This document shows positions 1 to 64,000 of a stretch of DNA of 64,000 nucleotides, one piece after another. The DNA lies in NCBI RefSeq assembly GCF_032854445.1, contig NC_088297.1, forward strand, positions 26,963,915 to 27,027,914. Direction: 5' to 3'. The translations under genes were made by a program, and so were the position numbers. The notes beneath the pieces were generated by a model. That model was not told the DNA's origin. It saw only the letters and a program-made list of their open reading frames with translations, and did not search any database. Origin of the DNA: Liolophura sinensis (lineage: Eukaryota > Mollusca > Polyplacophora > Chitonida > Chitonidae). Each line of letters starts with the position of its first letter. Position 1 is the first letter of the stretch.

Positions 1-59
1 CAAACAAATAAATAAACAAATTATTCTCTTTGATTTATTCTTGATTACGTTTCACTTAC

Positions 60-194
60 CTAGATACACGCCTCCCTTGTTCCTGATCTGCATGTATATA
101 ATCCCCAGAGTGAGGACGATGACTAAAAGTATGGCACCCACAAGTCCTAACCACCAGAGAGACATTCCGGCAGAGGCGGGCTCCCTGTGCAGAG
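60..194 (-). CDS. Gene A exon: stalk, transmembrane segment and start of tail
   Basis: Acceptor TCATACAG, donor CTAG|GTAAGTG; phase 1 at both ends. A short stalk (LHREPASAG) precedes a hydrophobic run (LGLVGAILLVIVLTLGIIY), then MQIRNKGGVYL with basic residues as a stop-transfer signal. Six of the 44 whole codons differ from gene B, with no synonymous change. Confidence 0.9.
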
Positions 195-3100
195 CTGTAT
201 GACAGATCACGTGATGTATGTTTGTAGCAAATCATTTTCAATCTCACCCTATTCGTAAATGACTACCTTATCACGCATATTTATGTGGAATATTTTTCCG
301 TTGGATTCTCATGGTGAATAATGATGTCATGTCAGAAAGTTGCCTAATTTATAGGGACAGAAAACATAAAAATGAAGTAAGCATAAGTGGAATGCATGGC
401 TTTTAAAAACTATCGGATCCCATGTTTCAATGCATACTCCTCACAGTGAGGGGAATCACGAGAGTATCACTACCACTACTAGACAAGTTTGACCTTTTCA
501 CACACATGAGGTATCAGTCTCACCTGTAATGACCGCGCGTTGACTCATAATCAACATTTATCACTAAAAAGATTTCTGCACAAAATATTCTTATTAGTGG
601 TGGCGTCATGTTTAGCTAGACCAGAAATTTGTTTATCTCATCTGTATGCGCTGTGAGGAGTATGTATGCATGGCGGTTGGAGTTGCTACTGATCCACTTT
701 CTACTAGTTTTATTCTTGTGTGGACTTTCTGGTGATGGCACAATGGTACTCTCACCTTGAATTAAGAGCTCATGCGATTAAGAGTGCGAACAGATATATT
801 ATTTGACAGACAGCATTAGTGTATTGAGGTCAGCACGGGAAGTACAGAGGTGTTCAATCTAAGCTTATGGAAAATGACAGGACTGTAATAGTATCAGTAA
901 TACGCTATGAAACAGGGAATGACGCTGCCTCGACTTTTGTTGTGCATGGCGAAGTAACGGAGGCAGTGATGTCATAGTTAGCTCGCTGCCTCGCTGCCTC
1001 GACTTTTGTTGTGCATGGCGAAGTAACGGAGGCAGTGATGTCATAGTTAGCTCGCTGCCTCGCTGCCTCGACTTTTGTTGTGCATGCCGAAGTAACGGAG
1101 GCAGTGATGTCATAGTTATCTCGCTGCTTCGCTTCGCTATCTAGACATATGGTACTGAGTTTGCGAAATGTCCTGTGCCGGGTTCTACAATAGGGCAGTT
1201 TTTAATAATGAAGTCTACCAATATGACCTATAACGACAACTTACTATATCCAGCTTTCTTTGACGTCACAGTGAATTTGAGTCGCTTGGTTGCGTGGGGA
1301 ACGCCTACAGTCACTTCGCAGACGTACTCTCCCATGATGTTCGAAAACTCACTGGCTTTGAGGTTGCTCGTGTCGATAGTCAGGTGACTAAATCCGTCCT
1401 TTGGATAAACCTGGATCCCGGCGTCAAGGTTGGATGTCTTTAGCTCGGAGTTTGCGTGGTGCCAAATGTATTTCAGGTCATCTTTGTAATCTGGGTCAAC
1501 AGTGGCACTCACGTTGAGATGACCTTTCCCCCCAGGGACTATGTCCACGTGACTGTCTGATGCGTTGATTTGAATGGGCTCTGCATACAATAATAGTAAG
1601 GAGAACAGTGTTTCGAATAAATAAATGAATGCTTGGGGTTTAACGTCGTACCTAACAATTTGTCAGCCATATGACGACGAGGAGTTAGGTGCGTCTGTGT
1701 ATATACGCGTCTTCATATGGCAGGGCGAGTCCATGCCGCCAAAGTGCTGTTGCCACCGAAGTATCATGCCGAAGACGCAAGACAAGACACCCCACCCAGT
1801 GACATTATGCTGACACGGGACAACCAGTCCTGTTTCCTTCCTCTAACCGCTCTGTGCTGAGCGATTAACGAGGCACAAACAAGTACCGACCCAGGTTTGA
1901 TTCTGGGTCCCCGATTTCGAGGCTGACGATCTAACCATTAGGCTACCAGTGTTTCGAACAATTGCTCAAACCAGATGTCTGGTTAACCGAAGCCACTTGA
2001 TGGGTGTAAAAAAATTGTTACTTTACTTGGCAGATGGATGTTTGATTACTTATTATTCGCAAGTCACGTACTGATCCTACAAGATATGTAAAAAAGACGG
2101 TCACGTCTGAAAACATGACGTCAGTACCGTCGATCTCTCGGTAGATTTACACAAGATGGCTGCCTTTGACTTCAATTACGTTACAACAGATCATCTGGAG
2201 AACATTTTGATGACAGATGAGAGAGACAAGAACAAGACTAATATAGAGAGAGACCAAAACACTAAAATAGAACCGATTTTAGGTGAAAAGTTAAGCCTTG
2301 TGAATACAACCAACCGATATGTGACAAGCTGTGCGGCCATCAACAGTCAACTGGTACAAGACGTCCTGTCTAGTCCTCTTCTTTCAACTTTACAAGGCAA
2401 TTTCTGCAAGCATCTTCTTTCAGCTTTTAAAACACAATCTCTTCAAGCATCTTCTTTCAGCTTGTAAAAGACAACTTCTCCAAACATCTTCTTTCAACTT
2501 TTACAAGACAACTTCTAGAAGCATCGTTTTCAATTTTTACAAGACAACTTCCCCAAGCATCGTCTTTCAGCTTTTAAAAGGCGATCTCTCCAAACATCGT
2601 TTTTCAAATTTTACAAGACAACTTCTCCAAACATCGTCTTTCAGCTTTTAAAAGACGATCTCTCCAAACATCGTTTTTCAAATTTTACAACACAACTTCT
2701 CCAAACATCGTCTTTCAGCTTTTAAAAGACGATCTCTCCAAACATCTTCTTTCAACTTTTACAAGACAACTTCTCCAAACATCGTTTTTCAGAATTCTAC
2801 AAGACAACTTCTTCAAACATCGTCTTTCAGCTTTTTACAAGACAACTTCTCCAAACATCTTCTTTCAACTTTTACAAGACAACTTCTCCAAACATCGTTT
2901 TTCAAATTTTACAAGACAACTTCTCCAAACATCGTCTTTCAGCTTTTAAAAGACGATCTCTCCAAACATCTTCTTTCAACTTTTTACAAGACTTCTCCAA
3001 ACATCGTTTTTCAAATTCTACAAGACAACTTCTTCAAACATCGTCTTTCAACTTTTTACAAGACAACTTCCCCAAATATTTTCTTTCAACTTTTACAAGA

Positions 3101-6100
3101 CAACTTCTCCAAACATCTTCTTTCAACTTTTTACAAGACAACTTCTCCAAACATCGTTTTTCAAATTCTACAAGACAACTTCTCCAAACATCGTCTTTCA
3201 ACTTTTTCCAAGACAACTTCTCCAAATATCTTCTTTCAGCTTTTACAAGACAATTTCTCCAAACATCGTTTTTTCAAATTCTACAAGACAACTTCTCCAA
3301 ACATCTTCTTTCAACTTTTTACAAGACAACTTCTCCAAGCATCGTTTTCAATTTTTACAAGACAACTTCCCCAAGCATCGTCTTTCAGCGTTTAAAAGGC
3401 GATCTCTCCAAACATCGTTTTTCAAATTTACAAGACAACTTCTCTAAACATCGTCTTTCAGCTTTTAAGAGACGATCTCTCCAAACATCTTCTTTCAACT
3501 TTTACAAGACAACTTTTCCAAGCATCGTCTTCCAACTTTTACAAGACAACTTCTCCAAGCATCGTCTTCCAGCTTTTAAAAGACGATCTCTCCAAACATC
3601 GTATTTCAAATTTTACAAGACAACTTCTTCAAACATCGTCTTTCAACTTTTTACAATACAACTTCTCCAAACATCTTCTTTCAATTTTTACAAGACAACT
3701 TCCCCAAGCATCGTCTTTCAGCTTTTAAAAGGCGATCTCTCCAAACATAGTTTTTCAAATTGTACAAGACAACTTCTCTAAACATCGTTTTTCAGCTTTT
3801 AAAAGACGATCTCTCCAAACATCATTTTTCAAATTTTACAACACAACTTCTCCAAGCATCGTCTTTCAGCTTTTAAAAAACGATCTCTCCAAACATCTTC
3901 TTTCAACTTTTACAAGACAACTTCTCCAAACATCGTTTTTCAAATTCTACAAGACAACTTCTTCAAACATCGTCTTTCACCTTTTTACAAGAAAACTTCT
4001 CCAAATATCTTCTTTCAACTTTTACAAGACAACTTCTCCAAACATCGTCTTTCAGCTTTTAAAAGACGATCTCTCCAAACATCTTCTTTCAACTTTTTAC
4101 AAGACTTCTCCAAACATCGTTTTTCAAATTCTACAAGACAGCTTCTTCAAACATCGTCTTTTAACTTTTCACAAGACAACTTCTAAAAATATTTTCTTTC
4201 AACTTTTACAAGACAATTTCTCCAAACATCTTCTTTCAACTTTTTACAAGACAACTTCTCCAAACATCGTTTTTCAAATCCCACAAGACAACTTCTCCAA
4301 ACATCGTCTTTCAACTTTTTACAAGGCAACTTCTCCAATTATCTTCTTTCAGCTTTTAAAAGACAACTTCTCCAAACATCGTTTTTCAAATTCTACAAGG
4401 CAACTTCTTCAAACATTTTCTTTCAACTTTTTACAAGACAACTTCCCCAAGCATCGTCTTTCAGCTTTTACAAGACAACTTCTCCAAACATATTCTTTCA
4501 ACTTTTTACAAGACAACTTCTCCAAACATCGTTTTTCAAATCCCACAAGACAACTTCTCCAAACATCGTCTTTCAACTTTTTACAAGGCAACTTCTCCAA
4601 ATATCTTCTTTCAGCTTTTACAAGACAACTTCTCCAAACATCGTTTTTCAAATTCTACAAGACAACTTCTTCAAACATCTTCTTTCAACTTTTTACAAGA
4701 CAACTTCCCCAAGCATCGTCTTTCAGCTTTTAAAAGGCGATCTCTCCAAACATCGTTTTTCAAATTTTACAAGACAACTTCTCTAAACATCGTCTTTCAG
4801 CTTTTAAGAGACGATCTCTCCAAACATCTTCTTTCAACTTTTTACAAGACAACTTCTCCAAATATCTTCTTTCAACTTTTACAAGACAACTTCTCCAAGC
4901 ATCGTCTTTCCACTTTAAAAAAAACTTCTCCTAACATCTTTCAACCTATCAGGACAATTAGTACAAGACAGTTACCCGTAGATGTTCAGCCAACTTGTTC
5001 AAGAGAACTTTTTCGTAGGCTTACAGAACAACTTCTTCCAAACATTCCAGACAACTAAATCAAGAAACAAGGAAACCGGACAAAGGCCCATGAATATCAA
5101 TGGCCGTCCGCAGGTTGCTGCAAGACCTTCCCACATACGTCCGGAGAGGAGGCCAGCAAGAGGAAGACTATGTAAAACTGTGCTGGCTGTGTCTTAGTAG
5201 ATATTTACTGGGTTATACAGATGACGCTTGTTACTTGACTCTCACTCACCAATCACCGTTAAGGTGGCGTCGCTGACATGCGTCCTATTGTCTTTTGTCA
5301 CGTGACACTGTATACTGAAGGTGTCTCTTGGTTTCTGGACGTTATTCACAACTAGTGTGTCCCTGTACTCGTAGATTCTTTTGTCCTCTGTAAAAAGAAA
5401 GTACAGGTAGAAAGCAATGTAATATATAGAAGATATTGCACAGTGATGGTTGAAAATCCTAAATATTTTTCGTCTGAGAGGTGAAAATAATAACCCACGA
5501 GACACGAAGCGTCGATTGGGTTATCACTTCCACCTTTCACAAGACAAATATTTTTGATGTTCAACATCCACTGTGCAACATTCTATTTATTATTTATATT
5601 TTGACAATATGTAGGCCTTCACAGACTTGTGTATATAACGTGACGTCGCACATGGCGTCTTGTTTGACATCGTGTCTTATTGCGTGACGTAAGAAAAGCT
5701 CAAATCGACTGAACTTGTGTTATGGCGTCATTAAGGTAAGCACGAATTGGAACGTCATAAAACACAATGTTTCTTTGTGACCTCAGGGCGTCTGGGTGTG
5801 TAATAACAAAAGTGATATCTAACTATAGCTAGTGAGATATCACTTTTATCACTGAAGGACATTCTGACATTTCACCTATATATAAATAATAAATGATGCT
5901 AACTCACGTAACTCACCATGCATATTCTGAATATGGGTTATTTTTCCTGTCAAAAATAATGTTTTTATTCAAATAAGCACAACTGAAAAACGTTTCCACC
6001 AAAGGAAGACCAGCTCACTTTTTGTACAAACCTACTGCTATATGTATGCTGCAGCATTAAATTAACATTGGGCATCTGGATGCTGCTTCACTTAGCACTC

Positions 6101-9100
6101 CATCAATGCCAACTTAAGTAGGCGAATCACAAGCTCGTGCTACTTCAGTTTTACTTAATACTGGTGCCAGCATTCACGTCATAACAACGACGATTATCAG
6201 ATTCCGTGTCGAGTTTAACATCAACCTCGAACATGTGAGGATCTCACACGTGATAACGTCATCACGTATTCTCTTGGGAAATGGTCAAATTCTTGCTCAA
6301 ACATGATATCAAATAGTGAACACCAGCATATGGCATGAACTCGACACAATGTCTGGTTAACCTCCCATCGAATCGCATCGGAGTATTGGCCCTTGTATTG
6401 TCCAACCCATTCAGCACCACCTCATCAGCTAGTTTTACACAAAATTAAATTGGCCTACACAGATAAATTTAAGCGATTGTACAAAGGTCTTACATGTACA
6501 ATCTAGACCAGTGACGTCTTATTAATTGCAACTGACATCAATTGACTTCAATGCATTTTATTTATTTATTTGATTGGTGTTTTGCGCCTTATTAAAAAAT
6601 ATTTTACTTATGCGACGGCGGTCAGGATTATAGTGGGTGGAAACCGGGCAGAGCCCGGGGGAAACCCACGACCATCCGCAGGTTGCTCAAAGCATTTTAA
6701 ATTGGATACCGTTTAGGCATTTACATGAATAGTAAGAGTAAAATTCTGATGAAAACTGACAAGACACGAAATTTCACCAGTATCATGCCAATCATCATAC
6801 TGTCATCTCTTCTCAGATTTTCGGTTTCCTCCCACTATAATGCTGGCCGTAGTCGTATATCTAAAGTATTCTAGAGTACTGTGTAAAACACCAGTCAAAT
6901 AAATAAATAAATAAATTCTCTGATTTTACTCTCTATCCTGCAAATCTTTTATTATATTACATAGCAATAAATTTACGATCCTCACCTCCAACGGGTTTGT
7001 TATTAATGAACCATGCAATGTCGGCATCAGCCTCGTTCACAGCACACTGGAACTCCTGAGTGCTCCCCTCCGGCAGTACCATCATCATTGGATAGATATG
7101 TGAAATCAGCTCCTCTAAAAAATCAGAGATAATGCTACATCCGTTATATCATACTACATTTACAGTGCATGCGCCGCTCTATCTACGCTCACTTTACATC
7201 ACTGCCATCACAAGACAAGCTTGACCTTTGGAGCATGTGAGGCATACAAAGGCTTGTTTACGATACGCGGCACTATTTAATCAGCATTGAGCAAAAAAAA
7301 AGTTGTTTCAGGTGTTGATTAGAATCATGATGTCCATACTGAGAATAGAGTAGAGTGTTGTGGGAAACATTCATTGTTATGGTTACAGCCTTACTTGTTC
7401 CTACAAGATTCAACCATACAATGAGTTTCTTATAGAAATGTCCACAATTCGGTAGTCCTGTATGGTCGAGCTTTCTGACCACGAGGCTGAGATCGTGTAT
7501 TTGAATCCAGTTCTTATTTACTGGATTGCAGCCTTACGTCAGTAGAATTGTCTGGTACTGAGCTAAGGGTGGTGCTTGTGGTAGTTCTCTGCCTGGTGTT
7601 CTGCGCCAACGTGAACCCGACCAGCGACATGCAGTTGAAATATATAAATATAAGTATTTTCTGGGGCCTCCGTGGCCTAGTTGTTGGCGTGCTAGTGCAA
7701 CACAATGGCAAGGGGCCTCTCAGTACTGCGACGGCTGTGAGTTCAAGTCCATCTCATGGTTTCTCAGCAACCTACAGATGGTCGTGGGTTTCCCCAACCA
7801 TAATGCTGTTTGCCGTCGTCGTATAAGTGAAATTGTCTTGAGTACAGAGTGAAACACCAATCAAATAAATAAGTAAATAGTTTGTTTGGGTGTCGATCTG
7901 AGCTCTGTTTCATTATTCCCAGCTTGTTCAGACCCATACTCTTCCATTCAATAACCTGGAATTCGGTCTTTTCGAGTAGTATTTCAAACAAAAGTTGTAT
8001 GTCAAACAAAAACATATTTCCTTCAGTCAATCCTACGGTGGTTCTGACTTCATAACCAGGAACAGTATAGACTGTAAATTCACAATTGTATACAAACCTA
8101 CGAGACGGTCGCACTCGCAATCGTCCGGAAAAAGATTCTTTAGGGGGCTTACTGATTTTTGCTATTATAATTAAGAGAACGAAATATAAGCAACTGTTGT
8201 GAAAAAAGATGATCTTAGTTCTCTGAAGAGCAGTCGAATCAAGTGATTTGAAAATGGCGGTTTGTGAAGTTCGGCTGTGCCTGAGTGAAGTTTTGGTTGT
8301 ACTGCTACAGCATATCACGTGGCGGAACCTTTTTTGTCGCGTACATTGAGGACTGCGCAGGCAAAATGGTCATTCTCCAGGTTTGTCTGAGTAACGATCC
8401 AGAGCGGTCGATTTGGAGGTAAGCTGGGAACATGGCAAACCGATTTCAGAGCTAGTTTGGATGGAGCATCTGGACAGAGCGTTTTCGTGAGTCAGGACTA
8501 TCAATAGGGGGAGTTTCGAGTTGGAACTCTTTTGTCGTCAAAGGTAAAAACAGTCCCACTGTGTCATGTGGCTTGTAAAAAATATTAGGCATTATTTGTT
8601 GACATTAATTTTCCGTTCACCTGTCTCGCCCCTTTCTCGAGGCACAAATGACACGTCTTTCCTTTAGTAACTTCACATACGGTCAGATTCTCATTTTTCT
8701 CCACCATTGTTCTACTCTAAATTACTTTTTCTGACACTTTTTTCAGACGCCCATGTTATGGTGAATATTATCAGAAATTACGCTAAGCCTTCAGAACACA
8801 AAACCCTTATATGGACATAGGAGAGGCACACTACACTTACCAGTGACGGTCACCTGAATCGTCTGCTTGACCTCACCCCCGGAATTCTTCGCCTTACAGG
8901 CGTATATTCCCTCGTCAGTTTTTTTGACCTTCCGCACTGACAATGAGTACAGCGACCTGTCCACCTTATGTCTGTTACTGAGGCTGCCACCAGGGGGAAT
9001 CCACGTCACTTCCGGTTGAGGGCTATGAACGTAGTAAAGATTTTTTCACGGGTACTGGCCGGATTGTTATCACGAATAGATTTGTTTGATGGATTTTAGT

Positions 9101-12100
9101 GATTTGTTGACGCTTAATACTATAATGCCCAGTTAAGCCCACTTAAGCATGCATCACAGAGGCTTTATTACCATTCTACAGTTAAAAGTTTACTGTGCTA
9201 TGTCTTTTCACTAATTTACCCCCAAATATTTTCACGCTGAGCATTGCAGTTAACTTGAAAAAAGTCGTCAAAATCAGTGCCAGCATACATTGAATTGACA
9301 GGAAGTGATGTCCCTTTACCTCTGCATGAGATTTCTGTGCATTCGAGACCACGCGCCTTTCTACGTAAACAAGACTCGTGTATATATGGGCGCCATCAGC
9401 GTGGTGATTTCCCTCGAAAATTTGGGGATAATGATTGATGGGCTAGTAACAGATATTTAATAAATGTTTTCAGATTCATTGAGTCTAAATCTGTACCGGG
9501 GCCTCCGTGGCTCAGTTGATACGGGGGCAGTAGATACATTTGTATTTTAGAATGGTTTCTATGAGGCAACAATAAACACGGAACTGAGGGCGTCATACTA
9601 CTAGTTGGCTGTCTCCTGCCCAAACTCCGGTATTCACACTGACTGCAGAAACCGGTCAAAAAAGAAAAGTAATACCGTGTCTTAACTGCGGAATGTATTG
9701 TACTTACAGGCCATCCGCAATGCACTGAAGCTCTAGCCAGTCCCCGGCATTAAGTGTAGCGCTTTCAGTGTAATACACAAGACTTGGCGAACGCGGCTGT
9801 GGCTTTTCGCCTGGAAACACAAATGGCATTTCATTTTTCTGTCATGAATATCACCAAGGTATAGCTACATATTGAGCAATCAACATTTTACGGTTTTCTA
9901 TTGGTTAGAGCGTGTCAGTTTATTTGTCACACGGATAGTAAAGGTGTTTTGAAACCTTGATAAGCCATATCCACAAAAAAAGGGATATGTTATTCATGAT
10001 TTTGGTAGCGTATAACAAAGACCTTAACAGTTATTATTCTTCTCTGGATGTAATCCGTCAATGTCACTAATCAAATCAGAAAATTTATTAAATCCTGTCG
10101 TGTGAAAAAAACTACGTTGATGTCAAGAAATTTGCAGGTGTAAACAACCAGCCCTTGAATACTTGAAAGTCATAGGAAACACTAAAATGAAGTATGTATA
10201 GATGAACGACCATCAACAACTGCCCAGGAAACTAGCTGGATTTATGTGTTCTTTTTTTAGAATTTGTTTAACCTAGTAAAGTGCATTTGAATATTCTATT
10301 CTGACGTCACGTAAGGATTTTTACTACATAACACACATTACACTGCTACCTCTCATCATTCAAAATGCATATACATATAGATCTGTGAATACATTCGCCG
10401 ATTTGACCTTGGAACGGATTATATCAGGTAAAACTTATAAATGTATAAACGTAAATGACACCTTTTGGGTCACAACAGATCTTTCAACACAATTTTACAC
10501 TCTTAGAAAGATCATAAGAAAAAATAAATCCAACTATTTTCCTGGACTGTTTTTAATGTTCTTTTATCTGATATATACTTCGTTTTAAAGTGGCCATTGC
10601 GTTGAAAGCGACAATCTTGTTGACTGATTGATTGATTGATTTATAGATGAAGTAAGGGGATACCTGATTTCACTGTCAGCTTAGTAGGGCTGCCGTACAC
10701 TCGGGCTCGACTCTCAGCGTTAAACACGGAGCAGTTGTACATGGCGTTGTCCTTCGCCGAGTCATTCACAGTGAGCGGTAAAAAGTGAAGATTACCTGTC
10801 AACAGGAGATGTCAAGTCAGGTGATTGCTTACCTTTAATTGCATTTTCGCAATTGGTTACTTTATATATTGGAATTTGTATGCATTTACGCAGAGAAATT
10901 TTTGCATCGATTTCATTATTGCCTTTTTTTAACATAACGTGTAGATTATTTCAAACTATTGAATAGATGAACATAAATTCATGTAAATGTGTTGCGCTAT
11001 TTTGAACATTCGGTACGGCAGGTGTTTAAACGTTTATAACCCATGACTTGATGGCACCAAAATTGGCGTCAGAAAACAAAAACGCATTTTGAGACTTAAT
11101 TTCTTTACTAAGAAATGCATCTGTGTGTGGTGTCTAGATCCAAAGTGTACAAAGAGTGACCAGTAGTGGTAAGGCAAATACCATGGAAAACTTGTATACT
11201 GCTTCCAAGCAGTCTGTACACACGATTTTTATTGTCTGCTTCAGAATAAATTTGTTCCATACCCTCTTCACGGCAAACCATTCGAATCTATGCATTCTAT
11301 GCTCTGTCGATACCAGGTATTCTGATACGAGAGAAAATTAACGAAATCCGTGCAAGTCTATGAGCTCTTCGTTCCAGCAGAAACAAGTCATCTGTATAGC
11401 TTGTTTCTTTCAGAAACAGGCTTTTTTGGTTGGAAACAAAAACAAGACTGCATGTTCCCAAGGTTGGCATTTTCTAAAAGAATATAAGTTAGTTATTAGA
11501 GGGGAAATATGGAAAATTCAGTTTGAACTGCATAAAATGTGACTAAATGTCTGTACCCCGTCTCTATATCCGTCATTGTGGGACAGTTACAAATGAGCGA
11601 TCAAGTTTGAATGTCGCGCTGTTTTGTCCACTTAGCACCATTTTGCTGTTGATTTTGCCATTTCTCTGAACTCAAACATTGTGTGTAATTTCAGTGTGGT
11701 AAGATACAGGCGAAGTTTTGAAAAGCAATCTGTTTATCAGTCTATGTTAAATTGCTTTTGTTTCTCTTGCTAAAAAGCAGTTGAGCATTCAGTGTAAAAT
11801 AACCTGATAATTGTAATTGTATTCCATTTCATCTCAGTTTTGGTAGCGTTATGGACAGAAATTCTTCTGATAGAACTCATTATGCAAGCTATTCTTTTTT
11901 TTTTTTTTTTTTTTTTGATTGGTGTTTTACGCCGTACTCAAGAATATTTCACTTACACGACGGCGGCCAGCATTATGGTGGGTGGAAACCGGGCAGAGCC
12001 CCGGGGAAACCCACGACCATCCGCAGGTTGCTGTCAGACCTTCCCACGTACTGCCGGAGAGGAAGGCAGCATGAGCTGGTCTTGAACTCACAGCGACCGC

Positions 12101-15100
12101 ATTGGTGAGAGGCTTCTGGGTCATTACGCTGCGCTAGCGCGCTAACCGACTGAGCCACGGAGGCCCCGGCAAGCTATTCAGATGACTTGTTCGTGTATAA
12201 GAACATGTGTGACGCGTGTTTCGCATTTATTTATTTAATGCTTGTTAAACAGGCGCTTTGGAGTTTACGTACACGCTTAAGTACACTACCAGAACTTAGC
12301 GTCCGTTTAGGTCTAAACGGTGTGATGTGAGAGGTAAGCACTACTGTTTAGGAATTACACGGCATTGGTGCCGACTGGCGTTTAGTCACTAAGCACTGCT
12401 TTCTCCACACTTATTTAGGTTTTAAGCCATCATTTTTAATGTCAACTGGTTTTTAAAAGCCTCATTTGTGTTTGAAAGTCATGTCGGGTGTGGAGGGTGG
12501 GTGGGTGGATGTGGAGGGGGGATAGGTTGGTGTGGAGTGGGGGGGGGGGGGGAGTGACTGCCATGTAGAACCTATACGATCTTTTTTTCTGTGCAGCCCA
12601 CGGGATTTGGTGATGTATTGTGTAAGAAGTTAGCAGTTTTGATGGATACTTTTCTTACAAAACGACAAAAGGCAGTTTCCAGAGAAGAAAAAAAGTGGTA
12701 ACAAATAAAATACGCTTTCAGCTTGGAAGCTTAATTATGTGTATCTTGTAGCAAAACGTCGGTTTCTATAGATCGATGTCGAGCTGTTGTTGTGGGTAAA
12801 TTATACCCAGGGAGTTGCTTTCGCTATCCCATTACCTCGCTATGGTGAGGCCTCGCTGCCTTGAGGTAGCAAAGTGATGTAACAAGGATATGCTACTCGC
12901 TGTCCTTTTACCTCGCTCCGGTGAGGCCTCGCTGCCCCGAGGTAACAAAGCGATATGAAAAGCATATGCTATCTCGCCGTGCCATTACCCAGCTACAATG
13001 AGGCCTCGCTGCCTCGAGGTAGGAACCGATGTAACAAGGAAATGCTATCTCGCTGCCCCATTATCTCGTCACAGTGAGGCTTTGCTGCCTCGAGGTAGTC
13101 ACGCGATGGAACGAAGATATGCTATCTCGCTGTTCCATTACCTCGCTCTGGTGAGGCCTCGCTATCTCGAGGTAGCCAAGCGATGTAATAAGGAAATGCT
13201 ATCTCGCTGTCCATTACCTCGCTGTGGTGTGGCCTCGCTGTCTCGCCGCATCACAGCCACATATATGAACAGTTGCAATCAAAGCGCATCTGAGATACAT
13301 ATTTTATTGTCGACAAGTTATATAATATCATAGTACACGATTTGAGTACTGATTTCACTCATTCGCCAAGACAATACCTTGCATCTTTCCAAATTTCCAA
13401 CTGTTCACTGTTTTTCTTTGAATGATTCCGCCTTATCTTCATACTTTAGATACTTTCTTAGTTATTTGGTAATTCATGTTAAACTTCTTCCCAAGAATTT
13501 GTCTTGCGATTATTCACCTGGAACGTCCAGCTTGGTTGACGGCTGGTATACGAATATCTGTTTCGACGCATAGATTAACTACCTCGACATTAGTTGATTT
13601 CACAAATCTTGTCATACCCTTATTGTGTAGTTCTACAACCAGAACTCACCTAACTGGTCCACGGTAATTCGCCGGCTATGCGGAATTTCACTCTTACCAA
13701 GGTACCAGTTAAAGTCCTTGAGGGCAGGACGTGGCTTGCTGTCAGGTCGACTACGGCAGGGAAGGGAATGATTCTTACCGGCGTGCCCCGTCACATTCTC
13801 CGGCATTTCCGTCGGAAATCTGAACAAGTCTGATGAAAGAAGCCTATTGTTTAAAGTCAGAACTTATTGAAGGGGTCAAAGTAACAATCTCACTATGTAA
13901 CTTTAGTGACGGCGTCTTCTGTCAGACTTCCCTCGATCTCACATTTCGTGAGGTCACGGTGTTACATGTACATGTGCATAAAAATACACGAATAATTTTA
14001 TAGACATGTCAGGAATAGGCATTAGACATGACATGAGTTGGTAATAAACGTGTGAGGAATTGACAATAAACATGTCAGGAATTGGCATTAGACATGTCAG
14101 GAATCGGAAACAGATATGACAGGAAAGGGCATTCGACATGTCAAAAATTGTCAATAAACATGTCAGGAATTGGTATTAGACAATATAGGAATTGGCAACA
14201 AACGTGTCAGCAATTGGCAACAGACGTGTCAGGAATTGGCAACAGACGTGTCAGGAATTGGCAACACATTAGGGCTTGGCATTGGACATGACAGGAATTG
14301 GTAACACACGTCAGGAATTGACATTAGACATGTCGGGAATTGGCCATAGACGTGACAAGAATTTTAAAATAGACATGTCAGGAATTGGCAATAGGCATGA
14401 CAGGAATTGGCATTAGACATGACAGGAGTTGGCATTAGACATTTCGGGAATTAGCATTAGACATGTCAGGAATTGGCAATAGACATCTGCGAAATTGGCA
14501 ATGGACATGTCAGGAATTGACATAGACATGTGAGGAATTGGCATTAGATGACAAAAATTGGCAATAGACATGTCAGAAATAGACATAGACGTGTCAGGAA
14601 TTGGCAGTAGACATGTCAGAAATTGGCCTTAGACATGACAGGAGTTGGCGTTAGACATGTCAGAAATTGGGTTTAGGCATATCAGGAATTGGCATTAGGC
14701 ATGTCAGGAACGACATTAGACATGTGAGGAATACTAAATAATAAAGCAAAATCGACCCTATAGCCTATCAGAACACATTGGGTGAGATTTCATTGGTTAA
14801 CTTATATATTTCATCAGTGGCTTAGGTCATACATGTGTACAATTGACATATTCCTTCAAGTCTTGTGGGATAAGGAATTAAGTAGCTCACATCATCGTAC
14901 AGAGCACAGCCCAGATCTAATATGCGAAGTGTGATGACAGTGACATCATTTTTATGTAGTTCATATTATCGTATGGAACACAGCCTAGTCTAAAAATGTG
15001 ACATGTGATGACGTCAGCAACGGAATAGAGTGACATCTTTCATTAACGCAATATATTAGCTACATCGTTGTGAGAAAAAGTCAGGAGTCCCATGCGGATA

Positions 15101-18100
15101 TTATAAGATTTAATAAATATACATCTGACTCCAATAAATGTGACAAATCTAGGCATTTCACCAAATGTGTGGTAAAGCTCTATACTGGACAATGTGAATC
15201 TTACCTGACTTAGTCAGAGTTTTCGCGGAAGATCGGGAAACTCCGTAAGTGTTAGTAGCCACACAATAGTACGTTCCTTCATCCGCCACCGTGACCCTTG
15301 TGATGTTGATATGCCCCTGTTTTAACGCGATCCTTTCAGTAATGTTCAGAACTTTGCCATCTTTTACCCAGGTGATACTGTAAATAAAGAATCTTTATTA
15401 CGGAGAAAAGGGCATTGGGGAGATAGGACAGCTAGAAAGAAGTGGTTTATTTATGTCTGCATTACGTGGTTATACATATTAAGAAGAAATCATTTAAGAT
15501 CTCTCGACATTTCTGCGACTCTCAAAGACTGATATCATGTGTTTTACATTTTGTTGCCTAGAAAATATGTGCCATTGTCGTGACACAACGTAAATACCGT
15601 ATGCTTTAACAGGTAAAAGCAGTTCACGCCACAAAACCTAATCTCACGTTACGTCTTAGTGGCTGTCGAGTAAAGGCCCGTGTAAACTGAGTGTTTTGTT
15701 GTGACTCGACCCGACACAACTGAAAAATCGCATTGAGTTGCTGACAAATGTTCTGATGTATACCTCTCCACGACGAAAATCGAGTCCAGTTGGCTGCAGC
15801 CGTGTCTAGATTTATATAAAAAAAAAACATCAGACCCAGTCGAGAGTCTTTTATAGCGTATCCACTCCTACTATCGTCAGTGACTGTCTTCAACCTTCAG
15901 CCAATCAGAACTGGGCGCATAGTCACGCGACCACATTTTGGTATCCAAAATGGCGGTGCCCAAGGAGGCAAATCTTGAACCCAATTCCACGAATTGCGCT
16001 GGTGTAACCTGAAGGTGACATAATCACAATGATTTAAAGAAAACTTTGTAATGTTAACACCTAACATATTGAACGAAGCACAGTTGAAACCACCGAGTTC
16101 CAGGTAAGTGGATGTAACGATTCAGATCGGCATAAATAAAGGACTGAGGAAGAGAATCTAAGATGACATGACCAGCCACCGTCGGAACTAACAATTTACT
16201 CGCATTGGCGTCGGAAGTAGCACGTCCGGTACGGTCATGGCCTTACCACTTTCCATCACACAAAAGAAAAAACCATGCGCACATTAGACCGTTAATCACG
16301 TAAAACTACAATGGATCTATGTAAAGAATAAAAACCACGTAAAACAATTTCAGGGCATCTCCAGCCGTCTAGCATCCCATATTTTCGGGATCTAAGCGGC
16401 CCTGTACAATTGCCTTTCGCACTAGGACAGTTGACAGGTGCCGTGCCACCACACTGACCTGACCATGTACACGGTGTTTTTTTTTCAGCCCATTTTAAAC
16501 CTGACCTCTGACGTATTCTTGAAATGTTCACCCTGAACTAGGCGCACACTCATGCGGCCACTTTTTGGTATCCAAAATGGCGGCGCCCAAGGAGTAGACG
16601 ACAAGCTCATCGAGCTTTGGAGTGATGAGCCTTGTGAAAAAGCCCCTGCTGTTCACGCAACAGTAGACAAGACTTTACCCATCAACTCCTGAAAGTTACA
16701 ACTTCCTCTTTTAAAGCCTTTGTTGTGACTGGATCTACCGGTCCCGAAGCGGACGATCTAGCAACTGTGTCATTGTTGCGAGTACATGTGGGTGATCTTA
16801 CATTTCCTTCACAGTCTTACCTTGGAAGTGGATATCCCGTCACAACACATTCAGCTGCGATATAATCGTTAAAAAAGTCCTGGCTAGTCAGCGACGACAC
16901 AGACGGTGGGCGTGGTTCTGGAGAGAAGATAAATGCATTTACTGGAGGGGGACGAGTCACGTGGTACACACTTGCAGATCGAGATGTAAAGGGGGAGATG
17001 TAAACTTGGGATGCTAGGAATATCACACAACAGAGTTTAACATCAGTCCATTCAACAATCTGATTTTTACAATGAACAATAAACAATGAACCAAGTAGAC
17101 GACAAACAATTACATAGGCAGCAACCTCAGCCTTACAACTCTCTATCATTTCCCTTCGAAGCCGAGTTTGGATTGACGTCGATATTTTGTTATATGCCTA
17201 CAGATTGGGTTTTATTCGTAGGTGGCGTCTCCTACTCCAATACCTAATACCTCCTCTCCGGCCGCACGTGCGAAGGTCTGCAGGTAAACTGCGGATGGTC
17301 GAGGGTTTCCCCAGGGCTCTGCCCGACTCCCCCCACCATAATGCTGACCGCCGTTGAAATATTCTTCAGCACGGCGTAAAAAAATTCCGATCAAATAAAT
17401 CAATCAAACAGTCTCGAAAGACAACAGGCCCGTAGACGCGAGGTCCCTTGTTCGAATCCAGCTAGCTCTGCTCCCAGAGGTAGGTCATTTTCTAGTTCTG
17501 AAATCGCTTTCATTCTTCCCAGATCAGCTTTTAGAATTATACCTCTGTGTATTGTTATACATTCAGTAACCTGGAACTTAGCCCTGTCGCCTGCGCTGTA
17601 CGTGTGAAAACACGCCACAAAACTGGTTTCCTTTGATATTGAAGCAAGTCTGAATTCTAATCACCTCATTGTCCGTGAACAGTAAAGACTGTGCCCTCAC
17701 CATAAACACACGTATTTGAAAGTGTCCACTGAGACAGCATCCGAACTCGACTCCTTTGCAAAGCTTTCGGATATGAATGTTACAAGAACGCATTGATTTT
17801 TCTCACTATTCATGTAGTAAATTAGTGAACCTAAACCTAATGTATGCCTCCTAGCTTTCCACTAGTACAAAGCCATATCACCACATGAACCTTGCACTTT
17901 TTTCTACAACATATCCAAAACTAAACCTAGCATGACCACCGTTGGAAGTAAAGTCATAGCATTTTGTTACCTTGGTAACCTCCAGGGGAGTAAGAAGTAA
18001 CATAGGCAAAACGGTTTTTAGTCGTATCCTAAAAAGAGACAAAATTCTCATATATTTTAACTAGGTGCAAACTAACAGGGCAGAAATGTATAGTGCATCA

Positions 18101-20984
18101 ATAACCTAAAATGTCCGTGAGGCAGTATCACCCAATCAGTGCTCCTTCACTCTTTCACAATTCCACGAAAGATTCCAGGTGTACCTAAAGGTGACATAAT
18201 GTCACAATGACTTGAAGTAAACCGTGTTTTTTTTTTTTTGTTTTTTTTTGTTTGTTTGTTTGTTTGTTGTGTTTTTTTTTTGCGATGTTCACACTTCACA
18301 TGTTGAGCACAACACCGAGTTCCAGGTAAGTGAATGCAACGATTCAGATCGGCATGAATAAGGAACTGAGGAAGAGAATTAAGGATGACATGATCAGCCA
18401 TCCTCGGAACTAACCATTTACCTGCGGTGCAGTCAGAAGCAGCACAGACGGTACGACCATGGCCGTACTACCTTTCATCACTCAAAAAAACGTAAAGAAG
18501 AAAAATTAAGATAAGAAATCAAAAGTAAAGTCGAACAAATTTACTGGCGACCAACAAAATGAAGGCTCATGTGCACACCTGTGCACACTAGACCTTTAAT
18601 CACATAGAACAACAATGGATTTATGTGAAGAACAGAAACCCCGTTAACAATTTCATCTCCAGCCGTCTAGGACTCCAAAGCTGTCGGGGTCTAAGCGCCC
18701 CTGCACAACCGCCTTTCGCACTAGGACAGTTTACCGGTGGCCCTACCACTAAATTGACCCGACTTGACTATACACGCTGTTTTTTCGACCCATTTCAAAC
18801 CTGACCTCTGACGTACACTTGAAATATGCGCCCAGAAGGGCGTAAAACACTAATTCTAACAGCTGATTCTGTAACCTAAAAAGCATTGGACAGACTAGAT
18901 TTGAGATCGGTTTAAACGTCCGTATCTGTCTTCTACACTCACGATCTAAATGTACACTAAATAATTTGTTAAATTGCCGACTGAGTCACTTTCACCCACA
19001 TCATTCTTTACTCAAATAATTCGAAGTGGTTTGATTTAATTTTGCTCACCATTCAGTTTTATTTTGAATACAAAATTAAAAACATATATCAAAGGAGAAA
19101 AAATGTTAAAAACATGCAAATTTCACATGAAAACGTGTGAAAAGTTAATCGTAAATATGGTCTTAAATATTTTTGTCATTTGAAAATAATTTTTGTGTGG
19201 TTGATATTTGCTACCACCATTTGGCGTCTATGGTTTGTTATGATGTGATGCATGTATGTGTAATAAATTTATCTGAATGAAAATCTGCTGTTTATATCTA
19301 AACATATCCGTTAAATCTGAATTAAGACAATAATTAGATATATATTACAAATATAAATATGAGTAAACGGCTGAATTAAAACTTGTCAGAAGGAAACCCA
19401 AATGTATTTATTGGACATGAGCCATATCCTTTTTTATGACTTTCTTGTGCAAAGAAGATATATACCAAGGAATGACCCTAAATACCCACGATACAAAATT
19501 ATTTTCAAATGTCCATTTCTCCTAAAAGAAAAAAAGTATTCAGTCTTGATCATGTTTACAAATAACTTTTCACATTCTTTCGTTTGATTTATTTCTTTAT
19601 TTATTTGATTCGTGTTTTGCGTCGTGGTTAGGAATATTTCACTTGTACGACGGCGGACGGCATTGTGATGGGAGGAGACCGGACAGAGCCCGGGAGAAAA
19701 CCCATGACTATCCGCAAGTTGTTCGGAGACCTTCCCACGCACGACTGAAACTCACATCGACCGCATTGGTGAGAGGTTCATGGTTTACTGCGCCCTGCTG
19801 GCTTCCTAACCAACTCGGCCTCGGAGGGCCCTTTTCGTTTCTTTATTTGACTTTTATGTTTTCTCCAGAGCTAAAGAAAGATTGGATTATTTGAGATTAA
19901 CCTAAAAGCAAATACACTGTACAATACGTTCGCAGCTTGTATCTTTCCTATTTTGACGACTTAATAACTGTAGCCGACGCAGTTTTCTGAGAAACGCAAT
20001 GAACGAATGACTAATGAAATGGGTGACGAAGAGATAGTGACTAGGTAATCAGATCACCTATTATCTCATTATGCATATACTCCGCGTCATTTCACTTCCG
20101 GTTCAGGTTGCCCCAGTTTCTCCGTGACCACATATGGAATTATTTCACAGATACTGAACTTAGAGTTTTCTAAATTGTACTCCACGCTGTGGTTTACTAG
20201 TGTAGTTCCCATTTGTAGTCAGAGAGCAGAGGGTAAGACAAAAGTGCATTTGACACTGTGGTTTACTAGTGTAGTTCCCATTTGTAGTCAGAGAGCAGAG
20301 GGTAAGACAAAAGTGCATTTGACACTGTGGTTTACTAGTGTAGTTCCCATTTGTAGTCAGACAGCAGAGGGTAAGACAAAAGTGCATTTGACACTATGGT
20401 TTACTAGTGTAGTCCCCATGTGTTGTCACAAAGTACTTGGTAACACAGAAGTGTATTTGACGCTGTACTTTACCAGTATAGGCTATGTTTATAGTCACAA
20501 AGTACAGGGTAAATTAGAAGTGTACTTGACGCTGTGGCGTTCTTGTGTAATTCCTATTTGCACTGATAAAGTACGCAGCTACATGTATATAAGCATAATA
20601 TATATGCGTATGCGTATGCGTATGTATTCTTTACTGTATGTATTTCCTGATGATAGCACAAACATAATGACCGAATTATAGAAAAATATTATGACTTTAA
20701 TATTCGGAGTTACTTCCTTTCTGATTTATAAAACCACAAGTTAAGACTGTATGATTTTGGTCTGACAGCTCCGTGGTCCTGGCACCAGGGCGACCTATGT
20801 TGTATTTAATTGAGTGCTAAGGGCTACTTAACACTAAGCATGCTTCATAAAACTAACCCCATGACTTATACAACACGGTATAAACCATAAGTGTACTTAC
20901 TTAACGCTGTACTTATGCTGAAGACTGACAGCGCACAAAACACAACACAGACGGGGTTCCATGCCATTGTTAGTTTTTTTCTTC
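60..20984 (-). CDS. Receptor gene A: transmembrane protein with five Ig domains (3' end off window)
   Basis: Coding exons in transcript order: 20901-20967, 16821-16917, 15205-15377, 13650-13829, 10664-10795, 9708-9810, 8841-9022, 6986-7114, 5250-5387, 1245-1580, 60-194. All splice phases join without a frameshift. The ~557 residues seen are a signal peptide (1-22), Ig1 (about 24-112), Ig2 (113-216), Ig3 (217-311), Ig4 (312-400), Ig5 (401-512), a short stalk and a membrane segment (about 524-548). Ig1-Ig4 keep Cys, Trp and Cys; Ig5 lacks the first Cys. Every domain module is phase 1 at both ends; Ig1-Ig4 are each split by an internal intron, Ig5 is not. Known for the family: such proteins act at the cell surface in adhesion or recognition. 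The ligand is unknown. The tail exons should lie about 3-4 kb left of the window, by analogy with gene B. Confidence 0.88.
919..1135 (+). repeat. 69-bp VNTR in gene A, three units
   Basis: Units contain GACTTTTGTTGTGCATG and GGCAGTGATGTCATAGTTA, starting at 932, 1001 and 1070. The array lies in the intron between the Ig5 and transmembrane exons. Confidence 0.93.
1245..1580 (-). CDS. Gene A exon: Ig5, undivided
   Basis: Acceptor TATGCAG, donor TATA|GTAAGTTG; phase 1 at both ends. The 111 whole codons form a complete Ig fold: LKYIWHHAN (Trp strand), GFSHLTIDTSNL (E strand), GEYVCEVTVGV (F strand) and LKFTVTS (G strand). The usual B-strand cysteine is replaced (LNVSATVD), leaving one unpaired cysteine. 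Seven replacements against one synonymous change separate it from gene B. Confidence 0.9.
1618..1952 (-). mobile_element. SINE family 2 (tRNA-headed, GTTTAACGTCGT end)
   Basis: On the minus strand a tRNA-like head (TAGCCTAATGGTTAGATCG as A box, AATCAAACCTGGGTCGG as B box) runs to a tail reading ACGACGTTAAACCCCAAGC. The same family is at 38565 and 47985. Confidence 0.75.
2156..2340 (+). pseudogene. Antisense open frame beginning MAAFDFNYVTT, possible gene remnant
   Basis: Within the Ig4-Ig5 intron and antisense to gene A, an ATG in good context opens a frame reading MAAFDFNYVTTDHLENIL then TDERDKNKTNIERDQ, and runs into the 37-bp array. The D-x-L-E-x-I-L and K-N-T spacing faintly recalls the N-terminus of QRICH1/Crypton-type proteins; this is a weak guess from memory. 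No downstream domain is present. Confidence 0.25.
2395..4935 (+). repeat. 37/38-bp minisatellite, about 67 units (gene A intron)
   Basis: Units such as TTTTACAAGACAACTTCTCC followed by AAACATCG recur with three interleaved subtypes (TTTTTCAAATTCT, TCTTTCAGCTTTT and TTCTTTCAACTTTT). The array is between the Ig5 and Ig4 exons. Confidence 0.93.
5075..5165 (-). mobile_element. SINE family 1 fragment (copy B at 54478-54565)
   Basis: Retains GGAAACCGGACAAAGGCCC, GTCCGCAGGTTGCTGCAAG and CCTTCCCACATACGTCCGGA of the family 1 central region. Confidence 0.6.
5250..5387 (-). CDS. Gene A exon: second half of Ig4
   Basis: Acceptor CTTTTTACAG, donor GATTG|GTGAGTGAG; phase 1 at both ends. It contains DTFSIQCHVTKDNRTHVSD, the F-strand Cys with an NRT sequon, and ends DATLTVI. 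Two tyrosines here are Asn and Ser in gene B. Confidence 0.88.
5808..5847. repeat. Perfect 13-bp inverted repeat (copy B at 55212-55251)
   Basis: AAAAGTGATATCT and its exact complement flank a 14-base loop. Both copies of the duplication keep it unchanged. It lies in the intron inside Ig4. Confidence 0.85.
5850..6550. other. Intron sequence without recognised features
   Basis: About 700 bases between the hairpin and a SINE fragment, within the Ig4 intron; I see no coding or repeat structure. Confidence 0.5.
6560..6690 (-). mobile_element. SINE family 1, 3' part (copy B 55968-56092)
   Basis: Reads TTGATTGGTGTTTTGCGCC, GCGACGGCGGTCAGGATTAT, then the GGGCAGAGCCCGGGGGAAAC block; the tRNA head is missing. 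Confidence 0.85.
6822..6915 (+). mobile_element. SINE family 1, tail fragment (copy B 56218-56321)
   Basis: Opposite orientation to the fragment at 6560, ending in a run of AAATA. Confidence 0.8.
6986..7114 (-). CDS. Gene A exon: first half of Ig4
   Basis: Acceptor TTTTTTAG, donor TGGAG|GTGAGG; phase 1 at both ends. It has the B-strand Cys in EFQCAVNEADADIAWF and its Trp. Three replacements and one synonymous change against gene B. Confidence 0.87.
7673..7879 (+). mobile_element. SINE family 1, nearly full length
   Basis: Starts GGGGCCTCCGTGGCCTAGTT (tRNA-like A box region), contains GGCTGTGAGTTCAAGTCC (B box), and ends with TGAAACACCAATCAAATAAA. Confidence 0.85.
7900..8130 (-). pseudogene. 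Open frame remnant of unknown origin in the Ig3-Ig4 intron (copy B 57307-57537)
   Basis: The minus strand reads VYNCEFTVYTV, then EVRTTVGLTEGNMF, then TEFQVIEWKSMGLNKLGIMK. A diverged, frameshifted relative at about 17480-17740 keeps VFTVHG, KFQVTE and DLGRMK in the same order. No conserved splice sites are evident and I do not recognise the family. Confidence 0.35.
8841..9022 (-). CDS. Gene A exon: second half of Ig3
   Basis: Acceptor GTTCATAG, donor CACTG|GTAAGTG; phase 2 in, phase 1 out. It reads PQPEVTWIPPGG and TDEGIYACKAKNSGGEV, a textbook I-set C strand and F strand. It is identical in gene B over all 182 bases, in contrast to the flanking exons. Confidence 0.93.
9494..9540 (+). mobile_element. 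SINE family 1 head fragment (copy B 58915-58960)
   Basis: GGGGCCTCCGTGGCTCAGTT only; the rest of the element is absent. Confidence 0.6.
9708..9810 (-). CDS. Gene A exon: first half of Ig3
   Basis: Acceptor GTGTTTCCAG, donor GGCCT|GTAAGTAC; phase 1 in, phase 2 out. It contains LELQCIADG, the B-strand cysteine. Four replacements and two synonymous changes separate it from gene B. Confidence 0.88.
10664..10795 (-). CDS. Gene A exon: second half of Ig2
   Basis: Acceptor GTTGACAG, donor ATCAG|GTATCC; phase 1 at both ends. It contains AMYNCSVFNAESRARV, the second Ig cysteine and F-G region, and ends KLTVKS, a G strand. Gene B differs only by Met to Thr before this Cys. Confidence 0.9.
10800..11890. 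other. Intron inside Ig2, no recognised features
   Basis: AT-rich sequence conserved between copies A and B; only short random frames are seen. Confidence 0.5.
11894..12167 (-). mobile_element. SINE family 1, full length
   Basis: From a T-run and GATTGGTGTTTTACGCCGTA to a tRNA-like head (minus strand GGGGCCTCCGTGGCTCAGTC with GCTAGCGCAGCGTAATGACC). It is among the most intact copies here. Confidence 0.9.
12485..12560 (+). repeat. G-rich tract (copy B 61945-62025)
   Basis: Runs of GGG to G(13) spaced by GTGGA and GGGTG on the plus strand, able in principle to form a G-quadruplex. Length and sequence differ between the two copies. Confidence 0.75.
12822..13253 (+). repeat. 76-bp minisatellite, about 5.6 units
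   Basis: Units carry CCATTACCTCGCTATGGTGA, GGCCTCGCTGCCTCGAGGTA and GCTATCTCGCTG. It sits in the intron inside Ig2. Confidence 0.9.
13650..13829 (-). CDS. Gene A exon: first half of Ig2
   Basis: Phase 1 in and out. Two possible acceptors lie 10 bases apart; the upstream one (TTTCATCAG, exon from 13829) is the one that keeps frame with the preceding exon. It carries the first Cys in SLPCRSRPDS, the Trp in FNWYLGK and an NVT sequon that gene B lacks. Confidence 0.88.
13998..14738 (+). repeat. 22-bp minisatellite, gene A
   Basis: Degenerate units of ACATGTCAGGAATTGGCATT-like sequence over 740 bases in the intron between Ig1 and Ig2. Confidence 0.92.
15205..15377 (-). CDS. Gene A exon: second half of Ig1
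   Basis: Acceptor TTATTTACAG, donor TCAG|GTAAGATT; phase 2 in, phase 1 out. It reads ITWVKDGK for the Trp strand, then DEGTYYCVATNTYG, the classic D-x-G-x-Y-x-C motif of an I-set domain. Two N-glycosylation sequons (NIT) are present. Confidence 0.92.
15912..16592. repeat. 57-bp direct repeats flanking the dispersed repeat
   Basis: 15912-15968 and 16536-16592 share GGCGCA, then TTGGTATCCAAAATGGCGG and GCCCAAGGAG. They bracket copy 1 of the dispersed repeat closely and include a YY1-like AAAATGGCGGC. Confidence 0.8.
15979..16525 (+). repeat. Dispersed repeat, copy 1
   Basis: Diverged direct copy of 18159-18832. Shared blocks include ACCGAGTTCCAGGTAAGTG, AACGATTCAGATCGGCAT and TTTCGCACTAGGACAGTT. 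Nature unknown; no coding frame is shared. Confidence 0.75.
16574..16665 (+). pseudogene. Possible MADF-domain start, frameshifted
   Basis: ATGGCGGCGCCCAAGGAG, then one base out of frame VDDKLIELWSDEPCEKA. The K-L-I-E-L-W and E-x-P-C spacing resembles the first helix of MADF/Adf-1 domains common in transposon-derived genes. No more of the domain is seen. Weak. Confidence 0.3.
16821..16917 (-). CDS. Gene A exon: first half of Ig1
   Basis: Acceptor TTCTCTCCAG, donor CCAAG|GTAAGAC; phase 1 in, phase 2 out. It contains the first Ig cysteine in AAECVVTGYPLP, a typical I-set B-C strand sequence. It joins 15377 through a split Ser codon. Confidence 0.88.
17250..17410 (+). mobile_element. SINE family 1, 3' half
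   Basis: From CCTCTCCGGCCGCACGTG to a tail ATCAAATAAATCAATC; the head is absent. Confidence 0.8.
18159..18832 (+). repeat. Dispersed repeat, copy 2
   Basis: Relative of 15979-16525 with an extra T-rich stretch (18225-18285) and about 90 extra bases near 18500. Confidence 0.75.
19065..19582 (+). mobile_element. Long foldback element, copy 1
   Basis: The two halves (19065-19340 and 19400-19582) are imperfect inverted repeats, for example GTGAAAAGTTAATCGTAAAT against the complement of ATTTACAAATAACTTTTCAC-like sequence, each with a GGTATTTxGG-ACCACC block. The whole element is the reverse complement of 32940-33490. Confidence 0.7.
19583..19832 (-). mobile_element. SINE family 1
   Basis: Diverged, with TTGATTCGTGTTTTGCGTCG through to a recognisable but mutated head near GGCCTCGGAGGGCCC. 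It directly abuts the foldback element. Confidence 0.8.
20185..20598 (+). repeat. 69-bp tandem repeat, six units, in frame
   Basis: Units start at 20185, 20254, 20323, 20392, 20461 and 20530, exactly 69 bases apart. The plus-strand frame stays open, repeating LTLWFTSVVPICSQ and similar 23-residue units. The first three are nearly identical and the last three diverge. Confidence 0.93.
20901..20984 (-). CDS. Gene A signal-peptide exon
   Basis: An acceptor (TTTGCTGCAG) is followed by 17 untranslated bases and ATG at 20967. The 22 codons begin MAWNPVCVVFCALSVFSIST, with a hydrophobic core typical of a secretory signal and a plausible cleavage after STA. The exon ends phase 1 (TTA A|GTAAGTAC). 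Joined to 16917 it restores a Lys codon and continues straight into Ig1. The start is chosen because it is the only in-frame ATG before the core and no other signal-like exon was found upstream. Confidence 0.75.
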
Positions 20985-20989
20985 CTGCA

Positions 20990-22800
20990 GCAAATAAAGC
21001 AAAGAACAGCCTTTTAGAAAAACCATTTTGAAAACCAAATTAAAAAATATAAATAGGTTTAAATATTAATTTGTTACACTGACAGTGTGAAAGTTTCATC
21101 TAAAAAATGAAGTTATTGGTAAAGCACAGGTTTTTCAAAATGAACCACACATTACACGTAATATGCTACACTGACAACATTAACAACATATAGGTAAACA
21201 ACAACAACATGTTGACATTCCGGGTGCTGTTGACACACCTAATCCTAACCCCAGTCGTAAAGGGGAAAAACCTTGAGAACAGAGTAAAATGACAAGTAAA
21301 TATAAAGAAGTACAGAACAACCTTTTCAAGAACGAATATCAGGAAAAGAAGCCCTTTTCATTCTCAAATTAAATTTACGTTCCATCCATTGTATGCGGCA
21401 ATTTGCCTTCCACAAGCCAACATCCTTTGAAGATAGTTTGTTGCGGCACAGAAATTTTAGACAACTTTTTCAAGGGAATCAAAAAGCACGAAAATATGTC
21501 CATATCATAAGGAGGGAATAATTATAAGTACTGTACGACAGTTACGGTTTTTTTTTAGCAACAACAATGTAAGACAATTTTGTTCCATAAATAAGAAAGC
21601 ACGAAAATACGTCCACATCATAAAGAGGGAAGATGTTTCAATTTTTCTATAATTTTAGGTAAAACTATAGATGATTGCTCTGGGAGAGAAGCAGCTAGGC
21701 AAGACTCGAGTCAATAAATGATGGCCATGAAACCATTTTATGGAAAATTATCGTCCATTTGAAAATCCCGTTGGTCTTCTTATCAGGTAAGAGAATGCCT
21801 TGCTTGTTTATTGGAGCTTGTAGAACAAACTCTCGCAATGATCTTGATTTATTTTTCCCACATCATGATGCGATGCGTTTCACTTGTCCTACATAAATAT
21901 TCTTCAGCAAGTTTTCCAGCGGAGAAAAACATTTGGCACATTTGCCTATTACAGAAATTTGGAAACATCTTCATAGTATCAGTAGTTTTCTTTGTGGACA
22001 AATAGCAGGCATAATCATCATTAAATGTCTTTAACGTAACACGGGGATTTTTGGCTTCGTGATTTATAAAAACTATGCAGGAAGACTAAACAAACACTAT
22101 GCATATGTATTGTTTCTGAAAGTTAACTTTTATTTAATGTCACCACCACCACCCCCCCCATACCTTGTCCATTCAAGGTGAGGGCGACAAATATTTCAAG
22201 ATATCGTAATCACAGGACGTCACGTGTACAACAATCGTTAAGTTTGCAGCGGTCTTAAGTTCAAAGAATACCTCAAGAGGTGAGTAAGTCAATATCCAAT
22301 ATAATATCAATAGCACGTTGTCGGTTGTAAAGACGTCTCAAGCATGACAATAAAGATGTTATGAAATATGCTGCTAAATACAGTAGGTTATTAAGTTTAC
22401 TGTTAAAAACTGCGTCAAACATGCTGGTAAAGGTGTGCTCAAATACATTATCAAGTATATTGGTAAAGGCGTCATATAGTACATGTATGCTGGTAAAAAA
22501 TTTCAAAGGTTTTACTTACGATACGTAAAAGAAATGTCCGTCAGAACGCATAGACGAAAAACTGTATTTATTCTGCAAAAGTCACGACCTTGTCGAAGGC
22601 AAACAGAACTTCCGCAAAATACGGATGCTGGACCTATGACTGTTGATGCAAATGTGCTCCATTTGCATATTCGAACATGTGTCAGTACGATAACTGCACA
22701 TACAGCAGGAAGGAATGGTAATTACAAGCCTGCTTATATAGCATGCTGGTAATAATTATACCCTCTGAATGATGTGACATGGTAACAAAACTCGACAGCT
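20990..22800. other. First intron of gene A, no recognised features
   Basis: AT-rich sequence with a CACCACC/C-run near 22140-22160. No exon with acceptable splice signals was found on either strand. Confidence 0.45.
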
Positions 22801-22844
22801 TCATATACAATACCATGGACACTGCGCATTGATGCGTCACTGGC

Positions 22845-23030
22845 TCATTGATACGTTGCTCACTGATACATCACTCACTGACTCATTGAAAGGTCACTCA
22901 CTTACTGATGCGTCACTCAATGATATATCAATCACTAACTCACCCACTGATACGTCATTCACTCAATCACTCAGTGAAACGTCACTCACTCAATGATTTC
23001 CCACTCACTGACTCACTGATACGTGGATCA
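22845..23030 (+). repeat. Degenerate CACTCACTGATACGT repeats
   Basis: About a dozen imperfect units built from CACTCA and TGATACGTCA. Confidence 0.75.
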
Positions 23031-23429
23031 GGGACTAAAAGTCGTTCATGCTTCATTACGATCAGCCCTAAATTTCCGTCATGGGTGCTTGTAAAATGAC
23101 GCAGGCGCAGATATATCTCCAATTGTAAATCCACTCAGTAAAATGGAGAAGTTTTATTGCATTCAAAGTACAATATTAAAACAGGTGAATCCCTGGCGTT
23201 AAATGCCATCAATCATTCTCTCATTTTAGCCCTTGGCCATGCAATTAGGTCGCGTGTCCGAATCCAGAAGCCCGCACTGTGTCGGCTGGAGCTTTAACTT
23301 GGGAGGTTTTTCGGATAACACGCGCCAGCACGCACGTGGGTTCAACCATACCGGCCTTCATGGTCTTACCTGGACATGATGCACAGCAAATTTGTAGATT
23401 ACTTGAATCTCACACTTGTATAATATATG

Positions 23430-24118
23430 GGCATACATGTATGTATGTATGTATGCATGGATGTATGTATGGATATATGTATGGATGTATGTATGTATGG
23501 ATATATGTATGGATGTATGTATGCATGGATATATGTATGTATGTATGTATGCATGGATATATGTATGGATGTATGTATGTATGGATATATGTACGGATGT
23601 ATGTATGCATGGATATATGTATGGATGTATGTATGTATGGATATATGTATGGATGTATGTATGTATTTATGCATGGATACATGTATGTATGTATGTATGC
23701 ATGGATATATGTATGGATGTATGTATGTATGGATATATGTATGGATGTATGTATGCATGGATATATGTATGGATGTATGTATGTATGGATATATGTATGG
23801 ATGTATTTATGTATGTATGCATGGATATATGTATGGATGTATGTATGGATGTATGTATGCATGGATATATGTATGGATGTATGTATGTATGGATATATGT
23901 ATGGATGTATGTATGTATGGATATATGTATGGATGTATGTATGTATGGATATACGTATGTATGTATGTATGTATGTATGCATGGATATATGTATCGATGT
24001 ATGTATGTATGGATGTATGTATGGATGTGTGGATGTGTGGATGTGTATGTACGTATGGATGGATAGACGGATGGATGGATGTACGTATGTGTGGATGTGT
24101 TTATGTATGTATGTATAA
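23430..24118 (+). repeat. ATGT/ATGG microsatellite with a 12-bp rhythm
   Basis: Nearly 700 bases of ATGTATGTATGGATATATG-type sequence. Long open frames appear on both strands only because the 4-base motif avoids stops; none is a gene. Confidence 0.97.
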
Positions 24119-24132
24119 AGGATTTCTAATGA

Positions 24133-24243
24133 GTGACCCGAAGATGTCAAATTTATTAAGCGAGAGTAGTAGTTTTCAGTTTTCATTTTCATTTTCAATG
24201 AAAACTACTACTCGAGTGTGTTAAATTTGATATCGAGGGTCAC
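24133..24243. repeat. Long imperfect palindrome (hairpin)
   Basis: Arms of about 46 bases: GTGACCCGAAGATGTCAAAT to GAGTAGTAGTTTTCA pairs with TGAAAACTACTACTC to GGTCAC; the loop is a short TTTTCATTTTCATTTTC run. It starts immediately after the microsatellite. Confidence 0.85.
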
Positions 24244-24782
24244 GAATTTCATATCCCATTTATCCCATAAATGCCTTATTGTGAATTTATAGCGGAAAAA
24301 TCATTACGATTTAATCTTTTCGGAAACTGCGCCAACATCTCACCGCGTGTTGATATCAGATATATAGGTCAAGTGAAGCGTCATCAGTACGTGACAACTA
24401 CGTGGCGGTGTATAATATACTACAGACAAAATACATTTACATAACGACTTTTATTTATACCACGTACATGTCAAAAGTTTGTTTTATACAATATATCGAT
24501 CAATACGTTAATATTCAGAACAAGCAAATTACATTTTACTACAGAAAGAAGTGCTGTCTAAAGACAGAGAAATTTAACGTGCGCTGAGTACACGCCGTGC
24601 AACGTTCAAAAAACAACTGACAGTTTAACATCACGACGGTTGAATAGGCGAAACAGTGTATAGATTAGTGATATCTAGCAGAAATTAAGTATGATGTTGG
24701 AGATATTATTGGTTTCATGTGGATTATGTCAAAATTAGCGAAGCACAAAGTTTAAGGCCTTTAGAATAATGTTGAGAAAAAT

Positions 24783-24945
24783 AATTTATTTATTTTTTTG
24801 ATTGGTGTTTTACGCCGTACTCAAGAAAATTTCACTTATACGACGGCGGCCAGCATTATGTTGGGAGGAAACCGGGCACAGCCCGGGGGAAACCCACGAC
24901 CATCCGCAGGTTGCTGCCAGACCTTCCTACTTACGGCCGGAGAGG
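24783..24945 (-). mobile_element. SINE family 1, 3' part
   Basis: Well-conserved central region, stopping in CCGGAGAGGAA before the head. Confidence 0.85.
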
Positions 24946-25637
24946 AACTCACTCATCAAAGTTGGATTTTGAGAAATATCAACTCTGATAACATGGCTGT
25001 TAATTTCACAGTGAAAGTCATTTGAGTTATTCGGCAGTTGAACTGATCAGGTAAATATTAACATAATTTCTATTAGCACCTCGACCTTAGATTACTTTGC
25101 TGGCTTCTGGTTCCAGCACTAATAAAAGTCCATTTCAATACTGTCTTACACGGAAAGTTAGGTTAGCTTTCAAGATCTGTACATAGTACCTGTCTATTTG
25201 GGTAATAGAAAGAAAAGTAATCTCAAAAATTTAATATCAAGCAATATGTAGGTTATTTATTTATTTATTAATAATTGTTTAACCGCATACCCAAGAATGT
25301 AGGCCTATGCATATTAAACACCTTTCGTATAAGCAGTCCTAGACGTCGGACAAAAGACGATGAGCAGATATCGTGTACACTGTATATCGGAAATTCTTTA
25401 CGTAGGTCTACACACCCAGCTATATTCCTGTCCTTTCAGTCACGAAGCTAAATGGACCTCAACAGATCCGGTTTAACTGTTACTAAAGACGTTTTCGGTT
25501 GTAATGTAATTTGTCTCTTAAACAGAAAATACGTGGGCAGACGGCCGTGAGTCATCCAACTGTGTTCACAAACATTTCAAAGCAAATTCAACACAATCAA
25601 ACTAGGTCTCTTATCAGCAAACGCTTCTCTCTGTCGC

Positions 25638-25903
25638 GGGGCCTCCGTGGCTCAGTTGCTTAGCGCGCAAGCGCAGCGTAATGATCCAGGAGTCTCTCAC
25701 CAATGCGGTCGCTGTGAGTTCAAGTCCAGCTCATGTTGGCTTTCTCTCCGGCCGTATGTGGGAAGGTCTTCAGCTACCTGCGGATGGTCGTGGGTTTCCC
25801 TCGGGTTCTGCCCGGTTTCTACCCACCATATTGCTGGCCGCCGTCGTATAAGTGAAATATTCTTGAGAATGGCATAAAACACCAATCCAAAAAAAAAAAA
25901 AAA
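25638..25903 (+). mobile_element. SINE family 1, full length
   Basis: Intact head GGGGCCTCCGTGGCTCAGTT, B box GGTCGCTGTGAGTTCAAGTC, central region and a poly(A)-like tail of 15 A. It is probably one of the younger insertions. Confidence 0.9.
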
Positions 25904-26065
25904 TCACTCTGTCGCGATGTCGCCTGCCCTTGCCTGGGTTAGAACGGCTTTGTACGTTACAACACAACGTGGTGTTCTCACTTCTCCCCATAAGTTCATC
26001 TTACCAAGGAGATCGTGTACAGACAACAGATTGAACAGTGACAATCAAAGTTAAACAGCACTTAC

Positions 26066-26200
26066 CTGTAGGTTTGAACGGAATTCCGAGTTCGTAAATA
26101 CAAAGCCTAGTTTAGGCGGCCACTCAAACCACTTTCCGCTCTTCTGTGCAGGTAATATCATACGGGCACCTTACATCGTGACGTAGTACGCATGGTTGCC
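26066..26200 (-). other. Possible noncoding first exon and promoter region of gene A
   Basis: On the minus strand a good donor (CCTACAG|GTAAGTGCTG) lies at 26066/26065. The signal-peptide exon at 20984 has its own acceptor 17 bases before its ATG, so at least one upstream noncoding exon is needed, and this donor is the best one I found. A CRE-like TACGTCA occurs on the minus strand near 26184-26190. The upper exon limit is a guess. Inferred, not shown. Confidence 0.3.
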
Positions 26201-26723
26201 ACCGCCGAGGCTTTTCTTTTTCCAGCGCGTTGCGCCATTATTTGTATAGCTACGGTAAAGAAGTACATGCTTGCACATGTAGCACATGTTCCCCTCTTAA
26301 AATACCGTACATTATTTAGCTAACCGGTGGCATTGTACAAATATTTCATGGTACATACACTGTGTACAGCGGTGACTTGCAAGACTGTATTTATTTTTAA
26401 AGCAGGGCCTATGAGCAATAGAAATTCTCTCAAACAGAAAAAAAAATCATATTTTTTGGTGCCTTTTTCAAATCAGTTTTTTTCTTTTGTGTGCTTTTAT
26501 ATTTTATTTAAATGTATTTCTTTATTGCAGAAATAGTAAAGTTTTTTTTATGTAGTGCGTAAAAATTAGGTAGGCCTAATGCTTCATTCTGGAGTGGTTT
26601 TGTCTTTTTATTTGATTTGTGTATGACGCCGTATTCTGTTTATAGCTGCATAGATTATAGGCTATAACAAAAATCGTGTAAAAACGTACGTAAGCTACCT
26701 GAAAAACTTCCCGGACATAAACT

Positions 26724-26944
26724 GCCCCTGGCCCCGGGATCACAAAGCGACCTTTGTCAAAATTTCCATCATTAAACTTGATATCTTCCTGTCCTTTGTT
26801 TAAGCTGAAATTTGTTTACAATGACTTGCCCGGAATTTATACTGTCAAGGAATATTTTTGACCTTGTTACGTAAGAAGTAACAATTTTCAAGTAATTTCA
26901 AATTTTGACTTAAGTCTCAGATATCTTGGTGATCCCAGGGCCTG
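26724..26944. mobile_element. Foldback MITE, copy 1
   Basis: Ends CCCCGGGATCAC and GTGATCCCAGGGCC are inverted repeats, continuing inward to GTCAAAATTT and AAATTTTGACTTAAGTC. Second copy at 48620. Non-autonomous, no coding sequence. Confidence 0.75.
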
Positions 26945-27414
26945 ACCCACCTCAAGGACCTAAGTCTAGATTTCAGCGGCTTCCTACAATTTTAGCCACC
27001 ACAAATTATCCAAAGCCGCGTCCCAGGTTACATGTACATCTCAGAACACAGAACTTCCACTCTTATCTTCCCCTAGATTCCCATTTGCAGCTATACAGCC
27101 AAGGTCCGCTTATATATATGTAGCATCTCCAACTTACACCATATTCCGCCTAATTACCATCCAAAAGTGGCATAAAAAACTCACATCTGGCTAGCGGAAA
27201 GGCTAGAATTTCCGGGGCCTATGAGGCCCCTAGACACGGCTATTTTGTTTTGATGGCTGTTAAGTTTTCTTCCTGAAGACCCCAAAAGGCTTGTGTATCT
27301 TGCCATTATTTTAGTATATAGTATAGTATACTTCGTCTCTGCAGCCGCACCACCCCCCCCCCCAACCACCTGAGCCATCCACCCAACCACGTCAAACAAC
27401 ATCCAGATAAATCT

Positions 27415-27512
27415 TATTTATTCGCGTTAACGGTGTTTCACGCAACAATGGAGAATATATCTGGTATATAATGATGAAAGGAAACCGGACAGAGCCCAAG
27501 GGAAACCACCTG
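27415..27512 (-). mobile_element. SINE family 1 remnant
   Basis: Old, with GGAAACCGGACAGAGCCCAA recognisable. Confidence 0.6.
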
Positions 27513-27895
27513 AAATAATTTATTGTTTCACACTTTGGTGGTCATAATTTTCAGCAATACTTGTAATCTCGCCTTACAGAGTCTTAAGGACTCGTCCATT
27601 GCTTACATCAGCAAACCCTGATCACGTGTTACATGGTTATACCATTTCTCGATATTTACTTATGAACGATATAAAATCCGGGTTTATTACCTGCCAATAT
27701 AAAAAAAATTGGGGCGTATAAAGTGGTGTAGGCCTATAAATCGGCCGTGATCAGTTTGGGATAATACCGCATAACTAATTTATTCCATAATATTGGATGA
27801 GGTGTTAGGCCAAATACTTCCCAGATTAGACGACGGCAAAGCACTGATGGGGTTTACGACCTGTTGCAATAATAAAGACGACTTCGTGTAATGTG

Positions 27896-30292
27896 GAGAG
27901 TGAAATCAGACCTATTTACAGCAGTGACACTTAATTATAGGATGAGGAGTAAAATCAAATCTATTTATACCAGTGACACCTACATGCAGGATGGAAAGTA
28001 AAATAAGATCTACTTATACCAGTGACTCCTACATACAGGGTGGAGAGTACAATAAGATCTACTTACAGCAGTGACACCTACATACAGGATGGAGAGTAAA
28101 ATAAGATCTACTTACAGCAGTGACACCTACATACAGGCAGTGACACCTACATACAGGATGGAGAGTAAAATAAGATCTACTTAGAGCGGTGACACCTACA
28201 TGCAGGATGGAAAGTAAAAGAAGATCTACTTACAGCAGTGACTAATACATACAGGGTGGAGAGTACAATAAGATCTACTTACACCAGTGACATCTGCATA
28301 CAGGGTGGAGAGTACAATAAGATCTATTTACACCAGTGACACCTACATACAGGATGGACAGTAAAATAAGATCTACTTACAGCAGCGACACCTGCATTCA
28401 GGGTGGATAGTGAAATCAAGCCTACTTACACCAGTGACACCTACATACAGGGTGGAGAGTGAAATCAGATCTACTTATACCAGTGACACCTACATACAGT
28501 GTTGAGAGTGAAATCAGATCTACTTATACCAGTGACACCTACATACAGGGTTGAGAGTAAAATTAGATCTACTTATACCAGTGACACCTACATACAGGGT
28601 GGAGAGTGAAATCAAATCTACTTATACCAGTGACACCTACATACAGGGTGGATAGTGAAATCAGACCTACTTACATCAATGACACCTACATACAGGGTGG
28701 AGAGTAAAATAAGATCTACTTACAGCAGTGACACCTACATACAGGGTGGAGAGTAAAATTAGATCTACTTAAACCAGTGACACCTACATACAGGGTGGAG
28801 AGTAAAATTAGATCTACTTATACCAGTGACACCTACATACAGGGTGGATAGTAAAATCAGATCTACTTACAGCAGTGACACCTACATGCAGAGTGGAGAG
28901 TAAAATCAGATCTACTTATACCAGTGACACCTACATGCAGTGTTGAGAGTGAAATCAGATCTATTTACAGCAGTGACACATACATACAGGGTTGGGAGTA
29001 AAATCAGATCTACTTATACCAGTGACACCTACATACAGGGTGGAGAGAAAAATCAGACCTACTTACACCAATGACACCTACATACAGGGTGGAGAGTAAA
29101 ATAAGATCTACTTACAGCAGTGACACCTACATACAGGGTGGAGAGTAAAATCAAATCTACTTAAACCAGTGACACCTACATACAGGGTGGAGAGTAAAAT
29201 TAGATCTACTTATACCAGTGACACCTACATACAGGGTGGAGAGTAAAATCAGATCTACTTACAGCAGTGACACCTACATGCAGGGTGGAGAGTAAAATCA
29301 GATCTACTTATACCAGTGACACCTACATACAGTGTTGAGAGTGAAATCAGATCTATTTACAGCAGTGACACCTACATACAGGGTTGAGAGTAAAATCAGA
29401 TCTACTTACAGCAGTGACACCTACATACAGGAGTGAGAGTAAAATCAGATCTACTTACAGCAGTGACACCTACATACAGGGTTGAGAGTAAAATCAGATC
29501 TACTTATACCAGTGACACCTACATACAGGGTGGAGAGAAAAATCAGACCTACTTACACCAATGACACCTACATACAGGGTGGAGAGTAAAATAAGATCTA
29601 CTTACAGCAGTGACACCTACATACAGGGTGGAGAGTAAAATCAAATCTACTTAAACCAGTGACACCTACATACAGGGTGGAGAGTAAAATTAGATCTACT
29701 TATACCAGTGACACCTACATACAGGGTGGAGAGTAAAATCAGATCTACTTACAGCAGTGACACCTACATGCAGGGTGGAGAGTAAAATAAGATCTACTTA
29801 TACCAGTGACACCTACATACAGTGTTGAGAGTGAAATCAGATCTATTTACAGCAGTGACACCTACATACAGGGTTGAGAGTAAAATCAGATCTACTTACA
29901 GCAGTGACACCTACATACAGGAGTGAGAGTAAAATCAGATCTACTTATACCAGTGACACCTACATACAGTGTTGAGAGTGAAATCAGATCTATTTACAGC
30001 AGTGACACCTTCATACAGGGTTGAGAGTAAAATCAGATCAACTTACAGCAGTGACACCTACATACAGGGTGGAGAGTAAAATCAGATCTACTGATACCAG
30101 TGACACCTACATACAGTGTTGAGAGTGAAATCAGATCTACTTACACCAGTGACATCTACATTCAGGGTGGAGAGTAAAATCAGATCTACTTATACCAGTG
30201 ACACCTACATACAGGGTGGAGTGTAAAATCAGACCTACTTTCCCCAAGTGGCACCTGCATACATGCTACAGAGTAAAATCAGATCTGCTTGT
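27896..30292 (+). repeat. 49-bp satellite, about 49 units
   Basis: Units read AGATCTACTTATACCAGTGA, CACCTACATACAGGGTGGAG, AGTAAAATC. Variants include ACAGCAG for ATACCAG and GTGTTGA for GGGTGGA. Blocks from 29041 and 29531 are almost identical over more than 400 bases, giving a 490-bp (ten-unit) higher-order period. Confidence 0.96.
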
Positions 30293-30299
30293 AAACAAT

Positions 30300-31390
30300 A
30301 AAAACAATGCAAAGTAAGCAGACCCCAGGACACATAGTCCACCAGCATAGTCCTGCGGATATGTACACATGCTCACTACAAAAGGCCACAGTATGCAGAG
30401 TAATTTATTTTTAATTGAATCATACAAATGTGTCTTGGGATATTTGTAAACTGAGATGGAGATCGGTGTGAACAGCCGAATCTCCGTATTTTGTCCGTGT
30501 ACAAGCTTACGGTATAAGATTCTTCGTGAAAACGCACAAGTTATATTATTACAAAAACTAGTGCAAATATAGGGGTTCGTATTAAACCGAAATATTTCTC
30601 ACAGCTTGCATAAATTCACATAAGTTAAAGAAATGCTCATGTTTGAACTAAGCTAAAAGCATTCCTCAAAACATGGAGCTAAATGAGCCAAAGGCTTATT
30701 TTTGCATATTCCTAAAGTTAAAAACATTGCAGGACATTGAAACTGTCACACCTTAAGGCTAAATACACTTTGATTACTTTTTCAGAAAGAATTTCTTACC
30801 TATAAGCTATATTTCTCATTTTTTATTTTTAAATCGTCTCAAATGCCTATCTATTTGGGGTTAAATCCAGTTTGTTTTCACCGCCAGTACTCTTATCACG
30901 TGACCAAAGAGTTTACTGATGATTGGCTCAGAGGAGATTATGAATAGGCACAAGGACGCACAGGAGTAATTGGTGTCCAAGAGAATGAGGACCTATTAAA
31001 CGTCCGGCAGCAGGACGTTGACGTCATTTCCCAGCCCATCATGATGACGTCACATTAAAGACAGTATGACATTACGACAGAAATTGATACACTGCAATGT
31101 TGTAGACACTACAATCTATTCTTGATGTAACGATGACTCGAGGTCCTGTTTCACACTAGCGCCACCTCACGGGATTAAAAATTATGCCGCCTCCCCATTA
31201 GTGTTTAAAATGGTTTATAGAAACGTATGAGGGTTCTTCTAATTCATATATATCTGCACGAGGATGAGAATGACGTTTAAAATGAGAACAATGCAATCTG
31301 GGCACTTTGGGATAATATACAGAAACCATTTTCTTCTTTTCCAAACACATTGACGTTACTGATCGCTTGTTATCGAGATCTTCTGGACCA
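30300..31390. other. Intergenic, no recognised features
   Basis: Unique AT-rich sequence between the 49-bp satellite and a SINE; nothing supportable. Confidence 0.45.
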
Positions 31391-31399
31391 TGTTCGGGA

Positions 31400-31596
31400 T
31401 TTACTTATCTATATGATTGTTGTTTAACCCCATATAACACAAAAATCTTTGAGCAATATTCTATCAGACATTAAGCCTCAAAATTCTTTTGGCACACTAG
31501 TGCCGTCAGCCAGACCTATATATCTTCAAACTGTTTTGTCGCCACGATATGGCTGAAATATTGCCGATGTGGCGTTAAGCCATAATCATTCACAGT
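31400..31596 (+). mobile_element. SINE family 3 (CGATATGGCTGAAATATTGCC end)
   Basis: Contains GATATGGCTGAAATATTGCC and GTGGCGTTAAGCCATAATCA, an end I recall as common in gastropod genomes. The head is not clear. Confidence 0.55.
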
Positions 31597-31599
31597 ATC

Positions 31600-32010
31600 A
31601 CTGTAAGACATAGATTACATATCAACATTCTTTTGACACAATAACACGTCAAGCACAAAGCTTCAAGGTTCTTTTAACACAGTAACACATCAAACACATA
31701 GCTTGAAAGCTTTATATTAAAACTGGTTTGATTTCAGAAGATTATTTAGTCACAGTAACACTGCCAAATATATTAGGCAACTCAAAGGAATTCTTCTGGA
31801 CACTGTGAGACTGTAAGATAAACATATATAGTGCATTTAAGATTCCTTTGACACACTAATACCGTCAAACATATCAAGTCAAGTTCCCTTGATACATTCA
31901 TAATGCCAAACATTATGTTTCAAGGTTCTACTGACATAACAGCGCTAAGAGATAGAGCTCCCGTGTTCTTTTGCAGTAAGAATCTCTTCAACATTCTAAA
32001 AGTTGGGCGC
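31600..32010 (+). repeat. Decayed tandem repeat
   Basis: Irregular recurrence of TTCAAGGTTCTTTTGACACA and AACAC(A/T)TCAAACATAT-like segments roughly every 55-60 bases. Confidence 0.5.
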
Positions 32011-32469
32011 AGTAACATCAAAAGACATAAGCAGATCTGCAGCGTTGGGAGTGTTTTTATACAGGAGCCAAAAATACATGGCAGATAAAAGATGCAATAA
32101 TACTGTCAAAGAGCTTCGCCAGAAACCCCCAAAGTGTAAATAAAGTCAAATGAAATGTTTTTACAAAACATATCTTGCGCACAACTAATAAAGTTTTACA
32201 GGAAAATACAGGTAACTTCTCCGACACAACTACAACGTATTGTTTTCTTTATAGTTTCATATTCGGTGTGAAACTCTTAATTTTATAAAATTAATTTTAT
32301 AAAGTCTGAAACCCCCATGGCGTGATGTCAAAAAGGGATTGTCTTTTACGATCGCCAATAGACATTCTGCGACTTTACGATAAACAAAATGTTTCTGAAA
32401 ATTTGGTTGGACAAAACTTGACCAAAGATGCTAAAACCGCCTTTGTCCTCCAAATACTGATTTTTAATG

Positions 32470-32555
32470 AGTGTACTTATACTACGGCGTCCAGCATGAT
32501 ATTTGTAGGACACCGGATAGAATCCCGGGGAAACTCACGAATATCCTCAGGTTGC
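32470..32555 (-). mobile_element. SINE family 1 remnant
   Basis: ACTACGGCGTCCAGCATGAT and a degraded CCCGGGGAAACTCACG are visible. Confidence 0.6.
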
Positions 32556-32939
32556 CGAAATAATCCGTTGTTAATGTATTGGACTGAGGTCACCATATAC
32601 ACTAAATTCTATTTACCATTTGCTCCTCTCAGTATACGATGATGTACGTTTTTATGTCATGTTACACTTGTCCTCATTCTTAATGACATTTAATCATGCA
32701 AATATTCTCCGTCTGCATGAAACTCGAAGTCACAAAGGTGCAAATGTACCACGGAAATAGGTTTATCTAAACAGTCTACCGTGTTGTTTAAACAGGGGAA
32801 CTAACTCTGATGGTGGTTGGCCTCAGCACTTGGCGTGTGTGTGTCTTGCTCGTCATGTAGTGTTCATCAGGACTCTTCTTTGTCCAGTCCAGGATGCTGC
32901 TGACCAATAGTGATCAGTTATCCACTAATACCTAAAATC

Positions 32940-33490
32940 TTACAGGTTTTAGGAAAACTCAAAAATGAAGTATACATAAGATGGAAAGTCGGAGAAAGTT
33001 AATTGTAAACATAGTCTTAAACATTTTTTCCATTTTTCTTTACCTACTATACTGTAGGTATTTGGGACCACCTTTAGGTATGCTAGTGTATCGTCTTTGC
33101 ATAATAAAGTCCTAAATAAGGATGTGACTTATGTCCAATAAATATATTTGAGCTTGAATTGTGTGTTTTCTCCTGACAAACGTTTTAAAGCCGTATTTTA
33201 ATAATTTTTTCAATATATTCCTTAGTAATATCCTGATTCAGATTAAACGCATGCGTTTAGATATAAACAACAATTTTACATTCCAAACAATCTATTAGAC
33301 CAGCATCACATCATAATATGGAACTTTCCTATGCACCAAAAGGTGGTTCCCAAATACCCACCATACAAACAATATTTTAAAATGTTCTCTGTAATGAAAA
33401 ATTTAAAAAATATTTAAGACCAAGTTTACAAAGAACTTTTCACACCTTTTTAACCGAAATTTGCATGATTTTTAACAAATTCAACGACAG
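32940..33490 (-). mobile_element. Long foldback element, copy 2
   Basis: Reverse complement of 19065-19582 throughout, with matching internal stretches such as GTCCAATAAATATATTTGAG. Halves 32940-33130 and 33240-33490 are again inverted relative to one another. Confidence 0.7.
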
Positions 33491-33510
33491 ATACATGTAA
33501 TGGACTTTAT

Positions 33511-34535
33511 GCCATGTCACAAGAATGCATGTTATCTAATCTGTACAGGTTACGCCATGTCACAAGAATGCATGTTATCTGATCTGTACAGGTTACGCCA
33601 TGTCACAAGAATGCATGTTATCTGATCTGTACAGGTTACGCCATGTCATAAGAATGTGTGTTATTTGTCCTGTATATTTTATGCCATGTCACAAGAATGC
33701 ATGTTATCTGATCTGTACAGGTTACGCCATGTCACAAGAATGCAAGTTATCTGATCTGTATATCTTATGCCATGTCTCAAGAATGCATGTTATCTGATCT
33801 GTACATTTTATGCCATGTCACAAGAATACATGTTATCTGATCTGTGCAGGTTATGCCATGTCAAAGAAATGCGTGTTATTTGATCTGTATATTTTATGCC
33901 ATGTCACAAGAATGCATGTTATCTTATCTGTACAGGTTACGCCATGTCACAAGAATGCATGTTATTTGATCTGTATATTTTATGCCATGTCACAATACTG
34001 CGTGTTATTTGATCTGTATATTTTATGCAGTGTCACAAGAATACATGTTTTCTGATGTGTACAGGTTATGCCATGTCACAAAAATGCATGTTATCTGATC
34101 TGTACAGGTTACGCCATGTCACAAGAATGCGTGTTATTTGATCTGTATATTTTATCCCATGTCACAAGAATGCGTGTTATTTGATCTGTATATTTTATGC
34201 CATGTCACAAGAATGCATGTTATCTAATCTGTATATTTTATGAGATTTCACAAGAATACATGTTTTCTGATGTGTACAGGTTATGCCATGTCACAAGAAT
34301 GTGTGTTATTTGTTCTGTATATTTTATGCCATGTCACAAGAATGCATGTTATCTGATCTGTACATTTTATGCCATGTCACAAGAATGCAGGTTATCTGAT
34401 CTGTACAGGTTATGCAATGTCAGAAGAATGCATGTTATTTGATCTGTACATTTTATGCCATGTCACAAGAATGCATGTTATCTGATGTGTGCATTTTTTG
34501 CCATGTCACAAAAATGCATGTTATCTCACTCTACA
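33511..34535 (+). repeat. 43-bp minisatellite, about 24 units
   Basis: Units GCCATGTCACAAGAATGCAT, GTTATCTGATCTGTACAGGT and TAC. Two unit types, ending in TACAGGTTACG or TATATTTTATG, are interspersed. Confidence 0.95.
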
Positions 34536-34584
34536 GGTTATTTTATATCTTCTCCCCACAATTCGTGCTAGTCCTTAAAGTCCA

Positions 34585-35284
34585 CTGCCTACCTGGTTAG
34601 CACAAATTGGACACACCAAGTATATGTACTATCTACCTGGTTAGCACAAAGTGGACACACCAAAGTATATGTGCTGCCTACCTGGTTAGCACACACTGAA
34701 CACACCAAGTTTATGTCCTATCTACTTGGTTAGCACAAATTGGACACACCAAAGTATATGTACTATCTATCTGGTTAGCACAAATTGGACACACGAAGTA
34801 TATGTACTATCTACCTAGTTAGCACAAGATGGACACACCAAGAATAAGTACTATCTACCTCGTTAGCACAAAGTGGACACACAAAGTATATGTGCTGCCT
34901 ATCTGGTTAGCATAAATTAGACACAAGAAGTACATCTACTATTTACCTCGTTAGCAAAAAGTGGACACACCAAAGTATATGCACCATCTACCTGGTTAGC
35001 ACAAATTGGACACACCAAAGTATATGTACCATCTACCTGGTTAGCACAAATTGGATACACCAAGTATATGCACTATCTACCTGGTTATCACAAATCGGAC
35101 ACACCAAGTATATGTACTATCTACCTGTTTAACACAAATTGGACACACCAAGTATATGCACTGTCTACCTGGTCAGCACAAATTGGACACACCAAGTATA
35201 TGTATTATCTTCCTGTTTAGTACTAACTGAACACACTAAGTATATGTACTATCTAACTGTTAGGCAAAAATTGGACACACCACG
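34585..35284 (+). repeat. 45-bp minisatellite, about 15 units
   Basis: Units CTACCTGGTTAGCACAAATT, GGACACACCAAGTATATGTA and CTAT. Unrelated in sequence to the 43-bp array that ends about 50 bases to the left. Confidence 0.95.
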
Positions 35285-35377
35285 CACCATGTAACATGTT
35301 GATATAGACACACACCTAGTATCTTCTAGAGTGATGACTCGGGCTGGAAACACGATATTCTCATTTAAAGCGTAAGC

Positions 35378-35618
35378 AGAGGCCTCCGTGACCCAGGTGG
35401 GTAGTGTGCAAGCACGACGCAACGACCTATGCCTTTCACTAGCTCATGCTGGCTTTCTCTCCGACAGTACGTGGGAAGATCTGCGAGGAACTTGGGGATG
35501 GTGGTGGTTTTCCCCAGGGGTTCTGCTCGGATTCCTCTCAGCATAACGCTGGCGGCCGTCGTATAAGTGAAATATTCTTGAGGACGGCATAAAACACCAA
35601 ACAAATAAATAAATAAAG
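35378..35618 (+). mobile_element. SINE family 1, nearly full length
   Basis: GAGGCCTCCGTGACCCAGG head through to AAACACCAAACAAATAAATA; B box eroded. Confidence 0.85.
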
Positions 35619-36130
35619 AGTTAAAACAAATCGAATGCAAAAACCACAAACGCTTATCTTCGAAATGCCGTGGATTAAAACTTCACAAAGCACTATATAA
35701 CCAACGTAGAATTAAGGATATTCTACTCGCTCTCTTATTAAACATGTGACATTTGGAGACATTTTGTTTCTGAACATTGGCAAGACTGGAGTTAATAATT
35801 ATCTTTTGGGCTTTATTTTGCTCCATTTTGCACCTCAGATTTTCAGTTTTCCCAACAATGCCTCCACTTTCATGTATGCATTTCAAGTTCGGTTTTTTCC
35901 AGCTGATAGAGACATAAAACTTGACACCACTATAGCCCTTGGTTGATAAGATCCCTAGTTCGTATCCAGCAGCAGGGATTAGTTAAACGAAGGCTTTTGT
36001 CAAGAGGTTCTATTGCATACCAAAAACCCCTTAATATTCTTTAGTGCCTACACTAAAACAGCCCTCAATAACGTAAACAAATATTAATTTTAAAAAGTCA
36101 ATAAGATACAGGAAATATGATCCCAGTTGC

Positions 36131-36425
36131 AGATTCTTACACTCAAACAATTAATCTGTTAATTTTAACAAAAAGTCTGTTGTCTGAGTGATGCTAGATT
36201 GTGTTCTGTTATTATGGCACAATATTCTCTCAAATTCAACACAACATCCTATTAGTCTAATAGAATTATTTTGCTGAACTAATAGATTGTGTGTATTCTA
36301 TTCAACAGAACAATCTACTCCAATAATAGAAAACATTCTAGCATCACTCAGACAAGGGACGTTCTGTTAAATTAACAGAATAATTTTGGATGGTACATTA
36401 ACGAATTGTTAGACTCAATAAATCT
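36131..36425. mobile_element. Palindromic MITE-like element upstream of the CUB gene
   Basis: Left arm AATCTGTTAATTTTAAC and TTGTCTGAGTGATGCTAGA pairs with right arm TCTAGCATCACTCAGACAA and GTTAAATTAACAGAAT. The outer parts AACAATTAAT and ATTAACGAATTGTT also pair. It lies about 260 bases before the TATA box. Confidence 0.8.
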
Positions 36426-36681
36426 TACTGTAAATAAACATCGTATCACCAGACAGTTTAAAAGGCAGCTTTACGCGTCTTTGATAATAGACTGCGGAAG
36501 ATATCATTGACTTTTTAATGTGCGATTGTTAGCTCTATATGCTGCACAAACAAACTCTGAGATTAATCCGCAGGTGAGGGGACTTCTTTGTGGCATCTTG
36601 TGACAACTAAATGGTTTCTCATCATTAAGGTGTTTGATCAGGTTACTTCGGCTGTGTGTACAGTAACATCATCTAGTAGCC

Positions 36682-36688
36682 TATAAAA
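36682..36688 (+). promoter_or_regulatory. TATA box of the CUB gene
   Basis: TATAAAA lies 37 bases before the ATG at 36725, placing a start site near 36712 in a TCACTCC initiator-like context and leaving a 5' leader of only about a dozen bases. Confidence 0.7.
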
Positions 36689-36724
36689 CACCAGCTTAAC
36701 ACCCTATCCCCTCATCACTCCATC

Positions 36725-36781
36725 ATGAAGACTCTCATCGCTGTTGTGTTAGCTCTGACAGTTCTGCAGGCGACCGCTGTG
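36725..36781 (+). CDS. CUB gene exon 1: signal peptide
   Basis: Nineteen codons from ATG to GTG, then GTAAGATT donor, phase 0. A hydrophobic core follows MK, typical of a secretory signal. Confidence 0.85.
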
Positions 36782-39700
36782 GTAAGATTCCTTATTGGTT
36801 GTTTGCTTTGGTTGTGAAATTGGTATATTTTACATGCGCTCTGTTCGAGGGGACTATGTGACAAGTGGTCTAAGACGTTCGTGTGACCAATTACTCAGTC
36901 TTTACGCTCGCCAATGACCCCTTATTCATTCCGCCAATATATATGATACGCATATCTGTACGTCACACGTCTTCAGTGAGCAAGGCCGTTTACGCACTCT
37001 TGACGCTCTTTAACGACTCATGAGTTCAACCAATATCATCTGCACATCTGTACGTAACACGTGGGAAAGTTCGTCAGTAACCTGACAAAGGTTGATCGTT
37101 TATTCCGGGCACTTAAGTTTCAACCACCCATGTATGCATGAAAATAACCGCCATCGGGCTAAACAACAATAAATTAAGTAAAACAAAAAAATAATATAAA
37201 ACAATAGCTCTTAATGTAACTCTTAACTACAGCGCATGTAAAGATGCACTGATTTCTTCTTGACGTGTGTTTTTTGTTTGACGGGTACGTTCTCAAACGT
37301 TCATGAACGTCCTCGTGCGTGTAGTGCTTCCACCAGGACGGCCGTTCACCTATTGGATTCCATGCTGACTGCACTTTTCATGATGATGTGTCTGCATAAT
37401 TATCTTGTCCGATTTCACTCTTTTGTGAAGCCCAAGCAACTCCAGATTCTTTCCTACAATGAAGTCCGTTATCAGTCTTCATTGATGTTCTGGATCTGCC
37501 GCCTGTCACGCTTGCATCATCACGTAGTCAGGATTCTGTTGCACCGAAAGAAGTCTGGTAACCCCGTCAGCCTGATTTCCTCCTCCCTTCAGACAGTTCA
37601 CTATTGTATATGCGAAATGCGTAATTTGACTTACAGAAATGAGCTTTGCAATTATACTTTACTGTTTGTATTTTATCACCTGCTTCCATTTGGAGGCCTG
37701 TATGTAGCTGAGCGTTTTAGTTAGCACCTGGTTAGTGTGCTTGTGCGTCACAATGACCCAGAAACCTATCACCAGCGCGGTCGTTGTGAGATCAAGTTCA
37801 GCTGATGCTGGCTTCCTCTTCGGTCGCGCGTGGGAAGGCGTAAATAGGCCTAAGTAAATAAATACATATAAAATGTTCTCAATTGGGATTACAGCCTTAA
37901 ACCCGATAAGGCCTCATTCTGCTCGCACGCTTCAAGTGTAAAATGAACCCATCCTTACTAAACATCGATCAATAAAGCACATAAATAAATTACTGCATGT
38001 TAGACAGCAACTAATGAATTATTTCCTATTTCATGTGATGTTCTGCTTTTTCCTTGTCCCGAATACAACGCCAGCCTCTGGACGTGAATGAAGCGGAAGT
38101 TGACAGACCTGGTAGGGTTATTTACACTTTTTTTAGAATCTTTCACTTCTTGACTTTTTTTGGTTCACCTTGGATTTGAATTTTCAAGGCAAAACCTTCT
38201 TTCCGGGGATGTTGCATTTGCTTTGTTTCCAGATAAAAGATTCATGTAGGCCTATATATACTATAACTATGGATACAGACTACCTTAACATTTTGAACCG
38301 CTATTTGTTGCACTGAAGTTTATGCAAATGAAAATCTAGAAAATTAAATAGATTCTTTTTTCTGGTGTGTCATCATACCGGAAAACCTCTTTTAGACGCG
38401 TTCGCTGGTTATAAAAATAACTCACGCCTGACTGGGTAAAAGTGATAACATGGCGGCGCTTTAGATTTTTTGCTTCCTTTTAACCGGTGATATCAGGGTT
38501 ATACGACATCACAAAAATAAACGGCATACTATATGGATGCATATATACATTGGGTCTAGTGATGTCTTTTCTCTTGTTGGGAGCGGAAGACCCAGGATCA
38601 ACCCTGGGTCGAGTCACACCTAAGACTTTAAAAGAGGAAGTTGTAACTTCCTCGCTTGGCGTTCAGCATGAAGGGGATAGTGCAACGACTGGTTGACAAT
38701 TATCAGCATAATGGCTCGGGCGGTGCGGCTTACTTGCCTTCGGTAAGGCGTCTCAGTGAAGCAGCACTAAATAAAAGAGCGGTGGAAATCCGTCCAGCAA
38801 CAAGGAGGCACATTACACGCACTCTAAGGATTCCTTCGTCGTCATATGACTGAAAAATTAAGTACGACGTTCAACCTCAATCACTCACTCACCTAAGAGC
38901 TTAGGCCAGAAAATTTAAATCAAATACATATATCATAAGTCAAGAGCTCCGTCCCACTCATCTGAACAACTCAGTACATAACATCAATATTAGATAGGAA
39001 AATTAGGCAGACTAGATGTGAGTTCATTAATGTTTTCAATTTTCTTCTGTAACCAGCTCGCTGGGGGAGATACTGCGACCAGTCCTATTACAACAACAGC
39101 GGTGTGATAACAAGTCCTAACCACCCTCAGAATTATGATAACAACCTAGACTGCGATTACGTCATCAACCCGACGCTGTACGGACGCTATGAGATGCGAT
39201 TTTACCTCTGTGACTTCGCTGTGGAATCGTCTGTATTCGGCGGATGCTCAGACTGGGTGGACTTCAACGGGACGCAGCGGATTTGTGGGATTCAATCGGG
39301 CGAGATGAAGTGTGAGTGTGGCGGCCAGCTCGTTACCATTTGCGCGATGGCAGTGCTATCCTGGTCGTCAGTTGGCAAGGAAGTTTTAGATTCTGATAGC
39401 TGACTGCCCGTAAAGGCTTGGTGAAAGTAAACGAAAAGCTTCGCTCATTCAGGCATTTAAAAACCACTTGCCATACACGGGTATGGTGTGCATGGTTGTC
39501 TGTATGTCATGATTGTCTATACGTCATGAATGTCTGTACGTCATGATTATCTGTACGCCATGGTTGTATGTGTGTCATGGTTGTCTGTGCGTCATGGTTG
39601 TCTGTACGTCATGAATGTCTGTACGTCATAATTGTGAATATGTCATGGTTGTCTGTATGTCATGATTCTCTGTATGTCATGGTTGTCTGTACTTCATGAT

Positions 39701-40589
39701 TGTCTGTACGTCATGGTTATCTGTACTTCATGATTGTCTGTACGTCATAATTGTCAGTATGTCATGGTTGTCTGTATGTCATGGTTGTCTGTACGTCATG
39801 GTTCTCTGTACGCCATAATTGTCAGTATGTCATGGTTGTCTGGACGTCATGATTGTCTGTACGTCATGGTTGTCTGTACGTCATGGTTCTCTGTACGCCA
39901 TAATTGTCAGTATGTCATGGTTGTCTGTACGTCATGATTGTCTGTATGTCATGGTTGTCTGTACGTCATGATTATCTGCATGTCATGGTTATCTGTACGT
40001 CATGATTGTCTGTACGTCATGGTTGTATGTGCGTCACGATTGTTTGTACATCATGCACAGGTCATGAAGAAACGTTTGTCTCTAGCATTGTTTGTACATA
40101 TATAGAAGCTGACAAAGAAGTTTCTGTATGGCGTTAAAAGTCAATCACTATTAAATAAACGTGTAAAATACAATCCAATACAAGCCAGCAAATCAAGATT
40201 TCCCCATAAGCGATGGGCGATACAGCAAAGACATTACCTAGATACGTACGAAACTTTTGACAAACTTAGCCACACTATTTTACTTAAATCGTACTTAGTT
40301 CAATTTTCTTACGCTAAATTCGTTTAACATCATTTCAGTTTTGGGCACTGGGTTTTTCGAGTTGAAATTTCACACAGACTGGCGTACGACACGACGTGGC
40401 TTTAGGATTGCATATTGTGCTGGCTGTTATAACTGGAACGCTGTGTCGGCAGTGTGCAGGAACAGGCGTTCCCGTTTGGCGAATACAGGCTGGCAAAACG
40501 GATACTTCCCGAACGGTTCCTTCGGAAATGGATGGCCGAACATCACTCGCTACAACCAGTCCCAGCATTGGGGATGGCCTAGCCAGTAA
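36725..40589 (+). CDS. Secreted single-CUB-domain protein, four exons
   Basis: Exons 36725-36781, 38075-38111, 39057-39311 and 40339-40589 join in phases 0, 1 and 1 to give 199 residues. Residues 1-19 (MKTLIAVVLALTVLQATAV) are a signal peptide. Residues 20-37 form a short acidic linker. A CUB domain runs from about Cys38 to residue 140, with motifs GVITSPNHPQNYDNNLDCDY, GGCSDWVDFNG, RICGIQSGE and, across the last intron, FELKFHTDWRTTRRGFRIAY. The last ~55 residues are a Cys-, Asn-, Gly- and Trp-rich tail with NGS, NIT and NQS sequons that I do not recognise. CUB domains mediate extracellular protein or glycan binding; no protease or other enzyme domain is attached, so a secreted binding or matrix protein is likely. 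Transcription converges on receptor gene B. Confidence 0.87.
36782..38074. other. CUB gene intron 1
   Basis: Holds a SINE at 37715-37862. A 154-codon plus-strand frame (37260-37724) has no recognisable domain and no splice connection to the gene. Confidence 0.6.
37715..37862 (+). mobile_element. SINE family 1, 5' half
   Basis: TTAGTGTGCTTGTGCGTCAC, CGCGGTCGTTGTGAGATCAA and CTTCGGTCGCGCGTGGGAAG, then an early tail. Confidence 0.75.
38075..38111 (+). CDS. CUB gene exon 2: linker
   Basis: A 37-base exon between AACGCCAG and GTAGGG encoding PLDVNEAEVDRP, phase 0 in and phase 1 out. It may be a small propeptide. The phase fit on both sides supports it despite its size. Confidence 0.72.
38565..38886 (+). 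mobile_element. SINE family 2 in CUB intron 2
   Basis: GATCAACCCTGGGTCGAGTC near the head and TCGTCGTCATATGACTGAAA at the tail, ending in TCACTCACTCACC. Confidence 0.7.
39057..39311 (+). CDS. CUB gene exon 3: first two-thirds of the CUB domain
   Basis: Acceptor TTCTGTAACCAG, donor AAGT|GTGAGT. The reading frame stays open past the donor to 39403, but splicing at GTGAGT is preferred because it restores the missing CUB C-terminal strands from exon 4 in the right phase. Confidence 0.86.
39486..40062 (+). repeat. 17-bp minisatellite in CUB intron 3
   Basis: Units of GTCTGTACGTCATGATT and variants (TATGTCATGGTT, CGCCATAATT), about 33 copies. It ends about 275 bases before exon 4. Confidence 0.94.
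40339..40589 (+). CDS. CUB gene exon 4: end of CUB domain, tail and stop
   Basis: Acceptor CATCATTTCAG. FHTDWRTTRRGFRIAYCAG is the conserved closing strand of a CUB domain. The tail (YNWNAVSAVC, then NGYFPNGSFGNGWPNITRYN) ends WGWPSQ and TAA. Confidence 0.85.
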
Positions 40590-40646
40590 ACCGAAACTTT
40601 AAATACATAGCTTCTCTTAATGATACACATCATTTGACAAATAATT

Positions 40647-40652
40647 AATAAA
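40647..40652 (+). terminator. Poly(A) signal of the CUB gene
   Basis: AATAAA 58 bases after the stop codon; further AATAAA motifs near 40720 could serve as alternatives. Confidence 0.6.
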
Positions 40653-40659
40653 ATACGTA

Positions 40660-41520
40660 ACCGTGGATGAATCTGCATCAAATCAATTAAAAATACAAAG
40701 TCTGAGACCTTTGTTTATTCAAATAAATAAAACTTGTTCTGATGCTATCACATTCATGATTTCAGCTTACTTAACTGTCGACTAATTAAGGATTGGTTTT
40801 CAGTAGTGATAGGTACATGCTGAATGCGTATAACCGGTTCTGGACTCATCACATATTCACATCAATGTGGTAAATGGATTACCTTTACGTTACCTTTATG
40901 GCCTTTGCGTGTTAGGAGCGGTCTGACTTTTTGTCATACTGTTCAGGTAGCAAATCTGTCAGCTTTATTTAAAAATCATATACATAGAGATTATCACAAC
41001 AATGTGTGATCGGCGATGATGTACCAGTTGTCTGAGGTCGTCATGTCGTAACAGCCGAACTCGAAGATGGAAAGCTATGATTATTTCTGACCAGTAAAAT
41101 TTTACCTGCAATCTTTGCTTTCCATAATGACAAAGCTGACAAATAAAGTAACACACTGATCTCATATTAGGAACGTTGTCATTTTTGTTTGCATGAATGG
41201 GTTGTAAAGGATGGCGTATATGATAAGGTGCTCCAAAACGAAGAGTATGTGGTTGTAAGGAAAATGAAGAAATATGTACCAAACCATAAGACAAACAATT
41301 TTCGTTTTCGTGGGATATTTCTTAACACCCCTGTATTTCATGCATACTTTCTGTCAGTGTTGGGAAATATTCGAAGATGACGTCATCGATGAACACACTG
41401 GGAACGCGTGACGAGCTTAGCGCCTGAAGTCCGGAATTTGTCCAGAGCTGATTAGACAGTTACCAACGATTAAGGTTACAGCAGCAGGTTACTTAATTTC
41501 ACGACTGACCACTGGAGAAT
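40660..41520. other. CUB gene downstream region, no recognised features
   Basis: Unique sequence; frames seen are short and patternless. Confidence 0.45.
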
Positions 41521-41526
41521 GTGATT

Positions 41527-41732
41527 CATTTATTTACTTATTTGATTGGTGTTTTACGCCGTACTCAAGAATATTTCTCTTATATGACGGCGGCCAGCAT
41601 TATTGTGGGAGGAAACAGGGAACAACCTGGGAGAAACCCACGACTATTCGCAGGTTGCTGGCACACTTTCCCACGTACGGCCGGAGAGAAAAAAAGCATG
41701 AGCTGGACTTGAATTCACAGCGACCACACTGG
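41527..41732 (-). mobile_element. SINE family 1, most of the element
   Basis: TTGATTGGTGTTTTACGCCG through to ACAGCGACCACACTGGTGGG; the tRNA A-box part is missing. Confidence 0.85.
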
Positions 41733-42148
41733 TGGGAACCGGAGAATGTGGTCTTAAACCATTTTCACGCCACGTGTTCAAATCCCCAAGGTTTCTATCC
41801 ATGGCAGAGGGTGTTTTCCAACGTTTTCAAGGACAAATTATTTTCAGTGCAAACTTTCACAAAAAGATTTATAGACACTATCTGGATAATTGGTTTGGTA
41901 TTAGCATGAAAGAAAGACAGGTCTACATTCAAAGGCATCCAAAACATTAAAAAAAAGTCTTTTAAAGGACTTTCATGCATCATCTTGAAAAATTTTCAAA
42001 ATAATTCAGGGAGTTTATCACCTGTTGGCTCAGAAGTTTCCATACATCAGGAGGTTTGTCAGATCAATGATGCGGTGGCATTAACCTGGCTCTTTCTGTT
42101 CTTTCTACCTGTAAATAATGGACCCAGGAACAACGTGTTGGCGGAATA

Positions 42149-42272
42149 TCTGCGGATGATCGTGGGTTTTTCCCAGGCTCAGCACGGTTTCCATCCACCA
42201 AAATGCTGACCGCCGTCGTACAAGTGAAATGTTGTACAGCGTAAAACACCTATCAAAGAAATAAATGAATAA
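42149..42272 (+). mobile_element. SINE family 1, 3' part
   Basis: TCTGCGGATGATCGTGGGTT to AAACACCTATCAAAGAAATA. Confidence 0.8.
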
Positions 42273-42279
42273 AGCACAT

Positions 42280-44080
42280 ATATTTTAAATATCTAACTAC
42301 GCCATACCTAACAACGCTGATTGAAAAGTCAACAACATGTGCAATGGCACCCATGGAAAACAAACTTGCATTTTAACACATGTGTACCTATTCTCTTTAT
42401 GGGATCCACACCTGAAAGCTCGATGCTAGTCAACTTTTACGCCTAGCTTGATTAGAGAGCTGAGGTCCTATTCTTTTCATCCCCATTGATCCGAAGTGGA
42501 CCAGGCCGCGTTGACTGCATTCGGGCAATAAAACAAACGGTCAACTAATGTATTGCGTATTGGCCTACAAATACGTGTACAAAGACGGCGTGTGGTGATT
42601 CTGACTGGTTTCCTTCATCCATAAATCTGAGAACGTTCGCAAGTAAACAAATTATAATATGGTGAATCAAATAAATAAGTAAATACAGGTATTTGATTGC
42701 TTTAAATTCTAATCTTAATAAAGGATGAGGCGTCACCTTGTTATTACATAAAAAGTACTAACCTTTATTTTGCCGATGTAATTTCGCCGAATGTGAGGTA
42801 AAAGAAAGTTATGATACTAATGTGAATCGAGGCAATCGTCTTGAGAATTTTATCCAGTTGAACCCTAACAGACCGCGCTATAAGATCATTACCCATTCGC
42901 CCAAAGGAGCGACGGCTAATATGACATTGATTTGACTTCGGGATCATTTACAAGAATTTAGTTTGGCATTGTGTAGCCGGAGGTCCGCGAAGTCTGTGTC
43001 ATCAAATGGATTGCAGTTGTACTGCACTGTATCTTTCTTGCTAAAATTGTGTATATGTTAAATATGATAACAAGGCAGCATTTTGAGTAATTCTAGATCA
43101 GTGACGTCTTATAAGTTGCAATTAATATCACGGCATTTTCACACTAATTCTGCTTTAGTCGTCGTGCTTTGGGGCGTGTAAATTACACAATTTAAATGTT
43201 TCCATGAACAGTTAGAATAAAACCCTAAATGGTTGAACACTCTATTCTGTATTTTTTTTTTTCATGAGTAGAATAAAAACATAACTTAAGTAAACTGAAA
43301 AGAGGCCGTATTTAACGCATTACGCATGACCATTTGTCATCTGCCACCCTGCAACGGCCATGCTGATACCTTTTATTACAGCGTTTTCGTTGATCACCAT
43401 ACAACCTGTACGTGTTGTGATTTCTCAGAAAAATCCAAGGCTCCAGCCCGGCACTCGGGCAGGGAAAATGTTCATTTCCACCATGATAGGTTTGGCATAT
43501 CAACGTTATATATGTGGGAACGCACGTCAGTAACTTGACCGTGGACTTACCCCGGGCACTTCGGTTACTACACCAATTAAAAACTATTACCGCCGTGTAA
43601 GTGAAAAAACCCTAAGTATTGCGTTGAGAAACAATCAAGCAAATAATTCAAGAAATTTTCCAGCTATGGCGACAGTTAGGTTTTTGGGAGAAAGAAGCTA
43701 AAGAATTAAAAGTCTGCTAAACTTCGAGCAGAAGTGAAAACAATTTGAGATGGATTCGAGCGGGAGACGTCCAGCAGTCAGAGATAACCAGAGCTTTTAG
43801 AGTAATAAAGCACTACTATTGTGGGACATTATCATGGATTGCACAATTTGGGCGCAAATACTGTCAAAGACAAGAAATGTGACCAGTACGCGTACATTGC
43901 ATAAGTAGGCGGACACATATCTGTAATAAGGTAAAATCCGTCTAAGAAATTTTAATGATGAATTTCAATGCTCAATTTTGTTCTTGAACAAGCACGTTTG
44001 GAAATGATCTCTGACCTGCGCCAACTCACACGAAGCCCTCTTGAAGTAACGAGCACGTAACTACCATGGCGACGTGCTCT
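42280..44080. other. Intergenic, no recognised features
   Basis: AT-rich unique sequence between the CUB gene and its decayed copies. I looked for CUB-like or Ig-like motifs on both strands and saw none. Confidence 0.45.
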
Positions 44081-44086
44081 TAACGT

Positions 44087-44178
44087 CGGCTGCGTGCAAA
44101 TGGACACAGTTTGACTTCAACAACAACGGCGGGATAACAAGTCATAAATGATCGTTCAGAATTGTACATACAGCACGA
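44087..44178 (+). pseudogene. Decayed CUB-exon fragment 1
   Basis: One frame reads CKWTQFDFNNNGGITSH before a stop, matching the start of the CUB exon (Cys, aromatic pair, NNSGVITSP). No splice sites or remaining CUB sequence are seen. It lies 3.5 kb downstream of the intact gene in the same orientation. Confidence 0.5.
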
Positions 44179-44615
44179 ATAAAACAAATAAATGTGACTC
44201 AATTTTCATTTTCCTAATTTCTTTTTATTCGTCAAATTTTAAGAAAAATAAATCAAGTAGAATCATTTTTAAGAGACTTATATAAAAAAGAAACAGTTAA
44301 AGGGTTAATCAATACGTGGATATTTGCAGAAAGCATAAGCAAGGAACAACAAAAACTCCCCGGAGTTTTATGTGGATTCACGGCTTGCAACGAAAAAAGT
44401 ACAATAAACATTAAAACATGTGAATTAGTAGAAAAAAATCATGACATAAGGTCAGAAGAAACGTTTTGATATGACAACTATCCATTTCGTTAAGGGGCCT
44501 CCGAGGTGGTTAGCACACCAGCGCAATGCACCTCCCCTTGGTCACACATAGTGGAGTAGACAAAGGAACAATGGAATGTATCTCTGACGCAAACAGCGAC
44601 TTGCAAAGTCTTACA

Positions 44616-44700
44616 CGGCTGCGTGCAAATGGACACAGTTTGACTTCAACAAAAACGGCGTGATAACAAGTCACGCCCGGCTCACTGTTAGTAAATAAAT
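44616..44700 (+). pseudogene. Decayed CUB-exon fragment 2
   Basis: Near copy of the previous fragment, reading CKWTQFDFNKNGVITSHARL before a stop. It keeps 22 bases that copy 1 has lost and GVITS is closer to the functional exon. Confidence 0.5.
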
Positions 44701-45281
44701 GATCGTTCAGAATTGTACATACAGCACGAATAAAACAAATAAATGTGACTCAATTTTCATTTTCCTAATTTCTTTTTATTCGTTAAATTTTAAGAAAAAT
44801 AAATCAAGTAGAATCATTTTTAAGAGACTTATATAAAAAAGAAACAACAAAAACTCCCCGGAGTTTTATGTGGATTCACGGCTTGCAACGAAAAAAGTAC
44901 AATAAACATTAAAACATGTGAATTAGTAGAAAAAAATCATGACATAAGGTCAGAAGAAACGTTTTGATATGACAACTATCCATTTCGTTAAGGGGCCTCC
45001 GAGGTGGTTAGCACACCAGCGCAATGCACCTCCCCTTGGTCACACATAGTGGAGAAGACAAAGGAACAATGGAATGTATCTCTGACGCAAACAGCGACTT
45101 GCGAAGTGAGAGGAGATCAAATGTGGACAAGTGCGTGTTTCGACTGCAAACTGACGACATCTGTTTCTGTGTGAAACCTAGTCCCTTAGACGTTGGTGGA
45201 CTCAACAGATTTTATATGTATCATTTTTGCGACACATAAACGATATATGTCGTGGTAACGTGGACCTTTTGGGCAGATTTA

Positions 45282-45318
45282 TTACTCTTGGTAGTCGTTG
45301 ATGTCATCGTTTTCATCC
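45282..45318 (-). CDS. Gene B terminal exon: end of tail and stop
   Basis: Acceptor TGAATTGCAG; one base completes a Ser codon, then DENDDINDYQE and TAA. The C-terminus is acidic with one tyrosine four residues from the end region. An AATAAA overlaps the stop (minus strand, 45283-45278), so either the 3' UTR is extremely short or another signal is used. Confidence 0.78.
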
Positions 45319-48300
45319 CTGCAATTCAAGAGCAAAGTTAACCATAAGAGTGATTTTCTATAGACCTTGAATTAGTATGCGACTAGGTCGTGGATTTCTC
45401 CCGGGCTCTTCCTGGTTTCCTCCCACCATAATGTTGGCCACCGTCGTATCAGTGAGATTTTCATAAATACGGCGTATAACACAATTTAAACAAATAAACA
45501 AAGTAAAGGACTAAAATGGCATAAAACAGAAAACAAGTAAATAAATTATAAGCTCATTCTAAATGGTCCCTTGAATGGCATCCTTGACCTCCTAAGTTGC
45601 AGCTTACCTGTTCGTTACCACCAGGACACATATCTATCATGTTCCTACTTATTTTTCTCAGGATATAACAGTATTTTAGTATCAAAGAACTGAGTACATA
45701 TTTTAAGGGATTCATAATTTTATTAGTAAAAGGGGTCTTTGGGAGTTTGACTTACAGCCTATGCCCGCTTTCCACCTACCATAATGCTGGCCGCCGTCGT
45801 GTAAGTGAAATATTCCTGAGTACGGGGTGAAACACCAATCAAATAAAGAAATACCGGCTGACGGCGCTTACATGTGATTTGGATATTTCGAATCCACTAT
45901 TCGTCATTCAGTGGGCTGTTTCAAAGCACATAATGTACATTACCGTACCAAAGAAAACGCTAGAAGTTTTAAGGATCGAAAGAAAAGTCAATCAGACACC
46001 AAAGCGACATCACAAAACAGAAGTTAGATCTCATTAATATGTTGTAAATGTCTAGCGCGCGCACTTTGCTTTCTACATTCAAAAGCACGTGTAAGAGCAT
46101 GCGCACAAGACACAGCAGACTCACGAGCGGTTTAGTTCCTGCATCTTGTTTTCTTCGGCTAACTCTTTCACAGGATCGTGTCCGGCCTGGCGCTCCCATT
46201 TGTCCACTGAAAAGCACAACAGAGATATAACGATTAAATTTGTTTATTTATTTGATTAGTATTTTACGCCGTACTCAAGAATATTTCACTTATACGACGG
46301 CGGTTAGCATTATTGTGGGAGGAAACCGGACAAAGCCCGAGGGAAACCCACGACCATCCGCAGGCTGCTGCGAGACCACGCCGGAAATCATTTACAACAC
46401 AGAAACAGATTAGCCTGTTTTGTGATTAAATCTGTGTAATGCATTACAGCGGCACATATCGTTGAACTTCGAAATGATCAAAGTCGCCTGATAGTGTATA
46501 GTGTAATTTTTCTTTAGTGTGAATAACATAGGTCTCAGATTGGTGTTTGGTGTTATGTATAGAAACACCGCTAAATTCTGACGACATAAATACTAAATCG
46601 CCCCTTTCGAATCACCGATCACCGTCTTTACATACGTATCAGCAATCCATTTGAGCATAGTGCCAGATTATGGACGACATGTGAAATTGAGGCTATAGGC
46701 TAGCTGTAGAGGAGGCGTTCTGATCTCATGAGTTAACGCATTCGAATCCGGTTGTCTGTGATATGCCGGCAACTAAAAACAAATGCCGATGGTATTGACA
46801 GAGCTCTTAACCCAGTTTTAGACATCCTGGGACTCGATCGCTGTGGTTTTAATGTAATACGCATGGAAATGTGTTAAAAAACCAACTGAATGCATCAATA
46901 GGTGGAGAAGAAACCAAACGCAACAGAACGTTCTGTTCGCTTCCTTCTCATCGATAAATTATCCATGCATACAAACTTACCATTCTATCCAACAAAAATT
47001 AAACCAAAATACGAAAACTAATTTCGTTATATTTATTTCCTTTATTTTTTTTCTGTTTTGACGGTTGTTTGAAAATCTGATGAAAAGACTTGCGCATCAC
47101 ATTCGTCAACGACAAGTGGTCCTTAACGAACATTTGACGGCACAAACGGTCACTCGAGCATTCCCAGCCGCTTATTGTCACCAAGGCCTCACTAATAAAG
47201 AGATTTGGCCAATTTACAAAGTCTCAGTCCAAGGCACGGGTTGAACTCCAACCTAGCCTGCTTAAAGTTGGAGTCGAGCACTAGTGAGCCACGTCATATC
47301 ATCGAACCTGAAAAATGTAAAAACTGCCGTCTGCATGTCTATTGGAAGAAGAGGGCGTTAGCACATCAGCGCGGTGCAATGACCCTGGAGGTTGTTTTTC
47401 AAAGGGGTGGTAACGTTATGCCGGTCGTAAATACCAAGGCGGCATATGCCGTCAGTATCTCGCGTCATAGTGATTAGGCCGGCGTAACGTTATGGCGGTT
47501 GTAAATACCAAGGCGGCATATGCCGTCAGTATCTGACGTCATGGTGATGAGGCCGGCGTAACGTTATGGCGGTTGTAAATACCAAGGCGGCATATGACGT
47601 CAGTATGCGACGTCATGGTGATTAGGCCGGCGTTACGTTATGGCAGTTGTAAATACCAAGGCGGCATATGACGTCAGTATGCGACGTCATGGTGATTAGG
47701 CCGGCGTTACGTTATGGCGGTAGCAAATACCAAGGCGGCATATGCCGTCAGTATGCGACGTCATTGTGATTAGGGCGCCTTAACATTACGAACCCTTTGA
47801 GAAACAGCCCCCAGGAGCCTCTCGCCAATGCGGTAGCTGTTAGTCCTATAGTTCAGCTCATGCTGGCTTCATCTCCGGCCGTCCGTGGGAAGGTTTGCAG
47901 ATGGTCGTGAGTTTACCCGTGGCTCTAACCAGTTTCCTCTCACCATAATGTTGGCCGTCGTCGTGTAAGTGAAATATTCTTGGTACCTGATGCTGCCTCG
48001 CTTGGCGCTCAACACTGAGAGATTAGAGCAAGGAAACAGGACTGTTTGACCTGGTATCAGTGTATAATGTGACTGGATGGGGTGTCATTTATGGTGTCTT
48101 TGGCAAGATACATGTACTCCAGTGGCGGTAGCAATTTGGCGGCAGGAACTCGCCCGGCCACGAGGAGACGCTGTATATGTACACACACCTAATGACTCTT
48201 CGTCGTCATAGAACTCAAAAATTGTTAAATACGACGTTAAATCCCAAGCGTTCATTCACTCATTCATTCATTCTAGATTATGATTATGACATCTGTACCC

Positions 48301-51300
48301 GATTTGTGACCCCTTTCAGGAGAGGCAGTAGATAGAAGGCTACAGTCCTCTGCATTAGGAGAGTATACATAGGCTTACTATTAAAATGACTTTTACCTTA
48401 TTACTGGTCACATTAAAAAAACCTCTTTCCAGAAACACCACATAATATGCGTTATTTTTCAAAACAGTCTGGTCAAATGGTAAACAAATAAAGTCCAAAA
48501 CTGATCAGTAAACCAATCAGAGTCGTCCTCTTTTTCTGTGAAATAAGTTGCACGCGTGAATAGGAAGCGCGATGGTTTAGGGGCATGTTACGCTCTGTTT
48601 TAGACCAAAGGGAACGATCTGGACCCGGGATCACAAAATGATCTTAGAATTAAGTCAAAATTTCATGCATTAAGTTGGTATATTCCTTTGCGTCATTTTA
48701 GTTCAATTTTGTTGTACAATAACTTATCCAAAATTTATCCTCTCAAGCAATATTTTGCCCTTGGCACGTAAACAAAAACAATTTTACAGTGATTTGAAAT
48801 TTTGACTTAAGTCTAATATTGCTTCGTGATCCCGGAGCCTGAGCGGCAACTCAGAATGTTCTCTAGTGTAAAGCGTGGCTAAAACGTGGCTCTTTGTTCG
48901 TAACCAGAAAATGTCAACACATATTCGCGCGTGTCCCTACTGACATGGTTTCATTTTCGTTGATCCCAACAGAAAGACTGGCCACCGTCATGTACGTGAA
49001 ATATTCTTGAGTACGCCGTAAATCACCAATCAAACAAATAAATAAACAAATTATTCTCTTTGATTTATTCTTGATTACGTTTCACTTACCTAGATACACG
49101 CCTCCCTCGTTCCTGATCTCCATGTATATAATCACCAGAGTGAGGACGATGACTAAAAGTATGGCACCCACAAGTCCTAACCACCAGTAAGGCATTCTGG
49201 CAGAGGCGGGCTCCCTGTGCAGAGCTGTATGACAGATCACGTGATGTATGTTTGTAGCAAATCATTTTCAATCTCACTCTATTCGTAAATGACTACCTTA
49301 TCACACATATTTATGTGGAATATTTTTCCGTTGGATTCTGATGGTGAATAATGATGTTATGTCAGAAAGTTGCCTAATTTATAGGGACAGAAAACATAAA
49401 AATGAAGTAAGCATAAGTGGAATGCATGGCTTTTAAAAACTATCGGATGAAGCCTTTAACTTGACGACCACGGTTCTCTCGCGCGAATCCGTCTTGGTAT
49501 TCCGCGCATGTGCTCTATCATGGTGAACATCACTACCTAGCTCTGTAGGTCAGTGGTTACGTATACTATCACAGCCTTGTCTTGTTCCATAAGATTACCT
49601 TAAACACCTCTGTACTTTCCTTGCTGTCCTTAGTACACTACTGCCGTCCGCCAAATAACGTGTCTGTCCATGCTTATATTGGTTTCAGCTATCAATTCCA
49701 TGTAGGTTTGCCCAGGTGCAATCACTAAAATTCCACAGAAGCATAAAACTGCTGGACATTGGATACATTCCAACTACAACGGCCATGTTTCAATGCACAC
49801 TCTTCACAGTGAGGGGAATCACGAGGGTATCACTACCACTACTAGACAAGTTTGACCTTTTCACACACATGAGGTATCAGTCTCACCTGTAATAACCGCG
49901 CGTTGACTCATAATCAACATTTATCACTAAAAAGATTTCTGCACAAAATATTCTTATTAGTGGTGGCGTCATGTTTAGCTAGACCAGAAATTTGTTTATC
50001 TCATCTGTATGCGCTGTGAGGAGTATGTATGCATGGCGGTTGGAGTTGCTACTGATCCACTTTCTACTAGTTTTATTCTTCTGTGGACTTTCTGGTAACA
50101 ATGTGCACAATGGTACTCTCACCTTGAATTAAGAGCTCATGCGATTAAGAGTGCGAACAGATATATTATTTGACAGACAGCATTAGTGTATTGAGGTCAG
50201 CACGGGAAGTACAGAGGTGTTCAAACTAAGCTTATGGAACATGACAGGACTGTAATAGTATCAGTAATACGCTATGAAACAGGGAATGACGCTGCCTCGA
50301 CTTTTGTTGTGCATGGCGAAGTAACGGAGGCAGTGATGTCATAGTTAGCTCGCTGCCTCGACTTTTGTTGTGCATGGCGAAGTAACGAAGGCAGTGATGT
50401 CATAGTTAGCTCACTGCCTCGCTGCCTCGACTTTTGTTGTGCATGCCGAAGTAACGGAGGCAGTGATGTCATAGTTACCTCGCTGCCTCGACTTTTGTTG
50501 TGCATGCCGAAGTAACGGAGGCAGTGATGTCATAGTTAGTTCGCTGCCTCGACTTTTGTTGTGCATGCCGAAGTAACGGAGGCAGTGATGTCATAGTTAG
50601 CTCGCTGCCTCGACGTTTGTTGTGCATGGCGAAGTAACGAAGGCAGTGATATCATAGTTAGCTCACTGCCTCGCTGCCTCGACTTTTGTTGTGCATGCCG
50701 AAGTAACGGAGGCAGTGATGTCATAGTTAGCTCACTGCCTCGACTTTTGTTGTGCATGGCGAAGTAACGGAGGCAGTGATGTCATAGTTAGCTCACTGCC
50801 TCGCTGCCTCGACTTTTGTTGTGCATGGCGAAGTAACGGAGGCAGTGATGTCATAGTTAGCTCGCTGCCTCGCTGCCTCGACTTTTGTTGTGCATGCCGA
50901 AGTAACGGAGGCAGTGATGTCATAGTTAGCTCACTGCCTCGCTGCCTCGACTTTTGTTGTGCGTGCCGAAGTAACGGAGGCAGTGATGTCATAGTTAGCT
51001 CACTGCCTCGCTGCCTCGACTTTTGTTGTGCATGCCGAAGTAACGGAGGCAGTGATGTCATAGTTATCTCGCTGCTTCGCTTCGCTATCTAGACATATGG
51101 TACTGAGTTTGCGAAATGTCCTGTGCCGGGTTCTACAATAGGGCAGTTTTTAATAATGAAATCTACCAATATGACCCATAACGACAACTTACTATATCCA
51201 GCTTTCTTTGACGTCACAGTGAATTTGAGTCGCCTGGTTGTCTGGGGAACGCCTACAGTCACTTCGCAGACGTACTCTCCCATGATGTTCGAAAACTCAC

Positions 51301-54300
51301 TGGCTTTGAGGTAGCTCGTGTCGATAGTCAGGTGACTAAATCCGTCCTGTGGATAAACCTGGATCCCGACGTCAAGGTTGGATGTCTTTAGCTCGAAGTT
51401 TGCGTGGTGCCAAATGTATTTCAGGTCATCTTTGTAATCTGGGTCAACAGTGGCACTGACGTTGAGATGACCTTTCCCCCCAGGGACTATGTCCACGTGA
51501 CTGTCTGATGCGTTGATTTGAATGGGCTCTGCAGACAATAGTAGTAAGGAGAACAGTGTTTCGAATAAATAAATGAATGCTTGGGGTTTAACGTCGTACC
51601 TAACAATTTGTCAGCCATATGACGACGAGGAGTTAGGTGCGTCTGTGTATATACGTGTCTTCATATGGCAGGGCGAGTCCATGCCGCCAAAGTGCTGTTG
51701 CCACCGAAGTATCATGCCGAAGACGCAAGACAAGACACCCCACCCAGTGACATTATGCTGACACGGGACAACCAGTCCTGTTTCCTTCCTCTAACCGCTC
51801 TGAGCTGAGCGCTTAACGAGGCACAAACAAGTACCGACCCAGGTTTGATTCTGGGTCCCCGATTTCAAGGCTGACGATCTAACCATTAGGCTACCAGTGT
51901 TTCGAACAATTGCTCAAACCAGATGTCTGCTTAACCGAAGCCACTTGATGGGTGTAAAAAAATTGTTACTTTACTTGGCAGATGGATGTTTGATTACTTA
52001 TTATTCGCAAGTCACGTATTGATCCTACAAGATATGTAAAAAAGACGGTCACGTCTGAAAACATGACGTCAGTACCGTCGATCTCTCGGTAGATTTACAC
52101 AAGATGGCTGCCTTTGACTTCAATTACGTTACAACAGATGATTTGGAGAACATTTTGATGACAGATGAGAGAGACAAAAACAAGACTAATATAGAGAGAG
52201 ACCAAAACACTAAAATAGAACCGATTTTAGGTGAAAAGTTAAGCCTCGTGAATACAACCAACCGATATGTGACAAGCTGTGCGGCCATCTACGTCCTGTC
52301 TAGTCCTCTTCTTTCAACTTTACAAGGCAATTTCTGCAAGCATCTTCTTTCAGCTTTTAAAACACAATCTCTTCAAGCATCTTCTTTCAGCTTGTTAAAG
52401 ACAACTTCTCCAAACATCTTCTTTTACCTTTTACAAGACAACTTATCCAAGCATCGTCTTCCAGCTTTCAAAAGACGATCTCTCCAAACATCGTTTTTCA
52501 AATTTTACAAGACAACTTCTTCAAACATCGTCTTTCAACTTTTTACAAGAAAACTTCTCCAAACATCTTCTTTCAACTTTTACAAGACAACTTCTCCAAG
52601 CATCGTTTTCAATTTTTACAAGACAACTTTCCCAAGCATCGTCTTTCAGCTTTTAAAAGGCGATCTCTCCAAACATCGTTTTTCAAATTTTACAAGACAA
52701 CTTCTCTAAACCTCGTCTTTCAGCTTTTAAGAGACGATCTCTCCAAACATCGTTTTTCAAATTTTACAAGACAACTTCTCCAAACATCGTCTTTCAGCTT
52801 TTAAAGGACGATCTCTGTAAACATCTTCTTTCAACTTTTACAAGACAACTTCTTCAAACATCGTTTTTCAAATTCTACAAGACAACTTCTTCAAACATCG
52901 TCTTTCAACTTTTTACAAGACAACTTCTCCAAATTCTTCTTTCAACTTTTACAAGACAACTTCTCCAAACACCGTCTTTCAGCTTTTAAAAGACGATCTC
53001 TCCAAACATCTTCTTTCAACTTTTTACAAGACTTCTCCAAACATCATTTTTCAAATTCTACCAGACAGCTTCTTCAAACATCGCCTTTCAAATTTTTACA
53101 AGACAACTTCTCCAAATATTTTCTTTCAACTTTTACAAGACAACTTCTCCAAACATCTTCTTTCAACTTTTTACAAGACAACTTCTCCAAACATCGTTTT
53201 TCAAATTCCAGAAGACAACTTCTCCAAACATCGTCTTTCAACTTTTTACAGGGCAACTTCTCCAAATATCTTCTTTCAGCTTTTACAAGACAACTTCACC
53301 AAACATCGTTTTTCAAATTCTACAAGACAACTTCTTCAAACATCTTCTTTCAACTTTTTACAAGACAACTTCTCCAAGCATCGTTTTCAATTTTTACAAG
53401 ACAACTTCCCCAAGCATCGTCTTTCAGCTTTTAAAAGGCGATCTCTCCAAACATCGTTTTTCAAATTTTACAAGACAACTTCTCCAAACATCTTCTTTCA
53501 ACTTTTTACAAGACAACTTCTCCAAACACCTTCTTTCAACTTTTACTAGACAACTTCTCCAAACATCGTTTTTCAAATTCTACAAGACAACTTCTTCAAA
53601 CATCGTCTTTCAACTTTTTACAAGACAACTTCTCCAAATATCTTCTTTCAACTTTTACAAGACAACTTCTCCAAACATCGTCTTTCAGCTTTTAAAAGAC
53701 GATCTCTCCAAACATCTTCTTTCAAACTTTTACAAGACTTCTCCAAACATTGTTTTTCAAATTCTACCAGACAGCTTCTTCAAACATCGTCTTTCAACTT
53801 TTTACAAGACAACTTCTCCAAATATTTTCTTTCAACTTTTACAAGACAACTTCTCCAAACATCTTCTTTCAACTTTTTACAAGACAACTTCTCCAAACAT
53901 CGTTTTTCAAATTCCACAAGACAACTTCTCCAAACATTGTCTTTCAACTTTTTACACGGCAACTTCTCCAAATATCTTCTTTCAGCTTTTACAAGACAAC
54001 TTCTCCAAACATCGTTTTTCAAATTCTACAAGACAACTTCTTCAAACATCTTCTTTCAACTTTTTACGAGACAACTTCACCAAGCATCGTTTTCAATTTT
54101 TACAAGACAACTTCCCCAAGCATCGTCTTTCAGCTTTTAAAAGGCGATCTCTCCAAACATCGTTTTTCAAATTTTACAAGACAACTTCTCTAAACATCGT
54201 CTTTCAGCTTTTAAGAGACGATCTCTCCAAACATCTTCTTTCAACTTTTACAAGACAACTTCTCCAAATATCTTCTTTCAACTTTTACAAGACAACTTCT

Positions 54301-57300
54301 CCAAGCATCGTCTTTCAACTTTAAAAAAACTTCTCCTAACATCTTTCAACCTATCAGGACAATTAGTACAAGACAGTTACCCGTAGATGTTCAGCCAACT
54401 TGTTCAAGAGAACTTTTTCGTAGGCTTACAGAACAACTTCTCCAAACATTCCAGATAACTAAATCAAGAAACAAGGAAACCGGACAAAGGCCCATGAATA
54501 TCAATGGCCGTCCGCAGGTTGCTGCAAGACCTTCCCACATACGTCCAGAGAGGAGGCCAGCAAGAGGAAGACTATGTAAAACTGTGCTGGCTGTGTCTTA
54601 GTAGATATTTACTGGGTTATACAGATGACGTTTGTTACTTGACTCTCACTCACCAATCACCGTTAAGGTGGCGTCGCTGACATGCGTCCTATTGTCTTTT
54701 GTCACGTGACACTGTATACTGAAGGTGTCTCTTGGTTTCTGGACGTTATTCACAACTAGTGTGTCCCTGGACTCGTTGATTCTTTTGTCCTCTGTAAAAA
54801 GAAAGTACAGGTAGAAAGCAATGTAATATATAGAAGATATTGCACAGTGATGGTTGAAAATCCTAAATATTTTTCGTCTGAGAGGTGAAAATAATAACCC
54901 ACGAGACACGAAGCGTCGATTGGGTTATCACTTCCACCTTTCACAAGAAAAATATTTTTGATGTTCAACATCCACTGTGCAACATTCTATTTATTATTTA
55001 TATTTTGACAATATGTAGGCCTTCACAGACTTGTGTATATAACGTGACGTCGCACATGGCGTCTTGTTTGACATCGTGTCTTATTGCGTGACGTAAGAAA
55101 AGCTAAAATCGACTGAACTTGTGTTATGGCGTCATTAAGGTAAGCACGAATTGGAACATAATAAAACACAATGTTTCTTTGTGACCTCAGGGCGTCTGGG
55201 TGTGTAATAACAAAAGTGATATCTAACTATAGCTAGTGAGATATCACTTTTATCACTGAAGGACATTCTGACATTTCACCTATATATAAATAATAAATGA
55301 TGCTAACTCACGTAACTCACCATGCATATTCTGAATATGGGTTATTTTTCCTGTCAAAAATAATGTTTTTATTCAAATAAGCACAACTGAAAAACGTTTC
55401 CACCAAAGGAAGACCAACTCACTTTTTGTACAAACCTACTGCTATATGTATGCTGCAGCATTAAATTAACATTGGGTATCTGGATGCTGCTTCACTCAGC
55501 ACTCCATCAATGCCAACTTAAGTAGGCGAATCACAAGCTCGTGCTACTTCAGTTTTACTTAATACTGGTGCATGCATTCACGTCATAACAACGACGATTA
55601 TCAGATTCCGTGTCGAGTTTAACATCAACCTCGAACATGTGAGGATCTCACACGTGATAACGTCATCACGTATTCTCTTGGGAAATGGTCAAATTCTTGC
55701 TCAAACATGATATCAAATAGTGAACACCAGCATATGGCATGAACTCGACACGATGTCTGGTTAACCTCCCATCGAATCGCATCGGAGTATTGGCCCTTGT
55801 ATTGTCCAACCCATTCAGCACCACCTCATCAGCTGGCTTTACACAAAATTAAATTGGCCTACACAGATAAATTTAAGCGATTGTACAAATCTCTTACATG
55901 TACAATCTAGACCAGTGACGTCTTATTAATTGCAACTGACATCAATTGACTTCAATGCATTTTATTTATTTATTCGATTGGTGTTTTGCGCCTTACTCAA
56001 GAATATTTTACTTATGCGACGGCGGTCAGGATTATAGTGAGTGGAAACCGGGCAGAGCCCGGGGGAAACCCACGACCATCCGCAGGTTGCTCAAAGCATT
56101 TTAAATTTGATACCGTTTAGGCATTTACATGAATAGTAAGAGTAAAATTCTGATGAAAACTGACAAGACACGAAATTTCACCAGTATCATACCAATCATC
56201 ATACTGTCGTCTCTTCTCAGATTTTCGGTTTCCTCCCACTATAATGCTGGCCGTAGTCGTATATCTAAAGTATTCTAGAGTACTGTGTAAAACACCAGTC
56301 AAATAAATAAATAAATAAATTCTCTGATTTTACTCTCTATCCTGCAAATCTTTTATTATATTACATAGCAATAAATTTACGATCCTCACCTCCGACGGGT
56401 TTGTCATTAATGAACCATGCAATGTCGGCATCAGCCTCGTTCACAACACACTGGAACTCCTGAGTGCTCCCCTCCGGCAGTACCATCATCATTGGATCGA
56501 TATGTGAAATCAGCTCCTCTACAGAGATAATGCTACATCCGTTATATCATACTACATACACAGTGCATGCGCCGCTCTATCTACGCTCACTTTACATCAC
56601 TGCCATCACAAGACAAGCTTGACCTTTGGAGCATGTGAGGCATACAAAGGCTTGTTTACGATAAGCCTCATCGCGACACTATTTAATCAGCATTGAGCAA
56701 AAAAAAAAGTTGTTTCACGTGTTGATTAGAATCATGATGTCCATACTGAGAGTAGAGTAGAGTGTTGTGGGAAACATTCATTGTTATGGTTACAGCCTTA
56801 CTTGTTCCTACAAGATTCAACCATACAATGAGTTTCTTATAGAAATGTCCACAATTCGGTAGTCCTGTATGGTCGAGCTTTCTGACCACGAGGCTGAGAT
56901 CGTGTATTTGAATCCAGTTCTTATTTACTGGATTGCAGCCTTACGTCAGTAGAATTGTCTGGTACTGAGCTAAGGGTGGTGCTTGTGGTAGTTCTCTGCC
57001 TGGTGTTCTGCGCCAACGTGAACCCGACCAGCGACGTGCAGTTGAAATATATAAATATAAGTATTTTCTGGGGCCTCCGTGGCCTAGTTGTTGGCGTGCT
57101 AGTGCAACACAATGGCAAGGGGCCTCTCAGTACTGCGACGGCTGTGAGTTCAAGTCCATCTCATGGTTTCTCAGCAACCTACAGATGGTCGTCGGTTTCC
57201 CCAACCATAATGCTGTTTGCCGTCGTCGTATAAGTGAAATTGTCTTGAGTACAGAGTGAAACACCAATCAAATAAATAAGTAAATAGTTTGTTTGGGTGT

Positions 57301-60300
57301 CGATCTGAGCTCTGTTTCATTATTCCCAGCTTGTTCAGACCCATACTCTTCCATTCAATAACCTGGAATTCGGTCTTTTCGAGTAGTATTTCAAACAAAA
57401 GTTGTATGTCAAACAAAAACATATTTCCTTCAGTCAATCCTACGGTGGTTCTGACTTCATAACCAGGAAAAGTATAGACTGTAAATTCACAATTGTATAC
57501 AAACCTACGAGACGGTCGCACTCGCAATCGTCCGGAAAAAGATTCTTTAGGGGGCTTACTGATTTTTGCTATTATAATTAAGAGAACGAAATATAAGCAA
57601 CTGTTGTAAAAAAAGATGATCTTAGTTCTCTGAAGAGCAGTCGAATCAAGTGATTTGAAAATGGCGGTTTGTGAAGTTCGGCTGTGCCTGAGTGAAGTTT
57701 TGGTTGTTCTGCTACAGCATATCACGTGGCGGAACCTTTTTTGTCGCGTACACTGAGGACTGCGCAGGCAAAATGGTCATTCTCCAGGTTTGTCTGAGTA
57801 ACGATCCAGAGCGGTCGATTTGGAGGTAAGCTGGGAACATGGCAAACCGATTTCAGAGCTAGTTTGGATGGAGCATCAGGACAGAGCGTTTTCGTGAGTC
57901 AGGACTATCAATAGGGGGAGTTTCGAGTTGGAACTCTTTTGTCGTCAAAGGTAAAAACAGTCCCACTGTGTCATGTGGCTTGTAAAAAATATTAGGCATT
58001 ATTTGTTGACATTAATTTTCCGTTCACCTGTCTCGCCCCTTTCTCGAGGCACAAATGACACGTCTTTCCTTTAGTAACTTCACATACGGTCAGATTGTCA
58101 TTTTTCTCCACCATTGTTCTACTCTAAATTACTTTTTATGACACTTTTTTCAGACGCCCATGTTATGGTGAATATTATCAGAAATTACGCTAAGCCTTCA
58201 GAACACAAAACCCTTATATGGACATAGGAGAGGCACACTACACTTACCAGTGACGGTCACCTGAATCGTCTGCTTGACCTCACCCCCGGAATTCTTCGCC
58301 TTACAGGCGTATATTCCCTCGTCAGTTTTTTTGACCTTCCGCACTGACAATGAGTACAGCGACCTGTCCACCTTATGTCTGTTACTGAGGCTGCCACCAG
58401 GGGGAATCCACGTCACTTCCGGTTGAGGGCTATGAACGTAGTAAAGATTTTTTCACGGGTACTGGCCGGATTGTTATCACGAATAGATTTGTTTGATGGA
58501 TTTTAGTGATTTGTTGACGCTTAATACTATAATGCCCACTTAAGCCCAGTTAAGCATGCATCACAGAGGCTTTATTACCATTCTACAGTTAAAAGTTTAC
58601 TGTGCTATGTCTTTTCACTAATTTACCCCCAAATATTTTTACGCCGAGCATTGCAGTTAACTTGAAAAAAGTCGTCAAAATCAGTGCCAGCATACATTGA
58701 ATTGACAGGAAGTTATGTCCCTTTACCTCTGCATGAGATTTCTGTGCATTCGAGACCACGCGCCTTTCTACGTGATCCTAAGGTACGTAAACAAGACTCG
58801 TGTATATATGGGCGCCATCAGCGTGGTGATTTCCCTCGAAAATTTGGGGATAATGATTGATGGGCTAGTAACAGATATTTAATAAATGTTTTCAGATTCA
58901 TTGAGTCTAAATCTGTGCCGGGGCCTCCGTGGCTCAGTTGATACGGGGGCAGTAGATACATTTGTATTTTAGAATGGTTTCTATGAGGCAACAATAAACA
59001 CGGAACTGAGGGCGTCATACTACTAGTTGGCTGTCTCCTGCCCAAACTCCGGTATTCACACTGACTGCAGAAACCGGTCAGAAAAGAAAAGTAATACCGT
59101 GTCTTAACTGTGGAATGTATTGTACTTACAGGCCATCCACAATGCACTGAAGCTCTAGCCAGTCCCCGGCATTAAGCGTAGTGTTTTCAGTGTAATACAC
59201 AAGACGTGGCGAACGCGGCTGCGGCTTTTCGCCTGGAAACACAAATGGCATTTCATTTTTCTGTCATGAATATCACCAAGATATAGCTACATATTGAGCA
59301 ATCAACATTTTACGGTTTTCTATTGGTTAGAGCGTGTCAGTTTATTTGTCACACGGATAGTAAAGGTGTTTTGAAACCTTGATAAGCCATATCCACAAAA
59401 AAGCGATATGTTATTCATGATTTTGGTAGCGTATAACAAAGACCTTAACAGTTATTATTCTTCTCTGGATGTAATCCGTCAATGTCACTAATCAAATCAG
59501 AAAATTTATTAAATCCTGTCGTGTGAAAAAAACTACGTTGATGTCAAGAAATTTGCAGGTGTAAACAACCAGCCCTTGAATACTTGAAAGTCATAGGAAA
59601 CACTAAAATGAAGTATGTATAGATGAACGACCATTAACAACTGCCCAGGAAACTAGCTGGATTTATGTGTTCTTTTTGTAGAATTTGTTTCACCTAGTAA
59701 AGTGCATTTGAATATTCTATTCTGACGTCACGTAAGGATTTTTACTACATAACACACATTACACTGCTACCTCTCATCATTCAAAATGCATATACATATA
59801 GATCTGTGAATACATTCGCCGATTTGACCTTGGAACGGATTATATCAGGTAAAACTTATAAATGTATAAACGTAACTGACATCTTTTGGGTCACAAGAGA
59901 TCTTTCAACACAATTTTACACTCTTAGCAAGATTATAAAAAAAATAAATCCAACTATTTTCCTGGACTGTTTTTAATGTTCTTTTATCTGATATATACTT
60001 CGTTTTAAAGTGGCCATTGCGTTGAAAGCGACAATCTTGTTGACTGATTGATTGATTGATTTATAGATGAAGTAAGGGGATACCTGATTTCACTGTCAGC
60101 TTAGTAGGGCTGCCGTACACTCGGGCTCGACTCTCAGCGTTAAACACGGAGCAGTTGTACGTGGCGTTGTCCTTCGCCGAGTCATTCACAGTGAGCGGTA
60201 AAAAGTGAAGATTACCTGTCAACAGGAGATGTCAAGTCAGGTGATTGCTTACATTTAATTGCATTTTCGCAACTGGTTACTTTATATATTGGAATTTGTA

Positions 60301-63259
60301 TGCATTTACGCAGAGAAATTTTTGCATCGATTTCATTATTGCCTTTTTTTAACACAACGTGTAGATTATTTCAAACTATTGAATAGATGAACATAAATTC
60401 ATGTAAATGAATTTACACTTTGTAAATTTTTGAACATTCGGTACGGCAGGTGTTTAAACGCTTATAACCAATAATATGACTTGATGACACCAAAACTGGC
60501 GTCAGAAAACAAAAACGCATTTTGAGACTTAATTTCTTTACTGAGAAATGCATCTGTGTGTGGTGTCCACATCCAAAGTGTACAAAGAGTGACCAGTAGT
60601 GGTAAGGCAAATACCATGGAAAACTTGTATACTGCTTCCAAGCAGTCTGTACACACGATTTTTATTGTCTGCTTCAGAATAAATTTGCTCCATACCCTCT
60701 TCACGGCAAACCATTCGAATCTATGGATTCTATGCTCTGTCGATAATAGGTATTCTGATACGAGAGAAAATTAACGAAATCCGTGCAAGTCTATGAGCTC
60801 TTCGTTCCAGCAGAAACAAGTCATCTGTATAGCTTGTTTCTTTCAGAAACAGGCTTTTTTGGTTGGAAACAAAAACAAAAACTGCATGTTCCCAAGGTTG
60901 GCATTTTCTAAAAGAATATAAGTTAGTTATTAGAGGGGAAATATGGAAAATTCAGTTTGAACTGCATAAAATGTGAGTAAATGTCTATACCCCGTCTCTA
61001 TATCCGTCACTGTGGGACAGTTACTTGTATTAATCTAACTGAAAGTTTTCACTTGGTTTCACCGTGACAAATGAGCGATAAAGTTTGAATGTCGTGCTGT
61101 TTTGTCCACTTAGCACCATTTTGCTGTTGATTTTGCCATTTCTCTGAACTCAAACATTGTGTGTAATTTCAGCGTGGTAAGATACAGGCGAAGTTTTGAA
61201 AAGCAATCTGTTTATCAGTCTATGTTAAATTGCTTTTGTTTCTCTTGCTAAAAAGCAGTTGAGCATTCAGTGTAAAATAACCCGATAATTGTAATTATAT
61301 TCCATTTCATCTCAGTTTTGGTAGCGTTATGGACAGAAATTCTTCTGATAGAACTCATTGTGCAAGCTATTCTTTTTTTTTTGATTGGTGTTTTACGCCG
61401 TACTCAAGAATATTTCACTTATACGACGGCGGCCAGCAGTATGGTGGGTGGAAACCGGGCAGAGCCCCGGGGAAACCCACGACCATCCGCAGGTTGCTGT
61501 CAGGCCTTCCCACGTACGGCCAGAGATGAAGGCAGCATGAGCTGGTCTTGAACTCACAGCGACCGCATTGGTGAGAGGCTTCTGGGTCATTACGCTGCGC
61601 TAGCGCGCTAACCGACTGAGCCACGGAAGCCCCGGCAAGCTATTCAGATGACTTGTTCGTGTATAAGAACATGTGTGACGCGTGTTTCGCATTTATTTAT
61701 TTAATGCTTGTCAAACAGGCGTTTTGGAGTTAACCGCTTAAGTACACTACCAAAACTAAGCGTCCGTTTAGGTCTAAACGGTGTGATGTGAGAGGTAAGC
61801 ACTACTGTTTAGGAATTACACGGCATTGGTCACCACTGGCGTTTAGTCACTAAGCACTGCTTTCTCCACACTTATTTAGGTTTTAAGCCATCATTTTTAA
61901 TGTCAACTGGTTTTTAAAAGCCTCATCGGTGTTTGAAAATCATGTGGGGGGATGGGTGGGTGTGGAGGGTGGTGGGGATGGGTGTGGAGGGGGGATAGCT
62001 GGGTGTGGAGTGGGGGGGGGGAATGACTGCCATGTAGAATCTATACGATCTTTTTTCCTGTGCAGCCCACAGGATTTGGTGATGTATTGTGTAAGAAGTT
62101 AGCAGTTTTGATGGATACTTTTCTTACAAAACGACAAAAGGCAGTTTCCAGAGAAGAAAAAAGTGATAACAAATAAAATACGCTTTCTGCTTGCTTTCAG
62201 CTTCTATAGATCGATGTCGAGCTGTTGTTGTGGGTAAATTATACTCAGGGAGTTGCTTTCGCTATCCCATTACCTCGCTATGGTGAGGCCTCGCTGCCTT
62301 GAGGTAGCAAAGTGATGTAACAAGGATATGCTACTCGCTGTCCCTTTACCTCGCTCCGGTGAGGCCTCGCTGCCCCGTGGTAACGAATCGATGTGAAAAG
62401 GATATGCTATCTCGCCGTGCCATTACCCAGCTACAATGAGGCCTCGCTACCTCGAGGTAGGAACCGATGAAACAAGGAAATGCTATCTCGCTGCCCCATT
62501 ATCTCGCCACAGTGAGGCTTTGCTGCCTCGAGGTAGTCAAGCGATGGACCAAGGATACGCTATCTCGCTGTTCCATTACTTCGCTCCGGTGAGGCCTCGC
62601 TACCTCGAGGTAGCCAAGCGATGTAATAAGGAAATGCTATCTCGCTGTCCATTACCTCGCTGTGGCGTGGCCTCGCCGCATCACAGCCACATATATGAAC
62701 AGTTGCAATCAAAGCGCATCTGAGATACATATTTTATTGTCGACAAGTTATATGATATCATAGTACACGATTTGAGTACTGATTTCACTCATTCGCCAAG
62801 ACAATACCTTGCATCTTTCCAAATTTCCAACTGTTCACTGTTTTTCTTTGAATGATTCCGCCTTATCTTCATACTTTATATACTTTCTTAGTTATTTGGT
62901 AGTTCATGTTAAACTTCTTCCCAAGAATTGGTCTTGCGATTATTCACCTGGAACGTCCAGCTTGGTTGACGGCTGGTATACGAATATCTGTTTCGACGCA
63001 TAGATTAACTACCTCGACATTAGTTGATTTCACAAATCTTGTCATACCCTTATTGTGTAGTTCTACAACCAGAACTCACCTAACTGGTCCACGGTAATTC
63101 GCCGGCTATGCGGAATTTCACTCTTACCAAGGTACCAGTTAAAGTCCTTGAGGGCAGGACGTGGCTTGCTGTCAGGTCGACTACGGCAGGGAAGGGAATG
63201 ATTCTCACCGGCGTACCCCATCACCTCCTCCGGCATTTCCGTCGGGAATCTGAACAAGT
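45282..63259 (-). CDS. Receptor gene B: paralogue of gene A with complete cytoplasmic tail (5' end off window)
   Basis: Exons in transcript order: 63080-63259, 60084-60215, 59130-59232, 58248-58429, 56390-56518, 54654-54791, 51193-51528, 49090-49224, 46125-46206, 45282-45318. The frame is open throughout and ends in TAA. It encodes Ig2-Ig5, the membrane segment and a tail of about 45 residues. Ig1 and signal exons, at 15.2-20.9 kb in gene A, are expected beyond 64000. Compared with gene A over 1335 shared coding bases I count 27 amino-acid replacements and 5 synonymous changes, concentrated in Ig5 and the membrane-proximal exon. No stop, frameshift or broken splice site was found, so both copies look functional. 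It is convergent with the CUB gene, whose stop codon lies about 4.7 kb away. Confidence 0.87.
45385..45512 (+). mobile_element. SINE family 1, 3' part (gene B intron, between the tail exons)
   Basis: GGTCGTGGATTTCTCCCGGG to a tail AAACAAATAAACAAA, inside the last intron of gene B. Confidence 0.8.
45755..45851 (+). mobile_element. SINE family 1, tail part
   Basis: CCACCTACCATAATGCTGGC to AAACACCAATCAAATAAAGA. Confidence 0.8.
46125..46206 (-). CDS. Gene B exon: membrane-proximal cytoplasmic tail
   Basis: Acceptor TGTGCTTTTCAG, donor CGCTC|GTGAGTC; phase 1 in, phase 2 out, matching the transmembrane exon. It encodes VDKWERQAGHDPVKELAEE and continues NKMQELNR. With the preceding exon the membrane-proximal sequence is GGVYLVDKWER. 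From memory this resembles the GG-x-Y-x-V-x-D-K-E stretch just inside the membrane of L1/neuroglian-type adhesion molecules. That relationship is inference. An incomplete SINE lies 30 bases upstream, within the intron. Confidence 0.83.
46238..46376 (-). mobile_element. SINE family 1, 3' part
   Basis: TTGATTAGTATTTTACGCCG to GCAGGCTGCTGCGAGACC, 30 bases from the gene B tail exon. Confidence 0.85.
46400..47340. other. Gene B intron, no recognised features
   Basis: Unique sequence between the tail exon and the split SINE; one tRNA-like B-box motif (GCATTCGAATCCGG) near 46740 stands alone. Confidence 0.45.
47352..47985 (+). mobile_element. SINE family 1 split by another element
   Basis: The head (GCGTTAGCACATCAGCGCGG, TGCAATGACCCT) ends at 47388 and resumes at 47812 with CAGGAGCCTCTCGCCAATGC and the usual body to AGTGAAATATTCTTGG. 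In intact copies these two parts are continuous. Confidence 0.82.
47389..47811. mobile_element. MITE-like insertion carrying 74-bp tandem repeats
   Basis: Ends GGTTGTTTTTCAAAGGGGTG and CGAACCCTTTGAGAAACAGCC are inverted repeats. The interior is about five 74-bp units (TAACGTTATGGCGGTTGTAA, ATACCAAGGCGGCATATG, CAGTATGCGACGTCATGGTG). Inserted at the CCCAGGAG site of a SINE. Confidence 0.78.
47985..48278 (+). mobile_element. SINE family 2
   Basis: TCGTCGTCATAGAACTCAAA and TACGACGTTAAATCCCAAGC near the end, followed by CATTCACTCATTCATTC. It follows directly after the split SINE. Confidence 0.7.
48620..48843. mobile_element. Foldback MITE, copy 2
   Basis: GACCCGGGATCACAAAATGA at the left and TTCGTGATCCCGGAGCC at the right, with inner arms TTAAGTCAAAATTT and AAATTTTGACTTAA. 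Same family as 26724-26944. Confidence 0.78.
48960..49051 (+). mobile_element. SINE family 1 tail at the left edge of copy B
   Basis: GACTGGCCACCGTCATGTAC to ACCAATCAAACAAATAAATA. Bases 1-21 of the window match the tail, so copy A probably has it too. Confidence 0.75.
49090..49224 (-). CDS. Gene B exon: stalk and transmembrane segment
   Basis: Equivalent of 60-194. The segment begins ARMPYWWLGLVGA and ends IIYMEIRNEGGVYL. Gly to Arg, Ser to Pro and Leu to Tyr at the outer face, Gly to Val in the membrane, Gln to Glu and Lys to Glu at the inner face. The Leu to Tyr codon needs two base changes. Confidence 0.9.
49449..49790. other. Segment present in copy B and absent from copy A
   Basis: About 340 bases between CTATCGGAT and CATGTTTCAATG, which are nearly joined at 408-426 in copy A. 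No inverted ends or target duplication were seen, so a deletion in A is as likely as an insertion in B. Confidence 0.8.
50288..51085 (+). repeat. 61/69-bp VNTR in gene B, about twelve units
   Basis: Expanded counterpart of the array at 919-1135. Units alternate between 61 and 69 bases depending on whether an extra GCTGCCTC is present. Confidence 0.93.
51193..51528 (-). CDS. Gene B exon: Ig5
   Basis: Equivalent of 1245-1580, also lacking the first Ig cysteine. Replacements (A to B): Ser to Phe, Ala to Val, Lys to Gln, Asn to Tyr, His to Gln, Ala to Thr, Lys to Arg. Confidence 0.9.
51566..51900 (-). mobile_element. SINE family 2, copy B
   Basis: Duplicated counterpart of the element at 1618-1952 with a few substitutions. 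Confidence 0.75.
52104..52290 (+). pseudogene. Copy B of the MAAFDFNYVTT open frame
   Basis: Same as 2156-2340, with His to Asp at the thirteenth codon. In this copy the frame stays open into the repeat array as far as 52709, for 201 codons. Confidence 0.25.
52320..54345 (+). repeat. 37/38-bp minisatellite, about 54 units (gene B intron)
   Basis: Counterpart of 2395-4935, about 0.5 kb shorter and with a different order of subtypes. Confidence 0.93.
54654..54791 (-). CDS. Gene B exon: second half of Ig4
   Basis: Equivalent of 5250-5387. KRINESRDTL replaces KRIYEYRDTL; otherwise unchanged. Confidence 0.88.
56390..56518 (-). CDS. Gene B exon: first half of Ig4
   Basis: Equivalent of 6986-7114. 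The intron just upstream of the acceptor is 10 bases shorter than in A, but the TAG acceptor is kept. Tyr to Asp, Ala to Val and Asn to Asp relative to A. Confidence 0.87.
57070..57286 (+). mobile_element. SINE family 1, copy B of the 7673 element
   Basis: Same insertion site and almost the same sequence as 7673-7879, so it predates the duplication. Confidence 0.85.
58248..58429 (-). CDS. Gene B exon: second half of Ig3
   Basis: Base-for-base identical to 8841-9022 as far as I can read, including both splice junctions. Confidence 0.92.
59130..59232 (-). CDS. Gene B exon: first half of Ig3
   Basis: Equivalent of 9708-9810. Replacements relative to A are Ser to Arg, Ser to Asn, Ala to Thr, and Ala to Val two residues after the B-strand Cys. 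Confidence 0.88.
60084..60215 (-). CDS. Gene B exon: second half of Ig2
   Basis: Equivalent of 10664-10795. Only one coding difference was seen, Met to Thr two residues before the F-strand cysteine. Confidence 0.9.
61372..61634 (-). mobile_element. SINE family 1, copy B of the 11894 element
   Basis: Same insertion as 11894-12167, with a shorter T-run (11 against 22 bases). Confidence 0.9.
62262..62690 (+). repeat. 76-bp minisatellite, copy B
   Basis: Counterpart of 12822-13253, same unit number with scattered substitutions. Confidence 0.9.
63080..63259 (-). CDS. Gene B exon: first half of Ig2
   Basis: Equivalent of 13650-13829 with the same acceptor and donor. It begins in phase 1, so upstream exons are required and lie beyond 64000. 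Against gene A: Asn to Glu, Thr to Met, His to Tyr, Lys to Glu, and one synonymous change. The Asn change removes the NVT sequon. Confidence 0.88.
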
Positions 63260-63429
63260 CTGATGAAAGAAGCCTATTGTTTTAAGTCAGAACTTATTGA
63301 AGTGGTCAAAGTAACAATCTCACTATGCAACTTTAGTGACGGCGTCTTCTGTCAGACTTCCCTCGATCTCACATTTCGTGAGGTCACGGTGTTACATGTA
63401 CATGTGCATAAAAATACACGAATAATTTT

Positions 63430-64000
63430 ATAGACATGTCAGGAATAGGCATTAGACATGACATGAGTTGGTAATAAACGTGTCAGGAATTGGCATTAGA
63501 CATGTCAGGAATCGGCAACAGATATGACAGGAAAGGGCATTCGACATGTCAAAAATTGTCAATAAACATGTCAGGAATTGGTATTAGACATTATAGGAAT
63601 TGGCAACAAACGTGTCAGGAATTGGCAACAGACGTGTCAGGAATTGGCAACACATCAGGGCTTGGCATTGGACATGACAGGAATTGGTAACACACGTCAG
63701 GAATTGACATTAGACATGTCGGGAATTGGCCATAGACGTGACAAGAATTTTTAAATAGACGTGTCAGGAATTGGCAATAGGCATGACAGGAATTGGCATT
63801 AGACATGACAGGAGTTGGCATTAGACATTTCGGGAATTAGCATTAGACATGTCAGGAATTGGCAATAGACATCTGCGAAATTGGCAATGGACATGTCAGG
63901 AATGGACATAGACATGTGAGGAATTGGCATTAGATGACAAAAATTGGCAAAAGACATGTCAGAAATAGACATAGACGTGTCAGGAATTGGCAGTAGACAT
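63430..64000 (+). repeat. 22-bp minisatellite, gene B (runs off window)
   Basis: Counterpart of 13998-14738 with one or two units missing near 63482; cut by the window end. Confidence 0.92.

Follow-up and report, generated by a model that had tools for sequence, protein, structure and literature searches.

Two closely similar copies of a surface-receptor gene lie about 49 kb apart in the genome of the chiton Liolophura sinensis, and the question raised by this locus is why they differ mainly by amino-acid replacements, and whether this marks a recognition receptor under diversifying selection, as an original prediction had proposed. The window, by which we mean the whole 64 000-nucleotide stretch analysed (contig NC_088297.1, positions 26,963,915 to 27,027,914), belongs to a genome whose paper was issued under the name L. 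japonica (PMC11068029), since corrected to L. sinensis (PMC12441733). No report of this chiton receptor gene was found in the open-licence literature.

Copy A (1-14733) and copy B (49031-64000) form a pair of direct repeats with about 34 kb of unrelated sequence between them, and both carry the receptor gene on the minus strand. They aligned end to end, except for differences in array length and a 333-bp stretch (49449-49781) present in copy B and missing from A. The homology runs to both ends of the window, and the limits of the duplication are therefore not visible within it. A 37-bp tandem array occupies the same intron in both copies (2380-4938, ~69 copies; 52310-54343, ~55 copies), where the forced alignment of A to B gave up to 15 % mismatch; on the plus strand of this array three frames are open for hundreds of codons through repetition. 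The window also holds a ~265-bp interspersed element at 11901-12168, 25637-25903 and 61370-61634 (~90 % alike, one inverted) and, between the two gene copies at 39053-39403 of the plus strand, a CUB-domain ORF (Pfam PF00431, E 4e-6).

Exons E1-E8 (1335 nt) were splice-checked, with AG/GT boundaries at all eight and open frames in both copies. The predicted exons are as follows, those of copy A being placed by an E1-E8 translation that equals the annotated protein P0001 (described below) from MPENV.

63080-63259, minus strand: copy B E1, first half of Ig2 (AG/GT, open frame, neuroglian Ig2 homology)
60084-60215, minus strand: copy B E2, second half of Ig2 (splice sites, frame, neuroglian homology)
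59130-59232, minus strand: copy B E3, first half of Ig3 (splice sites, frame, neuroglian homology)
58248-58429, minus strand: copy B E4, second half of Ig3 (0/182 sites differ from A)
56390-56518, minus strand: copy B E5, first half of Ig4 (splice sites, frame, neuroglian homology)
54654-54791, minus strand: copy B E6, second half of Ig4 (splice sites, frame, neuroglian homology)
51193-51528, minus strand: copy B E7, fifth extracellular domain, putative Ig (open frame, splice sites)
49090-49224, minus strand: copy B E8, transmembrane helix and juxtamembrane RNxGGxY-like stretch (splice sites, frame, neuroglian homology)
46125-46206, minus strand: copy B E9, cytoplasmic tail (match to the P0001 tail with one replacement, R to W)
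45282-45318, minus strand: copy B E10, last coding exon, ending DINDYQE and stop, without FIGQY
194-60, minus strand: copy A E8
1580-1245, minus strand: copy A E7
5387-5250, minus strand: copy A E6
7114-6986, minus strand: copy A E5
9022-8841, minus strand: copy A E4
9810-9708, minus strand: copy A E3
10795-10664, minus strand: copy A E2
13829-13650, minus strand: copy A E1
15205-15377, minus strand: copy A upstream exon, second half of Ig1 (AG/GT, in frame to E1, neuroglian Ig profile match)
16821-16917, minus strand: copy A upstream exon, first half of Ig1 (in frame to the 15.3-kb exon, Ig1 alignment), which may begin further upstream, e.g. at 17013

The joined exon translation was near-identical to P0001, a 476-residue protein annotated as 'neural cell adhesion molecule L1-like [Liolophura sinensis]' (3 proteins in its cluster; of 8000 candidates scored, 3 matched), and copy A from MPENV to the end of E8 was identical to its first 437 residues. 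P0001 starts inside E1, without the Ig1 exons at 15205-16917, and is probably short at its start because these two upstream exons splice in frame. No signal-peptide exon was identified in the window gene model. The tail of copy A is known from P0001 only, and differs from that of copy B by the single R to W replacement.

A profile of 19 arthropod neuroglians picked up Ig1-4 (154.7 bits) followed by the transmembrane/RNxGGxY segment (22.2 bits), and the best distant database match was a mite neuroglian (E 2.7e-44; 7999 candidates scored). In the PDB, Ig1-4 (residues 3-366 of 378) retrieved neurofascin first (E 7e-35) and contactin-5 next (E 1.6e-34); with Ig2-3 alone, contactin-5 came first and neurofascin seventh. 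Contactins are GPI-anchored, and so the juxtamembrane match, which BLASTP returned as a segment covering the transmembrane and RNRGGKY-like stretch (E 2e-6), favours L1 over the contactins. As judged by homology, the gene is a descendant of the L1CAM/neuroglian family. It is predicted to be L1-derived rather than a full L1-type cell adhesion molecule (CAM), because it is without fibronectin domains and FIGQY: an FnIII profile found nothing better than E 1 in the window's six-frame ORFs of at least 20 aa, E7 is spliced directly to E8 in P0001, and FIGQY is absent from both tails, each of which ends DINDYQE (with no FIG in that of copy B) and stops where the L1 tail continues to FIGQY.

The domain encoded by E7 had been labelled Ig5, a label that is insecure. 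No Ig match was found for E7 in Pfam, the PDB or the neuroglian profile; it has one cysteine and scored 0.3 bits, which is not significant, against the neuroglian Ig5-6 profile. Neither this profile nor that of FnIII brought up a further L1 exon among the window's ORFs of 20 aa or more in all six frames. An ITAM, sought as two YxxL/I motifs at 6-12 spacing, was not found in the copy B tail, and one ITIM-like motif, IIYMEI, lies at the membrane edge of copy B. Searches for a canonical chiton L1, with queries allowing longer proteins, gave no named chiton besides P0001 among the matches listed, several of which are nameless (21 of 21; the best 120 of 147; candidate lists capped, with 7999 scored in one search), which does not establish its absence.

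With the gene model in place, the presence of an invertebrate surface-receptor gene in two close, replacement-heavy copies was borne out, with Ig1-4, a transmembrane segment and 27 replaced against 5 synonymous codons over the eight exons (1335 nt), a count that proved exact on re-derivation from the splice-checked exons. The 27 replacement codons hold 29 nucleotide changes, two codons having two changes each. Replacement-to-synonymous counts were 4:1 in E1, 1:0 in E2, 4:2 in E3, 0:0 in E4, 3:1 in E5 and 2:0 in E6, and the counts reported earlier of 6:0 for the transmembrane exon (E8), 7:1 for E7 and no change at the 182 sites of E4 were all reproduced; the unevenness of replacements over exons is within chance (p 0.076). 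Four estimators placed dN at 0.028-0.031 and dS at 0.012-0.017 (NG86: 0.0286 and 0.0169), with a dN/dS of ~1.7-1.8 and a bootstrap interval of 0.75-5.5 that includes 1 (bootstrap P(dN/dS <= 1) 0.12). Replacement versus synonymous change gave a Fisher p of 0.31, and the replacement share against the neutral fraction a p of 0.05-0.09.

A dN/dS indistinguishable from 1 would also be expected if one or both copies were pseudogenes changing neutrally. We regard this as very improbable, as frames and splice sites are intact in both, none of the 20 unmasked indels falls in an exon (2.9 expected, P 0.057), all cysteines and tryptophans are kept (7 Cys and 7 Trp common to A and B), and there are no stops against 0.9 expected, the last being weak evidence. 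Because the frames, splice sites, cysteines and tryptophans are intact, without an exon indel, both copies look functional.

The original prediction also held that the exons are more diverged than the introns. Exon divergence was 34/1335 (2.55 %), against 160/9310 (1.72 %) for non-exon DNA with tandem arrays masked and 38/2906 (1.31 %) for non-exon DNA within 200 nt of exons; masking removed array stretches 50285-51095, 52285-54365, 62255-62680 and 63425-64000 of copy B (3894 bases) and all gap columns, and was also applied to the non-CpG comparison, the neutral expectation and the clustering counts given below. The claim held by Fisher test against all non-exon DNA (p 0.038) and against the 200-nt flanks (p 0.005), but not under block resampling, which takes the patchiness of the divergence into account (p 0.084), nor at non-CpG sites, where exons showed no excess (21/1179 vs 130/8691, p 0.45); merging adjacent changes into events gave p 0.055. 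CpG sites account for 13 of 34 differences in exons vs 30 of 160 elsewhere. E3 differs at 6/103 sites vs 5/785 in its 400-nt flanks (p 0.001, uncorrected); 400- and 800-nt flanks overlap between adjacent exons, so that some sites are counted twice, whereas 200-nt flanks do not. The A/B pair was picked for its extreme look, and because the finding was selected as extreme, p values of such size carry little weight. The exon excess is weakly beyond chance.

A neutral expectation drawn from the non-exon spectrum, with CpG allowed for, predicted 16.8 replacement changes, 6.7 synonymous changes and 0.9 stops, against 29, 5 and 0 observed. The probability of so many replacements was 0.004 for at least 29 and 0.013 for at least 27, or 0.015-0.035 with the overdispersion seen outside exons. 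This is the evidence against relaxed constraint as the whole explanation, under which both copies drift, the CpG-rich exons have a higher mutation rate and so many replacements arose by chance; nor are synonymous changes raised, or any of the 20 indels exonic, as noted above. That reading nevertheless has a substantial claim, although we hold it to be less than probable, as it draws on the lack of an excess at non-CpG sites, the larger CpG share of exon differences, the bootstrap P of 0.12 and the character of the replacements themselves, which by their mean BLOSUM62 score are as conservative as random replacements (-0.37 vs -0.38).

Diversifying selection, as originally proposed, is not established: the dN/dS interval spans 1, CpG sites contribute part of the exon excess, and the pair was chosen as extreme. 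Selection on the A/B replacements is suggested, and two sequences are too few as proof of it or of a role in immunity or self-recognition. Four N-glycosylation sequons differ vs 1.26 expected (P 0.032, post hoc), at residue 12 in A only and at 77, 121 and 248 in B only (numbering of the 445-residue E1-E8 translation), and that at 248 (RIYEYRD to RINESRD) needs two replacements together. Net charge is 0 in A vs -7 in B (P 0.097, not significant). The 18 replaced residues that align to neuroglian columns have a mean column information of 0.44 vs 0.63 for 301 unreplaced residues (p 0.066, not significant), and 4/18 vs 76/301 fall in top-quartile conserved columns (p 1.0). Neuroglian gave no verdict on which copy is derived (107.0 bits for A vs 113.0 for B; mixed site by site). 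The six replacements of E8 are placed three before the membrane segment, one within it and two after, on the predicted orientation, and those probably in the membrane or on its inner side, G431V, Q436E and K440E, are hard to reconcile with a simple ligand-contact model. The assembly is built on PacBio HiFi reads (PMC11068029), and base-calling errors should show no preference for replacement sites.

The replacement excess and the sequon differences would be expected of an immune or self/non-self receptor diversified by pathogens or by mate or colony recognition. We think this unlikely, since two copies only were seen, E4 is unchanged, changes extend to the membrane and cytoplasmic side and the copy B tail is without an ITAM. 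Chitons are solitary, which makes colony fusion recognition unlikely. Relatives with immune roles, hemolin (PMC9163686) and haemocyte neuroglian (PMC2667480), speak in favour of an immune function.

Divergence between the copies varies by zone (p 4e-8), at 2.0, 1.1 (54366-60240) and 2.95 % (60240-63424), a patchiness that suggests past, partial gene conversion. Exon changes are clustered in places (four in 11 nt, five in 22 nt; P 0.04 each), and clustering is stronger still in non-exon DNA (26 neighbour pairs vs 8.1 expected), for which reason multinucleotide mutation or conversion possibly lies behind the clusters. Should A and B be two alleles of one gene, set in tandem by an assembly artefact, their divergence would reflect heterozygosity, which the genome paper puts at 1.22-1.26 %, close to the 1.72 % of non-exon DNA, with HiFi coverage of 14x only (PMC11068029). 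Such an artefact appears improbable: purge_dups was run on the assembly (PMC11068029), no N bases occur in the window, and hence no scaffold join is visible, divergence reaches 2.95 % in zone 60240-63424, and the blocks lie apart, with 34 kb of unrelated sequence between them. As the window is without a gap, A and B are more likely to be real tandem duplicates than misplaced alleles.

Taken together, the reading we lean towards, somewhat better than evenly balanced, is that of two young tandem copies of a functional L1-derived receptor that have undergone lost constraint and some adaptive replacements. The receptor keeps Ig1-Ig4 and an L1-like transmembrane/juxtamembrane segment, with a fifth domain of uncertain fold and a short tail, and would act in adhesion or recognition, binding partners by way of Ig1-4 with no anchorage to ankyrin. 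After duplication, change at synonymous sites has roughly kept pace with that in the introns, and change at replacement sites has matched or exceeded it, which we read as lost purifying constraint and some adaptive replacements, of which the adaptive part is suggested only. A bolder proposal, that an L1-type CAM was made compact and duplicated and that its copies were positively selected apart, including their N-glycans, for use in recognition, seems doubtful to us; under it, the chiton lineage would have dropped the fibronectin stalk and ankyrin anchor before the duplication. Provided that the gene model is right, this L1-family derivative without FnIII and FIGQY would show how a mollusc has remade a neural adhesion molecule into a compact receptor; should the replacement excess persist as sequences are added, the gene would be a molluscan candidate among fast-evolving invertebrate recognition receptors. 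At present, the A/B pair mainly illustrates how little two sequences tell on selection.

The L1CAM/neuroglian family is best known for neural adhesion. The chiton protein resembles L1-type CAMs (neuroglian, L1CAM, neurofascin) in the order of Ig1-4 and in a transmembrane helix followed by an RN-GG-Y-like juxtamembrane stretch, but is without the fibronectin repeats and FIGQY, and its fifth domain is unmatched to L1 Ig5/Ig6. Alr-like receptors are marked by extreme allelic polymorphism and matching-dependent recognition. The Hydractinia Alr allorecognition genes are, by description, Ig-domain recognition genes too, although they form a 41-gene family (PMC11999971) vs two L1-descended chiton copies. 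Oyster CgIgIT2 is likewise a transmembrane protein of a mollusc, described with five extracellular Ig domains, but it carries an ITAM, and none was found in the chiton copy B tail (PMC11999971). FIGQY is present in all L1-type CAM tails, and fly neuroglian, an L1 relative, is needed in haemocytes for encapsulation (PMC2667480). This Drosophila neuroglian differs from the chiton protein in being a full L1-type protein with FIGQY. Hemolin is a secreted, four-Ig protein without a membrane anchor, which binds microbes and is immune-induced. The chiton protein matched its structure (PDB 1bih, E 3e-19), but far below neurofascin, and differs in having a tail, a further domain and a transmembrane segment. 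Hemolin is described as an insect immune protein with four Ig domains and kinship to neural adhesion molecules (PMC9163686), and if the chiton gene is a compacted L1-type CAM selected for recognition, the two would be parallel derivations, of which the chiton version is molluscan and membrane-bound.
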